A stretch of DNA of 64,000 nucleotides. It comes from Cordylochernes scorpioides. Taxonomy: Eukaryota; Arthropoda; Arachnida; Pseudoscorpiones; Chernetidae. A program made the translations under genes and the position numbers. How positions within the stretch are numbered: the stretch's first letter is position 1; every line of letters begins with the position of its first letter. The notes under the pieces were generated by a model. That model ran no database searches and was not told the origin of the DNA. It saw only the letters and a program-made list of their open reading frames with translations. The stretch spans positions 23,022,467 to 23,086,466 of the forward strand of contig CP092880.1 in the NCBI GenBank assembly GCA_030710605.1, in the 5' to 3' direction. Of this stretch, positions 1 to 64,000 are shown in pieces.

Positions 1-224
1 CTGCAGCAGGTACCTCGGGAATTGGGTGGAAAAGCTGCCATCTATTCAAACTATATTGATTTTGAAACAACTAAATTGATTGCAAAAAATATTCAAATCA
101 AATACCTAAACACTAATATAAAACAATTTTATCCATCACACACACTTTTTGTCTGTAGTTTATGTGTTACTTCTGTATTGCTATTCTATGGCACTTCTAC
201 TATTTATTATTGATGTAACTCCGC

Positions 225-575
225 CTTTGCCGGTCCCAAGCCCGGAAGAAAAAGGAGGAGGGGGAGCAGTAACAAGCTCACTAAAAAACCTGGACTCAGC
301 TGGCCCGGCTGATAGTACCCTGTAAGGGCTCCTAATCCAGGGATACAGGATGAGCAGCGATTGTACTCCATGTTAGGAGCGGCTACACATGGCGTCTGTT
401 CCTCATGTCAGAGGCGGCCATTTCTTTTGAAGCTAAGTCGGCCTGCCAATGAGTAGTGCTCCCAGTCTTAAGGACAAAGGCAGACGCATTCTACTTCACA
501 CAGTCATGATGGTTGTCAAACAAGCTTGATACCCTAATATGATTGAGTGGAGATAAGAAAGAAGAAGAAGATTAT
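225..575 (+). mobile_element. 3' end fragment of a non-LTR retrotransposon
   Basis: The last ~50 bases (about 523-573: AAGCTTGATACC, then TATGATTGAGTGGAGATAAGA and an AAGAAG tail) recur at about 34312-34366 and 46013-46062. At those two sites they follow the C-terminal coding end of a jockey-like ORF2. This copy has a different, more GC-rich upstream sequence with no coding match I can support. It is likely an untranslated 3' region of a related subfamily. The assignment rests on the shared tail only. Confidence 0.5.
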
Positions 576-602
576 TGATGTACTTTCAGTATGAAGTAAA
601 TT

Positions 603-646
603 CCACTCGGAGGAATTCTCGGGCGAAGCCGGGTCATTCGTCTAGT
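603..646 (-). mobile_element. RTE-related repeat, 5' end fragment
   Basis: Contains the GGGCGAAGCCGGGT / CTAG signature which, read on the minus strand, begins the repeat seen at 3938, 4215, 27232 (minus) and 34786. Only the end of the element is present. Confidence 0.5.
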
Positions 647-775
647 ATCATATTGCCACGTGGAAAATTAGGGAAGACAAAAACTTCAGGAGGAAAAAAA
701 AAATTTATTTCAGGGAAGGACAAACTAAGAACGGTAAACAAAAGATAAGCCACGAGGGAAATTTACAGAGTCGCA
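647..775 (-). repeat. LTR fragment of the TRIM-like family
   Basis: On the minus strand it matches the LTRs at 28778-28948 and 29279-29455: the TTTACAGAG block, ATAAGC/GCTTATCTTTTG, a poly-A block, and the terminal TTCCACGTGGCAATA. An internal part is replaced by an A-rich stretch. It reads as a decayed solo LTR. Confidence 0.5.
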
Positions 776-1100
776 AGATATAAAAATAAAAATGACCACT
801 CTGTTAAATAAAAAATAATAAAATTAAGAAATACTATGTTACATAAATAAAATTAATAAATACTACGTTACAATATATATCATCATTCGAAGATCTTTCT
901 AAATATATTAATGAAGAAAGAGATAGAGAGAGAACATAGAATAAATATATTTTAGAATATATTTTAAAACATGCTATATATTGCTCGTTTCTTCTTAACA
1001 AGAAGTTTATGTATGAGAAAAGAAAATATTTTCTAAGATTCCTTAATTTATGAAAATAGTACAAATGTGATATTGTACTGGGATAAGGTGCATAAATTAT
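776..1100. other. AT-rich stretch, nothing recognised
   Basis: Low-complexity A/T-rich sequence with short open frames lacking any domain motif. I see no gene or repeat boundary here. Confidence 0.5.
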
Positions 1101-1101
1101 G

Positions 1102-1294
1102 AAAAAGGCATCTCCTTATCGTGTAACTGAAAGTTGCTGGTGGCTTGCGCCATCTATTGGAATAAATATCAACTATTATATTTGGTCAATTATGGAATAA
1201 TTAAAAATCAACGAGAATAATTGATATTTATTCCGATAGATGGCGCAAGCCATCAGCAACTTTCAGTTGCACGATAAGGAGATGCCTTTTTTTT
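1102..1294. mobile_element. Foldback MITE, family C (GGCATCTCCTTATCGTG ends)
   Basis: Near-perfect inverted repeat. The left arm starts AAAAAGGCATCTCCTTATCG and the right arm ends with its complement followed by TTTTTTTT. Arms are about 85 bases with a short centre and carry the block TTGCGCCATCTAT. Related copies are at 31642-31933, 54327-54510 (left end) and 63430-63585 (right end). No coding capacity. Confidence 0.8.
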
Positions 1295-1592
1295 AATTCC
1301 TAAATTTATAAAATCTTTCTAAAGCAATAACATGCCTACATTAAGAATTATATTTTTAAAATATAAACTATTCTTTAGGTAATAAAAAAGACATATATAG
1401 AATTGAATAAAATGACTTATTTGCCATAATTTCGGTTGGATGAATGCCAAATATTTTTCAAATAATTTACTGATTAATAAATTATTCGACATAGGCTATG
1501 TATAAACTATATTTTATTAATTAATTTTAAGTTTTTTTTTTATAGATAGAATGTAAAAAGGATGAGGAAAGACATTTTTTTATTATAATATT

Positions 1593-1685
1593 ACATGTGG
1601 CACAGGCCATGATAAAAATGGTGGGTAATTAGCAACTGCTTTTACTGTAAGTAAACATGTCTACACATGTGCAAATCAGTTCGTC
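1593..1685 (-). mobile_element. tRNA-derived SINE, 3' fragment
   Basis: Matches the body of the full SINE copies (52644-52951, 31217-31532): ACAGGCCATGAT, GGTGGGTA, GCGACTGCTTTTACTGTAAG-like and ACATGTCTACACATGTG blocks. It is truncated at its 5' side. Confidence 0.7.
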
Positions 1686-1699
1686 CTTTACACAAGGCT

Positions 1700-2085
1700 T
1701 GACTGATCAGTGGTGACTCTCTCAGCGGTTTAGCCAGTTTAATCTACCACTGAGGAACCAGGCCTTCCAATTATTATTTTTTCATTGCATTAAGGGAAGT
1801 AGAAATTGTTTAATTTTTAATGATATATTAAACCGGCGAAACCGCTGGGAGGGTTCACCACTGATTTTTCTATTGCTGTAAGGACAGTAGAATTGTTTAA
1901 TCTCTAATGGTAGGTTAAACTGGCGAAACTGCTGGAAGGGTTCACCACTAATGAGCCAGGCCCTCCCATTAATTTTTCCATTGCAGTAAGGACAGTAGAA
2001 AATTGTTTAATTTTAAAAAGAATCATACACGTCTATAATAGTTTCGAATTTTGATAACAGATGGCGCGCTAATGTATCATAATTG
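1700..2085. mobile_element. Foldback MITE, family B, decayed composite copy
   Basis: Contains repeated, inverted copies of the family B unit (ACTGCAATGG..., GGGAGGGTTCACCACTGATG, GCGGTTTCGCC, TTTAATCTACCA). It ends with the terminal block CTATAATAGTTTCGAATTTTG followed by AGATGGCGCGCTAA. Several half-units are joined, so this is probably more than one insertion event. Confidence 0.6.
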
Positions 2086-2576
2086 AATATAAGTTATTTC
2101 TATAGCGTCAAAGTATCGGAGTCAGTGCTCCGTTTGTTTACATGCACTCGCTGGTAGGGATGAACTTTTGCAAGAATCAGGGCCATTGGAGAATTTATTT
2201 TAATTAGAAAAAAGTACCCAAGGCGGGATTCGATCCCGGGTTGTAACAGTCGAAAATCAATGGTTTAGATCACTTATCCTAGACCCTCTCAGGAAAGAAT
2301 TTTAAAATGCTTTAATGTAAGTAATTCATCAATTATTCTGTGAAAATGAGCGAGATAGAAAGAAGAGTAGTTATAAAACTCTACAGAGAGTAAAACAGCC
2401 ATTAAATGGACGCTGTAGAGGAAAGATAAGCTTTGAACCTGAGAGTTAATAGCGGGTGTCCTCTAAGTTGTTTCGATTTATATAGCTGAGATACTTTGAC
2501 GCTATAGAAATAACTTATATATGATGCATTAGCGCGCCATCTATTATAAAAATTCGAAACTATTATAGACGCGTAT
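2028..2576. repeat. Interrupted inverted repeat (family B terminal arms)
   Basis: Arm 2028-2119 is complementary to arm 2490-2576: both carry AGATGGCGCGCTAAT, AAGTTATTTCTATAGCG and TCAAAGTATC in inverted order. The 370-base centre contains the 5' half of a SINE. The shared arms reach past the usual family B end, so this records a larger inverted unit than the other copies. Confidence 0.6.
2125..2285 (-). mobile_element. tRNA-derived SINE, 5' half
   Basis: On the minus strand it shows the RNA polymerase III B-box-like core (GGGATCGAATCCCG type, seen here as GGGATTCGATCCCGG) and the following ACTTTTTTCTAATT and CCCTGATTCTTGCAAAAG blocks of this SINE. The 3' half is absent. Confidence 0.65.
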
Positions 2577-2685
2577 CTATGAGGAGAACTGAAACGTCGA
2601 GAAATAAATAAATCATTGGTTGATGTGTTTTTTTCAGGCCGACTTCCAACCAACAAATTATCTTCAATATTATATTCAACAATAT

Positions 2686-2922
2686 TGTGGCAAAGAAATA
2701 ATTTATTATTTAATTTGAAATTATTCAATGAAAATATTCAACAGATTATAACAATATATATTACTCTGTATTTGTGAAATCATCTTTAAAATATTTCTTT
2801 TCTTGGTTGTTCAATATTCTTTAGCTGTAGATAGTTTGTTGATAATTGTCGACTGGTCGTACTGACGTCATCAATAAATACGTTCACATCTCAAGATATT
2901 TCAAGACAATTTCTACATTACA
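2686..2922 (+). repeat. Solo LTR, gypsy family of 49710-51711
   Basis: Begins TGTGG and ends TACA, flanked on both sides by ATAT (4-bp target duplication). On the opposite strand it shares the block order of the LTRs at 49710-49960 and 51461-51711: GACGTCATCAATAAATA, the GTCGAC segment, TAGCTGTA, and TTCAATGAAAATATT. No internal element remains, as expected after LTR-LTR recombination. Confidence 0.8.
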
Positions 2923-2974
2923 ATATTTATTTAGATAAACATCATTTTTATAATCTCTTTTTAAATTAATCGAT

Positions 2975-3375
2975 ATAAGTTCATGGACATCGTAGGTCTG
3001 TTTTTTTATTTTTTTTTTATGATGATCTCGTGTGGCTTCAATAAAGATCATTGTGTATCAAATATCTTTCAGAATTATTGTCTAAATCCCGATATACATG
3101 CTAAAAGGTACAATTTCTTTAAAATTTGAAGGAGAAAGAGGCAATATTGTTTACACTTGGTTATTTCGTTTATCTTCAAAGGTCACTGTAATATCTTTCA
3201 GAGTTATTATCTGAATCCCGATATACATGGTTAAAAGTACAAATTCCTAAGTTTTGAAGGAGACAAAGGCAATATGTTTACAGTTGGTTATCTCGTGTTT
3301 CTTCAATAAAGACCATTGTGTATCAAATATCTTTCAAAGTTATTGTCTGAATAACGATATGCATGCTGATTTGTA
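2975..3375 (-). repeat. Tc1-like terminal repeat family H, tandem fragments
   Basis: Three diverged units of the block TCTTCAATAAAGRTCAYTGTG, AATATCTTTCAGARTTATTGTCTGAAT, CCCGATATACATG, AAAGGTACAA. The same block forms arrays at 56015-56890 and 59965-60480 and ends in those copies with a TTTTGTCCATGAGTGTAT terminus typical of Tc1-like inverted repeats. Confidence 0.55.
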
Positions 3376-3589
3376 AAAAGATTGGAAAAAGATCCTCTGC
3401 CTACGTTTTACCCACAAAGTAGTGTCTTTTATGGCTGTGAGAAAAGAATTAAATATAGGAATATAGAAAATGAAAATATTAATACACGAATTTTTCCTGC
3501 TTATATAAATCAAACCTCTACTGTCCTTACCCCGCAGGCGTACAGACTTCGGTGTAGGTGGCCCACTATCTAATGGTGTCCTTACTACG

Positions 3590-3930
3590 ACAAAATATAT
3601 TGGGAGGGCATGGCTAATCAATTGTAAACCCTCTAAGCAGTTTCACCAATTTAATCTACCAGACAGCTTCTTTAGCTTTAATACTGTATTGGATCATTCT
3701 GATTTTATATGTTACACTGAAGGGTATAATCCCAGAAATGGTATTTAAGTAAACTATGGATATATGCGTTTAGGACAGTAGAATTACATAGAATATTTGC
3801 ATCGAGCAATGCTCTTCCGCAAATCTCTTCATCGCATTAAGGATAGTAGAAATTTGATTTATGTGTTAAAAAAACATTCACGTCTTGATGTTTTCATTTG
3901 CTATATCTAGATGGCACGTTTATACTTTAT
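3590..3930. mobile_element. Foldback MITE, family I, decayed copy
   Basis: Shares GGGAGGGCATGGC, TTTAATCTACCAGAC, TACTGTATTGGATCATTCTG, ACACTGAAGG and the terminal block GAAACATTCACGTCTTGATG...TAGATGGC with copies at 31090-31625, 43505-43900, 55330-55710 and 60995-61500. Confidence 0.6.
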
Positions 3931-3937
3931 ATTAAAT

Positions 3938-5000
3938 ACTAGAGGATGTGTACCCGGCTTCGCCCGGGTTTTATCCGAGTGAAAGTTTGCCTAACGAATA
4001 TTATATATTATGAAGTATAATAAACAATGTTAAAGATTAGTTTTAATTATTAATCAAGATTGTGTGTGAATATGTGAGAAAGATGAAATATCGTTGTTGT
4101 TTTCTTGGCCGACTGTTTTACATATGGTGTTATCTTAAAATTGCTTGTTTTGAATATTTTTTTAGATTGAGTTGAATGAATTGCTGAATTTTTTTTTTTT
4201 TTTTGTATTTATATACTAGCGGACGTACCCGGCTCCGCCCGAGGTTTAACCCGAGTAAAGGTTTGTCTAGTGAACATTTGTTAAAACAATTCTCTAAAAA
4301 CTTATTTTTAAAAAAAAGATATATTTTGATAATTTGAAACTCGTAAATTTGAATCTCTCGATAAAGTGAACATTTTTTCCCGGTCCCTGTGTGCCGTGTC
4401 ATCCTGAATTTTGTCTTTCCTAATTTTCTACATTAGAAAATCATTGTTTTATCTAGTGAACATTTTTTCCCGTGTCACATTGCCGTGTCATCCTGAGATA
4501 ATCTTACTTTTGATAAATAATATTTAAGATAACAAACTTAGTGATAAGAAAACTTGTTATCATCGTCACAATGGGGGCGCTGCTTGCGAGTTAAATCTAC
4601 AAATCTGCAAATAACTCTAAGGATATTCAAGATATTCATGAAATTATTTTTCAAAAACCTTCCCGGTAATATACCTAATAATATCCCAAAATTTCACGGC
4701 GATTGGATGTATGGTTTTTGAATCTATAGAGTACAGACAAACAGACAGACAGACAGACATTCAATTTTATATATATAGATAAATAAAATTAACTCTGTTG
4801 ATTTTTTTGTATTTAATCGATAACAGCGAAGTTACGCATGTTAAAGTTAGGAAAAATATTTTTATGTTAAGCAAAACCTGCTCCATCTCGTTTTACATAA
4901 ATGTTGAAAATTTGGTCGAAATTGATGCATTGTAACGAAAGTTTTTAGTGAACAACAATTATGAAATTTGCATTTTATTAATATAGATAGGAACAAAATA
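3938..5000 (+). mobile_element. RTE-related repeat interrupted by a second copy
   Basis: The outer element starts ACTAGAGGATGTGTACCCGG (3938) and is interrupted after TTTGTATTTATAT by another element (4215-4780). It resumes at 4781 with AAATAAAATTAACTCTG and runs to about 5000. The same outer sequence occurs at 34786-35052 plus 40282-40500, where a large LTR element interrupts it near the same place. No ORF. The CCGGCTTCGCCCGGG start and TATATATAGAT ends are the style of RTE-mobilised non-autonomous elements. Confidence 0.65.
4215..4780 (+). mobile_element. RTE-related non-autonomous element, nested
   Basis: Starts ACTAGCGGACGTACCCGGC and ends with an ACAGACAGACAGACA run, a TTCAATTTTATATATAT block and AGAT. 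This is the usual 3' tail of RTE/BovB-type retrotransposons and their SINE partners. It also contains a block (about 4385-4435: CGTGTCATCCTGAATTTTG) shared with 26890-26940 on the other strand. No coding frame. Confidence 0.7.
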
Positions 5001-6095
5001 AAAAATGTATTTTTGACCATTTTAAAACTCTTTAAAACCTAACTAGTTTATTTAAAATTGTATTTTAAATAAATTCTTTTAAAACATTGTATCTGAAGAG
5101 AGTAAGAAGAAAAGGTTGCCATAAGTGTAATAATAAAGTGTGAAAATACAGGAATAGAGATTTACTCCCATCAATAGAATATTTTAAAGTCCATATAAAT
5201 AGGCTGGAACACGGATGACTCCGAGCTTATTTTCTCAGCTCTTATTTGCTGGAAGGGATGATAGTGTATTTATTTCAGGAGAAGTTTCCTTTTTTTATTT
5301 ATTCTTTTGTGTTTAGAATGATATTTAAACTTTTATTTTTTAAATTTGTGTTTGCTTATATTGGTGTTTTGTGTATGCTGTGTTGTCTTTCTCTTATATA
5401 ACAATCCGGATTCCTGGAGCCACATACTAAAGTCGCCAACTATCTGAATTGGTCTTTACGTCTGTTGTTTCACGCTGAGTCACGAAACAACCCTATAATA
5501 CTTGAAAAATTATTATTTATTGCCAAAACTACAGTAGACATCTAAAGTAACAAGATTACTCGATTCCTAACACTGGACTGGACTTCTCAATTTCATCCAT
5601 ACGTTCTATTTATGGCACAAATAATTTAAACTGAAACTATGTAAATTGTAATACAACAAAGAACAAATATGCACTGAGTAAATATGCAAATAACAACAAC
5701 ATCTAAGGATGGACAACCAGTTTATCAGATGTACTGTACTTGGGATGTTCTGCAGGTCTTCAGAAGTAAATATACTTATTCCTACTATAGTGGATGCTTG
5801 GAACCTATGAAGGTGGGACATCTGTGGTGGTCAACAGTTTGGTCTTCCTTGAGGCAATGTGAGCAGTTAGTGTCGCCTTTTTTTTTTGCAGCACATCGGC
5901 TTTGACAAAGCCGTGACCAGTGAGGATTGTAGAGGCGGTACCACAAAATTTTATTTTGGGTAGAAGTGTTGTTTTGTGTGTGTTGTTAAATTTAAAGTTT
6001 TGTTCTAAGTTTTTTTATAATTTATAAATATAAATTTCAACATATTGATTTTTTCTGAGTGAATGATATGTGTAAAATTAAAAATGTCCCTAAAT
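5001..6095. other. No gene recognised
   Basis: AT-rich sequence without repeat boundaries I can define. Short frames on both strands at 5606-5905 overlap antiparallel and have no domain signature, so I treat them as chance. Confidence 0.4.
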
Positions 6096-6400
6096 ATGAA
6101 TATACGAGTGGTTTAAACCCTTGGTTTTCGATCGCTACCAACCGGGATAGAATCCCGCATTGGGCACTTTTTTTTATAATTAAAAAGATATGCTCCAATG
6201 GTCCCCGATTCTTGCAAAAGTTCAACCCCATTAGCGAATGCAACTAACCAAACAGGGCTATGGCATATTAGTAAGTGTAAAGTCGAACTGCTTTTCATAT
6301 GTATAGACATGTGGTGCACTTACAGTAAACGCAGTCGCCAACTTCTACTCACCAAGATTAACATGGCATTGTACCACATGCTAAGGATAATCCTGTACAG
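6096..6400 (+). mobile_element. tRNA-derived SINE
   Basis: Carries the B-box-like region (CCGGGATAGAATCCCGCATT), the ACTTTTTTTT spacer, GATTCTTGCAAAAG, AAAGTCGAACTGCTTTTC, ACATGTGGTGCACTTACAG and the 3' block TGGCATTGTACCAC. The tail is decayed and the 5' end is altered upstream of about 6105. Confidence 0.75.
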
Positions 6401-6585
6401 TAGTGAGACATTGTTTTTTCCTGATCTAAATCATTTAACTCTCTTACATCAGCCACTTTGTCTATATATATTTTATGCAATCTATCGAATAATACATGTA
6501 AATTTGTAAAAATCTAATTCTAAGTTCTAATTTGTTTGTTGTTTTGTTTGTTTCCTCTGTAATAGGCGTAAATATTTCAATATAG

Positions 6586-6987
6586 TATAATGCACTAGCG
6601 CGCCATCTGTTATCAAAATTCAAAACTATTTTAAAGGCGTAAGATTATTTTTGATATTAAACAATTTCTACTGCCCTTACTGCAATGGAAAAATTAATGA
6701 GAGGGCCTGGCTCATCAGTGGGGAACCCTCTCAGCGGTTTCGCCAGTTTAATCTACCATACCGCTGTTATATTGCATTTTTGGAACTTCCTTTTATAGTG
6801 ATACTGTTGGTAGACTCTTTGAATTGGTATTTTAGAAGAACTATGGACATAAGCTTTGAGGACAGTAGAGAGGGTTCACCACTGATGAGCCAGGCCCTCT
6901 CATTAATTTTTCCATTGCAGTAAGGGCATTAGAAATTGTTTAATATCAAAAAGAATCTTACGCCTTTAAAATAGTTTTGAATTTTGA
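6586..6987. mobile_element. Foldback MITE, family B (MULE-like duplication)
   Basis: Terminal blocks TGCACTAGCGCGCCATCTGT...CAAAATTC (left) and the complement GTTTTGAATTTTG (right) enclose inverted half-units (ACTGCAATGGAAAAATTAAT, GAGGGCCTGGCTCATCAGTG). The element is flanked by TTTCAATATAG at 6575-6585 and 6988-6998, an 11-bp (12 with the leading A) direct duplication. An uninterrupted relative of the flanking sequence lies at about 59215-59245. A duplication of 9-12 bp is the habit of Mutator-like (MULE) elements. Confidence 0.8.
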
Positions 6988-6999
6988 TTTCAATATAGT

Positions 7000-7724
7000 G
7001 TCTGATTGATTGATAAAATGTAACTAGGGATATTTTTTTAAAAAAGTGAATTATGCAGTAAAATAATTGATTTATACGCATAGATAAAAAAGGAAAAAAA
7101 GATATTTATTTTTGACTATGAGCCAAGTTGGGGTTCTTCCATCCTTCACAGGATGCTAGAGACCTCTGCGTGTTCTATCTGATCACGCAATCTCTTTCAA
7201 CGCCTTTTTCTTCCTAATTGAAACTTAACGCTTCCTTTCCTTGTTTTAAATTAATATCGTGTTTCACTCAGTGGCTTCAATCTTCTACATCTTTTATTCA
7301 AACCTTTACTTTCTCATTGAGAACGTTTGTTTTTTTTATCAACATGAAAGAAAAAAACAAATGGAAACAATAATAAATATAAAATAAATATCTAGATAAT
7401 TGTGTTGTTTTATATGTTAAATAATATTTAAATTCTTTTTCATAGAAAAGAAAGAGTGTGTTTGTATAATTTATATTTTAACTTAGCAAAATTCTTTAAC
7501 TTCATTTTCATATTGAAAGATATTTTTAGGCGTGAGAATATATAAACAATTCAATAGAAAGATCAAATAATATTTTATTATTATAAATTAAAATTTAAAT
7601 TTTATAATGATATTAAATAAAGGTCAGATAAAATATCTAAAGAAAATATTTTTATATTCGTAGAAAATTTTAAAATATTTCGAAATTAAAATTGAGATGT
7701 TTACAATTTGAAAGAACATAATCT
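7000..7724. other. AT-rich stretch, no gene recognised
   Basis: Very A/T-rich sequence with no long frame, no clear repeat boundary and no RNA gene signature. Confidence 0.45.
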
Positions 7725-8110
7725 AAAAAGACATATCCTGACCGATACCATGATCATTTTAGATAGCAGAGTGCCATCTAGTGAAACAAATATGAACTAA
7801 ATGTTGATTTAACTTGTTCTATTATATTTGGCCAATTCATTTTCTTGATAAATGCTTCAATGGCTCCCGATTCTTTCAAATGTCCAACCCCATCAGCTAG
7901 TGCAAGTAGCTAAACGGGGCTCTGGCACATTTGTAAGTGCAAAGTCGAACTGCTTTTCACATGTGTAGACATGTGGTGTACTTACAGTAAAAGCAGTCAA
8001 CTTCTACCCACCATGGTTATCATGGCATTGTACCAAGTGTGTACTAGGGATAACCACGTCAACCACGAACGCGTTTCGAGCTGTTGGTCCTCATCAGCAT
8101 GGTGCAGACT
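7725..8110. mobile_element. Foldback family D half-element carrying a SINE fragment and a ribozyme motif
   Basis: 7725-7853 matches the left arm of family D (GACATATCCTGACC, GAGTGCCATCTAGTG, TTGGCCAATTC). A SINE fragment (about 7853-8052, plus strand) then replaces part of the centre. 8054-8110 matches the central part containing the hammerhead-like motif. Compare the more intact copy at 21138-21515. Confidence 0.6.
8061..8103 (-). ncRNA. Hammerhead-ribozyme-like motif, type I layout
   Basis: Read on the minus strand: stem I strand ACCAUG, core CUGAUGA, stem II GGAC/GCUC (one wobble or mismatch) with loop CAACA, then GAA, the palindrome ACGCGU, a single U (the cleavage-site position) and stem I strand CGUGGU. 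Stem I pairs over six positions with one G-U. All invariant hammerhead core bases are present. The very short palindromic stem III resembles the small hammerheads described in Penelope-like elements, which tend to act as dimers. Activity is inferred, not shown. Confidence 0.7.
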
Positions 8111-8256
8111 GTACCTCAACCTCCGCCCCCAGTCCACATATGGTGTGAAAGGTTTTAGCCTCTTTAGGATTTCGTCGTAACATTATAAATATATATAAAC
8201 ATCCAAATATATTTATTATGATATCTTAAACAGATTAATAAACAATGATAAGAATA

Positions 8257-8494
8257 AAAATAAAAATGGCATATCCTGACCAGGAGCACATGTGCTTTAC
8301 AGAAGGCAGAACGCCATCTGGTGGAACAGAAATCATTCGTGGATGGCTTTTCTTGATATATCAAGATATTGGGTTGGCCAAATATCAGGGAACAGGCTAA
8401 ATCAATGTTTAGTTGATTTCTGTTCCACCAGAAGGCGTTCTGCCTTCTGTAAAGCACATGTGCTCCTGGTCAGGATATGCCATTTTTATTTTTG
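8257..8494. mobile_element. Foldback MITE, family D
   Basis: Long inverted repeat: left arm GGCATATCCTGACCAGGAGC, right arm its complement ending GGTCAGGATATGCC. Arms of roughly 75 bases carry AACGCCATCTGGTGG. The centre holds TGGCTTTTCTTGATATATCA but lacks the ribozyme motif found in sister copies. Confidence 0.8.
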
Positions 8495-8734
8495 ATTTCA
8501 ACACCTTATCTTTCTATCTTTTATTTTTCTTTCATTTTTTTAATGATAAGAGTATGCTAATATTTCAAAAATCGATCAGAACCTGAAGCTCTAACATGGT
8601 TGTTGATATTTAAAAATTGAAAACAGGTTTGTCCAATGAAGAAACAATCCGGTATATATCTGTAAGTATAGTCAATTATCGCTATGGAATAGCTAAAGAC
8701 TTCACAATTGATAACTCTGTAAATGTATTATATA

Positions 8735-8909
8735 CAGTAACACCTCCCTTTAGCGGACACCCCGCTAGAGAACACCTCTCCACAAATGACTGTTTTAATT
8801 TGCAAAACTACCATTTTTACTATTTAGTAACTCTCCGGTAAGAGGACACTTCTCCCTAAAAGACACTTTAGCTCTGTAATTAGTTGTCCTTTACAAGGAG
8901 GTTCTACTG
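8735..8909. mobile_element. Pogo/Tigger-like MITE
   Basis: Ends are CAGTAACACCTCCC and the complement of CAGTAGAACCTCC, flanked by TA on both sides (8733-8734, 8910-8911). Internal AGCGGACACC and AGAGGACACTTC blocks and TA targeting are typical of non-autonomous pogo-group elements. Confidence 0.8.
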
Positions 8910-9246
8910 TATATAACATATTTAACAGATTTTTATTTCTATCTCGCTTCATACAAGTTACAAATTATATTTGAGTTAGTTAGATCACAACCTTCTTCTA
9001 TTATTTATTATAACCCCATATCTATATAAAATATGTATCGACCTTGTATAACAATGGAAATGACAAATAAAATAAAGAGGTAAAGGTAGACCAGACGACG
9101 ACAAAGACCAGACGAACAGGTGTTTATGATAATGAGTTCAATTACCCCGTCAACAGGTGGCCAGACGTAATAAACAACCCGGCGCCTGACAGGTGGCGTG
9201 ATTTTATGGGAGCCAATCAGAACTCGCCGCCATCAGCGAGCGTCTC

Positions 9247-9254
9247 ATATAAAA
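9247..9254 (+). promoter_or_regulatory. Candidate TATA box
   Basis: TATAAAAG lies in a GC-richer island (about 9090-9500) unlike its surroundings, preceded by CCAATCAG (about 9213), a CCAAT-box-like motif. About 30-40 bases downstream is TTGGTTAGTTG. The island could be the U3/R part of an unrecognised LTR or a host promoter. No open reading frame with a known domain follows. Confidence 0.3.
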
Positions 9255-9684
9255 GCCCCCCAAGATTGGGACACAGGGAGTTGGTTAGTTGTTTTCAGAG
9301 CGACGCCGTCATACGGTCGGGTCTCTCACCCCTATCCGCGATGTAGGCTTTGGGCATCCGTGGCGCCCGTGGTTCGACTTGCCTTCGTCCGTGGTCTACC
9401 TCTACCTTCTTGGAATTACCATCTAGACCTGCCTCTGTCTCTTGCTGTCCCAGTGCGGGAATCCCATCACGCACCCACTACCACGACTGCCCAGCACATT
9501 CCACTTCGGGATCACGGCATATATATATTCGATATTGAGAGAATATTCTAGAAAATTATTATTATATATGATGCACTTACATAATATTGAAAAATATTAT
9601 TTTTTAAATAATTTTATTAATTTTTATATAACTATTGTGTTATAGGTTAGATGGTTTGTTGTATAGCGGATGCCTATCTGGATT

Positions 9685-9770
9685 ACGCTAGGATCTGGGT
9701 AGACAACATCATTTTATTGACATCTTGTCAATACATTCCGATGTTCACAGTCTGTGCACTATTATTTCAA
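9685..9770 (-). mobile_element. 3' end fragment of a non-LTR-like element
   Basis: On the minus strand GTGCACAGACTGTG, TATTGACAAGATGTCAATAAAA matches about 21893-21945 (plus), which follows a short coding end there. Only the 3' end is shared. Confidence 0.45.
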
Positions 9771-10077
9771 AATGATAATTAGATATATGCAACTATAAAA
9801 GCACAGGGCGACACCCTCCCGTCAGAATAAACGTCAAACCTAGACGCCATCTATTGACCGTCGCCGCAAACTAGCGGCCTCAGGTAGGTAACAAAGCCAC
9901 AACATCAGCTTTGGCAAACTGAGAAGCATCCACCTAGAGACCATGGTTTCAGTGCTAATGACCCTCGTCATCCTATGGCAGACTTTATTCCATGAGATCC
10001 ACGAAAGATCTAATGGAATCTTCATATTATGCCAAAGAAGTGTTTAAAAAATATCTATCTATATACAACTATTTAAA

Positions 10078-10321
10078 TAAAAAGACATATATTGGATCAA
10101 AATATCATTTATTTTACCAATACCAAGTTATATCATTTTTTTCTCCCCATTGAATATAAACAAAAATATTTTAAAACTTAATTCTATTGACGTTATGTGG
10201 CGCTGAGTTTGTTGTTGACACACTTTAAAATGTTATAATACCTTGATAAAAGTTGGTGCTCAGCCAACTGAAATATTAGTAAAATAAATGATATTTTGAT
10301 CCAATATATGCCTTTTTATTT
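10078..10321. mobile_element. Foldback MITE, family E
   Basis: Left end AAAGACATATATTGGATCAA and right end TTGATCCAATATATGCCTTT are inverted. The interior carries GACGTTATGTGGCGCTGAG and TTGGTGCTCAGCCAACTGAA. A related half-copy is at 63245-63410, fused to family C. Confidence 0.7.
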
Positions 10322-10384
10322 AATGATATATTTATGGATTGCTTTATTTTCAAAACGAGATACAACTATATGTACAATATAAAG

Positions 10385-10690
10385 TTTTTTTCCGTTTATC
10401 ATTACTCTTCACAATTCATACTTCATCCATATGGTTGGAAATAGTCGTTGTTTCTCCTTGAAATAAATTTCGATTTTTCGTTAAAGGGAAACATTTGCTG
10501 GATAATTGTCAAATGTCGTTTCTACAATCATAAGCCGCATTATATTGTATTATAAATTACCATATAAACTATACAATGTATTGTACATAAAAGTATTTGC
10601 CCGTTGAAGAGCAGAAAATATGCTTGAAAACTTGCAAAATCAAAATCAAAAGATTCTCTTTACCTTAATTTCATTTATTCTTCCTTTTTC
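10385..10690. repeat. Half-elements of foldback families F and 18955-19390
   Basis: 10385-10570 matches the right arm of the inverted repeat at 27975-28360 (TTCACAATTCATACTTCATCC, TCAAATGTCGTTTCTACAATC). 10595-10690 matches arms of 18955-19390 (CCCGTTGAAGAGCAG, AACTTGCAAA). The junction between two families suggests nested insertion or recombination. Confidence 0.55.
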
Positions 10691-11610
10691 AAATAAATTC
10701 TAGATAACTAATATTCCCATACAACTATATACAATGGATATGTACATCTTAGTCAGATCCGAGTCCGATCTGAGTAGAAGCTGCTTATATAAATGTTAAA
10801 TTTTCTGAAAATCAAAAGAAACTTTCCTTCAATTTCTTATTCAATTCCACCCAACCAGAAAGATAAAGAACCCCAACCAAACAGAGACTATTTTTATATG
10901 CAAATTTGAACTCTAGTGAGAATATATTTTAAAAGCATCAGCCACTCTACTTATATGATATGTTATATTGCCTTTTTTGAAAAAATTAGGTGAACATATT
11001 TGTCATGTCAGTATATTTAATACGCCTTATACTTCTTTCTTGAAATTAAGAACATTAAATATACAAAATTCAAATAATAACATCGCATACCAAATAGTTT
11101 TGGAAAATATTATTTTATAGAATGAGAACTTTAATCTCACCTGAATAATGGGAAACGGATTTTTTATATAACTTGTCAAGCCGATGAACAGTATACAGTT
11201 TAAAATTCATTTGAAATGTTCACTTTTCGAAAAATCTAATATTTACATAAATACAAGTATATACATGTATATACAGATATACATATTTTTATTTCATTTT
11301 TTAAAGTAACATTTATTAATATTCCTATAATACTTTACTATCAATCAACCACACACCAGGTGATAGAGATCTAAAAGAGAAGAGAGGGGAGAAATTCAAA
11401 TTCCGAAAGACAGCCGCTGAAATCGAAGATGTCCTCACCAATCAACGCCATCCGTCAACCGTTATTTCAATTAACTCCCAATTAATGGTGCGACCAGATG
11501 TCATTCCTTCATTGACAACAACATCAATTTTCACTCTTCCCTGTTTATCTAATGGCATGGTCCTACGCACCCAGATTTTAGAAATTTAATTTACAAACTA
11601 GAACTATATA

Positions 11611-11788
11611 AGGTTGTCTCAAAAGTTCGTAAACATTTGCAAAAATTCAAATACCAATATTATTCGTTGTTATATATAATGTCTTTGTATTATGTATAAA
11701 GTAATTGTATTATGTATTATTATGTATTCGCCGTAAAATAATATTATTCTCCAAGTAATAAGGAAAACACGAAATTTTGGGACAACCT
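11611..11788. mobile_element. Mariner-like MITE
   Basis: Ends AGGTTGTCTCAAAAGTTCG and the complement CGAAATTTTGGGACAACCT are inverted and flanked by TA (11609-11610 and 11789-11790). 178 bases, no coding frame. Confidence 0.8.
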
Positions 11789-11799
11789 TATATATAGCA

Positions 11800-12350
11800 A
11801 TACGAATAAAATATTCCCAGAATATGATAATTAGAAAAATAAAAGTAAAAATAGAAACAAGTCTTTTAAGTACATTTACATGTATATTAGTAAAATGATC
11901 TATTTTTTCTTATTTTTCTGTGACTAACGCCTTAAATCAACCGTGTTTACATCGATCTAGCATTCAGGAAATGAACATCTAAGCACATAGAATAATTACC
12001 TAGAAACTCTCCTTTTTTATAACTGTTTTATTTACTTTGTCCCATTATGATAATTTTCAAGATTCACTTGTGGAAATGACTCAAGAGCCCCACGTGCTAA
12101 AATGACACAAGAACTATAAATTTAGACGACGATGTTAGCCCGTGGCGTTACGCCATTTGATGACGGGTTTCTCTTTTAACAAATTGTTCCAAAATTATGA
12201 GGACTATGAAGAGTTGACACGATTTATTGTTGTTCATAAAGTTAACGATTAGTTCTAGAAGACAACTTTTATCCAAAATAAAAAAAAAGAACAACTTTCT
12301 TAACCATCATAGTTAACGAATCGTATAGCGAATAAAAACGAAAGAAATTA
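11800..12350. other. No gene recognised
   Basis: AT-rich sequence left of the gypsy element with no clear repeat or coding signal. Confidence 0.4.
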
Positions 12351-12360
12351 TAATGACCGT

Positions 12361-12573
12361 TGTTGTATCGCCTTCCAGTAGTAGTAGTTGTTGTATCGCC
12401 TTCCAGTAGTAGTCACGACAACGCAGCCTTATCTTTACTGGTCAACTTCTGTCTAATTGCACCGTTAATGTTCTATATATATACAAATATATATTTACAT
12501 ATTAATAATAAAAAATATGAAAAATACATACAGCTATTTAACAATTTACACACATTTATACACACACAACACA
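12361..12573 (-). repeat. 3' LTR of the gypsy element
   Basis: Starts TGTTGTATCGCC and ends CACACAACACA on the plus strand. It contains two units of a short tandem repeat (TATCGCCTTCCAGTAGTAGT type). The right LTR has four such units, accounting for most of the length difference (213 versus 255). Confidence 0.85.
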
Positions 12574-12586
12574 TCTCCCCTCTTAA
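12574..12586 (-). promoter_or_regulatory. Polypurine tract
   Basis: Minus strand reads AAGAGGGGAGA immediately before the LTR start TGTGTTGTG. This is the expected plus-strand priming site for reverse transcription. Confidence 0.75.
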
Positions 12587-13213
12587 TAGTAGTGCAGCCG
12601 GTCTGGCGGTCTTCTGGATCGCTGCGGTCTTGGACTGCGCACAGGGACAGGGACAGCCGCAGCAGCAGGGCCCGGTTCTGGTTCTGGAGTGTCCTCTTGT
12701 GCTGAAAACTCCGCTCCTTTCAATTCTTCGTCCACCTCCAGGGTTTCTTCCCTTGTCTTCTCCTGTCCTCCAAGCCCAGGGTGATCTCGAGAAGTGCCAG
12801 GCAGTATAAAATCTCTTGATATACCCGGCAATACCAAATCTCTCACTTCAGGAACTTCTTTCTTGATAACTGGCCTTAGCTGATTTATGTGTCTCTTCAC
12901 ATAACGGCCTTCGTCTTCTATAAGGTAATGTCGGCTGCTCAGTAGTTCCATGATCCAGCCCTTTTTCCATTTTGGTCCGTTAGCAAAACTCCGGAAATAC
13001 ACATCAGAGCCGACCGCAAAATGCTTTTGCTTCCTCATGGCATCATGGTACACCTCTCCTACCTTCGCCATTTTCGGAATCAAATTTGAAAATCTTGATC
13101 TTAGATTTCTTTTCATTAAAAGTTCCGCGGGAGACTCCTTTAATACCGTTTGAGGAAAAGCTCTATGAGCGAATAAAAATCGCTGTAGATTGATTTCTAC
13201 ACTGTCCTTTCCT
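12583..13213 (-). pseudogene. Integrase C-terminal part of gypsy pol
   Basis: This frame continues integrase after the 579-bp insertion. It contains a GPY/F-like segment (DVYFRSFANGPKWKKGW) followed by RHYLIEDEGRYVKRHINQLRP, the typical DNA-binding tail of gypsy integrases, and then a charged proline-rich end to the stop near the polypurine tract. The open frame runs on to 13416, but residues encoded above 13214 belong to the inserted element and not to integrase. Confidence 0.85.
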
Positions 13214-13225
13214 TGGTTCTTTCGT

Positions 13226-13804
13226 CGGGCGGAAGACCCTGTGGGGCTGCCCTCTACGGTCACCCTAGAGGGGAGTGAGTGTAGAGAGGCGTCTCTACGT
13301 GTTGCACTCGCGAAAGCGAGGCGCACGTGTCTTGAAACTCTTGGGTCTTCGCTCTGTGTGTGCGCCATTGGGAGCGTCCTTGCCGTGCGCACCATGAGAA
13401 ACCAAGGGGTGCACACAGTAGTACCACCCCCCCGCCTCCACGTCGGTGTCCCCGCGTCAACCTCGGCACCTCAGAGGTCCTTGATTCGACGGCAGATTCA
13501 GGGAGGACTGGGTAAGGGTGCGAGGGCTAAAGGGGGGGGAGTCCTATAGGAGCGTAGGACGGGTGGATCCAAGTCCGAACGAGAGGGCTCGGACAGTAAC
13601 CTTGCCAATGAACTCTCGGAGACGCCTGTGGGTGAGTGGTCAACCCCATTGTAGCCGGACCATACTGGCGGGCGCGAGGGGCCTACCAAAGGCCGCTCGG
13701 TGCATGGAGAATGCATCATTCCTTCGGGCTGTGTGACGCTAGAGGGGACGCAAGGGCATTGCTGCCTATATCGTCCCTGGCTATATGAGCCGAATTTTCT
13801 AATC
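13226..13804. mobile_element. Unidentified 579-bp GC-rich insertion
   Basis: Interrupts integrase. It is flanked by exact 12-bp duplications TGGTTCTTTCGT (13214-13225 and 13805-13816). The two halves of integrase read across the junction once it is disregarded. The insert is far more GC-rich than the rest of the window and has CTAGAGGGGA near each end in the same orientation (about 13265 and 13739). It shows no TG...CA ends, terminal inverted repeat, poly-A tail or coding domain that I can identify. A 12-bp duplication would fit target-primed retroposition or a MULE-like element. Confidence 0.75.
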
Positions 13805-13816
13805 TGGTTCTTTCGT

Positions 13817-14427
13817 AAAGAGTTTTTAAATTCACGTACATATCGCTCAGCTAAGCCATTAGTGCTGGGATTGACGGACTCGTTTTTGTGTGTCTTATAC
13901 TATTTATTTTTGTAAATTCCTCAAATTCACTTGAGACAAATTGTCTGCCATTATCGGTTACCAAAAGTTCAGGTAATCCAAATCGGGCAAAGATCTCCCT
14001 AAGATGTCCTATGATGGTCCTGCTCGTAATGTCCTTTATGATGACAATCTCCAGCCATTTGGTGTACGCGTCTACAAGGACCATAAACATTCGTCCCATA
14101 AAGGGACCTGCTAGATCTAAGTGTAGACGGTGCCACGGCTTCTCAGGCCAAGTCCACTCTGAAATGGTAGACGGCGGCATACTTGCAGATTCTTGGCAAA
14201 TTCTACAATCTCTAGCCAATTCTTCAATGTTCTTTTCTATGCCTGGCCACCAAAAATACCGTCTAGCAATCATTTTCATTTTTACCATCCCTAGGTGCAT
14301 CTCATGTAAATCGTTCAAAATTAAGGATCTTAATTTTTGGGGAATTACCACTCTTTCACGCCATTGCAAACAACCAAACTCACAACTTAATTCGTCTTTT
14401 ATCCTATAATAGGAACAAAGTGGATTT
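13817..14427 (-). pseudogene. Integrase N-terminal and catalytic core of gypsy pol
   Basis: Reading from 14427, the frame contains an HHCC zinc-binding region (HEMHLGMVKMK ... DCRICQ). The catalytic core follows, with Asp in HLDLAGPF and Asp in TDNGRQF. The third acidic residue lies near the insertion, where the frame is also disturbed around 13850. A TAG stop at 14430-14432 separates it from the RNase H frame. Confidence 0.85.
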
Positions 14428-14429
14428 TC

Positions 14430-14813
14430 CTACGATACCTTTGGAATTTGCCAATTATTTTCCCTAACATTTCTCAACACAATTAATAGTAATTTATCCC
14501 GGCGTGTCTCAACTGCCACATCCTGGAATGAGAAGGGGACCTCACTCATTTTCCGCAGGAGAAGCACCTGATCCTCATCCAAAGATTCCGTGGTCTTTGA
14601 GACTAAAGGTAATCGTGATAACGCGTCTGCATTGCCATTATCATCAGTTTTTCGAAACTCCACAGTGTATTTAAATGCAGATAATTTTAACGACCACCTC
14701 TTAATTCTTGATGCAGCACATATGGGGATCGGTTTCTGGGGTGAAAAAATGTGCATTAAAGGTCGGTTGTCTGTGACCAACACAAATTCACGTCCCAATA
14801 GATATTGTCGGAA
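14430..14813 (-). pseudogene. RNase H region of gypsy pol
   Basis: Contains EFVLVTDNRPLMHIF, GNADALSRLP and related motifs that follow reverse transcriptase in Ty3/gypsy polyproteins. It is bounded by an in-frame TAA (14814-14816) on the RT side and a TAG (14430-14432) on the integrase side, so pol cannot be made as one protein. Confidence 0.85.
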
Positions 14814-15840
14814 TTAATCACAACCAAAAATAATGCTTAAGGCTTCTTTTTCTAATTGCGAATACCGCCTTTCCGTTTCAGTTAGCGTTCTTGAAGCAAA
14901 GGCTATAGGAGTTTCTTCCTTTCTATCGTTTCTGTGACTCAGAACCACTCCTAAACCATAGCTAGAAGCGTCACATGCAAGGACTAGTTCCCTAGTTGCA
15001 TCATAATGTGCCAGCACCGACTCGTTAGTTAGCAATGCTTTGCATTTTGCAAATAATATACGGTGTTCGCTAGTCCAGTTCCATTTGGAATTCTTTTTTA
15101 AGAGGTGATAGAAGGGTGCTAAAATATCCGCAATATTTCTTATAAACCTAGAGTAATACATAAGGAGACCTATAAAAGATCTCAATTGAGAAACGTTTGT
15201 AGGTTCAGGCGCCTCTACCACCGCTTCTATTTTACTACTTATGGGATGCAGTCCTTTTTTTTTATCTATTTTAAAACCTAAATATTCAACAGCATTTACT
15301 GCGAATTTGCATTTATTCTTGTTTAATCTTAAACCTTTTTCTTGCAGCCTTTTTAAGACCAATTCCAGCTTTTGTTCGTGATCCCTATGATCCTTTCCGG
15401 CTACCAGGATGTCATCGATGTAGCAAGCCACTCCCGACATATCTGCAAATAGATTGTCCATTTCTCTTTGAAACTTATTCGGTGCTACAGCTACTCCATA
15501 GGGTAGCCTTTTAAAGGCAAATAACCCCTTCGTAGTATTAATGTTTACCACTCTTTTGGCCTCTTCAGATAATCTGACCTGCAAATAAGCTATGGATAAG
15601 TCCAATGACGAAAACACTGTATTTCCAGACAATTTTGAAAATATTTCGTCTATTGATGGAAGCGGGTATTTATCCAATTCTATGGCCTTATTTGCGGTGC
15701 ATCTAAAATCGCCGCAAATTCTAAGGCTTCCATCTTTCTTCAGTACTGGTACTATAGGTGCGGCCCAGTTTGCATACTCAATAGGTTGTAAAATTCCCTC
15801 GTTAACCATACCATCGATTTCATTCTCTATTTTTTTTCTT
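14814..15840 (-). pseudogene. Reverse transcriptase of gypsy pol
   Basis: Reverse transcriptase for copying element RNA to DNA. Visible motifs: WAAPIVPVLKKDGSLRICGDFR, SSLDLSIAYLQV, the active site YIDD in CYIDDILVAG, LGFKID, and the start of RNase H (LACDASSYGLGVVLSHR). The methionine at 15809 is internal, since homologous sequence continues upstream. Frameshifts in the A/T runs near 15845 and 15890 separate it from gag-protease, and a TAA follows GCD at 14814. Confidence 0.92.
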
Positions 15841-15865
15841 CAAAGAAAAAGGCAAACTTCTCGCC

Positions 15866-17125
15866 TTACAAAATACAGGAGTCGTATTTTTTTTTTAAAT
15901 AAAAATCAATATGGACGTTTTTTAAGCAACCTAATTCTTTGCTAAATAAATTAGCATACTTATTTATTATAACTTTGATATCGGACTCGCTTACTTGTCT
16001 AATGTTCAATAACCTAGAAAAATCAAGATTTAAACCTTTTAGCCATTCTCGTCCCAACAAAACTATCGAAATATCTTCATCTACAACTATCAACCGCAAA
16101 TCTTGATTTGCCTCCTTCACAAAAACTCTTCTCTCACCAATAATTTTTATTGGTTTTCCGCAAAAGGACCTCAATCTTAAATAAGATGGAGATAATTTAT
16201 TATCTTTCCAGTATTTTTCATAAATTGTTTTCGATATCAGTGTGACGGGACTTCCCGTGTCCACCACAAAACACAACTGATACTCGTCAACATGTAGATT
16301 TATTTTTGCATCAGTATCACCTTGTACCGAATAAATAAATTCGTCTTGCACATATCTGCAGTCTGGCAAGGATTTACCCGTTTTGCACACCCTGCTCAAA
16401 TGTCCAATTTTCTTGCATTTAAAACAAGATTTTGTTTTATGTGGACATGCAGGTGCCAGGTGAGAGTTTTTTTCGCCGCATCGGAAACAAATTGTCTCCC
16501 TTCTTTGCATACCGGGCCCATGCTGCCATCCTCTACGAGCTTCATTCTTTCTACTTCCTCCCGGAACAATATCCAACTTAGCTACTAGTCCATCCTGCAG
16601 CTCCTTAGCATTTTGTTCAGCTAGCTCAAACGAGACTGCTATAGAAAATACCCTGTCCAAGGTGACATCGTCATCCTCCTGTAACAATTTCTTCTGAAGG
16701 CTTTCCGATTTTATACCAGCCACAAAACGGTCTCGTAACATGACCTCCAACATTTCACCAAAAGTGCAATCCATAGCTAAATGCCTGAGCTCACGCAGGT
16801 ATTCTGAGACGGATTCATTCTCTAGTTGTATTCTCTTCAAGAACCTGCAGCGTTGAGGAATCACTTTCTTTCTTGGAGCTAGATGTAGCTTTATTCTTTG
16901 TATTAAACGTTCATAAGGTTGTTCTTTCATTGTACTCGGGAAAAACAAATCATTGCCCAGCTTCAACATTTCCGAATCCAGAAGAGAAACAAAGATGGGC
17001 ATTCTTTTTCCTTCTTCTAATGTATTTGCCTCAAAAGCTGCTTCGAACCTTTGAACGAAGATATCAAAGGATTCTTCTCCTGGCCTAAAGGAACAGAACG
17101 GTACAATTATTGGGCATCCAGACAT
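15866..17125 (-). CDS. Gypsy gag-protease polyprotein part
   Basis: 419 codons from the ATG at 17125. The N-terminal ~200 residues are a retrotransposon gag (FVQRFEAAFEAN ... YLRELRHLAMDC). Two zinc knuckles follow (CFRCGEKNSHLAPAC and CFKCKKIGHLSRVC), for RNA packaging. An aspartic protease comes next, with active site DTGSPVTL and the flap-end motif VLLGREWL seen here as IVLLGREWL. The last ~15 residues are out of frame after a slip in an A run, so the link to RT is lost. Start choice: first ATG after the leader. Confidence 0.88.
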   Translation of the reverse strand: MSGCPIIVPFCSFRPGEESFDIFVQRFEAAFEANTLEEGKRMPIFVSLLDSEMLKLGNDLFFPSTMKEQPYERLIQRIKLHLAPRKKVIPQRCRFLKRIQLENESVSEYLRELRHLAMDCTFGEMLEVMLRDRFVAGIKSESLQKKLLQEDDDVTLDRVFSIAVSFELAEQNAKELQDGLVAKLDIVPGGSRKNEARRGWQHGPGMQRRETICFRCGEKNSHLAPACPHKTKSCFKCKKIGHLSRVCKTGKSLPDCRYVQDEFIYSVQGDTDAKINLHVDEYQLCFVVDTGSPVTLISKTIYEKYWKDNKLSPSYLRLRSFCGKPIKIIGERRVFVKEANQDLRLIVVDEDISIVLLGREWLKGLNLDFSRLLNIRQVSESDIKVIINKYANLFSKELGCLKNVHIDFYLKKKYDSCIL

Positions 17126-17151
17126 ACGGTTGGCTTCTCGTTCGCTTTATA

Positions 17152-18570
17152 CACTGCGTGACATTGAAAATGGAACACCAAGAAATAGTGGCCAGAAAAT
17201 TATGCAAATTTCAGGGTAGACGCGCCTAACCGAGTTATGCAAATGATGTAAAATGCGCAGCTCTCGTGCGCACATGGAGTAAGATATAAGGGAAGGAACT
17301 TGCAGAAAGGACAGTATTCGTGTCGTTATTTCTTCAAAGAAAATCATTGTAGAAATTTTGTTCTTGTGTCAAAAGACACGTGTAATAACAGAGAATGCCA
17401 GGTCATCGTAAACGGAGGCAGTTCAAGCAGACAGACGCTTTAACGAGGGGCATGGTGATCGGACTGAAAAGGGCAGGTTGGTCCATACGTCAAATCGCAG
17501 CTGATACACACCTTGGTGCGTCCAGGGTGCACCGACTGTGGAGAAGATGGTTGGAACAAGGAAGTGTGGCAATTTATAGGAATGCCGGTGCAACCAGAGT
17601 GACGTCAGCACGTGTGGATCGGCGTATCCTTTGACAAGCAGTGGCGGCCCCACAAGCCACTTGTACCGCCATCCTGCAACATGTGCAAGACACCCTAGAT
17701 CATTCCATCTCGACCAGAACCATTTTCCGTCGATTGGTTGCTAATGGCTTGCACTCATGCCGTCCGCTAAGAAGACTGCCATTGACCCTACCGAATAGGC
17801 GCCAACGTTTGGATTGGTGCCGGGCTAGATCGACGTGGATGACGGAATGGCACAGGGTCGTGTTCTCAGATGAGTCGCGTTTCTGCTTGTCCAGTGATAG
17901 TCGCCGTGTACGCGTGTGGCGTCGACGTGGAGAAAGGTCCAATCCGGCAGCAATTGTGGAACGCCCCACCGTGCGACAACGTGGAATCATGGTTTGGGGC
18001 GCAATCGCGTATGATTCCAGGTCACCTTTACTTCGTATTCAGGGCACTATGACGGCCCAACGATACGTTGATGATGTTCTGCGACCGGTGACACTCCCCT
18101 ACCTTCAGGGGGTACCCAATGCCCTTTATCAGCAGGACAACGCCCGACCGCACACTGCTCGCATTAGCCAACAAGCTCTGCAAGATGTACAGATGCTTCC
18201 CTGGCCACCGTACTCTCCTGATCTCTCACCAATCGAGCACGTCTGGGACATCATTGGACGCCGTTTGCATGCCTTGCCACAGCCGCGTTCAGAAGACGAA
18301 CTGTGGCAAATGGTTGAGAGGGAATGGAGAGCCATCCCTCAAGACGCCATCCGTACTCTGATTGACTCTCTACCTAGACGTGTTGCTGCGTGCATCGCCG
18401 TCCGCGGTGGTCCTACTTGCTACTAAGCCGACGCCGTTCTCGCTCTGTATTATGACTATCATTTTGAAATAAAGATCACTTATTGTTCGTCCCTGTCTCT
18501 CTCTGTCTGCCGAGTTTCATCACTTTCTGGCCACTATTTCTTGGTGTTCCATTTTCAATGTCACGCAGTG
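17152..18570 (+). mobile_element. Tc1-like transposon, copy 1
   Basis: 1419 bases with inverted ends CACTGCGTGACATTGAAAAT and complement, and TA on both sides (17150-17151, 18571-18572). It is inserted in the leader of the gypsy element, so it is younger than that element. Same length as copy 2 at 19403-20821. Confidence 0.93.
17395..18426 (+). pseudogene. Tc1 transposase, one nonsense codon
   Basis: Cut-and-paste transposase gene of 343 codons plus stop, broken by TGA at 17632-17634 where copy 2 has CGA (Arg). N-terminal helix-turn-helix region (about residues 10-60, SIRQIAADTHLGASRVHRLW), second DNA-binding part, then the catalytic domain with VFSDESRF, QQDNARPHTA and SPDLSPIEHVWD. I count 32 residues between the second Asp and the Glu. 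Apart from the stop, the catalytic motifs look better preserved here than in copy 2. Confidence 0.9.
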
Positions 18571-18572
18571 TA

Positions 18573-18634
18573 TTTCTGTTTTCCTCCGCCTGTGAAAGAG
18601 CACTTGAAACGGTTCTCACACACTCGTCGCCAGT
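18573..18634 (-). promoter_or_regulatory. Leader with primer-binding site of the gypsy element
   Basis: On the minus strand the 5' LTR ends CAACA and is followed by AC and TGGCGACGAGTGTG, which begins TGG as a tRNA primer-binding site should. The rest joins the gag leader at 17126-17149 across the Tc1 insertion. Confidence 0.7.
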
Positions 18635-18889
18635 TGTTGTATCGCCTTCCAGTAGTAGTAGTTGTTGTATCGCCTTCCAGTAGTAGTAGTTTTTGTATCG
18701 CCTTCCAGTAGTAGTAGTTGTTGTATCGCCTTCCAGTAGTAGTCACGACAACGCAGCCTTATCTTTACTGGTCAACTTCTGTCTAATTGCACCGTTAATG
18801 TTCTATATATATACAAATATATATTTACATATTAATAATAAAAAACATGCAAAATACATACAGCTATTTAATAATTTACATACACAACA
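18635..18889 (-). repeat. 5' LTR of the gypsy element
   Basis: Matches the left LTR (shared AGTCACGACAACGCAGCC, ACTGGTCAACTTCTGTC, CACCGTTAATGTTCTATA) but has four units of the ~31-bp tandem repeat TATCGCCTTCCAGTAGTAG in place of two. Confidence 0.85.
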
Positions 18890-18954
18890 ACCGTTTACCT
18901 TTATGAATATAACTACACATTCAATTAATGTGTGAGCAATAGTTACTCAGAAAT

Positions 18955-19390
18955 TATTTGAAAAAGTAAAAATTAATATCAGGTAAAAAGGTTTTTTAAA
19001 TTCAATTTGCAAGCTTTCGAGCAAATATACTGCTCTTCAACGGGCTGATTTTCTTTGTACAATCTCAAAATAATATATTTTTTTTATTCAGAATAATTTA
19101 TATAATTTATATAACAATATCCCTGACAAATAATCTAAATATTAATAATTATTGGAATGTATATATATTTAATCCCAGTATAATATCTATTACTTTAGCT
19201 GGTAACAGTCTGATGCACGCCCGCGAGAGCACATGCTAATAACAAAAGTTTTCAATTATTCTGTATATATATTATTCAGAGATTGTACATAGAATATCAG
19301 CTCGTTGAAGAGCAGTATATTTTCTCGAAAGTTTGCAAATTAAATAAAAAGAAACTTTTTACAGATATTAATATTTACTTTTTCAAACAT
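18955..19390. mobile_element. Foldback element with inverted ~100-bp arms
   Basis: Left arm 18955-19060 and right arm 19285-19390 are complementary. Shared blocks include TTTGCAAGCTTTCGAG, TATACTGCTCTTCAACG and ATTAATATC. Each arm contains, in outward-reading orientation, a UUGAAGA, hairpin, CGAAAGCUU string that resembles a hammerhead core with changed first base. Another arm is at 10595-10690. Confidence 0.65.
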
Positions 19391-19402
19391 TCAATTAATA
19401 TA

Positions 19403-20821
19403 CACTGCGTGACATTGAAAATGGAACACCAAGAAATAGTGGCCAGAAAATTATGCAAATTTCAGGGTAGACGCGCCTAACCGAGTTATGCAAATGATGT
19501 AAAATGCGCAGCTCTCGTGCGCACATGGAGTAAGATATAAGGGAAGGAACTTGCAGAAAGGACAGTATTCGTGTCGTTATTTCTTCAAGGAAAATCATTG
19601 TAGAAATTCTGTTCTTGTGTCAAAAGACACGTGTAATAACAGAGAATGCCAGGTCATCGTAAACGGAGGCAGTTCAAGCAGACAGACGCTTTTACGAGGG
19701 GCATGGTGATCGGACTGAAAAGGGCAGGTTGGTCCATACGTCAAATCGCAGCTGATACACACCTTGGTGCGTCCACGGTGCACCGACTGTGGAGAAGATG
19801 GTTGGAACAAGGAAATGTGGCAATTTATAGGAATGTCGGTGCAACCAGAGTGACGTCAGCACGTGTGGATCGGCGTATCCTTCGACAAGCAGTGGCGGCC
19901 CCACAAGCCACTTGTACCGCCATCCTGCAACATGTGCAAGACACCCTAGATCATTCCATCTCGACCAGAACCATTTCCCGTCGATTGGTTGCTAATGGCT
20001 TGCACTCATGCCGTCCGCTAAGAAGACTGTCATTGACCCCACCGAATAGGCGCCAACGTTTGGAATGGTGCCGGGCTAGATCGACTTGGATGACGGAATG
20101 GCACAGGGTCTTGTTCTCAGATGAGTCGCGTTTCTGCTTGCCCAGTGATAGTCGCCGTGTACGCGTGTGGCGTCGACGTGGAGAAAGGTCCAATCCGGCA
20201 GCAATTGTGGAACGCTCCACCGTGCGACAACGTGGAATCATGGTTTGGGGCGCAATCGCGTATGATTCCAGGTCCCCTTTACTTCGTATTCAGGGCACTA
20301 TAACGGCCCAACGATACGTTGATGATGTGCTGCGACCGGTGACACTCCCCTACCTTCAGGGGGTACCCAATGCCCTTTATCAGCAGGATAACACCCGACC
20401 GCACACTGCTCGCATTAGCCAACAAGCTCTGCAAGATGTACAGATGCTTCCCTGGCCACCGTACTTTCCTGATCTCTCACCAATCGAGCACGTCTTGGAC
20501 ATCTTTGGACGCCGTTTGCATGCCTTGCCACAGCCGCGTTCAGAAGACGAACTGTGGCAAATGGTTGAGAGGGAATGGAGAGCCATCCCTCAGGACGCCA
20601 TCCGTACTCTGATTGACTCTCTACCTAGACGTGTTGCTGCGTGCATCGCCGTCCGCGGTGGTCCTACTTGCTACTAAGCCGACGCCGTTCTCGCTCTGTA
20701 TTATGACTATCATTTTGAAATAAAGATCACTTATTGTTCGTCCCTGTCTCTCTCTGTCTGCCGAGTTTCATCACTTTCTGGTCACTATTTCTTGGTGTTC
20801 CATTTTCAATGTCACGCAGTG
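19403..20821 (+). mobile_element. Tc1-like transposon, copy 2
   Basis: 1419 bases with the same inverted ends as copy 1 and TA on each side (19401-19402, 20822-20823). The open frame is intact. Confidence 0.93.
19646..20677 (+). CDS. Tc1-like transposase, uninterrupted
   Basis: 343 residues from ATG 19646 to TAA, the usual Tc1 length. It would bind the element's inverted repeats and cut and rejoin DNA at TA sites. Helix-turn-helix region near residues 10-60; catalytic motifs LFSDESRF, QQDNTRPHTA and FPDLSPIEHV. Compared with copy 1 it carries DNTRPH for DNARPH, YFPDL for YSPDL, HVLDIF for HVWDII, and VLF for VVF. Several of these positions are well conserved in Tc1 proteins, so activity is doubtful despite the intact frame. 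An AATAAAG-type signal follows the stop (about 20719). Confidence 0.9.
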   Translation: MPGHRKRRQFKQTDAFTRGMVIGLKRAGWSIRQIAADTHLGASTVHRLWRRWLEQGNVAIYRNVGATRVTSARVDRRILRQAVAAPQATCTAILQHVQDTLDHSISTRTISRRLVANGLHSCRPLRRLSLTPPNRRQRLEWCRARSTWMTEWHRVLFSDESRFCLPSDSRRVRVWRRRGERSNPAAIVERSTVRQRGIMVWGAIAYDSRSPLLRIQGTITAQRYVDDVLRPVTLPYLQGVPNALYQQDNTRPHTARISQQALQDVQMLPWPPYFPDLSPIEHVLDIFGRRLHALPQPRSEDELWQMVEREWRAIPQDAIRTLIDSLPRRVAACIAVRGGPTCY

Positions 20822-20823
20822 TA

Positions 20824-21001
20824 TATTCAGCATTCTCTCTCTCTCTCTCTCTGTGTAGCGAAAGCTACCATCTACAAGTACCATCTTGTTCTTGAGTTGG
20901 GTAACACCAGCCATCATATCGAACTGCCCACTCTGTGGGAAAGAATTCTCGCAGTCTATCGGTGGCGGAGTCTTTCCCGCGGTGAGAACACCAATGAAGA
21001 C
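20824..21001. other. Unidentified sequence with a CPLCGKEF-like frame
   Basis: Between a CT run and a TA run, about 170 bases with a plus-strand frame containing NCPLCGKEFSQS, a short Cys-x2-Cys motif. Too short to assign; it may be a fragment of a retrotransposon ORF. Confidence 0.25.
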
Positions 21002-21002
21002 C

Positions 21003-21033
21003 TTGTATATATATATATACATTTGTACTATTT

Positions 21034-21083
<50 letters not shown>
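21003..21083. repeat. (TA)n microsatellite
   Basis: Runs of TA interrupted once by CATTTGTACTATTTTTTCA. Confidence 0.9.
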
Positions 21084-21085
<2 letters not shown>

Positions 21086-21137
21086 AAGCAATAGAAAAAA
21101 ATAAAAGATAAGTGGGTCAGGTGTTGATAAATAAAAA

Positions 21138-21515
21138 TAAATAAGGCATCTGACCACGAGCACATGTGCTTTTTAGATGGCAGAGCGCCATCTAGTGGAG
21201 CAAAAATAAACTAAACGTTTATTTAGCTTGCTCCGAGATATTTGGCCAACCCAATACCCATTTCTTGATATTTCGGGAAGCCATTAATATCAAAAATCAT
21301 TTTGGTCGAAGTGGTTACAGCCTTCTCCACGCTGACGAGCGCCAACAGCGCGAAACGCGTTAGTGGATGGCTTTTCTTGATTTATCAAGAAATTGGGTTG
21401 GCCAAATATCTCGGAGCAAGCTAAATAAACGTTTAGTTTATTTTGCTCCACTAGATGGCGCTCTGCCATCTAAAAAGCACATGTGCTCGTGGTCAGGAGA
21501 TGCCTTCTTTATTTT
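21138..21515. mobile_element. Foldback MITE, family D, with central ribozyme motif
   Basis: Arms of about 140 bases: left GGCATCTGACCACGAGCACA, right the complement TGTGCTCGTGGTCAGGAGAT. They include GAGCGCCATCTAGTGG and TTTGGCCAACCCAAT. The ~100-base centre holds a hammerhead-like motif (21326-21367, plus). No coding frame. This is the best-preserved copy of the family. Confidence 0.85.
21326..21367 (+). ncRNA. Hammerhead-ribozyme-like motif, type I layout
   Basis: Plus strand: stem I strand UCCACG, core CUGACGA (position 7 is free, so this is a full match), stem II GCGC/GCGC with loop CAACA, GAA, palindrome ACGCGU, then U and stem I strand AGUGGA. Stem I pairs at five of six positions, with an A-G mismatch beside the cleavage site. 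The core is complete. Location in the centre of a foldback repeat matches the motif at 8061-8103. Confidence 0.72.
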
Positions 21516-21673
21516 TAATATATATATATGTATATATATTTATCGATTATTTTATATATATTTATTTATCTATATTTATTGACATTTATTCAATTCTGTA
21601 TTTAGCCATATATAATCTTATATGAACATTGAACTGAAGTAGTTTAAATCTAAATCTCTCTCCCTCTCTCGCG

Positions 21674-21960
21674 GTGGGCTTCGAGGACCACGCCATCACC
21701 ATCTTCTCAGCGGCGAAGCATGCGATCTATGTATTCTTCGTAGATCGCGAAATACGTGGTATCGCTGGAGACCCGCTGGCAATCTTCCACCAAGCTCTGC
21801 AGCGGTGACTGAGACGGCATGTACAATGTCATTGTACATAACATATTGTTTATATCGATTTTTCGTTTTTTCATGTTAATTTCTCATAAATAGTGCAGAC
21901 TGTGCACCTTTCTGTATTGGCAAGATGTCAATAAAAATATGTTAATTGTCATTGTCTCTC
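21674..21960 (+). pseudogene. C-terminal end and 3' UTR of an unrecognised retroelement ORF
   Basis: A 44-codon open stretch (from GTG 21674, no start visible, to TGA at 21808) reads VGFEDHAITIFSAAKHAIYV and onward to LAIFHQALQR. It is followed by a ~150-base AT-rich region ending AAGATGTCAATAAAA and a TC-rich run. The 3' part recurs at 9685-9770 (minus), so this is a repeat. I do not recognise the protein family. Confidence 0.4.
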
Positions 21961-22063
21961 TCTCTCTCTCTTTATCGAAACCCTATTTTCAATCAAAACA
22001 AATAAATAAGCCTTATTTTATGATACACTTGTGCGCATCATTTATTATGAGAATTCGAAACTA

Positions 22064-23379
22064 CAGGGTCCATTATGAAAGTAATGAGCATTTACTGGTA
22101 AAATACATTTATTGATCGTAATTTGTGCAAATGTTCAATAGTCTTCAAAATACATTCCTCCTGCATCAATACACTTGCGGAGACGCGTTTGCCACGCCTG
22201 AAAGGCACCCTGAAACTCCTCGACAGGAATGCTTCCCAAGAACATTGTAACATGGTGTTGGATGATTTCCACGGTTTCCCAATGTTTTCCTTTCATCTCT
22301 CTCTTGAGTCTAGGAAACAAAAAGAAGTCACATGGAGCTAAGTCGGGACTGTAAGGGGGGTGAGGGATCACCGGGGTGTTGCTCCGGGCCAGGAAGTTGG
22401 TAATGATGAAGGCTGTGTGGCTGGTGGCATTGTCATGGTGGAGCTTGACCGTGTCTTTAATGTCAGTCCTCACGCGTGCGATCTGGCGTTTCAATCTCCT
22501 GAGCACCTCCAGGTAAAAGGCTGAGTTTACAGTTTGTCCCTGCGGTACAAACTCACAATGGACTATTCCTCGGATGTCAAAGAAGACAATGATCATCGTT
22601 TTGATGCGCGACTTGCTCATTCGCGCTTTCTTGGGGCGTGGGGATGATTTTGTGTGCCATGCACAGCTCTGCCTTTTCGACTCTGGGTCGTATTCAAACA
22701 TCCAGGATTCGTTTCCGGTTACTACAGAGTTCAGAAAGTCCGGTTCATTTTGAATCAAATCCAACAATTCTTGACAGCGCAAAACTCTAAGTTCTTTCTG
22801 GTCTTGCGTCAACACTTTCGGCACGAGCTTCGCACAGACCTTACGCATTTGCAGATCCTCGGTCACTATCCCATGTACCACAAATGTGGACATGTGTAAT
22901 GTGTCAGCAATTTGCTGGATGCTTAATCGACGGTCGGTAAGCAAAACTTCGAGCACACGATCCACGTTCTCGTCAGTTCTGGACGTTGTTGGGCGTCCTG
23001 AACGGGGATCGTCGGCAACCTCCTCCCGGCCCTCCTTGAGTGCCTTGTGCCACTTCCCAGACTGTGATCTTGAAATACAATCGTCCTTGAAGGCTTTTTG
23101 CAGAACCTGGAATTTTTCGGTTGCATTTTTTCCAAGCCTCACGCAAAACTTTATGGTGTATCGTTGTTCAAGCGAACGCTCCATCGCGCTATGTTACAAA
23201 AGTTGAAAACACACTTCAAGCGGAGGCATGTATCTCCCCTCACACTGCTCGAGCTCAACTGACGACCGGATGGATTGAAAGGGCATATCCCTCCACCACA
23301 TTTCTCACGGTTTTACCGTGCTGCCATCTATCGTCGCGTCACAATAACATTATGCTCATTACTTTCATAATGGACCCTG
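22064..23379 (-). mobile_element. Mariner transposon
   Basis: 1316 bases, inverted ends CAGGGTCCATTATGAAAGTA and complement (about 28 bases), TA on both sides (22062-22063, 23380-23381). The single gene is on the minus strand. Confidence 0.93.
22135..23184 (-). CDS. Mariner transposase, intact frame, altered first catalytic Asp
   Basis: 349 residues, normal mariner length. N-terminal paired-type DNA-binding region (about residues 8-110: SQSGKWHKALKEG, DDPRSGRPTTS, RRLSIQQIADTLHMS). Linker with WVP-like segment replaced by KLVPKVLT. Catalytic part: VVTGNESWMFEYDP, HDNATSHTA, and SPDLAPCDFFLFPRLK, the last two Asp being 34 residues apart (DD34D). The first catalytic position, Asp in TGDE of the family, is Asn here (codon AAC). 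This should abolish strand cleavage although the frame is open. It could still bind the inverted repeats; that is inference. Confidence 0.92.
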   Translation of the reverse strand: MERSLEQRYTIKFCVRLGKNATEKFQVLQKAFKDDCISRSQSGKWHKALKEGREEVADDPRSGRPTTSRTDENVDRVLEVLLTDRRLSIQQIADTLHMSTFVVHGIVTEDLQMRKVCAKLVPKVLTQDQKELRVLRCQELLDLIQNEPDFLNSVVTGNESWMFEYDPESKRQSCAWHTKSSPRPKKARMSKSRIKTMIIVFFDIRGIVHCEFVPQGQTVNSAFYLEVLRRLKRQIARVRTDIKDTVKLHHDNATSHTAFIITNFLARSNTPVIPHPPYSPDLAPCDFFLFPRLKREMKGKHWETVEIIQHHVTMFLGSIPVEEFQGAFQAWQTRLRKCIDAGGMYFEDY

Positions 23380-23665
23380 TATAATAGACGCGTATGATTC
23401 TTTTCCAAATTAAACAATTTCTACTGTCCTTACTGCAACGAGAAATAAATGGGAGAGCCTGGTTCACCACTGATGTGTCAGACCTTCCCATTAATTTTTC
23501 CATTGCAGTAAGGGCAGTAAAAATTGATTAATTTTTAAAAGAATCATACGCGTCTATTATAGTTTCGAATTTTCAAGCCTTATTATGCCAATCCAAATTT
23601 ACCAAGCCTATGCTAAATATAATTATTCGGATTAAGTGCAAAGGGCTAAAAAAAAGATAGAATAA

Positions 23666-23666
<1 letters not shown>

Positions 23667-23720
<54 letters not shown>
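23667..23720. repeat. (TA)n microsatellite
   Basis: About 27 TA units directly left of the large inverted repeat. Confidence 0.9.
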
Positions 23721-23724
<4 letters not shown>

Positions 23725-24299
23725 TAGTTATGAAAATTTTAAGATTAATAATTTTTTTTATTTAATTTAAATGTGTGAGGTTTTTTTTTTTTTTTTTAAT
23801 GTTTTGTAATAAAAAATTAGTTAGATTATATTTTTAAAAAAAGTAACACCAGCAAAGCATCGGCAGTTACGCGTCATAGGCTGGGTGAAAAAAGGAATAA
23901 GCGAAGAGAAAGTTTTAAAGAGAAGAGCAAAGACAGAACCATGATAATAATTTTCCAAATATAAAATAAAGCTAATCACAAAAATCTATCTTCTCTCATC
24001 AAGAGAGAAAATAGAGCAAAAAAATACTTCTCTCTCTCTCTCTAATTAGCACTATTTTATATTTGGAAAATTATTATGATGGTTCTGTCTTTGCTCTTCT
24101 CTTTAAAACTTTCTCTTCGCTTATTCCTTTTTTCACCCAGCCTATGACGCGTAACTGCCGATGCTTTGCTGGTGTTACTTTTTTTTCTTAAATATAATCT
24201 AACTAATTATTTATTACAAAAAAAAATTAAAAAACAAACTTCACACATTCAAATTAAATTTTAAAAAATTATTAATCTTAAAATTTTCATAACTATACT
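23721..24299. mobile_element. Large near-perfect inverted repeat (foldback)
   Basis: Left arm 23721-23977 and right arm 24043-24299 are complementary over about 255 bases. Shared blocks include AGTATAGTTATGAAAATTTT, AGTAACACCAGCAAAGCATC, GGCAGTTACGCGTCATAGGC and AAGAGCAAAGACAGAACC. The loop is ~65 bases with a CT/GA run. Arms differ mainly in T-run lengths, so the structure is young. No target duplication was identified because the left side abuts a TA microsatellite. Confidence 0.85.
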
Positions 24300-24524
24300 A
24301 TTTGATACAGAATTAGCTTGCTGTTCTGACTCAAAATTAATTCAAAATCTGTAGTTCTTAATAGTTTACTTTTCCTCTATTTTCCAAATATAAAAAAATT
24401 ACTATTAATATATATATATAGGTCAACGTTTGTATGTTTATTTATTTTTTCTATAAGTTTCTTCAATATACTTTTTTCTGATAAAAATATTACTTCACAT
24501 TCACCCCCGATTTTTGCCATATTC

Positions 24525-24690
24525 TAACCTAACCAGTGAATGCAAGTAACCAAACGTGACTCTGGAACACTGTAAAATTCGAACTGCATTCTTCATGTGT
24601 AGAAATGTGACGCACTTGCAGTTAAAGCAGTCCTTAACTACAACTAAGCATGACTATCATGGCGTGTACGACATTTTTACAGAGGATAAT
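24525..24690 (+). mobile_element. tRNA-derived SINE, diverged 3' half
   Basis: Matches blocks GCAAGTAACCAAACG, TCGAACTGC, GTGTAGAAATGTG, AAAGCAGTC and ATCATGGC of the full SINE. Confidence 0.6.
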
Positions 24691-24719
24691 ATATATAATA
24701 TTTTTATTTATATTTATAT

Positions 24720-24930
24720 TTTCTAGAACAACTCTATGAAGTCCGCCGCCAGATAGAAGCGCTTTGCTTTACATAAACTCATTGCTGCTGTTTCTTTTGG
24801 CCGCCAAAAATATTTTTGTAGATATGTAAATACGTAATATTTTATTTTTTCTATAAACCTTAAGTCAGGTATTACCTTTTCTCAAATTATGTCCTATATA
24901 TTTTTTTAATCACAATTAAAGAAAATTTTG
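24720..24930 (+). repeat. Interspersed repeat shared with 48640-48840
   Basis: Blocks CCGCCAGA, CCATTGTTGCTGTTTC-like, TTTTGTA...GTAAATA, CCTTAAG...CAGG/AGCATTAC, TTTTATCAAATTAT-like occur in the same order in both places. Family unknown. Confidence 0.45.
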
Positions 24931-24937
24931 ATACCTT

Positions 24938-25545
24938 CCTTCAATGCCTTCCTCTACTGAGGGTGGGCCACATGGTCTCTCCATATCTCCCTCCTTCAAT
25001 GTCTTCCTCTACTGAGGGTGGGCCACATGGTCTCTCCATATCTCCCTCCTTCAGTGTCTTCCTCTACTGAGGGTGGGCCACATGGTCTCTCCATATCTCC
25101 CTCCTTCAATGTCTTCCTCTACTGAGGGTGGGCCACATGGTCTCTCCATATCTCCCTCCTTCAATGTCTTCCTCTACTGAGGGTGGGCCACATGGTCTCT
25201 CCATATCTCCCTCCTTCAATGTCTTCCTCTACTGAGGGTGGGCCACATGGTCTCTCCATATCTCCCTCCTTCAGTGCCTTCCTCTACTGAGGGTGGGCCA
25301 CATGGTCTCTCCATATCTCCCTCCTTCAGTGTCTTTCTCTACTGAGGGTGGGCCACATGGTCTCTCCATATCTCCCTCCTTCAGTGCCTTCCTCTACTGA
25401 GGGTGAGCCACATGGTCTCTCCATATCTCCCTCCTTCAATGCCTTCCTCTACTGAGGGTGGGCCACATGGTCTCTCCATATCTCCCTCCTTCAATGCCTT
25501 CCTCTACTGAGGGTGGGCCACATGGTCTCTCCATACTTCCTCCGC
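24938..25545. repeat. 55-bp minisatellite, 11 units
   Basis: The unit carries CCTCTACTGAGGGTGGGCCA and CATGGTCTCTCCATATCTCC. GGGTGGGCCA recurs every 55 bases from 24961 to 25511. Units differ at a few sites (TCAATG/TCAGTG, GCC/GTC). One unit has GGGTGAGCCA. Confidence 0.95.
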
Positions 25546-25579
25546 TATCCTATATATATATATATATAAACACAGGGCC

Positions 25580-25860
25580 ACAGTCAGCGTTCGAAGGAGA
25601 TTAATAGAATCGCCGAATGCCGTGGTCCATTTGAACGAGGAAAGCAAAGACTAGAACACGGCTGATTCCACACAGCCTGTTCAGTGATACGTTAACCTTG
25701 ACGTATGCACGAAGGAACGTATGGCCATTGGACATGTATCGGACCTGGAGGCTGTTGTTGGGTGCTGCGCTGCCTGGAGTACAGGAGCTTCATCTATGCT
25801 TCCTTTCTTCCTGTGGTGAATCTGTATAAGACCTGTGGTCTTAATAAATCTTTGTGTATG
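25580..25860 (+). repeat. Possible LTR-like sequence upstream of gag fragment
   Basis: GC-richer segment ending TCTTAATAAATCTTTGTG, placed directly before a gag fragment in the same orientation. An LTR is plausible, but no second copy in the window confirms its limits. Confidence 0.3.
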
Positions 25861-26050
25861 TGAAGGCAATATTATTGACCTTAATAGGTCCAGAAACCTT
25901 TTCTTTGACAAGATCATTGGCCGCATCAAAACCTTCAAATGATATTGATTATAGTGGATTGAACAAGCTATTAATATACACGTATATTCTAGGAAGACTG
26001 GTTCGGAGCTTTCCGTTTAAAAATAAATTTCTTGAATTTAAATGGAAGTA
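25860..26050 (+). pseudogene. Gypsy gag fragment
   Basis: The frame reads KAILLTLIGPETFSLTRSLA and then a KPS...YSGLNKLL block, the middle of gag in many gypsy elements (IGPE-Y-LLR-L type). It is short, with no zinc knuckle, and is followed at once by a pol fragment in another frame, so most of gag and protease is deleted. Confidence 0.6.
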
Positions 26051-26055
26051 ATCCG

Positions 26056-26260
26056 ATATCTCCTGAATTCAAGGAATTGTTCAAGGAAGAAATAGATGCT
26101 TATAATGGCCCTTTAATTCACATTGATCTTCCTGAATATGCTGTGCCAAAATTTGTAAAGGCCAGGGCAGTACCTTTTGCTCTAAGAGAGTTAGTGGATA
26201 AAAACTGAAATCCCTGGAAGAGCAAAGTATTATTGAACCTATAAAAATTTCTAAATAAGC
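26056..26260 (+). pseudogene. Gypsy pol fragment, start of reverse transcriptase
   Basis: Reads EFKELFKEEIDAYNG, then AVPKFVKARAVPFALRELVD, which is the protease-RT junction of gypsy pol. A missing base after about 26205 throws the frame; the next stretch (SLEEQSIIEPIK in the shifted frame) is the expected continuation. RT itself is absent. Confidence 0.7.
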
Positions 26261-26649
26261 TTTGTGTGTGTAATATATATGAACAATAAAGAAACATATT
26301 CAGACAGTTAATGGCCTTGCTCTCTATTTAATCGTATTGACAAAATAATTCGGAATGTTGATGAGCTAATGGTTAAAATATTGGCTGGATGTACTGCGCT
26401 GCATCTCTGGGGATAATGGTGGCTCTCTCTATTGAATTGGGACGTTGGCCAAATGGCGATCATCTCTTGCCATGGAATTCTTCTTCCCCCTCTCTTCTGC
26501 AGTTGACATTTACGGAAATAATCAAACTGCTCGACCAGACACACATCAAAGGCATTCTCTTGATCTTTTTCATGTTAATATTGAATAAGAAGTCAATAAA
26601 AGTGTTCTAATTGTCACATCAAATGCATTCTTCAATACAATTTCCTCTT

Positions 26650-27232
26650 ATCTATATATATAGAAATGAATGTATGTGTGTGTGTGTCCTTTATGCCTGA
26701 CCAAACCACTCATTGGAACGCCATGAAACTTTGAGAAGTTATTTAGTATAGTACTGGGAAGGTTTTTTTCTAGCAAATAAAAATTTTTAAATAACTTTTC
26801 GCCTAAAAATAATCAAGATAAATATTCTAATTTATCTGGTATAATTCAACAATCTGCTCTAAATATTATCATGATGATACGATGATTTTGTAATCTAGAA
26901 AATTAGGAAAGACAAAATTCAGGATGACACGGCAATTTATTTGAGCCAAGAATAATGATACAATTCCAAGGCAAGATACTATTTCTTTAACTTCCAATTA
27001 CCGAGGAAACCAATTAATATTGATTTTATTCATCTTATCGAGTATTTTTCAGGGGACCGGGAAAAAATGTTCACTTTATCGAGAGATTCAAATTTACGAG
27101 TTTACAATTATCGAAATATTTCTATTATTTTTTTTAATAAGTTTATAGAGAATTGTTTTAACGAATGTTCGTTAGAGAAACCTTTACTCGGGTAAAACCC
27201 GGGCGAAGCCGGGTCCATCCGCTAGTTATATA
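26650..27232 (-). mobile_element. RTE-related non-autonomous element
   Basis: On the minus strand it begins CTAGCGGATGGACCCGGCTT (27232) and ends with a GACACACACACAC-type run and TATATATAGA near 26655. Internal block AATTTTCTAGATTACAAAAT and the CCGTGTCATCCTGAATTTTG block are shared with 4215-4780. Confidence 0.65.
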
Positions 27233-27235
27233 TAT

Positions 27236-27310
27236 GACGTAACTTTATTAACATCCTATAACGCGATATCCAAAACTCAAGAGATATTTGCGTCAATACA
27301 TTTCTTTAAT
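27236..27310 (-). mobile_element. 3' UTR fragment of the non-LTR element at 52250-54150
   Basis: Matches about 54095-54165 in inverse orientation (TTGACGCAAATATCYCTGAG, GGATATCGCGTT). No coding part. Confidence 0.45.
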
Positions 27311-27344
27311 TCGATAAAATAATCCCTTGAATCAATATTAAAAC

Positions 27345-27630
27345 AAGAACATTAAACATCCAGGGAAAAGTTTCTTTTAAAAATATTTTTCAATCAAAAA
27401 TCTCTTAAGCTTTCTGGCAAGTTAGCCCTTATACGGGAGAAAATATCTTACATCATTAATAGGCCAATAAGATATAAAATTAAATAAAGTTATTTGGTTG
27501 TTTACATTTGTTTCAATGCATAATTAACGCGAAAGCACGCGCAACAGAAGCCCTCGTTGATTATGCATTGAAACAAATGTAAACAACTAAAGAACCTTTT
27601 TTAAAATCTTTTCCCTGGAGTCTCACTATG
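27345..27630. mobile_element. Foldback element, family G
   Basis: TCCAGGGAAAAG...TTTAAAA and GTTGTTTACATTTGTTTCAA, TGCATAAT on the left are repeated inverted on the right (ATTATGCATTGAAACAAATG, TTTTCCCTGGA). The inner arms (27497-27530, 27560-27592) are nearly perfect. Confidence 0.65.
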
Positions 27631-27974
27631 TTCTTATTTTAACATTTCTTTACATCATAACAAATTAGCTATATACAAGGAGAAAGGTCAAAGAGAAAAG
27701 ACAAACATACAAAAGCAATTCCCTCAAAATTTTCTTCCCTTTCTTTCCCAGTTCAAAAGATAGTTGTATATATATATATATATCTACAAAATTGATTAAA
27801 ATTTTTATATATTGTTTTCTCATCTACGAATTCGTGTAGCTGTCCGATGCTACCTAATTTTCTTTCCCTATAATCACGAAATATTGGGCGTTCCAGAAGT
27901 AGATGCTTCGAGTCTTGAATTTATTCTCCTTCTTATATATGGCATTAATGATTAGTGTATATATAACTCTTCAT

Positions 27975-28360
27975 ACATAACTTTTATACATTTCTAAGGA
28001 TATCAGAATATTCGAAAGATTGTATTGTAGAACGACGTTTGACAAATTTTTCTTTTAAACGAAAAATCGTAATTTTATTTTTGGTAGAAATACGACTATT
28101 TCTATCCTTACGGATGAAGTATGAAAGGATGAATTGTGAAGAGTAATGATGAACGGAAAAATAAAAGTGTCCAGGGATGGGAAACAAACCTATTCCTCTT
28201 CACAATTCATCCTCTCATACTTCATCCCTAAGGATATAAATAATCGTTATTTCTCTTTAAAATAAAATTAAGATTTTTCGTTCAAAAGAAAAGGTTTGCG
28301 GTAAAATTTGTCAAATGTCGTTCTACAATCATAAGCCACATTATATTGTATTATAGATTG
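27975..28360. mobile_element. Foldback element, family F
   Basis: Arms of about 170 bases: left ACGACGTTTGACAAATTTT, AGGATGAATTGTGAAGAG; right CTCTTCACAATTCATCCT, TGTCAAATGTCGT. A half copy is at 10385-10570. Confidence 0.7.
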
Positions 28361-28669
28361 TATTGTAATAATAATTTTGTATTTCGATGACGTATACATT
28401 TAATCTTCTATCCATATTCCAATGTACAAATAATCAAAAACAGGAGAATAATAACTCGTCTTTTGATTGTAGATATAATTTTTCAAACAAAGAAAACTTT
28501 AAATCATAACTCAATACGATTATATCATTATAGTTTATATAAATAGATAGAAATGACAAAATATATCTTTAAAATGTTCTTTATAAAACGTGCCGTATTC
28601 TAAAATTCCTTGGTAATGTGCGTATGAGTAAAAAAAAAAAGCTTATTTTGATACAATTTTGAGAAATAA

Positions 28670-28776
28670 TTGCTTATCCCTAGTACACGTAGTACAGGCC
28701 ATGATATTCAAGGTGTGTAGAAGTTAGCGACTGCTTTTACTGTAAGTGCACCACATGTCTACACTATATGTAGCAA
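28670..28776 (-). mobile_element. tRNA-derived SINE, 3' fragment
   Basis: Starts with TTGCTTATCCCTAGTACACG (the SINE 3' end, inverse) and continues to ACATGTCTACAC, where the TRIM-like element begins. Confidence 0.7.
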
Positions 28777-28777
28777 T

Positions 28778-29455
28778 TGTAGCAATTATTTATTATTTTA
28801 TTAACAGAGTATCATTTTTTTATGTTTATAATTTGCTACTCTGTAAACTTCCCTCATTGCTTATCTTTTGTCTATCATTCATAGTTTGTTAAAGCCTTAA
28901 ATTGCTGTGTCATCCCGAAGTTTGTATTTTATATTTTTTTACGTGGCATTTTGGTGGAGAAGCTGGGTAAGTTAGGGAAGACAAACTGAAGATCGCCGAG
29001 AAAACCTTGAAGCCATGGGTGCTGTGATCTGCATTTTCAGAGACTGACTCCAGGATTCCACCGCCGTGTCAGAGCCAAGACTTCCTTCCAAGATGACGAT
29101 GCCCCTATAGACGATACGACGACAAACCGCTCTTCACGCCGCAAGAAAAATGACGCAAAGGTACTATGGACAAAGTTCCAAGACTTCGATGGAATCCTTG
29201 GCAGAAGCACGTCAGATCCATATCAGTAGCTACAATAATTGCAAGCTGTGGGTCACAGCTCCCATAGAAAAAGAGCTATGTAACAAAGTATTTATTATTT
29301 TATCAACAGAGTATCGTTTGTTTATGTTTATATTTTGATATTCTATAAACTTCCCTCTGTGCTTATCTTTTGTTTATCATTCATAGTTTGTTCTTGCCTT
29401 AAATAAAATTGCTGTGTCATCCAGAAGTTTGTCTTTCCTAATTTTCCACGTGACA
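28778..29455 (+). mobile_element. TRIM-like miniature LTR retrotransposon
   Basis: Direct repeats 28778-28948 and 29279-29455 (171 and 177 bases) begin TGTA and end CGTGGCA/CGTGACA. Right after the left repeat is TTTTGGTGGAGAAGCTGGG, beginning TGG as a primer-binding site; the gag-only element at 49710-51711 has the related TGGTGGAGAGACTGG. Before the right repeat is AGAAAAAGAG, a polypurine tract. The 330-base interior has no coding domain. I did not find a convincing target duplication. Confidence 0.7.
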
Positions 29456-29499
29456 ATATTGCAGTGTAGAAACATTAGTGATGATAAAGTCAAGATGAC

Positions 29500-29940
29500 A
29501 ATTTATTACACAAAAACAATTTAAAAAACATCCCCTTATTTACATTAAAGAGAGACAGAGTAAATTTTTGAGTAATAAAATATTAAATTTATTAATATGT
29601 TGATTGAATAGTATGTATTCTCTGTTAAGATATGGTTAAAAATGAGAGTAAAGTGAAAGGTTATCGTCCTGGCCCAGAGATAGCATTCCAATCGGAAAAA
29701 GAATACGTTTCCTCTCTGTACGCGTATGTCATTATTTTGAAAGACAAGTTTCAACTTGTTTGCTTAAGTAGTTTGTGTAAAATACACGTCTTGCGCCTGT
29801 TTCGTTAAAATTGATAAATTTTATTATCGTGTAGTTATCAAATTCTTCGTTTTGAATGAATTACCCTCTAAATAAATTCATCCGAAGTTGACAAAAGTTT
29901 AGGAGAACTCTGATTCTCAATTTCAACCGTTACAAAGTGT
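29500..29940. other. No gene recognised
   Basis: AT-rich; a minus-strand 69-codon frame has no domain signature. Confidence 0.4.
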
Positions 29941-29946
29941 GAGTAG

Positions 29947-30450
29947 TTGAATTTAATTGATTTTAATATATTGTCGCGTGTTTCCCCTCTCTGGTTTTTC
30001 GGGACGACACCGTTTTCTCCACCGTGGATCCCAGGCTACGTTGCTTCACCTCTGCAGACAGCCCAAAGACCCTCTGAGAACCACCACTCAAGTGGATCTC
30101 CTTTCCTCTGGCAGTATCTCTCGACCTTACCACTGGTGGGGGACACGAGAGACTTACCAGAAGAGTAGCGACTGTGATGTTGGCGAGACAGCAACCGGCA
30201 TCAAGACTTCTAACACTCTTTTATTGTCTTCTTTAAACCATATTACATAATAACTCGAATATCCATTAACGGGCATTTACAGTAATTTACATCCTAGAGC
30301 CAATATAAACGGATATTTACAATTATTAGCCCTAGGAAACAGGACCACAGCAGTAAGCTACTCCCACACCAGTCCCAGAACAGAAATAGGCTAAAGCGCC
30401 ATCTATTGGAGGAGGTTGTAGGGTGTTTTCGGGCCGATACCCGTAACAAT
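29947..30450 (-). repeat. Possible LTR or non-LTR derived GC-rich block
   Basis: GC-rich sequence, then a segment starting TGTTGGCGAGAC (30179) and ending GATACCCGTAACA (about 30448), which could be an LTR on the minus strand with AATAAAAG as poly-A signal. It contains AGCGCCATCTATTGGAGG. No second copy or target duplication was found. Confidence 0.3.
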
Positions 30451-30499
30451 ATATATATTTATTATCGAAATAAGCGTCTCTGCCTTTATTTAAAAAAAA

Positions 30500-31085
30500 A
30501 TGTTTTAATGCCATTACATTAATGAATATTATACACTTATTAGATAAAAATGTGTGTATATATATTTAAAATTTCTAAAACCTAAATATAATATTATATC
30601 AGTAAATTCATCATACTAACATTAGTGTAAATTATTCGTAAACCATAAAAAAATTAACCTAGTAATAATCGCTATAAGATAAATGGAATTTTATTTTAAA
30701 AAATTAACATAGTGTATGAAAAAGAGAAGAAAACTTTCATTGATTAAATTTTCTTTCGCCAATTTAAGTTTACTTAATACCGGCTCTGCTTTCAATTCAA
30801 TTTGCTTATAAATTAAATCTAAAATTCAGAAGAGGGGCAAATTTTATTATTCACCTGTTTCCGGGAATAGAAACAACTTTTGTGTAGATACTAAATCTAC
30901 TAAGAAAAAAATAAAAAAGATACTGAAGCAAATATTTTTAGAATTTTCCAAAGAATAGTAAAGAAGATTTAAAATAAATTAAAAGTTATAATGTCTGTAG
31001 ATAATAAATTACAAACGAAAATTATTTAAAGGGAACTATAAATAGGAAATGAAAGCAATAAAAAAGGAATTTTTCTTTTACATAT
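30500..31085. other. AT-rich stretch, nothing recognised
   Basis: No frame, repeat boundary or RNA signal that I can support. Confidence 0.45.
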
Positions 31086-31089
31086 AAAA

Positions 31090-31625
31090 CAAAATGTTCT
31101 ATTGTCCTTAGTGTGATCAACCCTTCCAGCTTTTTCGCCAATTTAATCAACCAGCCTGCTTCTTTAGAGTTCTAATACTGTATTGGATCATTCTGCTTTG
31201 TATATGATATATTTAATGGCGGGGTTCGGTGGAAGGATGGTCTGAACCGTTGGTTTTTGACTGCTACGACCCGGGTTCGATTCCCGCATTGGACACTTTT
31301 TCTGATTAAAATAAATGCTCCAATGGCCCACGATTCTTGTAAAAGTCCAAACCCCACCAGCGAGTGCAAGTAACTAAACGGGGTTCTGGCACATTTATAA
31401 GTGCAAAGTCGAACTGCTTTTCACATGTCTAGAAATGTGGTGCACTTACAGTAAAAGCAGTCGCCTACCTCTACCCACCATTATTATCATGGCCTGTACC
31501 ACTTGTACTAGGGATAAGCAAAAAAAAAAAAACAAAATTAATGTCTCCACACCTATAGACATAAGCTTTTAGAACAGTAGAATTACATATAAAGATTTGC
31601 ACCGAATAATGCTCTTCCGCAAACA
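31090..31625. mobile_element. Foldback family I element interrupted by a SINE
   Basis: 31090-31212 (TTAATCAACCAGCCTGCTTC, TACTGTATTGGATCATTCTG) and 31535-31625 (ACATAAGCTTTTAGAACAGT, GCTCTTCCGCAAACAATAAG) are two parts of the same family I unit seen whole at 43505-43625. Confidence 0.6.
31217..31532 (+). mobile_element. tRNA-derived SINE, full length
   Basis: About 315 bases. The tRNA-like head contains an A-box-like GGTGGAAGGATGGTC and the B box GGGTTCGATTCCC. The body has CCAACCC/CCAAACCCCACCAGCGAG, AAAGTCGAACTGCTTTTCAC and ACTTACAGTAAAAGCAGTCG. It ends CTAGGGATAAGC plus an A run, as in other copies. Confidence 0.85.
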
Positions 31626-31641
31626 ATAAGGACAAATAAAT

Positions 31642-31933
31642 AAAAAGGGCATCTCCTTATCGTGCAACTAAAAGTTGCTGATGGCTTGTGCCATCTGTCT
31701 GAATAAATATCAACTATTCTTGTTGATTTTCAATTATTCCAGAATTGGCCAAATTCCCGTTCTTGATTAAGCAAATTATTTGATTAATCAATTGACAATT
31801 TAATTAATCAAAAATGGGTATTTGGCCTATTCTGGAATAATTATAAATCAACAGAATAGTTTATATTTATTCCGACAGATGGCGCTAGCCATCAGAAACT
31901 TTCAGTTGCACGATAAAGAGATGCTTTTTTCTT
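31642..31933. mobile_element. Foldback MITE, family C
   Basis: Arms of about 130 bases starting GGGCATCTCCTTATCGTGCA and complement, carrying GTGCCATCTGTC / GACAGATGGCGC and GAATAAATATCAACTATTC. The centre is TTGATTAATCAATTGACAAT. No ribozyme motif in this copy. Confidence 0.8.
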
Positions 31934-31939
31934 AATGTA

Positions 31940-32425
31940 TCCACCTGATCCCAGTAAAATCTCACATTTGTATTTTTTTTGCACAATAAGAACAAGTCCA
32001 GTTATGTATAAATCAACTATAATGCAATAACGTGTTATAAAGTGAAGAATCGAATTTCTACTCTTAACAACCATACACCTATGAGCACACGTTGTAAGAA
32101 TAATTAGAAAATATAAAAAGTTCAATAACGATATAAGACCACAAAAAAATCTGAAAGTAGTAACAACACAGGGCCTCCGAGGATAAGTCTTTTGCTTTAT
32201 TTAAAAGATTTAAGCTTTCGGGTATCATAAATCCTTCTACAGAAGTATCTCTCTTGTTCTAAAATAACTTTATTTATTTTAGTACCAGTTGCAAATAAGA
32301 CACGCTATAACCGATCTGGATAATTGCGCGTGATACTATTTACAAAAATATATATTGTGGTAGAGTAGGTAACAGAATTATCAAAAAGAAAATAAACAAT
32401 TAAGAAAAAGAGCATTGAATAAACA
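31940..32425. other. No gene recognised; one hairpin relic
   Basis: Mostly AT-rich. Around 32213-32250 (minus) is CUGUAGAAGG, a short hairpin and CCCGAAAGCUU, similar to sites at 33615 and 49575; see findings. Confidence 0.4.
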
Positions 32426-32427
32426 TA

Positions 32428-33214
32428 TGTCATAATTTGTATATAATTGTATGCACCCCCGACCCACTATACATGTACAATGTATGATTTTCAAAGATTT
32501 AATAAAGAATAAGGTAACTGGAGGACAGAAAGTAGCAACAAGACATAGGAAGTAGGCTTAAAGCGGGCACAATTATAAATAACTTGTACAGTCAATACTT
32601 CCTGACAGAGGCCGGACGTATCTGGTGACCGCAGAAGTTATAAAAGTGAGAGACGCCCAATATTTCCGGAGCAGGACCGGTGGTATCTGATAACCGCGGA
32701 AGTTATAAGAGTCGAACTAACACCCAATACTTCCTGACAAGATCGGGCGTGTCTTCCGACAAAGACCTCAGTAAGGACCAATTAGAAAGTATCGCCTAAA
32801 TAGGTCAACCAATAGAAAAAGGTCATGTGACATCTCTCGACCAATAGGAAAGAAACTAAGTCTTGGTGTTAAATCGAGAAGCAAGAATTGTTAGTTGTGC
32901 CTTCGCTTCCAGAGGAACAACACCTACAGTGGCTCCTTCGCTCCCAACAAGGTAACATCTGCTCTCGAGACCTCCCCGCTCATCCCATAGCTAAGTCAAT
33001 CACCGCCATGTGATCAGATAATTAACAATCAAAACCCGCTCCGCTCTTCTCAAGCTTTCTTTCCTCCAAACCAGTTGCCTTTTATTTTCAAACTCCATCA
33101 CGTGTCCTGATTATTCCTAACTGTATGCTTCAACTTCCACTCAAACGACTGCGTTTCAACCAATCCTCACCATTCAAATCGAACAACAAGAAAATCCGCA
33201 ACGATATTGTCACA
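32428..33214 (-). repeat. Solo LTR of the 35053-40281 family
   Basis: Starts TGTCATAATTTGTATATAAT and ends TTGTCACA, with CATA on both sides (32424-32427, 33215-33218). Shares with the 954-bp LTRs, in opposite orientation, TACTTCCTGACA, CGCCCAATA-type blocks, CACATGACATCTCTCGACCA-like, CCTCACCATTC and others, but is shorter (787) and diverged, hence older. Confidence 0.85.
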
Positions 33215-33289
33215 CATATACATTAAACAAATAAGCAACAACATAGGCAGATAGAAGAAATCGCAAGGTAGTTATTTACAGTATGTTGA

Positions 33290-33460
33290 GCAAATATGGA
33301 ACAGATAGAAGGCATTGCTTCTGCTGTGATGTAGATGTATGGAGACATCTGAGGGCCTTCATTGGAAACGACAACAACAGCAACAAAGATGGAAGTTTAT
33401 TTGATGAAGTTATCTGTAATAATTTGTATCGTGGAGAGTAGCTACCTCTCAAAAGGAACA
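33290..33460 (+). pseudogene. C-terminal end of a non-LTR retrotransposon ORF
   Basis: Frame CDVDVWRHLRAFIGNDNNSN, matched at 45010-45076 by CDRDVWRHLRIFIGHDNNNN. The shared short C-terminus followed by a CAA-type tail suggests the 3' end of a non-LTR element. The family is not otherwise recognised. Confidence 0.45.
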
Positions 33461-33774
33461 ACCTAGTTTATGATATTTACAACAATGAATAATATGTGAA
33501 GGTTATTCACATATTAAACAAAATGTTAACGTGGGATTCAATCCCGGTTCATGACTGTCGGGAATCGAGGGTGTTACCTACTCGTCCACCGACATTTTTC
33601 TACAGGAGTGTACAACGATTTCATACTCCTGTAGAAAGGTTTATGATTCCGAAAGCTTGAGAGATCGTTTAAATAAGACAAGACACTTATTCTTGGAGAC
33701 AGTGTGTTGTTACAATTTATATTTCAGAGGAGGAGGTACAGAGCATGGACAAAACTTAAGGAAGTGAAAATATA

Positions 33775-33975
33775 TATGTCGCCTGTCGTCTGTTTTTTTT
33801 TTTTAAGTAAACATAGGCAATTTGTTCACACTTAGTTATCTCGTATGTCTTCAATAAAGCTCAGTGTGTATTAAATAGCTTTCAAAGTTATTGCCTGAAT
33901 CCCGATATATCAATGCATGCTAAAGGTACAACTTCCTTAAGTATTGTTCATGAAGGTAATCTGTTAGGTGCATGA
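33775..33975 (-). repeat. Family H (Tc1-like end) fragment
   Basis: Contains TTATCTCGTATGTCTTCAAT, AATAGCTTTCAAAGTTATTG, CCCGATATATCA and AAGGTACAACTTCCTTAAGT; parallel to 41755-41960. Confidence 0.5.
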
Positions 33976-34155
33976 GGGTAAAAATAAAATGTTTTATTTT
34001 TCAACATAGTCCCCATTCAGCTCCACATAACTGGTCCAGCGATGTTCTGATTTTTTATCTTCTCGGAAAAGTTTGATGTTTCGAGGTCTTTAAAGTATAC
34101 ATTTACATCGTCACTAACCTCTTCATTTGATAAATATTTCTTATTCCTAGTCATT
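33976..34155 (-). pseudogene. Mariner transposase 3' fragment
   Basis: Nearly the same as 41976-42150: minus-strand C-terminal mariner coding (SEHRWTSYVELNGDYVEK type) with inverted-repeat-side TTAGGTGCATGAGGG. Truncated at the junction with the jockey-like fragment. Confidence 0.65.
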
Positions 34156-34370
34156 TCATCGTCTACGGACAATGACTTTCCAGAATGGTTGCAGGGTTTT
34201 CCCTCTATGTACTAAGTGTCAACCTGCAACCCCAAAACATATTATTCACTGTATTGACTCATTCATTGATGAGCTCTACTCTTCCCCGGTAGACACCATC
34301 AACAGGTTTTACAAGCTTGATACCCTGATATGATTGAGTGGAGATAAGAAAGAAGAAGATATCTCAGAGG
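34156..34370 (+). pseudogene. Jockey-like ORF2 C-terminus and 3' tail
   Basis: Shares with 45841-46062 the coding end LRTMTFQNGCRVFPLCTK, a Cys-rich segment, IIDCIDSFIDELYSSP-type and YKLDT, then an AAGAAG tail. Shorter than the other copy, with internal deletions. Confidence 0.65.
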
Positions 34371-34785
34371 ATTCTATCTTCCGATTTTGCTAAGAGGAAA
34401 TGTTCTCCATCCAAACACGAAAGGTAATAGCGCAGTCAAGAATTCAAATCCAACATTGTACAACATTAGATCTAAAATACGATCCATTGAAAATTGTTAT
34501 ATAAAAAAGCCTACCTGAATCCCTGAATCTCTCTCTCTCTCTCTCTCTCTGTATGAAAATAAAAAAAAAAAATATTTCAAAATATTCCAAAGAATTTCTC
34601 CCTCTTTATCAATTTATTGTGCAAAATACGTAAAGTAGTTTACAAATTCTCGTAAATCAGATGGAATCAACTTTTTTATGGCAAAATTCGACAAAGTTGA
34701 AAAATAAAATTGATAAAAATGAATAAAATAATTGTAAAATAATTAAAAAGCAAATTTATCATGCGATTCAAAATATATTATAATA

Positions 34786-35052
34786 CTAGCGGATGTGTAC
34801 CCGGCTTCGCCCGGGTTTTATCCGAGTGAAAGTTTGCCTAACGAATATTATATATTATGAAGTATAATAAACAATGCTACAGATTAGTTTTAATTATTAA
34901 TCAAGATTGTGTGTGAATATGTGAGAAAGATGTAATATCGTTGTTGTTTTCTTGGCCGACTGTTTTACATATGGTGTTATCTTAAAATTGCTTGTTTTGA
35001 ATATTTTTTTTAGATTGAGTTGAATGAATTGCTGAATTTTTTTTTGTATTTA
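34786..35052 (+). mobile_element. RTE-related repeat, left part
   Basis: Nearly identical to 3938-4213. Interrupted after GTATTTA by the LTR element; continues at 40282. Confidence 0.75.
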
Positions 35053-36006
35053 TGTAATATGATGATGCAATTGTTATTACACTATAATATTTGATGTATT
35101 ACACTGTTGTAGAATCCTGTCGACTTAACCGCTCTGTGGCAATATCGTTACGGGGTTTCTTGTTGTTGGATGCGAATGGTGAGATTTGGTTGAAGCGCAG
35201 TCGTTGAGTGGTAAGTGAAGCACACAGTTAGGAATAATCAGGACACATGATGAGGTTTGAAAATAAAAGGCAACTGGATTGGAGGGAAGAAAGCTTGAGA
35301 AGAGTTGAGCGATTTGACTTATTAATTAGTTGATCACATGGCGATGATGAAATGAGCGGAGAGAGATATCTCTAGAGTAGATGTTACCTTGTTGGAAGCG
35401 AAGGAGCACTGTCCGAACTCGGCGAGAGCCAGTGAACCCTGTAGGTGTTGTTCCTATGAGAGCTCAAGCGTAACTGACCATCCTTGCCTTTCGATTTAAC
35501 ACCAAGCCTCAGTTTCTCTCTGATTGGTCGAGAGATGTCACATGATCTTTTCCTATTGGTTGACCTACTTAAGGTACTGTCTTTTGATTGGCCCGCGGTT
35601 TCCTTTGATATTAGTTACGCCCGGCTTGGGTCAGGAAGTCTCGTGTTTATTTGACTTTATTTACTTCCGCGGCTATCAAAATACATCCTGCTTTGTCAGG
35701 AAGTATTGAATGCTAGCTTTAACATTTATAACTTCTGGTCATTAGAGACGTCCTGTTTTGTCAGGAAGTATTGAGTGTATCTTGGCTAAAATAACTTCTG
35801 CGGTCACTAGAGACGTCCGGTCTCTGCCCCTGCAATATTGACACAGGGGTGCCCAGAATAGTCGTGCCAGCCTTAGGTCTACTTCCTATATCTTAATGCT
35901 ACTTGCTTCCCTCCAGTTACCTTGTTCTTTATTAAGTCTTCGAAAATCATACATGGTACATACATAGTGGGTCGGGGTTGCATTTAATTATATACAAATT
36001 ATGACA
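35053..36006 (-). repeat. LTR (3' LTR on the minus strand)
   Basis: TG...CA ends on both strands. Same length as the partner LTR and no indel seen between them; the comparison by eye shows no clear substitutions either, implying a recent insertion. Confidence 0.9.
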
Positions 36007-36239
36007 GATGCGCCCCCTACATGTGAAGAATTCAAGAAGGGGTTAGCCTGAGAGAATTCTGTAAAATGAAAAATAATTTTGTGGGAAAATTAGTTGTGGG
36101 TATTGAGGGGCTATATACAAGCATTGCTGGTAATATAAAAGTAAGATAGAATGGTGTTGATGATATAGGTTGAGTATAATTAATAGAAATCAAAAATTTT
36201 TAATTGTAAGAAATCAATGAATGCTATGGTACATAGTGG

Positions 36240-36840
36240 GCTAAAAAAAAGGAAAATGCGCCTAAACGAATTCTACTCGAGTTAAGAAATGAATTCGAGG
36301 GAGTTCTATTAAGGCTTTTGAAATCAAATAAAAATAATATAAAAATAGTTGAATGAAATCAAAATTGAATGTGTTTGGTTGAATGGTGAGAAAAAAAAAA
36401 AAAGAAAAATGCCTAACCATATTCTAGCTCGAAATTGGGAATGAAATCGAAGGAATTCTATTAGGTCTTTTGAGAAATCAAAAATAAAAATAAAATAAAA
36501 GTTTTTTGAGCGAAATCAAAGTTGAGTGCTTGGTTGAATGGTGAAAAAAAAAAAAGGAAAAATGCCTAATTACTTTTTTGCTTGAATTTTGGAAAGGAAT
36601 TCGAGGAAATTTCATAAGGTCTTTTGAGAAATCAAAAATAAAAATAAAATAAAAGTTTTTTGAGCGAAATCAAAGTTGAGTGCTTGGTTGAATGGTGAAA
36701 AAAAAAAAAAGGAAAAATGCCTAATTACTTTTTTGCTTGAATTTTGGAAAGGAATTCGAGGAAATTTCATAAGGTCTTTTGAGAAATCAAAATAAAATAA
36801 AATAAGAGTTGAACGAAATCAAAGTTGAGTGTTTGAAAAA
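36240..36840. repeat. ~154-bp tandem repeat inside the LARD-like element
   Basis: GAGAAATCAAAAATAAAAAT recurs at about 36472, 36626 and 36780, followed each time by GCGAAATCAAAGTTGAGTG and a poly-A run of varying length. A diverged first unit starts near 36315. Confidence 0.85.
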
Positions 36841-38812
36841 AAAAAGAAAAATAAAAAGGTTTCAACAACAAAGGGTGATTTAATGTTTTTAGTTTAATCG
36901 AAAACCAGTGGGTTTTCGTTGATAATTGAGTTGTGGCAATATAAGTCAAGTGGTAAATAGAATGATAATTGATAAGTGAAAATGATAATATAAACTAATT
37001 GGTAAATAAAATGATAGTTAATGATTAAAATTGATAATAAGTTGAATAAATTGATAAATTGATTAAATATTTAAATTTTAATTGAGAGAAAATAATGGAA
37101 ATGATTGATATGAAAAATAAGGTGTATTGGTTTGAACCCTTTGGTATCTTCATGCCCTGATCTACATGTATTGGTTGCTCCATTTTGCCCTATAACTGTT
37201 TTACTTGCTCAATTATGCCCTATAAATTTTTTGTCTCATCTGTAGTGACACTTAGGTGAAAAACGTGATTCTAGCCCTCAAGTGCGTTTATGCTGTGTGT
37301 ACAGGAGACATGGAAATCTATATAACCTTTACGTGTAATTTTTTGTCTTTGTGTGTGTGTTGTGAAAAAATGTTAGAAGTCTGTTGTGTAAGAAATGTGT
37401 GAGCTAGTTCTATGTGTTGTCTCGTGGATGTGGAGTTGGATGATAAAAATCGATATGTAGACTCGAACTGGAATCCAAAAAATCGGTGGCATAGAGAAAT
37501 TTGTGGCTGGGGAGAGCGGTGACCTAATTTGGATGAGCGGGGCTTTGTAATGAGACGCCGGAAGCGGGACTCGGGGACGCGAGGTCCGGTCTAAACTTAT
37601 CCACCCCCTGTTTGCGTAATTGGAGTCAGGGCGACGTCCTTATTCTTCGCGGGAAGATATCTGCCTTGCTTCTACGTTTCTTGTCGGCCTAATTGTTTTT
37701 TTATAATTGAATCTTTTACTTTCGGCATTGGTTGCGTTGTGTGTGTGATATGTTTTGTGTACGACATTTTGTTTTGTTTGTGGGTTTTACTTGTTTGACG
37801 ATGTCTTGTGTCATGTGTTATGGTCTGCCAATACATTGTGAAGAGATGAGTTGGTATAATTTCGGCATTATTTGTATTTTGAAAATCCGGACGTTGTATC
37901 CATTTATTAAATCGAATGGTCGTTGTGACTTTAGTAAAAAATGCTATTCAGTGGCATTAGGGTGGAATTGAGTGAAAAATGAGGCTTACGACGTGAACAC
38001 GCTTTGAGTGAGAGACGTGTCACAGGCTTGGTGAAAGGCGTCTGTGGCCTGAAGTGAAAAAGTTTTGTGGGTGACCTGTGACACGAATCGAAAAAAAAAA
38101 AATTGTGAATGAAAAGGTGTCACGCGAAATCCTTGTTTGTACAAAATTTTACCTGTTCTCACTATGAACAACAAATTTATTAAAGTCATATATCGAAATT
38201 TCTATTGTTAGAGTATATGGTACCTTTTAAGGTGAACATTTTTTAGTGTTTTGGGTAGACGAGATGATTGTTACTAACGACGGTGCATGCGTTTGTTTGT
38301 GGTTGTCGTCTTTTGGCGCGAGTGTCGTGCTTGTTGGGCGGGTTGTGCGTGTTTGCTAGCGTGAAAACCGTCCTTTGGATGGATGTTGTCGGTGTATTGT
38401 TGTTGCGAATGTTGTGATTGTTGCTAAATACGTTTGTGGGATTGTTGTGAGGTACATTTTTATGGCGTGGCGTCGTATGGTCATGCATAGATTTTGTGTG
38501 GTAAGTGTGTGAGCTGTACTGACACGTTTTTTTTTTTTGGCATGGTGAGGGTTGAAGCCTTTGTGGCTTGTATTTGAGGGCATATAGTATTGATAATTGG
38601 GTTGAGTGATAAACATGGTAGTGGGGTCAATGAATGCAGGCAAGGGTTGTCCTGTGTGACAAATTTGATTGTAGTGCAAGTCCTTTCGGACAGGTTTGGC
38701 CTAACCCGTGCGTGCATTCATTGAGTACAAAGGTTAGATATGGTTAAAAGGGGTAGGTAGCTAGGTAAAAGTTCAAAGTCAATTCCTTGACGGCATAGGA
38801 TGGGTGCCTACC

Positions 38813-39283
38813 TCAGTTCAACAGGTCTCCTTTGGGACGTCTTGGTTTGGAGTGGTTGGCTTGGCTCGGGACTGCTCGCACCGTCCGCGAAATTGAAGTG
38901 AAGTCCGGTACTGGAAGATCATTTTGGGATCGTTTATGCTGACCCGGATCGCGCGGATTGGTTTCGGGGACTGTGTACGGCATGGCGGTGGATGACTCCT
39001 CGGTGGTCGGTGTCCGGCCTTGGTGACACTCGCCTGGGGTTGGCGGGGGTTGTGTCCGTCGTCCTCCCCGGGGAATGGCGCTCCGGAATTCCGTCTCACT
39101 TTGTGGGGCGTTGACACGTCGGATGGCCACGGTCATCTGCCATATGATGGCCGCTAGAAGGCGTCTGGTCGCCTCTCTTCTTGTCCGCTTCTTCGTTGTC
39201 AGTTTCTTTCCGTTCGTTGCCAGTTTCTTCTCTCTTGGTTTGTCATTGCCTTTTGTTTTGCTGGCGCCTGGGCTAATTTCCAT
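38813..39283 (-). CDS. Hypothetical basic proline-rich protein of the LARD-like element
   Basis: 156 residues beginning 45 bases inside the 5' LTR (39328). Rich in Lys/Arg at the N-terminus (KKRTRREATRRLLAA) and in Pro/Thr/Ser later. Its place just after the 5' LTR is where gag would begin, but I see no capsid signature or zinc knuckle. It may be a truncated gag start or leader frame. No other family was recognised. Confidence 0.4.
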   Translation of the reverse strand: MEISPGASKTKGNDKPREKKLATNGKKLTTKKRTRREATRRLLAAIIWQMTVAIRRVNAPQSETEFRSAIPRGGRRTQPPPTPGECHQGRTPTTEESSTAMPYTVPETNPRDPGQHKRSQNDLPVPDFTSISRTVRAVPSQANHSKPRRPKGDLLN

Positions 39284-39327
39284 CTTTATCCTGATTAAGT
39301 TCCATAATCTTTATCCTGTCGACTCTG

Positions 39328-40281
39328 TGTAATATGATGATGCAATTGTTATTACACTATAATATTTGATGTATTACACTGTTGTAGAATCCTGTCGACT
39401 TAACCGCTCTGTGGCAATATCGTTACGGGGTTTCTTGTTGTTGGATGCGAATGGTGAGATTTGGTTGAAGCGCAGTCGTTGAGTGGTAAGTGAAGCACAC
39501 AGTTAGGAATAATCAGGACACATGATGAGGTTTGAAAATAAAAGGCAACTGGATTGGAGGGAAGAAAGCTTGAGAAGAGTTGAGCGATTTGACTTATTAA
39601 TTAGTTGATCACATGGCGATGATGAAATGAGCGGAGAGAGATATCTCTAGAGTAGATGTTACCTTGTTGGAAGCGAAGGAGCACTGTCCGAACTCGGCGA
39701 GAGCCAGTGAACCCTGTAGGTGTTGTTCCTATGAGAGCTCAAGCGTAACTGACCATCCTTGCCTTTCGATTTAACACCAAGCCTCAGTTTCTCTCTGATT
39801 GGTCGAGAGATGTCACATGATCTTTTCCTATTGGTTGACCTACTTAAGGTACTGTCTTTTGATTGGCCCGCGGTTTCCTTTGATATTAGTTACGCCCGGC
39901 TTGGGTCAGGAAGTCTCGTGTTTATTTGACTTTATTTACTTCCGCGGCTATCAAAATACATCCTGCTTTGTCAGGAAGTATTGAATGCTAGCTTTAACAT
40001 TTATAACTTCTGGTCATTAGAGACGTCCTGTTTTGTCAGGAAGTATTGAGTGTATCTTGGCTAAAATAACTTCTGCGGTCACTAGAGACGTCCGGTCTCT
40101 GCCCCTGCAATATTGACACAGGGGTGCCCAGAATAGTCGTGCCAGCCTTAGGTCTACTTCCTATATCTTAATGCTACTTGCTTCCCTCCAGTTACCTTGT
40201 TCTTTATTAAGTCTTCGAAAATCATACATGGTACATACATAGTGGGTCGGGGTTGCATTTAATTATATACAAATTATGACA
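39328..40281 (-). repeat. LTR (5' LTR on the minus strand)
   Basis: Partner of 35053-36006; contains ACACATGATGAGGTTTG, GGAAGCGAAGGAGCACTG and ends AAATTATGACA. Confidence 0.9.
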
Positions 40282-40870
40282 TTTATATATAAATAAAATT
40301 AACTCTGTTGAATTTTTTTTTGTATTTTATCGATAACAGCAAAGTTATGTATTTTAAAGTTAGGAAAAATATTTTGATGTTAAGCAAAACCTGCTCCATC
40401 TCGTTTTACATAAATGTTGAAAATTTGGTCGAAATTGATGCATTGTAACGAAAGTTTTTAGCGAACACCACTTATGAAATTTCCATTTATATAGAAGATA
40501 TAATATAATATAAATGAGTTTTAAAAATTGTTAAAAATAAAATGCATCGGCCGGGAATCGAACCCTGGCCGCCCGCGTGGCAGGCGAGCATTCTACCACT
40601 GAACCACCGATGCTTTAAAAAAATCAAATTCATTTATCGTCGCGACCAGTGCTGCGCCCTAGCGGTAAAAGACTGGAACTAACGCTTTTTGGTTTTTATT
40701 TAAAAAAAAAAGCACATTAACTTTTTTAGTTTTTTGAATAGCCTATATGTTAAACGAAATCTTCAGCTACCTACATGCGAAATTCCATAATGATTGAGTC
40801 GGTAGATTTTGCGTGATGCGATAACAAACATCGATTTCGCATTTCATTTATATATATAAGGATTGTATTA
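40282..40870 (+). mobile_element. RTE-related repeat, right part, with antisense tRNA-Gly
   Basis: Resumes the repeat broken at 35052 (compare 4781-5000). It then has the AAATGAGTTTTAAAAATTGT block that precedes the tRNA-Gly in all three composites, the tRNA itself in reverse, and ends near TTTATATATATAAGGATT. Confidence 0.65.
40543..40613 (-). tRNA. tRNA-Gly (GCC), copy in a repeat
   Basis: 71 bases on the minus strand: acceptor GCATCGG/CCGATGC perfect, D-arm GGTTCAGTGGTAGAATGC, anticodon loop TGCCACG with anticodon GCC, T-arm GGGTTCGATTCCC with one mismatch (A in the 5' strand), discriminator A, then TTTT-rich sequence within 10-15 bases. Intact enough for transcription by RNA polymerase III. 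Two related copies share the flanks, so it may be a mobile copy and not a host gene. Confidence 0.75.
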
Positions 40871-40904
40871 ATTTATTGAGCTTATATGTATATTCAATAT
40901 AAAC

Positions 40905-41330
40905 CTTTTTTGCATATGGTGTTTGAATCACAGATGAAATTTCCATCTTCTATTTGTAGTCTTCTAAATCCTTTAGGTTCACAGTCATAGTTTTTGATGA
41001 ATCTCAACAATTTACCTCATGGGTTCATATTGTGGGATTCGCATAATTTGATCCAATTTGTATTTTTCCCCGTTTTTTGAGATCCTTTTTTTTTTTTTTG
41101 CGATTAAAGCCTTTTCTCTTTAAAAAGGGGTCTTAATGCTGGTCTATCATGTTTGGATCTATTTCGGAGATGGTTAAGCTCAGTTTTTTCTTCAATTTCT
41201 TTATTGTACCATGGATTGGGCACTCTTTGTTCCCCATCTGCTACCTAAGTTGCTGGAATAATGCGATTAGTAGTGTGAATCGTAATTTCATCCATTTTTT
41301 CAGCAGCTGTGCTGATGGAGCCTGTATCGG
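40905..41330 (-). pseudogene. Non-LTR retrotransposon ORF2, endonuclease-RT linker fragment
   Basis: Minus strand reads VPNPWYNKEIEEKTELNHLR, then RPALRPLFKEKR, a TAA, NTNWIKLCESHNMNP, TGA, GKLLRFIKNYDC and GFRRLQIEDGNF. The NPWYNKEIE... and WGKLFR-type order is found between endonuclease and RT in jockey/CR1/R1-group ORF2. At least two stop codons. Confidence 0.65.
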
Positions 41331-41469
41331 AGCTGGAGATAATTTATTCAACTTCATGTATCCTAGATTTTATTTGATTTTCGAAGAATGGCCACTTTGT
41401 TTGTATGAATTTCCATTTGGGGTTGTTCTATATTGTAAGGGTGGGCATACATATCTCATCAACTTCAAA

Positions 41470-41640
41470 TGAAAGGTTCATCTCAAGAATCATTGAGGAA
41501 AGCGATACACTTCACAGCTACGGCGAAGAAGAGATTGTTGCTGTCATCTGCCGCTTGCCAAAAAGGAAAACGACCAGGTGGGATGACTTGACCTGTGAGT
41601 TCTTACGGTGTTTCGAATATTTATCCGTGAATATGCTCCG
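41470..41640 (+). pseudogene. Non-LTR reverse transcriptase N-terminal fragment
   Basis: Reads HSYGEEEIVAVICRLPKRKT then RWDDLTCEFLRC, the FTEEEV...I-LP-GKAPG-DGI-YEFLK region at the start of non-LTR RT. Strand is opposite to the fragment at 40905-41330, so these are different insertions or a rearrangement. Confidence 0.6.
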
Positions 41641-41646
41641 TCGGGG

Positions 41647-41752
41647 TCGCCAAACATCCAAATAATTAAGAGCGATCAACAACAAACAATGCTGGAAAAT
41701 GTCTGTCCGATGTGTTTTTGGTCGATCATAAGCAATCGTGGCATCCATTAAT
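41647..41752 (-). pseudogene. Mariner transposase internal fragment
   Basis: Minus strand TIAYDRPKTHRTDIFQHCLL, IALNYLDVWRPR parallels TIDRKHMRTDISQKCLLLIA, NSLDVWRR at 42590-42690. Confidence 0.6.
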
Positions 41753-41754
41753 GA

Positions 41755-41975
41755 ACAAAACTTAAGGAAGTGAAAATATATATGTCGCTGGTCGTCTGTT
41801 TTTTTTTTTTTCAAATAATCATAGGCAATTAGTTCACACTTAGTTATCTCGTATGTCTTCAATAAAGGTCATTGTAATATCTTTCAGAATTATTGTCCTA
41901 ATCCTGATATACTTGGTAAAAGGTACAACTTCCTTAAGTTTTGTTCATGAATGTAATATGTTAGGTTCGTATGGG
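41755..41975 (-). repeat. Family H (Tc1-like end) fragment
   Basis: GTCGCTGGTCGTCTGTTTTT, TATGTCTTCAATAAAGGTCA, ATCTTTCAGAATTATTGTCC and ACTTCCTTAAGTTTTGTTCA blocks. Confidence 0.5.
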
Positions 41976-42940
41976 GTGAAAAAAAAAGGTTTTATTTTTC
42001 AACATTGTCCCCATTCAGCTTCACACAACTGGTCCAGCGATGTTCTGATTTTTTATCTTCTCCGAAAAGTTTGATGTTTCGAGGTCTTTAAAGTACCCGT
42101 TTACATCGTCACTAACCTCTTCATTTGATAAAAAAATCTTATTCCTAGTCATTTCTTTAGATTTAAAAAAATAGGAAGAAAACACACGGAGCCAAATCTG
42201 GGGAATAAGGTAGAAGAGAGATCAATTAGAAACCTAATTCGAACAATTTGGCAGCTGCTACATTCGACGTTTACAGCTGAGCAGCATCGTGGGGAAAAAA
42301 CATCTTTTTCCGAACCAATCTCAGATGTTTGGCACGCAATTCTTCCTTTAACCGATCCAGAAGTGTTGCATAATACTCAACGCTGTTATTGCTTTTCCAT
42401 TTTCAGTTAGTCAATTAGAATTAATTATTGGAAATCCCAAAAGACATTGGTCATCACCTTTCTAGCTGACACAACAGTCTTTGCTTTCTTTGAAGCCCTT
42501 TTACCCGGACCTGTCCACTAATTTGACTGTTGTTTGGACTCTGGTGTATAGTGGTGTATCCAGGTCTGGTCTACAGTCACAAAACGACGCCAAACGTCCA
42601 AAGAATTAAGAGCGATCAACAACAAACACTTCTGGGAAATGTCTGTCCGCATGTGTTTTCGGTCGATCGTAAGCAATCGCGGCACCCATCTAGCATACAG
42701 CTTCTTCATCTGTAATTTTACATGAAGAATATGGTGTACCTTGCCTAATGAGATACCCGTGGTCTCAGCTATCTCATGTATCTTTACTTGTCGATCTTCC
42801 ATAACGATGAAATGGATTTTTGACATCATTTCTGGCGTGGTTATATCCATAGGCCGTCCGTGATGTGGTTCATCTTGTGTTGGTTTTCGGCTTCGTGTAA
42901 ATCCATTCATCCAATAATAAACAGTCCTGAATGATGAGGG
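41976..42940 (-). pseudogene. Mariner-like transposase pseudogene
   Basis: N-terminal part (42518-42910) reads DEPHHGRPMDITTPEMM, VKIHEIAETTGISLGKVHHI, YARWVPRLLT, and VTVDQTWIHHYTPESKQQS. The TGDETW-type first catalytic motif is thus VDQTW. The stop after KQQSN and multiple frameshifts follow; C-terminal coding remains near 42010-42150. Different subfamily from the mariner at 22064. Confidence 0.8.
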
Positions 42941-42944
42941 TACA

Positions 42945-43260
42945 AGTACGGTGTCGTGAACCCCGAGCCGCTACGGTAACCGTGAACAGGGAACTCTGAA
43001 ATATGGCTGACTAACGGGGCAATGGCACCACTCTTTCCATGGAGAATGGACAAGACACCACCACCAATGATAAGGCTGAGTCTCCATGTACTTCGTTCAG
43101 CTCGGCTTTAATTTGGGAAGCCGACTAACGTTTAGAAATGCTTGATAACAGCTCGCGCGAAATTAATTTTTATCCATTTTGGAATCAATCGCTACGGTGC
43201 GAGGTTTGAAGTCATAAACAGGAACCTCTTTCACCAGGGAGATTGGTGTCGCCATCTACA
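42945..43260. other. Unidentified GC-richer block
   Basis: About 42950-43130 is GC-richer (CCCCGAGCCGCTACGGTAAC, GGCAATGGCACCACTC) with no frame or terminal repeat I can assign. Confidence 0.3.
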
Positions 43261-43261
43261 A

Positions 43262-43520
43262 GGGTCATTCCAAATGTTTTTGCAATCACTTAATTTTATT
43301 GAAGCTGCAACTTTCAAATTATTAGAGTTTCTCAAAGTATTCACCCTTAGCACCTATGCAATATTTTATCCGTAAAAACCAATTATCGAAGCACTTACAC
43401 CAGTCATCTTCAAGGATGGAATTTACGGTATTGATAAAGGCTTGCAGTGCTTCATCATCAGAGTCAAATTTTATCCCTTTCACAAATAACTTAACTTTTG
43501 GTATACAAGACTGAAGGGTG
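43262..43520 (-). pseudogene. Mariner-type transposase C-terminal fragment, third subfamily
   Basis: Minus strand PKVKLFVKGIKFDSDDEALQ, AFINTVNSILEDDWCKCF, then DNWFLRIKYCIGAKGEYFEK and a stop, the standard C-terminus of mariner proteins. Confidence 0.65.
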
Positions 43521-43900
43521 AAATCTCAGTAATGGTATTTAAGAAAACTATGGACATAAGCTTTTAGGACAGTAGAATTACATATAGATATTTTCAACGA
43601 GCAATGTTCTTCTGCAAACAATAAGGACAAGGCCAGTTAGGTATAAGTTAATATAAAGCAATAACACGCCATCTATATATAACAAATGAAAACATCAAGA
43701 CGTGAATGTTTCTTTAACACATAAACCAAATTCTACTGTCCTTACTGCGATGAAGTAATACTGATGAGGCAAGCCTTCCCAATATTACTTTATCACAGTA
43801 AGGACAGTAGAAATTTGTTGATGTGTTAAAGAAACATTCACTTCTTAATGTTTTAATTTGTTATATATAGATGGCGTGTTATTGCTTTGTATATATGTAG
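43505..43900. mobile_element. Foldback MITE, family I
   Basis: 43653-43893 is an inverted repeat with ~90-base arms: TAAAGCAATAACACGCCATC, GAATGTTTCTTTAACACATA and complements, plus ACTGTCCTTACTGCGATGAA. 43505-43650 holds the outer family I block. Confidence 0.8.
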
Positions 43901-44330
43901 TAATGTAGTTGTTGTATCTTGTTGGATGACTGTAGTGTGGCATGTTGGTTGCAGTCGTGGTGGCCACAATGATTAGAGTGGGTTCAGGCGTGATTGGGAT
44001 TACACAAAAGGACGAGGCATGTTGGATGTCACCATAGAGATGGCAAGAGAGCAAGTGACGCCGACACCGGTCAGAGGAGATCTGTGTAGATGGGTCTGTC
44101 AATCATCGTGTCTCAAAGCGGACTAATCTGAGTAAGAAAGGGGCACACCTGGGAACCCGATTTGTTTTTCGGACCTCTTTCCTCCACTGACGCCGACTGT
44201 CACTCACTCGAAATTTTATTTCTGACACCTTGGCAATTATATTATAACTATACAACACATGGGGACATAGGTATATATTGGAATATATTACAACATATTA
44301 CTATCTATATCTCTTCAAAAAGAAATAAAG
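43901..44330. other. Unidentified GC-richer block
   Basis: About 43910-44210 stands out in composition (GTTGGATGACTGTAGTG, GACGCCGACACCGGTCAG). No frame with a domain; possibly an LTR or non-LTR UTR. Confidence 0.3.
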
Positions 44331-44334
44331 AAAT

Positions 44335-44480
44335 ACACTCAGAGACAAAACTTGAGGAAGTTGTATCTTTTAGCATTAAAGACTCTGAAAGATATCTGAC
44401 ACACATTTATTGAAGACACGAGATAACCAAGTGTGAACAAAATTTTCTGTGTCCTCAAAAAAATAGATGACCGGTAACAA
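44335..44480 (+). repeat. Family H (Tc1-like end) fragment
   Basis: ACACTCAGAGACAAAACTTG, GAAAGATATCTGACACACAT and ACACGAGATAACCAAGTGTG in the orientation opposite to most copies. Confidence 0.55.
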
Positions 44481-44604
44481 TACTGTTACTAAAACGTCAC
44501 ACACTATTATATTATTTGGATTGTTTTCTTGTATAAAATACAACAGAGTATTACATCGATGAAATATTCTAGAATTGTTACTTTAAACATAAAATAATTT
44601 TGTA

Positions 44605-44900
44605 TTATGATGCATTAGCGCGCCATCTGTTATCAAAATTCGAAACTATTATAGACGCCTATGATTCTTTTAAAAAATTAAATAATTTATACTGACCTTA
44701 CTGCAATGGAAAAATTAATGGGAGGGCCTGGCTCATTAGTGGTGAACCCTACATGGTAGATTAAACTGTCGAAACCGTTGGGAGGGTTCACTATTGAAGA
44801 GTCAGACCCTTCCATTAATTATTCCATTGCAATAATGACAGTATAAAGTGTTTAATTGTTAAAAGAATCATACGCTTCTATAATAGTTTTGAATTTTCAT
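44605..44900. mobile_element. Foldback MITE, family B
   Basis: TGCATTAGCGCGCCATCTGT, CGAAACTATTATAGACGCCT on the left; GAATCATACGCTTCTATAAT, AGTTTTGAATTTTC on the right; inner inverted units with CTGCAATGGAAAAATTAATG. Confidence 0.75.
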
Positions 44901-44984
44901 ATATTATTTATTATATATATTATTTGGTTCGTTTCCAAGGTGACTAACGTGGAAACCCATTTTCCAATGAAGAGCGTAGATAGT

Positions 44985-45076
44985 GGAAATTGTGTGTGTG
45001 TGTGTGCTGTTGCTGTGATAGAGATGTATGGAGACATCTGAGGATCTTCATTGGACACGACAACAACAACATATAG
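44985..45076 (+). pseudogene. C-terminal end of a non-LTR retrotransposon ORF
   Basis: CDRDVWRHLRIFIGHDNNNN as at 33290-33400; ends in ACAACAACAACA. Confidence 0.45.
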
Positions 45077-45119
45077 TTTATTTTTTATGCAATCACACAT
45101 AACACTTCCAATCCTGGCC

Positions 45120-45420
45120 TGTTAGTTGTACTTGCCTCTCAACTCGTTGATTATCTGAATGTTTAAGAAAAAGAACATTCCACCAGCAGTAGGGAACTGG
45201 TGTCTAAGCCATAAATTTGCCGTAGAAAGGAATTTAACGGTTAATTCCGAACATACCAACTCTGCCAGCACTAATGGATTTGGTTTGGGACAAATTGAAT
45301 TAAAACGGTCAAATACTTGTTTCATCGATTTTAGTTTTTCTATTCGATGTTACCCGATATTCAATAAGATTAAACCGGGTTTATCTTGGCTAAATAACCC
45401 CTTTTACAAATAGGACGTTC
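45120..45420. other. Two overlapping antiparallel frames, unassigned
   Basis: Minus frame 45122-45325 (MKQVFDRFNSICPKPNPLVL ...) and plus frame 45159-45413 overlap. I recognise neither. The segment has no repeat partner in the window, so a host exon is not excluded. Confidence 0.2.
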
Positions 45421-45774
45421 GTTTTTCAAACCACATAGACATTTTTTTACAAAGAATTCTTATCTTTTTTTGTATATAATCACCTCTCATTTTTTTGTCT
45501 TCATAGAAATTACTGCAATTTTCTTTAAAATGAAAGTTTTAATATTGATAAAAAGGGTGTACCTGGATCTGTGAAAGGAAAAAAATCATTTTTTCTTTCT
45601 AAAAATATTTCGAGGAATTGTTCTCTTTTTTATCAATTTATTGAACAAAGAACTTGGGAGTAATTTACAATTTCTTATAGATCAGATGGAAATAACTTTG
45701 TTATTGGCGGAAGGTCAAATAAATATTAATTAGAATTAAAGGGATTGAATTTAATGCTGCACATGACTGGTACA

Positions 45775-46062
45775 GAGCAGGAGGGACAAGCACCGGTTCT
45801 GTCCTCCCAAGAGAACAACAGTCTTTGATTTCCAGACTTAAGTCTGGTCATCTACGGACAATGACTTTCCAGAATGGTTGCAGGGTTTTTCCCACTATGT
45901 ACTAAGTGCAAATCTCAACCTGCAACCCCAAAACACATTATTGACTGTATTGACTCATCCATTGATGAGCTCTACTCTTCCCCGGCAGACACCATCAAAA
46001 GTCTCAAGCTTTACAAGCTTGATACCTCAATATGATTGAGTGGAGATAAAAAAGAAGAAGAG
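45775..46062 (+). pseudogene. Jockey-like ORF2 C-terminus and 3' tail
   Basis: Reads WYRAGGTSTGSVLPREQQSL, SRLKSGHLRTMTFQNG, then after a one-base slip in a T run CTKCKSQPATPKHIIDC, SSIDELYSSPADTIKSLKLY and KLDTSI with TGA. The RxxSGH...C-x2-C...TPEHIxxC pattern is the C-terminal zinc-knuckle-like end of jockey-group ORF2. The 3' UTR is only ~25 bases plus AAGAAGAAG. Confidence 0.78.
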
Positions 46063-46129
46063 ATTAAGAATTAAAAGGTTAAAACAAGAGTATTAAAAGG
46101 CTTTTGTATTTCACATATTCAGATAACGG

Positions 46130-46412
46130 GTCGATGGAAGGATGGTCTAAACCGCGGTTTTCGATTCCCACATTGGGTACTTTTTTTTCTGATTAAAAAA
46201 AATGCTTCAATCGTTTACGTTTCTCGCAAAAGTCCAACCCCACCAGCGAATGCAAATACCCAAACGGGGCTCTGGAACATTTGTAAGTGCAAAGTCGAAC
46301 TGCTTTTTACATGTGTAGACATGTGGTACACTTACCGTAAAAGCAGTCACCTACTTCTACCCACCATGAATATCATTGCCTGTACCACGTGTACTAGGAA
46401 TAAGCAAAAAAA
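46130..46412 (+). mobile_element. tRNA-derived SINE, nearly full length
   Basis: Head GTCGATGGAAGGATGGTCTA with a damaged B box (TTCGATTCCCACATTGG), then the standard body and CTAGGAATAAGC plus A9. Confidence 0.8.
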
Positions 46413-46589
46413 AAATCCAGATACGTTCTTTTTGATATAAATATATTCAATAGAGATCGCCTTTTGAATCAAAAGGTCTTGATAATAAAAAGCTTATAAG
46501 ACTTAAGTAAAAAAAGACAAAATATCTAACCATTTTGAGATAGATAACTATCTATTGATCATTTTTATATGAAAAATAGACACTTCGGC

Positions 46590-46760
46590 CAGTTGGAAGT
46601 TTTTTATTTTCTCAACGTTTCGACAAAAATATTTTGTCTTCGTCAAGAGAAGTAAATAAAAAAGAGCATTTGGCAAGGCGTTAAAAATTCCAAAGTGTCT
46701 TTAACATATAAATATGAATGCCGGCAAGGCAGCTTCTTTCTTTACGAAATCTATTGATCA
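46590..46760 (-). mobile_element. Penelope-like terminal fragment
   Basis: Minus strand ends TTGACGAAGACAAAATATT, TTTTGTCGAAACGTTGAG, AAAATAAAAAAC, then CTGGCCGAAGTGTC. The same module appears at 58690-58770, next to GCCGGCATTCAT-type repeats that are also present here (about 46735). CGAAACGTTGAG next to a hairpin is familiar from Penelope-like element ends. Confidence 0.5.
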
Positions 46761-46795
46761 GTTTTTGAGAAAAATAAAAAGGTCATTTGTTGATA

Positions 46796-46905
46796 TTAAA
46801 ATAAAAAAGGAATATACTGACAATGCTCACATGAGCTTCAAGATGGCGCTCTTCCATCTATAATTCTCAGGTGAGCATGGTCAAGATATGCCTTTTTTAT
46901 CTATC
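46796..46905. mobile_element. Foldback family D, short derivative
   Basis: AATATACTGACAATGCTCAC and GTGAGCATGGTCAAGATATG are inverted; AAGATGGCGCTCTTCC lies in the centre. Confidence 0.55.
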
Positions 46906-46964
46906 AGTTTATTAATTGATTTTATTATTAAACTGAGAAGAAATGAGAAATGCTCCGATATTAC

Positions 46965-47835
46965 GATACATTAGCGCGCCATCTATTATCAAAATCCGAA
47001 ACTATTATAGACGTTTATGATTCTTTTAAAAATTAAATAATATCTACTACCCTTACTGCAATGGAAAATTTGGAAAAAAAGCAATATAATTGCGGTATGG
47101 TAGATTAAACTGGCGAAACTGTTGGAAGGGTTCACCACTGATGACCAAGGCCCTCCCATTAATTTTTTTTTTCATTGCAGTAAGGGCAGTAGATATTGTT
47201 GCACCAAGTTGCATCTTTGCAGGGTCGTCGACCTTGGTTTCTTCCTTTTTGGTGTTATACACGTTTCCCGAGCGAGTTTCCATACTCAAAACAAATAAAT
47301 AAAAGTAAATAAATAAAATTAAATTGAAATTAATTACCTTTTAAAGTTTTTGCGTTTATTTTTTCGTTGTCTTCCTCGTAGGTCGCGATCCGCAGTCTTG
47401 GTCTAGGTCCTCTCTCGCTCCAATAAGCAATCAAGATTTATGTACAATAAAATATTACAAAAGGAATGATGATAATCTAAATAATCTGTTTTAAATAAAT
47501 ATTGAATATCATGTTGTGATATGTTAAATAACATATGTTACGTATTATATTTATTATCTATTATTGACACTATGCAAAATCATGCCATTCGTCAATTGTT
47601 TTAAACTTATGTAAACTATTTCCTTTTCATCTCTATCTTGTATAAAAGGAGATTACTAGATTAAATAAACATTCAGTTCAACTTGTAAGCCGGATCGAGT
47701 CTTGTTCAGATAACACTTAACCATTACAACAAGAATATTTTGAATAAATGTAAGGCGCATTAAAATTGATGCAACAATATGAAAAAATCATACGCGTCTA
47801 TAATAGTTTCGAATACTTTGATATATTTTAAAATT
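46965..47835. mobile_element. Foldback MITE, family B, interrupted
   Basis: Left end ACATTAGCGCGCCATCTATT and right end AATCATACGCGTCTATAATA, GTTTCGAA are separated by the usual inner units and by a 580-bp insertion at 47197-47776. Confidence 0.7.
47197..47776 (-). mobile_element. Insertion with TG...CA ends and gag-like start
   Basis: Begins TGTTGCACC and ends GATGCAACA, flanked by ATAT (47193-47196, 47777-47780), inside a family B MITE. On the minus strand the order is an LTR-like sequence, TTGGAGCGAGAGAGGACC (primer-binding-site-like, about 47413), a leader, and a frame METRSGNVYNTKKEETKVDD ending at the insertion border. It looks like a 5' LTR plus the first ~30 gag codons, cut short. 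Confidence 0.5.
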
Positions 47836-47989
47836 GTGTTTCTACTCTCACATAGATATATTCAGTATGAATTGCATTGATTATTATCTTTATGATTAGA
47901 TTTGAAGGATGGTAAATTAATTCAAATTTCTGCTAGGGAATGGGTAAAATGTGTTTACACCGAACGTACTGTTTGTTTTGTGTGTGAAA

Positions 47990-48345
47990 TACACTCATAG
48001 ACAATACTTAAGGAATTTGTACACCTTTTACCATATACAAGCTTGTATTACACGCTTGTTTAGCTTATATATAGGGAATCAGACAATAACTATTAAAGAT
48101 ATTTGATACACAGTGACTTTTTTTGTTAATGTTTATTTTGTGTGTGAAATACACTCATGGACAAAACTTAAGGAAGTTGTACCTTTCATCATGTATATCT
48201 GTATTCAGACAATAACTATAAAATATATTTGGTAGACAGTTATTTATTGATGTTTATTTTTGTGTGAAATACACTCATGGACAAAAGGAAGTTGTACCTT
48301 TCAGCATGTATATCGGGTTTCAGACAATAACTCTGAAAGATTTTA
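47990..48345 (+). repeat. Family H (Tc1-like end) tandem copies
   Basis: Three units of AATACACTCATGGACAAAAC, TTAAGGAAGTTGTACCTTT, CAGACAATAACT, each followed by TGATGTTTATTTTGTGTGTG-like spacer. Confidence 0.65.
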
Positions 48346-48374
48346 CAGTGAATGCCAAATTTAATGGAAAATCA

Positions 48375-48560
48375 AAACATTCCCGAAATGCCCCAAATGC
48401 GATTCCCAGCCTGCCAGTCCTGAGCATCTATTGAATTGTATCAAATCCTCCAAAAAAGACCTCTGGGAAAACCCCAGTACTATAATAGAAAATCTGAGAC
48501 AATGGAATCTAATGGAGATCGTTTAAACGACTTGAGGAATAAGCAACAACAACATATTTC
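48375..48560 (+). pseudogene. Jockey-like ORF2 C-terminus, second subfamily
   Basis: Reads KTFPKCPKCDSQPASPEHLL, NCIKSSKKDLWENPSTIIE, NLRQWNLMEIV and a TAA. It has the same C-x2-C...PASPEHLLNC pattern as 45775-46062 but a different end. The tail is CAACAACAACAT. Confidence 0.75.
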
Positions 48561-48639
48561 TATAATATGAGGGGAGAGAATATATATATGTTATATTAAA
48601 ATATTTAATTAAAAAAAAAAATCATATTTCATAGATTCA

Positions 48640-48840
48640 AATACTCTGCTAAATCGACCGCCAGAGGTCACGCTTCCCCTACAAAAACCCATTGTTGCTG
48701 TTTCCCGATGGCCGGCTCAAACCTTTTGTACATACTGTAAATAATTTTTCCATTTTTTAATTCTTACGCCTTAAGCCAAGCATTACTTTTATCAAATTAT
48801 ATTTTTAATATATTCCTTAAATTCAATTAAAGCAATTACT
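48640..48840 (+). repeat. Interspersed repeat shared with 24720-24930
   Basis: Same order of CGACCGCCAGA, CCATTGTTGCTGTTTC, TTGTACATACTGTAAATA and CCTTAAGCCAAGCATTAC blocks. Confidence 0.45.
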
Positions 48841-48866
48841 GATCAAAACTATTTTATATTATTATA

Positions 48867-49207
48867 CAGTGGACCCTCGGTTTGCGAGCATAATCCGTTC
48901 CAGAGCCATGCTCGTACTCCAAAACGCTCGTAGTGCGAAACTAATTTCTTATTTTTAATAATTGAAACTCGGGCAATTCTTCTTGCTACGAACAATTGCA
49001 CAGTTTCCCACATTTTACATATTTCCCGAATCTGATCTGAAGGGAGGGATCCCAGTGAATTTTCATCCATCACGATTACGGGCAACCATCACGAGTTGCT
49101 CGTAATGCGAAATTTCACTCGTAATCCGAGGTAAAATTTTTCAAAAAAATTTGCTCGTACTGCGAAAAGCTCGTATTCCAAGGTGCTCGTAAACCGAGGA
49201 TCCACTG
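48867..49207. mobile_element. Pogo/Tigger-like MITE
   Basis: CAGTGGACCCTCGGTTTGCG at the left, CGTAAACCGAGGATCCACTG at the right, TA on both sides (48865-48866, 49208-49209). Several internal GCTCGTA...GCGA sub-repeats. 341 bases, non-coding. Confidence 0.9.
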
Positions 49208-49209
49208 TA

Positions 49210-49705
49210 CTTTGAAGATTTTTAACCACGACTGCATTACCATAGCATAATCCTCAAAATATTCAAAAATCAAGCATTAAATCTTTTTATTTATAACATA
49301 TATATATTTTATGTATATATTTAAAACACAATAGTATTAACCGACACATAGAGATCCCTGACGCATATAAAGCAATATTTCCATAAATTGTGTACCATAG
49401 TTGCCCTTTGCCAGTTTGTTTTACTTCGGAAAGTTTCAACTTAGCTGATTTAATCAATGTATCATAGTCTGGGTCGCGTGGATGTGAGATTCACTCGCGC
49501 AATACAAGACCAAATAGAGATACCATTTATTTTTTTACAAACGTTACTATTTGAAATTATTTTTCTAATGTTCCTGTAGAAGGGCTGTTTTCGCCCGAAA
49601 GCTCGAATCTTTATTAAAGATTAAAAGAAAAGTATCCTCGTACGCTTCAAATCTTTTACTTATATTTTATGTATGTTATTTTTAAGTTCCATTATAGTGC
49701 GTTTT
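49210..49705. other. No gene recognised; one hairpin relic
   Basis: AT-rich; at 49573-49612 CUGUAGAAGGGCUGUUUUCG, CCCGAAAGCUCGAA resembles a hammerhead core with two changed bases; see findings. Confidence 0.4.
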
Positions 49706-50218
49706 ATATTGTAGCGTAGAAATCAAGCCTTGAAATATCCTAAGATGTTAAAGTATTTATTGATGACGTCACAGCGGCGAGTCGACAATTATTAACAAGT
49801 CAGCCCCACTATTTACAGCTAGAGAATCTTAAGCAAGTGTAATCAAAGAAATATTTTAAGATGATTTCACAAAAACAGATTAATATATATTTTTATAATC
49901 TGTTGAATATATTTTCATTGAATAATATTAAATTAAATAATAAAATATTTTTTCGTCACATAGCCTCCTCCTATAGAGAGCATCGACCCGATGCTCAGCA
50001 GGAGACTTATGTCGTCAGACTTAATAACTAGTACTATGGACAGGGATATTTTCAGGTGACTGCGGTGGATGTCTTCTTTCAGTTGAGATATCTTCTTCAT
50101 GAGGACTTGGTAGGTCTCTGTTTACGTCAAGGTAGCTTTTTCTCATTTCTACTGTGGTCGGCAAGGGGGGATTTTATAACTTTGCGGCCTCACCTCCAAT
50201 GTGTTCTATCATCTAGTT

Positions 50219-51088
50219 TTAATTGCGGGGCGTCCAGCTAGATCTTCTAGCAGGTGAGAAATGTTGTCTGTTTCGACCTCGATATGAAGTAGGGCTTCGG
50301 TAGCGAGTAAAAGTTTTCCTCGATGATTCGTCATTGGGGTCCTGAGATTCAGCTCGAGAGTTGTAGGATACCATTGCGTCTTGCTTTCTTTGCAAATAGT
50401 CATTTCTCCTTTCCTCATTGTGTCTCTTCCTGCCACGGCAATAGCGGACGACGTGACCTGGGCGTCCGCAGTAGAAACAGATAGGCCTTCCCTCAGTTGT
50501 ACGCCAATAATTGGTGTCGCGTCTTCCTCCTTGTTTTGGGTATCGAGGTTCAGGGTGCGGTCTTATCGTTTCGGCCTCATATCTAGTATTTAAAAACTGT
50601 CGGGGTCTTTCCTTCTGAGGGGGACTTCTCCTAGACTTTGAGATTGGCGCCAGGGTTCTTCCAATCTCCTCCTTTACCATATCTTCGATGGTAGAAATTT
50701 TTGGTTCCTCTCGAGTAGAGCCTAATGCCCGCTGTACTTCCTCACGAACAATTTGCCTGATCATAGATGACAGATCTGCCCTGTCATCATGATCACTGAG
50801 AGACGCCACATTTGGTAGTCGCTCGTATTTGGTTGGGGTCACTCGCTTACAGTGTAGGCTTTCAATGCGGCGACATTCGGTGACGAATTGCTCAGTGTTA
50901 TGCACATCCCTTGGGAAAAGTGCCTGGTAGAGCTCCTCAGCTATCCCTTTCATCAGATGGGATATTTTATTTTCCTCATTCATTTGTGGATCTACCTCTT
51001 TGCAAAAGCACAGGACATCCTGGATGTAAAATTCGGTACTTTCGCCTTTTAATTGTGCCCGTGTTTTAAGTTTCTTCTCCGCTTGCAA
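50219..51088 (-). pseudogene. gag, C-terminal part with zinc knuckle
   Basis: 289 codons: the rest of the capsid region (LKGESTEFYIQDVLCFCKEV, ISHLMKGIAEELYQALFP), a variable region, and one zinc knuckle CFYCGRPGHVVRYC, then an Arg/Ser-rich tail for RNA binding. It continues the frame at 51049-51477 after a slip in a T run (about 51100). Confidence 0.85.
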
Positions 51089-51477
51089 TTTTGAATTTTA
51101 TTTTTTTTTCCGAACACATTCTCTAATTGAGATGTGAATTCCTTCCAAGTCTGGATGCTTTCTTCGTTGTTCTCAAACCATTTGAGAGCAGTTCCAGACA
51201 GATAAAAATAAACTTTAGTAAGACGAAGGGTTTCGTCCCAATGGTTGTACCTTGCCACACGTGCATACCCTTTTAACCATTTTTGGAGATCTTCACCATC
51301 CTCCCCGGAGAAAATGGAAGGGTTCCTTGGCAGATGTTGAACAACGTAGTTGCTTACCTGAGTACCTTCCTTCTTTACATTCATAGAAGTTTCGTCTGGT
51401 TCAACAGAATCAATTTTTCTTTTATTTCTTAATGGGTATCGGTCCAGTCTCTCCACCAGTTGTAGCGTAGAAATCAA
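51049..51477 (-). pseudogene. gag, N-terminal part
   Basis: Contains PSIFSGEDGEDLQKWLKGYA, VYFYLSGTALKWFENN and WKEFTSQLENVFGK, the retrotransposon gag pattern. The frame extends upstream through the primer-binding site, so the true start is unclear; an internal ATG is likely. Confidence 0.85.
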
Positions 51478-51889
51478 GCCTTGAAATATCCTAAGATGTT
51501 AAAGTATTTATTGATGACGTCACAGCGGCGAGTCGACAATTATTAACAAGTCAGCCCCACTATTTACAGCTAGAGAATCTTAAGCAAGTGTAATCAAAGA
51601 AATATTTTAAGATGATTTCACAAAAACAGATTAATATATATTTTTATAATCTGTTGAATATATTTTCATTGAATAATATTAAATTAAATAATAAAATATT
51701 TCTTCGTCACAATATTTACCTGCATCATACAGTGTACCATGTTCTTAAGTTTATACTAGTATATATATAATTCTTATAATATAAAATGTAAATTATCCTA
51801 ATATTAATAAATTAATAGTAATAAATCCTTGATAGCTATAGATATTGCGGGTGCATTCGACAATGCATGGTGACCTGCGATTATAAAAA

Positions 51890-52195
51890 GAACTAGACGA
51901 ATGGCCCGGGCAACGCCCGGGTTTTACCCGAGTGCGCATATATTTTAAAAACGTTTTAATTCAAATACTATTCGTTACAATTATAAATTGGCGCCGTGGA
52001 TGTCATTCTTGTATAATATATAAATGAGTTTTAAAAATTGTAAAAAAAAAAAATGCATCGGCCGGGAATCGAACCCGGGCCGCCCGCGTGGCAGGCGAGC
52101 ATTCTACCACTGAACCACCGATGGTTATGAAAAATCGCATCCGTGAGCTTCAAACAGACAAACAGACAGAATAAGGCAAATATATAAGTAGATGG
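51890..52195 (+). mobile_element. RTE-related element carrying antisense tRNA-Gly
   Basis: Starts CTAGACGAATGGCCCGGGCA, continues with ATTATAAATTGGCGCCGTGG, then AAATGAGTTTTAAAAATTGT, A11, the tRNA-Gly in reverse, and ends CAAACAGACAAACAGACAGA...TATATAAGTAGATGGATA. Head and tail are both RTE-style, so the tRNA lies inside the element. Confidence 0.7.
52054..52124 (-). tRNA. tRNA-Gly (GCC), copy in a repeat
   Basis: 71 bases. Identical to the usual animal tRNA-Gly pattern except that base 1 is C (CCATCGG), which unpairs the first acceptor pair. T-arm is perfect. Downstream on the minus strand is T11, a strong polymerase III stop. The same base-1 change occurs in the copy at 58941, so both come from one source. 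Confidence 0.7.
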
Positions 52196-52249
52196 ATAAT
52201 GATGATGTTCCCTCAGATTTAATACGGATCATAAAATATTTTTTATTTG

Positions 52250-54000
52250 AATAATGAAAGGGAGGTGAAATTTACCTACGAATCAGAAACCTTTTATAAG
52301 AAACTAACTAAAGGATGTCCACAGGGTGGACCTTGTTGTTGTTTCTTATCCCCTTGTGTAAAGATTACACGAATTCCATGAGTTCATGCTCCTCGAGCTG
52401 TTTTATGATGAGCAGCGGCCTCTCCCAAAGGTCCTGTTTAGTGCATCTAATGCAAGCCAAAATGTGTTCTGGAGCTGCAGGTACCAAACTACATTTTGGG
52501 CACAGGGTGGACCTTTATCACCACTTCTATGGAATATTTTGCTAAATGATTTGTTGATAAATTTTGAATCAATGAATGCAGATATTATATAATATGCAGA
52601 CGACGTTACAATAATTTGCTGGAATAAGACTATTGAAGGACTTTTTTTTTTTTTGCTTATCCTTAGTACACGTGGTACAGGCCATGATAATCATGGTGGG
52701 TAGTTAGCGACTGCTTTTTACTGTAAGCGCACCACATGTCTACACATGTGAAAAGCAGTTCGACTTTGCACTTACAAATATGCCAGAGCCCCGTTTGGTT
52801 ACTTGCACTCGCTGGTGGGGTTGGACTTTTGCAAGAATCGGGGGCCATTGGAGCATTTTTTTTTAACAGAAAAAAGTGTCCAATGCGGGAATCGAACCCG
52901 GGTCGTAGTGGTCGAAAACCAAACGGTTTGACCAGCCTTCCACAGACCCCCATTGAAGGACTAAAAACCGCAAGTGAATACACCTTAAATTATGTGATCC
53001 AATGGTGTAATAGAAATAAATTAACGATCAGTACAGAGAAAACTAATATGCTATACCTACATAACAGACAAAAAATACCTATTAAGGTTAATAACAATAT
53101 AATAATGCCGGTCAAGCAAGTAAAAATTCTGGGAATGAAATTTTCAAATCATAAATGGAAAAACAAGTTAACTTTACACCGCATGTTAATGATATTCTGT
53201 GTAAGGCAGGGCGTATGAAAAAATTATTATGTTCACTAAGCGGCAATATGTGGGGTTTAGATACTCAAAAGAGGTTAACTTTATTTAAAACAATCATTAG
53301 GCCTGTACTTACATACGGTTCTGAAATTTGGTTCAATAATTTAAACAATCGTTGTAAAAAAAACTGAACTCCATGCAGTACCAGATCATTTTATGGGCAG
53401 TTAGAGCATACAAAACCACTTCATCAAACTGTGTGCATAGCTTGGCAAAAATTCCACCCCTAACAGACTATATAGAATCCAGAATAATCAAATTTGATCT
53501 AGCTCAACTGTCCATTGAAGATCTAATTACTTACGAACCCCATGCTCCAAGTATAGTTAAATCATTCTTTACACGCAAAAATGAATGCAATTTTTGATAA
53601 TACTAATGAAATTTCAGAAATTTTTCGTATTTGGAATTCCAAGATTTTTCCATCCAAATTTTTATGATATCCAATTTATTACAGATCATGGCAATTTTGG
53701 GAAATTTTTGGCAACTATCGGCGCGGTGAAGGAACCAGGATGCTTCTGCGGAGGTGAAATTCAAGACGCTAAACATCTACTTATGGAGTGCCCAATTTTC
53801 CGGGATTTTAGGGAAAATAGATTTGGTCGTATTGGACAGCTTGACGAATTTGTAGACAAAAAAGAAAAGTATAAAAATTTTGATCAATTTTGTAAATACA
53901 TATACAACTTTCTCTTGAATTGTAAAAAAGAGAAGGAATCTTAGAAAAAAAAAAAGAACTGCGATGCTTGCTCTCTGTGTTTTGCCTTGTTGTTTGTTTT
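52250..54000 (+). pseudogene. Non-LTR retrotransposon ORF2, RT to C-terminus, interrupted by a SINE
   Basis: In pieces and changing frames: TKGCPQGGP (52311) and a second QGGPLSPLLWNILLND (52505), YADDVTIICW around the RT active site (52592), then after the SINE LKTASEYTLNYVIQWCNRNK, LTISTEKTNMLYL, VKILGMKFSNHKWK, LFKTIIRPVLTYGSEIW, and the C-terminal CFCGGEIQDAKHLLMECPIF with KYIYNFLLNCKKEKES and a stop (53944). The YADD box, thumb and C-x1-C...H-x-C end match jockey/R1/I-group elements. Several frameshifts make it inactive. Confidence 0.85.
52644..52951 (-). mobile_element. tRNA-derived SINE, full length with target duplication
   Basis: Inserted in the RT gene; ATTGAAGGACT occurs on both sides (52633-52643 and 52952-52962). 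On the minus strand: head GGGGGTCTGTGGAAGGCTGG, B box GGGTTCGATTCCC, body as elsewhere, 3' end ACTAAGGATAAGC with an A run. This fixes the SINE's true ends. Confidence 0.93.
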
Positions 54001-54326
54001 TCTCTTTGGACAATTTTCTTTAGTTAAATTATGTAAAATAATGAATTGAACAGGATTGTATATAGCCGAATTGCTGTGATGCAGTGAAAGGTATTGACGC
54101 AAATATCCCTGAGTTTGGGATATCGCGTTTCATGATGTTTATAAAGTTTAATACTTTAATAAATTTTAAATGTTTATTAATTCAACAATATGCGTGAAAA
54201 AGATTTTGTGTTGGATAATTCAATAATGTCCCTGCTTAATAATTTCAGTATTTTTCCTATACTATATGTAAAAAATTTGGAGATGCATTAATTGGAAAAA
54301 TTAGGATCTGTTAAAAGATTACGAAA

Positions 54327-54510
54327 AAGGCATCTCCTCTTCGTGCAACTGAAAGTTGCTGATGGCTAGCCCCATCTATCAGAATAAATATCAACTATTC
54401 ATTAATATTTAATTATTCCAGAATTGGAAAATTCCCATTCTTTATTAATCAAGAAAAGCTAACCACGTACACATTTCGAGCTGTTGGCCCTCATCAGCGT
54501 GGTGCAAGCT
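54327..54510. mobile_element. Foldback family C half-element with ribozyme motif
   Basis: Family C left end (GGCATCTCCTCTTCGTGCAA, GCTAGCCCCATCTATC, AGAATTGG) followed by CATTCTTTATTAATCAAGAA, AAGCTAACCACG and the hammerhead-like motif. The right arm is missing. Confidence 0.7.
54461..54503 (-). ncRNA. Hammerhead-ribozyme-like motif, type I layout
   Basis: Minus strand: stem I ACCACG, core CUGAUGA, stem II GGGC/GCUC (one G-U) with loop CAACA, GAA, AUGUGU in place of the palindrome ACGCGU (two C-to-T changes), then A as cleavage position, and stem I CGUGGU. Stem I pairs at all six positions. The core is complete; stem III has decayed. Confidence 0.7.
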
Positions 54511-54534
54511 GTACAACATTGTGTTAATAGTTAT

Positions 54535-54720
54535 ATACACTCATGAACAAAACTTAAAGGAGGGTTCACCACTGAGAAACCAAACCCACCCAATATTTTT
54601 TTATCGCAGTAAGGACAGTAGAAGTTTGTTTTATGTTTAAAATAAAAATTCGTGTTTTAATGCTTTCATTTCTTAGAGAAGAATGATTCTCCTATGGTGT
54701 ATAGTTGATATAGTGATTTA
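54535..54720. mobile_element. Family H end joined to family I half-element
   Basis: ACACTCATGAACAAAACTTA at 54539 followed by AGGAGGGTTCACCACTGAG, TTATCGCAGTAAGGACAGTA. Confidence 0.5.
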
Positions 54721-54844
54721 GTGATTTATTCAGAGCATATTTGTCATTTATTAGATTTTCAATGTCCTGGTGTAATGAAATAAAACCGCCAAAAAGTAAT
54801 CGTTTTTCGATGCACATCAAATGACCTATTTTCATTGTCTAGGT

Positions 54845-55078
54845 CAGGCCTGGCCAACCCGCGGCCCGAAGGTCGGATGCGGCCCGCCGTAAAAAATTTG
54901 GCGGCTCGTTATTTAACTTTATATTTCTTTTGTAACATTCATTTCTCGTCTGTATATTCAAAAACAGAAAATATATTGAAATAATTATAATAATTTAAAA
55001 TTTTGATATAGTTAAAGTTTTTAGACCTTGTTTACGATTCCGTGCGGCCCGTGGCGTCATTTAGGTTGGCCAGGGCTG
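54845..55078. mobile_element. hAT-like MITE
   Basis: Ends CAGGCCTGGCCAACCCGCGG and CCAGGGCTG complement (15-base inverted repeat with one or two mismatches). Exact 8-bp duplications GTCTAGGT at 54837-54844 and 55079-55086, the hAT hallmark. 234 bases, GC-rich ends and AT-rich centre, no frame. Confidence 0.93.
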
Positions 55079-55329
55079 GTCTAGGTTATATTCCAATGTT
55101 TGTGCAAACTCTTTGTTACATTTCGAAATCACACCAATAATCATTGCGAACCAAATGTATAATCAACTCTGATAAAAAGTCACTTCCTGATTAAACATAA
55201 AGTAGATTTCTGACCACGCCCCGCAGGGTGTGGCTAGGGATAATACAGTCATTAATTCCCTTGCATCCGTTAAGTGAGGGCACAGCCTAGCTGAGAAAAT
55301 CAACATATGGAATAGTTCAGGCATATTTC

Positions 55330-55715
55330 TGCATAAATTTACTACCTTCTAGTTTTATGCAATACATACAATATACATATGAAATTAAAGGATTTAAAAG
55401 CACGAATGTTTCTTTTATACATAATACAAACTTCGACTGCCCTTACTGCTATGAAAAAATATATTGGGAGGGCTTGGCTTATCAGTGGTGAACCCTCCCA
55501 GCGGTTTCCCCAATTTAATCCACCAGACCGCTTCTTTAGAGCTCTAATACTGTATAGGACGATTCTGCTTATATACGCAGCACTGAAGGGTGGAATATAT
55601 ATTTTTTCATAGCAGTAAGGGCAGTAAAAGTTTGTATTATGTATAAAAGAAACATTCGTGCTTTTAAATCCTTTCATTTTATATGTATAGATGGCGCGTT
55701 ATTGCTTTGTGTGTG
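55330..55715. mobile_element. Foldback MITE, family I
   Basis: Arms of about 100 bases (AAAGGATTTAAAAGCACGAA, TGTTTCTTTTATACATAATA, ACTGCCCTTACTGCTATGAA and complements) plus GGGAGGGCTTGGCTTATCAG. Ends near TAGATGGCGCGTTATTGC. Confidence 0.8.
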
Positions 55716-55758
55716 TTAACATACAATATAAATAATTGGAATATATATATATATATAT

Positions 55759-55986
55759 TGTAGCGAAGAAAATTAGTCTTGGAATATTTTGATATATAAG
55801 CGTATTTATTGATGACGTCACCACGACCAGTCGACCAATATCAACAAACCAACCCAACTATCTACAGCTAGAGAATATCGAGCAAGCAAGCTAGGCAACT
55901 AAATGATGATTTTACAAAAAATAAATCTGTTTCCAAATATTTTCATTGAATAATTAAATTAAATAATAAATTATTAATTCGCCACA
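55759..55986 (-). repeat. Solo LTR, gypsy family of 49710-51711
   Basis: TGTAGCGAAGAAAA...GCCACA with ATAT on both sides; shares ATTTATTGATGACGTCAC, GTCGAC, ACAGCTAGAGAAT and TTTTCATTGAATAAT with the LTRs at 49710 and 51461. 228 bases. Confidence 0.85.
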
Positions 55987-56014
55987 ATATTATATATATG
56001 TGTGTGTGTATATA

Positions 56015-56890
56015 TATACACTCTAATTACCAGAACTTAAAGAAGTTTCATATTATGATGACGCTGGTCGTCTGTTTTTGGAAGGAGACAGAGGCAATTT
56101 TTTTTGCACTTGGTTATCTGGTGTGTCTTCAATAAAGGTCACTGTAATATCTTTCAGAGTTATTGTCTGAATCCAGTTATACATGCTAAACGGTACAACT
56201 TCCTTAAGTTATGTCCATTAGTGTATTTCACACACAAAATAAACATCAAAATAAGGTTATTGTGTATCAAAAATATTTCAGAAATATTGTCTGAATCCTG
56301 ATATTCATGATAAAAGGTACATCTTTCTCAACTTTTGTCTAAGAGTGTATTTCACACACAAAATAAACATCAATAAAAGTCACTGTGTATCAAATTTCTT
56401 TCAGAATTATTGTCTGAATCCCGATATACATGGTAAAAGGTACATCTTCCTCAAGTTTAGTCCAAGAGTGTATTTCACGCACAAAATAAACATCAATTAA
56501 AGTCTGAATATCTTTCAGAGTTATTGTCTGAATTCTGATATACATGGTAAAAGGTACAACCTCTTTAAGTTTTGTCCATGAGTGTATCTTTCAGAGTTAT
56601 TGTCTGAATCCAGATAAACATGATAAAAGGTACATCTTCCTCAAGTTTTGTCCAAGAGTGTATTTCACACACAAAATAAGCATCAATGAAGGTCTAATAT
56701 CTTTCAGAGGTATTGTCTGAATTCTGATATACATGGTAAAAGGTATAACTTCCATATGTTTTGCCCATTAGATATTACAGTATTTCTCACACAAAATGAA
56801 CGTCAAAATAAGGTCATTGTGTATCAAATATCTTTCAGAAATATTATCTGAATCCTGATATACATGGTAAAAGGTACTTCTTTAAGTTTT
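56015..56890 (-). repeat. Family H tandem array
   Basis: About eight diverged units of CTTTCAGAGTTATTGTCTGA, ATCCNGATATACATG, AAAGGTACAACTTCC, TTAAGTTTTGTCCATGAGTG, several separated by a CACACACAAAATAAACATCA spacer. Confidence 0.75.
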
Positions 56891-56904
56891 GTCTATGAGT
56901 ACAA

Positions 56905-57096
56905 ACTTTCATGCACAAGGACTCGAGACACCTACTGCTGGAATGCCCACTTTTCTTCACCGCTAGACAACAGACAATAAACAATGTTGTAGATCTATAT
57001 CAATTTGTAAATAGCAGAGAGAATTATCATAGGTTTAAATATTTTTGTAAATATATTTATGATTATCTTTCTAACCTGAAAGGTTCAGGTTCCTAA
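56905..57096 (+). pseudogene. Non-LTR ORF2 C-terminal fragment
   Basis: KDSRHLLLECPLFFTARQQT, VVDLYQFVNSRENYHRFKYF and CKYIYDYLSNLKGSGS with stop, a relative of the C-terminus at 53585-53944 (KHLLMECPIF ... CKYIYNFLLNC). Confidence 0.7.
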
Positions 57097-57127
57097 TATA
57101 TATTATCGTTTCTCTTTTTTATTTTAA

Positions 57128-57215
57128 CTAGCCGAATGACCCGGGCAACGCCCAGGTTTTACCCGATTAAATGTTTTTATTCAAATACTATTCGTTACAA
57201 TTATAAATTGGCGCA
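57128..57215 (+). mobile_element. RTE-related element, 5' fragment
   Basis: CTAGCCGAATGACCCGGGCA, ATTCAAATACTATTCGTTAC, ATTGGCGCAGTGGATGTCAC; lacks the tRNA-Gly. Confidence 0.65.
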
Positions 57216-57219
57216 GTGG

Positions 57220-57970
57220 ATGTCACTCTTGTGAAACGTCCCGCTCCAAACTTTGTGTCAGAGAAGCGATATTTTTATAAAGAGATGATCTGGCTTTGTG
57301 TCTTCTGCTCGAATGAATGTTTTTCTGTTAGAATTTTGTTCCTGCACACTAAAAATGAACTGGCTTCACCCGTGGTCTCAGCTTTTTGGAATTTTTCTCG
57401 ATATAATTTTGTATCTGATAATCAAACATGATACAGCAATATTGTCATCATCATTTTCTGACTAAAAGAACAACTATTTTTGCCCAAAACCTGTCAATTT
57501 TATTTTTTATTGGCTAGCCGGGATATCGCGTTTTGTGTGTAGAAATAAAGAAGATACAATGATCCCACATGTCTAACTACCACCATGAAATGGTGTCAGC
57601 ATTGAGTGGTCAAGCTGAGTCAGAAAGTAGGTAGATTATGAGTAGTGCTGAAGAGATAATGTCCTCACCAGGTATTGGGCAGTCCATTAGGAAATTACGT
57701 CATTTTATGTCTCACTCTTGTTTCCCCGCCTAATGAATACTGTCACAATATTTACCTTCGTTGTGACACTCTGCGTGCGGGGGTTTTCCCCCTCTTAATA
57801 TTACACTCGTATACGACTAATACCTATTTACATGATTTCATTAACTAATTTTGATTGAAATTTGAGGTGTATGAATTTTTACTGTTCTTTACCTTATCTA
57901 TGACTGTCCGAACTCTACAGAAATGAGACATCGATTGTTCCCTGATCTAAATGATTTAACTCTTTCACAT
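57220..57970. other. No gene recognised
   Basis: A 71-codon plus-strand frame at 57216-57431 starts inside the RTE-related repeat and has no domain signature. 57510-57535 (GGGATATCGCGTTTTGTG) echoes the 3' UTR at 54118. Confidence 0.35.
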
Positions 57971-58590
57971 AAAGATAGAGGCTGCCTGGCCGGCATTCAT
58001 AGTGTTTCAAATTAAAGATACTTCGACCAGTAAATCTTTTTTATTGTCTCTCTTATTTATAGTAAAGATAGAGGCTGCCTGGCCGGCATTCATAGCGTTT
58101 CAAATTAAAGATACTTCGACCAGTAAATCTTTTTTATTGTCTCTCTTATTTATAGTAAAGATAGAGGCTGCCTGGCCGGCATTCATAGCGTTTCAAATTA
58201 AAGATACTTCGACCAGTAAATCTTTTTTATTGTCTCTCTTATTTATAGTAAAGATAGAGGCTGCCTGGCCGGCATTCATAGCGTTTCAAATTAAAGATAC
58301 TTCGACCAGTAAATCTTTTTTATTGTCTCTCTTATTTATAGTAAAGATAGAGGCTGCCTGGCCGGCATTCATAGTGTTTCAAATTAAAGATACTTCGACC
58401 AGTAAATCTTTTTATTGTCTCTCTTAATTAACGTGAAAATAGAAACTGCCTGGCCGGCATTCATAGTGCTTCAAATTAAAGATACTTCGGCCAGTAAATC
58501 TTTTTAATGTATTCTTAATTAACGTAAAAATAGAGGCTCACTGGCCGCATTCATAGTTCTTCAAATTAAAGATACTTCGACCAGTAAATA
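57971..58590. repeat. 93-bp tandem repeat, about seven units
   Basis: AAAGATAGAGGCTGCCTGGC starts at 57971, 58064, 58157, 58250 and 58343, then two decayed units. Because 93 is a multiple of three, the array gives a 141-codon frame of 31-residue repeats (58002-58427), which I treat as incidental. Confidence 0.93.
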
Positions 58591-58689
58591 ATTTTATTAT
58601 TCAAGGTTTAAAAATTTGTACAGAATTAAAAATTTAAAGTGAGAACGCCCTTACAGCCTTAGACTAATGTTTAACGTTTTGCCAAATGT

Positions 58690-58790
58690 TTTAATTTGTG
58701 TTTGCTCCTGACAAGGACAAAAGATTTTTGTCGAAACGTCGAGATAATAAAAAGATATACTGGCCGAAGTATCTTTAATTTGAAGATATT
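58690..58790 (+). mobile_element. Penelope-like terminal fragment
   Basis: GCTCCTGACAAGGACAAAAG, ATTTTTGTCGAAACGTCGAG, ATAATAAAAAGATATACTGG, CCGAAGTATCTTTAATTTG. It joins directly to sequence also found in the 93-bp repeat (GATACTTCGGCCAGT, inverse), and matches 46590-46700 in inverse orientation. Confidence 0.5.
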
Positions 58791-58796
58791 TTACAC

Positions 58797-59040
58797 AAAG
58801 CCGAATGACCCGGGCAACGCCCGGGTTTTACCCGATTAAATGCTGTTATTCAAATACTATTTGTTACAATTATAAATTGGCGCCGTGGATGTCATTCTTG
58901 TATAATATATAAATGAGTTTTAAAAATTGTAAAAAAAAAATGCATCGGCCGGGAATCGAACTCGGGCAGACCGCGTGGCAGGCGCGAGCATTCTACCACT
59001 GAACCACCGATGGTTATGAGAAATGGCCATATTTGGGTAT
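58797..59040 (+). mobile_element. RTE-related element carrying antisense tRNA-Gly
   Basis: AGCCGAATGACCCGGGCAAC, ATTGGCGCCGTGGATGTCAT, AAATGAGTTTTAAAAATTGT, A9, then the tRNA-Gly in reverse and GTTATGAGAAATGGCC. Same order as 51890-52195. Confidence 0.7.
58941..59013 (-). tRNA. tRNA-Gly-like copy, decayed
   Basis: Same as the 52054 copy (including C at base 1) but with a two-base insertion in the D-arm/anticodon-stem side (GCTCGCGCCTGCC) and changes in the variable/T-arm region (GTCTGCCCGAGTTCG). Probably not functional. Confidence 0.6.
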
Positions 59041-59334
59041 TCATTCCACTCACAAAGCAAACGGTGACAGAATTAAGAATTGTTGCTTGATTATGACGCT
59101 AATAACTGTATATTTACTAGACACTTTGTTTATATAAATTTTATATACTCTCTCGATTAATACATGTAAATATTTAATTCTAAGTTCTAATTTGTTTGTT
59201 GTTTCCTCCGTAATAGTGGCAAATATTTCAATATCGCGTCTGATTGTTAATAAATAAAAAATCAAAATGTATGATTCATATGATTTTGAGATGTGTCGAA
59301 ATTTAAGAGTAGATATTTGAAACAATCATAAATA

Positions 59335-59590
59335 CACCTATCCCCCGATTTACACGGTACTTGTTTTACACGTTTTCCCAAATAAGTTTTTTTTTTATCG
59401 CACTATACTAAATGCTACTGTGATTGAACACATGCGCTGTGTACACATCTCACGAGGAATCCCGAGCTTATGTGCTGACTACATATTTTAACCTGTCAAG
59501 GCATTTTATTTTTATTTCTGTGTACACCTATCCCCCGATTTACACGTTTTTCTCAGGAACGTATCTACCGTGTAAATCGGGGGATAGGTG
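59335..59590. mobile_element. TA-flanked MITE (pogo-group style)
   Basis: CACCTATCCCCCGATTTACA at the left and TGTAAATCGGGGGATAGGTG at the right, TA on both sides. A third, internal copy of the terminal sequence lies at 59526, so one element may carry a second end. 256 bases. Confidence 0.85.
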
Positions 59591-59964
59591 TATAATAATT
59601 ATACGGAATTTCTACTAAAGAATATAAAGGTTTAACCTTTTCAAGTAAAAAAGGAGTAGAAAGTGATATTTATAACCCATGGAGCACAGAACACCAACTA
59701 CTCAGGGAGTCCAGCTCACTAGTATAGACTAATGCTAAAGGCTTTTACTCGCGTCATGTTTTGATTGCTGAGTTGAACCAGTTAACCAGAAATTCCCATG
59801 CTGAGGCTGAGTCTGGGAGGCTGGCAATAGGTTGGGAGTTATGAATAAGTTAAATCGTTTTAAATATATTCGTACCTATCTTTGAGACAAAGTGTCCGAA
59901 ATTTGAGAAGATGAATGAGAAAATTTGAGACAAATTCAAACATCATCTTTAGTTACTTAAATAT

Positions 59965-60480
59965 ATACACTCATGTACAAAACTTAAGGAAGTGCAAATT
60001 CTTTAATTGTCCATTCGTCTTTTTTTAAGGAGACTGAGACAATTTTTTTTTACACTTGGTTATCTCGTGTATCTTCAATAAAAGTCACTATGTATCAAAT
60101 ATCTTTCAGAGTTATTGTCTGAATCCCGATATATATGCTAAAAGGTATAACTTCCTTAAGTTTTGTCCATGAGTGTATCTTTCAGAGTTATTGTCTGAAT
60201 CCCGATATACATGCTAAAATGTACAACTTTCTTAAGTTTTGTCCATGAGTGTATCTTTCAGAGTTATTGTCTCAATCCCGATATACATACTAAAAGGTAC
60301 AACTTCCTTAAGTTTTGTCCATGAGTGTATCTTTCAGAGTTATTGTCTCAATCCTGATATACATACTAAAAGGTACAACTTCCTTAAGTCTTGTCCATGA
60401 GTGTATCTTTCAGAGTTATTGTCTCAATCCCGATATACATACTAAAAGGTACAATTTCCTTAAGTTTTGTCTATGAATAT
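59965..60480 (-). repeat. Family H tandem array, 76-bp units
   Basis: GTGTATCTTTCAGAGTTATT starts at 60173, 60249, 60325 and 60401 (period 76); a longer first unit starts at 59968 with ACACTCATGTACAAAACTTA, which is the inverse terminus. Confidence 0.9.
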
Positions 60481-60589
60481 ATATAAATTAATAGATAACC
60501 TACATCTTTACAGACTTAAATGCCACTATTGCACTTTAAGTGAAAACTTTTGAAATGCGTAAAATATAAAAATAATATTATTAAGTAAG

Positions 60590-60680
60590 TTTTTAATAAT
60601 GAAACAGGGTTATACTTAAAATCATATACCTAAAATAATATATAACTATTATAATAAAAAGAGGGTTTGGAATATGAAGA
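60590..60680. repeat. Direct repeat partner of 61530-61620
   Basis: TAATGAAACAGGGTTATACTT, AAAATCATATACCTAAAATA, AAAAGAGGGTTTGGAATATG are found again at 61537-61620 with few changes. The two flank the hairpin element. Confidence 0.8.
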
Positions 60681-60994
60681 ATTAAAGAAATAGTCAAAAT
60701 GTTTTATCTTACAATTTATATGATTCATCAACATTCCAAAGTTGAGAATATCAAGTAAAGAATCCATAAGTAAAGTTATAATTTTTCTCTGTTTTCTTTC
60801 CGAAACATTTTTTGAGAGCTTAGCAGGAATTTTATCTAGCAAATAGTTTTACCATCGCTTCATCTTAGAAGCCAAAATATATTTGAAGAAGGGAGCCATG
60901 GAACTTCAAGAAGTTTTTTTTAACAAAATGATGAAGCACGGAAACAAAAATATATCAATAACTTTCTGAGTTGCCGTGTAATTATGAGTCTTTA

Positions 60995-61500
60995 TTTTCA
61001 AAATTCGAAACTATTATAGACGCGTATGATTCTTTTTTTAAATAAACAATTACTACTGCCTTTACTGCAATGAAAAAATTAATGGGAGAGCCTGGCTCAT
61101 CAGTGGTGAACCCTCCCAGCGGTTTCGCCAATTTAATCCACCAGACCGCTTCTCAGAGCTCTAATACTGTATTGGATCATTCTGCTTTTATATGCTACAC
61201 TGAAGGATGGAATCTTAGAAATGGTTTTCAAGTAAATTTATGTCCTATAAGCTTATGTCCATAGTTTACTTGAAAACCATTTCTAAGATTCCATCCTTCA
61301 GTGTAGCATATAAAAGCAGAATGATCCAATACAGTATTAGAGCTCTGAGAAGCAGTCTGGTGGATTAAATTGGCTAAACAGCTGGGAGGGTTCACCACTG
61401 ATGAGCCAAGCCCTCCCAATATATTTTTTCATCGCAGTAAGGACAGTAGAAGTTCGTTTTATGTATAAAAGAAACATTCGCGCTTTTAAATCCTTTTATT
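60995..61500. mobile_element. Foldback element with ~170-bp arms (family I/B hybrid)
   Basis: Left arm 61075-61238 and right arm 61263-61425 are nearly perfect complements (GGTTTTCAAGTAAATTTATG, AGAGCTCTAATACTGTATTG, GCTACACTGAAGGATGGAAT). The left outer end is family B (CGAAACTATTATAGACGCG), the right outer end family I (AACATTCGCGCTTTTAAATC). Confidence 0.8.
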
Positions 61501-61639
61501 TTAAATATAAATATTATATATTTAATAAAGTTTTAAATAATGAAACAGGGTTATTTTGAAAATCATATACCTAAAATAATATATAATTATTAAAATAAAA
61601 AGAGGGTTTGGAATATGAAGGGTTTGTCATTACCGCGGG

Positions 61640-61850
61640 TTTCAGATATCAGTGGAAGGTTTTAGAACAGATTTACCGCGGGTTTCAGATATCGCTGGAA
61701 GGTTTTAGAACATATTTACCGCCGGTTTTACATAGTAAAAGATGGACTAATCGAAATATCTGAAAAGGAGATTTTTGAAAACCAAAACAATTTTCGGTTT
61801 TACATAGTAAAAGATGGACTAAACGAAATATCTTAAATAAAAATTACTCA
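61640..61850. repeat. Local tandem repeats
   Basis: TTACCGCGGGTTTCAGATAT with TGGAAGGTTTTAGAACA recurs after 47 bases; then TTTTACATAGTAAAAGATGG with AACCAAAACAATTTTC recurs after about 70 bases. Confidence 0.8.
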
Positions 61851-62494
61851 AAACCAAAACAATTTTCATAATTACCATTTTCAGAATTTATAAATTATAA
61901 AAGCAATATTCTAAAATTTAATTAAGCTTTATTGATCCAAAGATTTTTGTTTATATATCAATAAAATAAAGATAAATATTAATTAATAACGTAAATCTTC
62001 CTAAATGGGTTAATATTCTAAAACCAAAATCAATTTCGCATAATATATATCAATTCGAATATAAAAACCATATTACAAGCATTCATTATGCGTTTATGCT
62101 CATATATATAATATATAGGTAATATTGCACGTAATTAAAAAGAGTAATTATTGACAAAAAGATTGATATGAAATCGTAATTCGTGGAATACTTTGAAATA
62201 TATTCTTCTGTTCAAAATTTAGGACCATTTCAGCATTACTTTTGAAGATGCAAGTATTTTAATTAAATTCTTTATACCCTATATTTACATATAAATTTGC
62301 ATATTTCAATACACAAAAATAAAAATAAAAACTTAAATTATTTAAAGTTAGGGGAGGGAAAGGGTAAAAAAGACAAAAAAAGAAATGTAAAACATGGCGA
62401 TCATTTTGCTTTAAAACCATCATATGGAAATGGCACTAGAGAGGTTGGAATTTTATCTTTCACTGATTTGAACTGTTGCCAAATGTCTTTTTAC

Positions 62495-62621
62495 CTTTTT
62501 TTTTCTTTTCTGGCAGACGATATTTGAGACCCTGCAGAATTTGCTTCTCATTTAATTTATTGGCATCTAGAACTTTCCCTTCTTCCATCATGATAATAAA
62601 ACCAAACACAATCCTTTTTTT
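62495..62621 (-). other. Possible host exon
   Basis: Minus strand: acceptor-like TTATTTTTAG then 127 bases open in one frame to a donor-like G|GTAAAAAG. The frame reads KKRIVFGFIIMMEEGKVLDA, NKLNEKQILQGLKYRLPE, KKKK. The composition is unlike the A/T-rich flanks, and I see no partner elsewhere in the window. Two ATGs at 62586-62591 could also be starts. I do not recognise the protein. Confidence 0.3.
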
Positions 62622-62732
62622 CTAAAAATAATTTGATTTATATCTAAATTTTGAAATTTTAAAGGTTATAAAATGGTAAAATAAACTAATTAAATATTAC
62701 AGATTATTAAATAATATTAATTCTATAATTTC

Positions 62733-62815
62733 AGGAAGTTGTTCATATTTCAGGAAGTTGTTCATATTTCAGGAGGTTGTTCATATTTCAGGAAGTTGTT
62801 CATATTTCAGGAAGA
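62733..62815. repeat. 18-19-bp tandem repeat, about five units
   Basis: TTTCAGGAAGTTGTTCATA repeated, one unit with AGGAGGTT. Confidence 0.93.
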
Positions 62816-62825
62816 CTTTATAATA

Positions 62826-63094
62826 CACCAATACCTCGCTTTGCGTCGTTTCGTTTTGCGTTTTTTTCGAAGTTGCGTCGCTGCTTAATTTTTACTGATT
62901 TTCACTGTGCGTCGTTAGATTTTCGAAGTTGCGTTGTTTTGGAATCAAGTCTTTAATTTTTTTTTCCTAAAATATGGCAACACCTTTGTTTTAGATTGCG
63001 CCATGCCATCAAAATTTTATTTTCACTTTGCGTCGTTTCAATTTGCGTCGTGTTTTTTTGGAACGTAACCCCAACGCAAAGCGAGGTATGGGTG
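62826..63094. mobile_element. TA-flanked MITE (pogo-group style)
   Basis: CACCAATACCTCGCTTTGCG at the left and CGCAAAGCGAGGTATGGGTG at the right with TA at each side. Repeated TGCGTCG units inside. 269 bases. Confidence 0.88.
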
Positions 63095-63244
63095 TATATG
63101 TTTGAGAAATATCTAGACACCACAAAGTTCAAACTTCCTTGAATTGTTTCGCTTTTCATATTCGGTGCAACTAATAAATCATTAGAATTTATTACGCCTA
63201 AAGCCTTCTGGGTCAAATAGGTATAACATAATCTTTTTTTTTTA

Positions 63245-63585
63245 TTTATTAAAAAGGCATATATTAGATCAAAATATAATTTATTTTACCAATATTTCAG
63301 TTGGCTGAACGCCAACCTTTATCAAAGTGTTATAACATATTTAATGTGTGCCAATAACAAACTCAGCGCCACATAACGTCAACAGAATTAAGTTTTAAAA
63401 ATATTTTCTTATACACAGCCCGAAACGCATACGTGGTTAGCTTTTCTTTATTAATCAAGAATGGGTATTTGACCAATTCTGGAATAATTAAATATCAACG
63501 AGAATAGTTGATATTTATTCCGATAAATGGGGCAAGCCATCAGCAACTTTTAGTTACACGATAAGGAGATGCATTTTTCTTTTTC
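63245..63585. mobile_element. Chimeric foldback: family E left end, family C right end
   Basis: Starts AAAAAGGCATATATTAGATC (family E), contains TTTCAGTTGGCTGAACGCCA and GGCGCTGAG-like complement, then CGAAACGCATACGTGG, the 3' half of the hammerhead-like motif (63421-63437), TTAATCAAGAATGGGTATTT, and ends with the family C arm (TTACACGATAAGGAGATGCA). Confidence 0.75.
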
Positions 63586-63589
63586 ATAG

Positions 63590-64000
63590 AATATATATAG
63601 AGGTCATAATTCATTATAGAACATTTTTCCTTCTCTTCGATACGTCTTAACTCTTTTTTTATTATTTTTTTTAATAATAACTGTCTACGATTTAAGTCGG
63701 TACATTGATTAATGGTATCTTTAAAAGCCGTGGACAATGGTTCTTGCCGTCAGGTGGAGTGCGGATATTTACGACGATAACGTTGTAACGGAGAGCAAGG
63801 ATGGAAGGTTTGTGACCTTGGGAGGAGGCGGATGATCCCTGTGAAATGATATTTGCATCAGCCATCTATTCTGGTAGTCTACTTTCTTCACAAATGGTTC
63901 GCAAAGAGAAGATGAGAGCTTACAGGTAGCTCCATGTGTATGGTAGCCTCATTATTTGGAGTAAGCAGGATCGTTCTTTCTTGGCTGCATTGGCTAGCAG
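63590..64000. other. No gene recognised
   Basis: The last ~270 bases are GC-richer (GGAGAGCAAGGATGGAAGGT, GGAGGAGGCGGATGATCCCT) and may start another element or gene, but the window ends before it can be judged. Confidence 0.3.

What the first reader, a model, noticed from the sequence alone, without database searches (positions are those of the whole stretch)
21326..21367. Hammerhead-ribozyme motif in the centre of a foldback MITE
The sequence gives a full hammerhead core (CUGACGA, four-base-pair stem II with loop CAACA, GAA) followed by a palindrome ACGCGU as minimal stem III and a stem I pairing at five of six positions. Small type I hammerheads with tiny stem III are known from Penelope-like elements. 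Here the motif sits in a ~380-base hairpin element with no coding capacity, suggesting a non-autonomous partner of such an element.
Basis: partly seen in the sequence, partly recalled or inferred. Interest (0 to 1): 0.8.

Follow-up and report, generated by a model that had tools for sequence, protein, structure and literature searches.

The report
Hammerhead retrozyme inserted by Penelope machinery
The palindromic repeat belongs to a very large family of tiny non-coding elements that carry a self-cutting RNA, and the way its copies end suggests that Penelope-type retrotransposons paste it into the genome, a link proposed before for such elements but without a shared motif to support it.

Summary
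The hammerhead motif at 21326-21367 is real, though this copy is mutated (A for C beside the cut site). Its family has 19,979 exact matches to a 35-base hammerhead pattern in this 2.62-Gb genome, none to the reversed control (the window copy, being mutated, is not among them). The natural unit is a 349-bp tandem repeat (sister family 338 bp), 41% GC: an animal non-LTR retrozyme, not a MITE. The 'foldback' is two copies inserted head-to-head. In a sample chosen without regard to architecture, outer ends fall at two unit positions ~45 nt apart (31 of 31 segments in family A, 39 of 42 in B) while inner ends scatter. Insertions carry one short and one long end: 16 of 17 classified pairs in the sample, 4 of 4 in the window. 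This is the 'tail' signature of Penelope-like elements (PLEs), seen by eye in 11 of 11 head-to-head PLE insertions here. In both, the short end lies in the loop of a 7-bp hairpin; that stem covaries between the retrozyme families. I conclude that PLE reverse transcriptase/endonuclease integrates this retrozyme, working on both target strands. Cleavage, circles and PLE dependence are inferred.

The parts
21080..21252 (-). left inverted arm, retrozyme family A, unit positions ~214-400 reading outward; long ('tail') 3' end abutting (TA)n
   Evidence: Mapping (match runs to 21270, overlapping the right arm by 18 nt); flanks. Lacks 3 nt in the RT-start hairpin arm.
21253..21521 (+). right direct arm, unit positions 84-353; short 3' end abutting (TA)n
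   Evidence: 97% identical to the reference unit taken from L011.
21326..21367 (+). type I hammerhead core with inner stem I, stems II and III; predicted cut between 21361 and 21362; A at 21362 breaks the 1.1-2.1 pair in this copy
21319..21322 (+). outer part of stem I, AGCC, pairing with GGCT at 21369-21372 across an internal loop
   Evidence: Helix 1, two pairs with changes on both sides.
21489..21521 (+). 5' arm and loop of the RT-start hairpin (GTGGTCAGG-AGATGCC...); the insertion ends inside the loop, so the 3' arm is absent at this end
21110..21160 (-). RT-start hairpin with its 3' arm (CCTGACC) and the start of the tail, present at the long end
1053..1298 (.). another head-to-head retrozyme insertion (family B), one long and one short end
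8255..8541 (.). another head-to-head retrozyme insertion (family A), one short and one long end
31634..31985 (.). another head-to-head retrozyme insertion (family B), one short and one long end
46559..46747 (.). head-to-head PLE insertion with a minimal-hammerhead remnant; minus arm short, plus arm with tail; ATCTATTGATCA on both sides
   Evidence: repeat read by eye in the sequence printed.
57978..58609 (-). tandem array of PLE hairpin plus tail sequence
58616..58774 (+). PLE 3' piece with a minimal hammerhead (58708), ending at the short site

Best explanation
It is one copy of a high-copy animal non-LTR retrozyme that is integrated by Penelope-like element (PLE) machinery. Tandem ~349-bp units are transcribed; the type I hammerhead cuts the RNA into units, which may be ligated into circles (inferred from published retrozymes). 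A PLE protein binds a 7-bp hairpin in the unit and nicks both strands of an AT-rich target, often (TA)n, about 8-12 bases apart. Each nicked end primes reverse transcription on retrozyme RNA, one at the short site in the hairpin loop, the other at the long site ~45 nt downstream. The two cDNAs stop at variable points and their 5' ends are joined. The result is a head-to-head palindrome with one short and one long outer end, often flanked by a duplicated target. Shown here from sequence: ribozyme conservation, tandem units, two-site ends, the one-short/one-long rule shared with PLEs, the covarying hairpin, target repeats. Inferred: cleavage, circles, protein binding, which PLE family, and the order of steps.
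For: Ribozyme copies and constraint. Tandem units of 349 and 338 bp. Two 3' end clusters with scattered 5' ends. One short plus one long end in 16 of 17 classified pairs of the C1 sample, 32 of 36 over all loci, and 4 of 4 in the window, the finding's own copy included; binomial tail against one half for 20 of 21 is 1e-5. Arms of one insertion share non-reference bases in 93 of 375 cases (25%) against 7% for arms of different loci, maximum 12% in 200 shuffles. Repeats of 6 bp or more near both junctions at 14 of 20 insertions with few TATA runs, against 26% for mismatched flanks. PLEs in the same genome: an RVT_1 plus GIY-YIG ORF, 146 GIY-YIG matches of 150 scored, 3,897 minimal hammerheads, one short and one tailed arm in 11 of 11 head-to-head insertions read by eye, 8-15-bp flank repeats at the junctions in 8 of 10. 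RT-start hairpin covariation A versus B. Published PLE biochemistry: both strands cut and extended, RT starts at two adjacent internal sites, AT-rich targets (PMC11167929, parts 1-2 of 4 read); tail at one of two inverted pLTRs, TSDs of 8-10 bp in some copies (PMC3846280, passages).
Against: No RNA or transposition data. Rfam hits stay below the gathering score. A hairpin stem of this kind arises in about 2% of shuffled sequences per family (68 and 66 of 3000); folds of five longer pieces around the retrozyme and PLE hairpins have z from -0.6 to -3.0, only the L082 piece being clear, and in the family A piece the minimum-energy fold uses another pairing. In one search the number of double-change pairs and of pair types is not above shuffles. 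Retrozyme and PLE hairpins differ in sequence, and tail length differs (~47 against ~33 nt). Two short-short and two long-long pairs occur, and 6 of 42 pairs have an unclassified end. Units inside arrays are mostly uniform in some loci (L061) but not in others (L006, L009, L020, L062), so a circular template is not shown. The anole study found insertion unaffected by ribozyme mutations and no strand difference in RT start sites, so the ribozyme need not be part of integration.
Confidence: 0.82

Rival explanations
1. A DNA-transposon MITE whose inverted arms are terminal inverted repeats, mobilised by a transposase, that happens to contain a hammerhead-like sequence.
For: Long perfect inverted arms; further copies with the same gross architecture; flanking repeats.
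Against: 5' ends of 30 family A segments in the C1 sample fall at 30 different unit positions. Head-to-tail arrays exist. Outer ends are unequal, short against long. The ribozyme looks constrained.
Confidence: 0.03
2. A retrozyme mobilised by a LINE with twin priming, which also inverts the 5' part.
For: 5' truncation, inversions and TSDs are also LINE traits (established knowledge).
Against: Twin priming gives no fixed outer end for the inverted part (my inference); here both outer ends sit at the same two unit positions, usually one of each, as in the PLEs examined in this genome. LINEs of this genome were not examined.
Confidence: 0.06
3. PLE-type integration, but the second arm arises by self-priming on an antisense template (proposed for rotifer PLEs in PMC3846280) instead of a second priming event at the target.
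For: Head-to-head order and junction palindromes (PMC3846280 passages); a junction near unit positions 71-88/215-217 recurs in 6 of the 42 pairs, all in the set chosen by similarity to the window copy.
Against: Copying one arm from the other should end both at the same position, giving short-short or long-long (my inference); 16 of 17 classified pairs in the sample are short-long.
Confidence: 0.12

Closest known systems
Animal non-LTR retrozymes with type I hammerheads (Cervera and de la Pena 2020, PMC7229834, parts 1-4 of 6 read)
   Same: Type I hammerhead with short stem III, tandem units of ~170-400 nt, low GC, thousands of copies, co-existence with PLEs.
   Different: In the parts read I saw no mention of head-to-head insertions, two alternative 3' ends or an RT-start hairpin. 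The supplement was not available.
Penelope-like elements (PMC11167929, parts 1-2; PMC3846280, passages)
   Same: Head-to-head insertions, tail at one of two arms, AT-rich targets, TSDs of about 8-12 bp, hammerhead upstream of two RT start sites.
   Different: No RT/EN ORF here; a longer ribozyme; tail ~47 nt instead of ~33 in the PLEs of this genome; different hairpin sequence; ribozyme lies farther from the hairpin.
Rfam Hammerhead_HH9 (RF02275)
   Same: Best-scoring hammerhead model at the site; same core and order of helices.
   Different: Below the gathering score; stem III of 2 bp with a 2-nt loop against 3 bp and 5 nt in the model.
SINE-LINE partnerships (established knowledge)
   Same: A short non-coding element uses the recognition structure of an autonomous element.
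   Different: The partner is a PLE, and what is alike is the layout of an internal initiation hairpin, not a shared 3' sequence.

Membership tests
Hammerhead ribozyme, type I | conserved core CUGANGA...GAA...NUH with three helices, stem I open | tested here: met
   H17 is not G in 19,925 of 19,979 exact pattern hits. The regex required most of the core, so core conservation in that set is partly by construction.
Hammerhead ribozyme, type I | score above a curated covariance-model cut-off | tested here: not met
   HH9: 21.0 bits for the window copy, at most 37.1 for relatives, cut-off 52. This lowers the model-based claim; the other evidence does not depend on it.
Hammerhead ribozyme, type I | contacts between loops 1 and 2 | not tested
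   An internal loop in stem I and a CAACA loop 2 are present; contacts were not assessed.
Hammerhead ribozyme, type I | self-cleavage in vitro or in vivo | not testable with these tools
   No bench data.
Animal non-LTR retrozyme | tandem units of ~170-400 bp each with one type I hammerhead | tested here: met
   349-bp (L009, L011) and 338-bp (L061) units.
Animal non-LTR retrozyme | low GC (below 50%) | tested here: met
   0.41 for the family A reference unit.
Animal non-LTR retrozyme | no LTR, primer-binding site or polypurine tract; no protein-coding region | not tested
   Not searched for; a 349-bp unit cannot hold a reverse transcriptase.
Animal non-LTR retrozyme | expressed as small circular RNA | not testable with these tools
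   No transcriptome for this genome.
Penelope-like element | RT plus GIY-YIG ORF | tested here: not met
   The unit is too short to hold one; it is at most a non-autonomous partner. PLEs with the ORF exist in the genome.
Penelope-like element | integration signature: two 3' ends tens of nt apart, tail on one of two inverted arms, TSD | tested here: met
   PLE yardstick.
MITE | fixed internal structure with constant terminal inverted repeats | tested here: not met
   Scattered inner junctions and unequal outer ends.

The most novel reading that the evidence does not exclude
One retrozyme RNA, probably a circle, serves both cut target strands at once: a dimeric PLE enzyme starts one cDNA at the hairpin-loop site and the other at the downstream site of the same molecule, which would explain why nearly every classified insertion has exactly one short and one long end and why its two arms share variants. 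The palindrome would then be the normal product of PLE integration and not an aberration.
Probability: 0.35. Interest if true: 0.78.

Novelty: new variant of a known kind. Interest (0 to 1): 0.64.

Why it matters
[quoted passage not shown] Here retrozymes carry the PLE end signature and an initiation-type hairpin, in a genome where the PLEs examined obey the same rule. That turns a proposal into a testable pairing. The one-short/one-long rule also bears on how PLEs integrate, a poorly known step. My seven literature searches listed no paper that I could recognise, from titles, abstracts and the passages opened, as describing tails in retrozymes; the library lacks most subscription journals and preprints, and Craig et al. 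2021 on PLEs was not held.

Tried and rejected
MITE: rejected on variable centres and unequal ends. Enrichment of cDNA 5' ends at the hammerhead cut site, which would mark cleaved linear templates: none evident to the eye (C1 sample: none of 30 family A ends near 198-199; family B one at 184), but the sample was chosen for an intact ribozyme and is biased against it. The 100% arm identity of the window copy as proof of special copying: not upheld, since other insertions have diverged arms; only the shared-variant excess stands, and subfamily structure was not controlled for. Uniformity of units in arrays as proof of circular templates: mixed. Sequence similarity between retrozyme and PLE hairpins: not tested statistically; only the layout is compared. 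A regex for the second hammerhead gave no rows; the motif, already seen, was then traced by others. Species identity was not pursued; 'animal, probably an arthropod' is recalled from the look of mariner-like ORFs.

Counts and drops: L001, L021, L030, L031 and L050 were left out of the counts as self or duplicate loci (L030, L031, L050 also out of the C1 counts). Segments under 60 nt or 80% identity, and ends at locus edges, were left out. Six of 42 pairs have an unclassified end and are outside the 36; in the window one further pair, 46770-46900, is unclassified.

Sampling: one search lists 100 of 19,979 places; I fetched 40 regions covering the first 48 of them, all on contig C1, and not the other 52. 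L001-L028 were chosen by similarity to the window element and lean toward its architecture. For the PLE test I noticed 11 close minus/plus hit pairs in the list and fetched 9, adding L082 and L070, which were already held.

Full report
What is there. It sits in the right half of a near-perfect hairpin. Rfam's HH9 model finds it with relaxed thresholds only: 21.0 bits, E = 0.014, gathering score 52; the gathering search of the window lists three tRNAs and no ribozyme. Better-preserved relatives score up to 37.1 bits, E = 1.1e-6, still below gathering.

The family. The window lies in a 2.62-Gb genome of 24 contigs. A 35-base pattern of the ribozyme has 19,979 exact matches there (10,035 and 9,944 on the two strands) and none when read backwards. 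The window copy itself does not match the pattern, because of its A after the cut site. Among the 100 places listed two types are commonest: A (CTGACGA, stem II GCGC/GCGC) and B (CTGATGA, GGGC/GCCC). Copies occur head to tail with a period of 349 bp (A; L009) or 338 bp (B; L061, five ribozymes in a row). The A unit has 41% GC.

Is the ribozyme maintained? I aligned 31 of the 68 distinct copies found in the loci by a regex that requires most of the core. 96.6% of cells in the four helices form standard pairs; 43 cells changed on both sides; slid controls reach at most 39.5% paired. Compensatory changes lie in outer stem I, inner stem I and stem II. The number of pairs with double change (4) and of further pair types (15) is not above the shuffles (223 and 146 of 500), so the support is from cells, the covariation score and the slid control. 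The base before the cut (H17) is U, C or A in different copies but G in only 54 of 19,979 hits. The window copy has A for C just after the cut site and is probably weakened.

What the foldback is. Mapping copies onto the unit shows an inverted arm and a direct arm meeting head to head. To avoid bias I fetched 40 regions covering the first 48 listed pattern hits, all on contig C1, without regard to architecture, and dropped three duplicates. Outer (3') ends: family A, 31 of 31 segments in two clusters, unit positions 3-7 (16) and 46-53 (15). Family B, raw 41 of 44, or 39 of 42 without two artificial breaks in L061, in two clusters, 329-338/1-3 and 40-49; exceptions at 31, 178 and 247. 5' ends scatter: 30 family A ends at 30 positions. 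Of 18 head-to-head pairs in this sample 17 have both ends classified; 16 of these have one short and one long end, one has two long. Over all loci: 42 pairs, 36 classified, 32 short-long, 2 long-long, 2 short-short; the extra loci were chosen by similarity to the window copy. In the window four of four classified retrozyme pairs follow the rule, the finding's own copy included; one more is unclassified. The long end lies on either side. The binomial tail for 20 of 21 is 1e-5.

Targets. By eye most flanks are (TA)n or AT-rich. At 20 pairs whose flanks hold fewer than three TATA, 14 show a repeat of at least 6 bp near both junctions, against 26% for mismatched flanks; examples are ATTCTACATCT at L047 and AATTATAATCAT at L068. 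Six of the 20 show none.

The PLE yardstick. GIY-YIG (PF01541) has 146 matches of 150 scored, with 17,015 first-look candidates. L082 holds an ORF with RVT_1 and GIY-YIG in two head-to-head copies, 100% identical over 2,402 bp, each followed by a minimal hammerhead. The left arm stops after TATATAAAT, the right one goes on ~33 nt further; ATTCAGGTA lies on both sides. A 35-base pattern of the minimal hammerhead has 3,897 exact matches, 0 reversed. In nine small PLE loci picked from that list because a minus hit is closely followed by a plus hit (9 of 11 such pairs noticed), plus L082 and L070, one arm is short and the other carries the tail: 11 of 11, read by eye, the tail of L086 and the loop of L085 being internally damaged. 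Flank repeats of 8-15 bp at the expected offsets are seen in 8 of 10 loci; repeats of 9 bp or more in 7 of 90 mismatched pairings.

The hairpin. In family A, GGTCAGG and CCTGACC enclose a loop in which the short end lies, 24 nt from the 5' arm; in B, GATAAGG and CCTTATC do the same at about 22 nt; in the PLEs, CTGGCCG and CGGCCAG with the short end at 22-23 nt (distances counted by eye). On 31 retrozyme copies picked from 58 distinct regex rows, 94.9% of cells pair; two of the seven pairs carry double changes, 30 cells, between A and B; slid controls reach at most 54.4%; double-change pairs and pair types are not above shuffles. Since the change is essentially one split between two families, the 30 cells may be few events. 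Such a stem appears by chance in 68 and 66 of 3,000 shuffles. So it is the covariation and the likeness to the PLE layout that count. Free folding of larger pieces does not single it out in family A.

How it works. A PLE from the anole lizard cuts and extends both strands of an AT-rich target and starts reverse transcription at two adjacent internal sites, in an AC-rich stem loop; the stretch between the sites is the 'tail' (PMC11167929, parts 1 and 2 read). That study saw no strand difference in start sites and no effect of ribozyme mutations on insertion. Rotifer PLEs show the tail on one of two inverted terminal repeats, with TSDs of 8-10 bp in some copies and none in others (PMC3846280, passages). 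The retrozyme insertions match this picture. I infer that a PLE protein takes retrozyme RNA as template on both nicked strands. Arms of one insertion share non-reference bases in 93 of 375 cases, against 7% (maximum 12%) when arms of different loci are compared, which fits the same or sister RNA as template, though subfamily structure was not controlled. Because copying one arm from the other should give equal ends, the unequal ends favour two separate starts.

Known and new. The element fits the animal non-LTR retrozymes of PMC7229834 (parts 1-4 of 6 read). That paper calls PLEs a strong candidate for mobilisation; a review says that no conserved motif points to the partner (PMC7761336, section 9); a guide says retrozymes may rely on PLEs (PMC8969392, passages). 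The two-end signature and hairpin are such a pointer. I found no earlier report of it in the searches, with the limits of that library.

Limits. No RNA evidence, no bench evidence, one genome, one contig sampled plus the window. End classes come from BLAST borders. The sample was selected for an intact ribozyme. Which PLE family supplies the enzyme is open; a PLE with an N-terminal GIY-YIG domain also exists (L081).

Noticed in passing
46559-46747: A small head-to-head PLE insertion with a damaged minimal hammerhead, one short and one tailed arm, with ATCTATTGATCA on both sides.
   Followed up: yes
57978-58609: Tandem ~93-bp repeats made of PLE hairpin and tail sequence, next to a PLE 3' piece with a minimal hammerhead at 58708.
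   Followed up: partly
21185-21198 and 21448-21461: Both arms carry CCACTAGATGGCGC, which resembles the CTCF core motif (recalled, not tested); in a family of this size that could matter for chromatin if bound.
   Followed up: no
L081:448-2934 (-) and 5477-7964 (+): PLE with an N-terminal GIY-YIG domain, the layout recalled for 'Naiad' elements, also in a head-to-head pair with arms 99.6% identical over 3,630 columns.
   Followed up: partly
L009:2121-3104 and 3519-4501: A ~984-bp direct duplication at 99.7% identity that includes retrozyme units and the CTAGCGGACG...GGCTTCGCCCGGG sequence they abut.
   Followed up: no
12583-17146, 17635-18426, 19640-20677, 22135-23193: ORFs that look like a Gypsy-type retrotransposon, two Tc1-like and one mariner-like transposases (recognised by eye, not searched).
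   Followed up: no
7725-7853, 8061-8120, 54318-54514, 63415-63581: Further single retrozyme fragments in the window; two carry recognisable hammerheads (8097 and 54497).
   Followed up: partly
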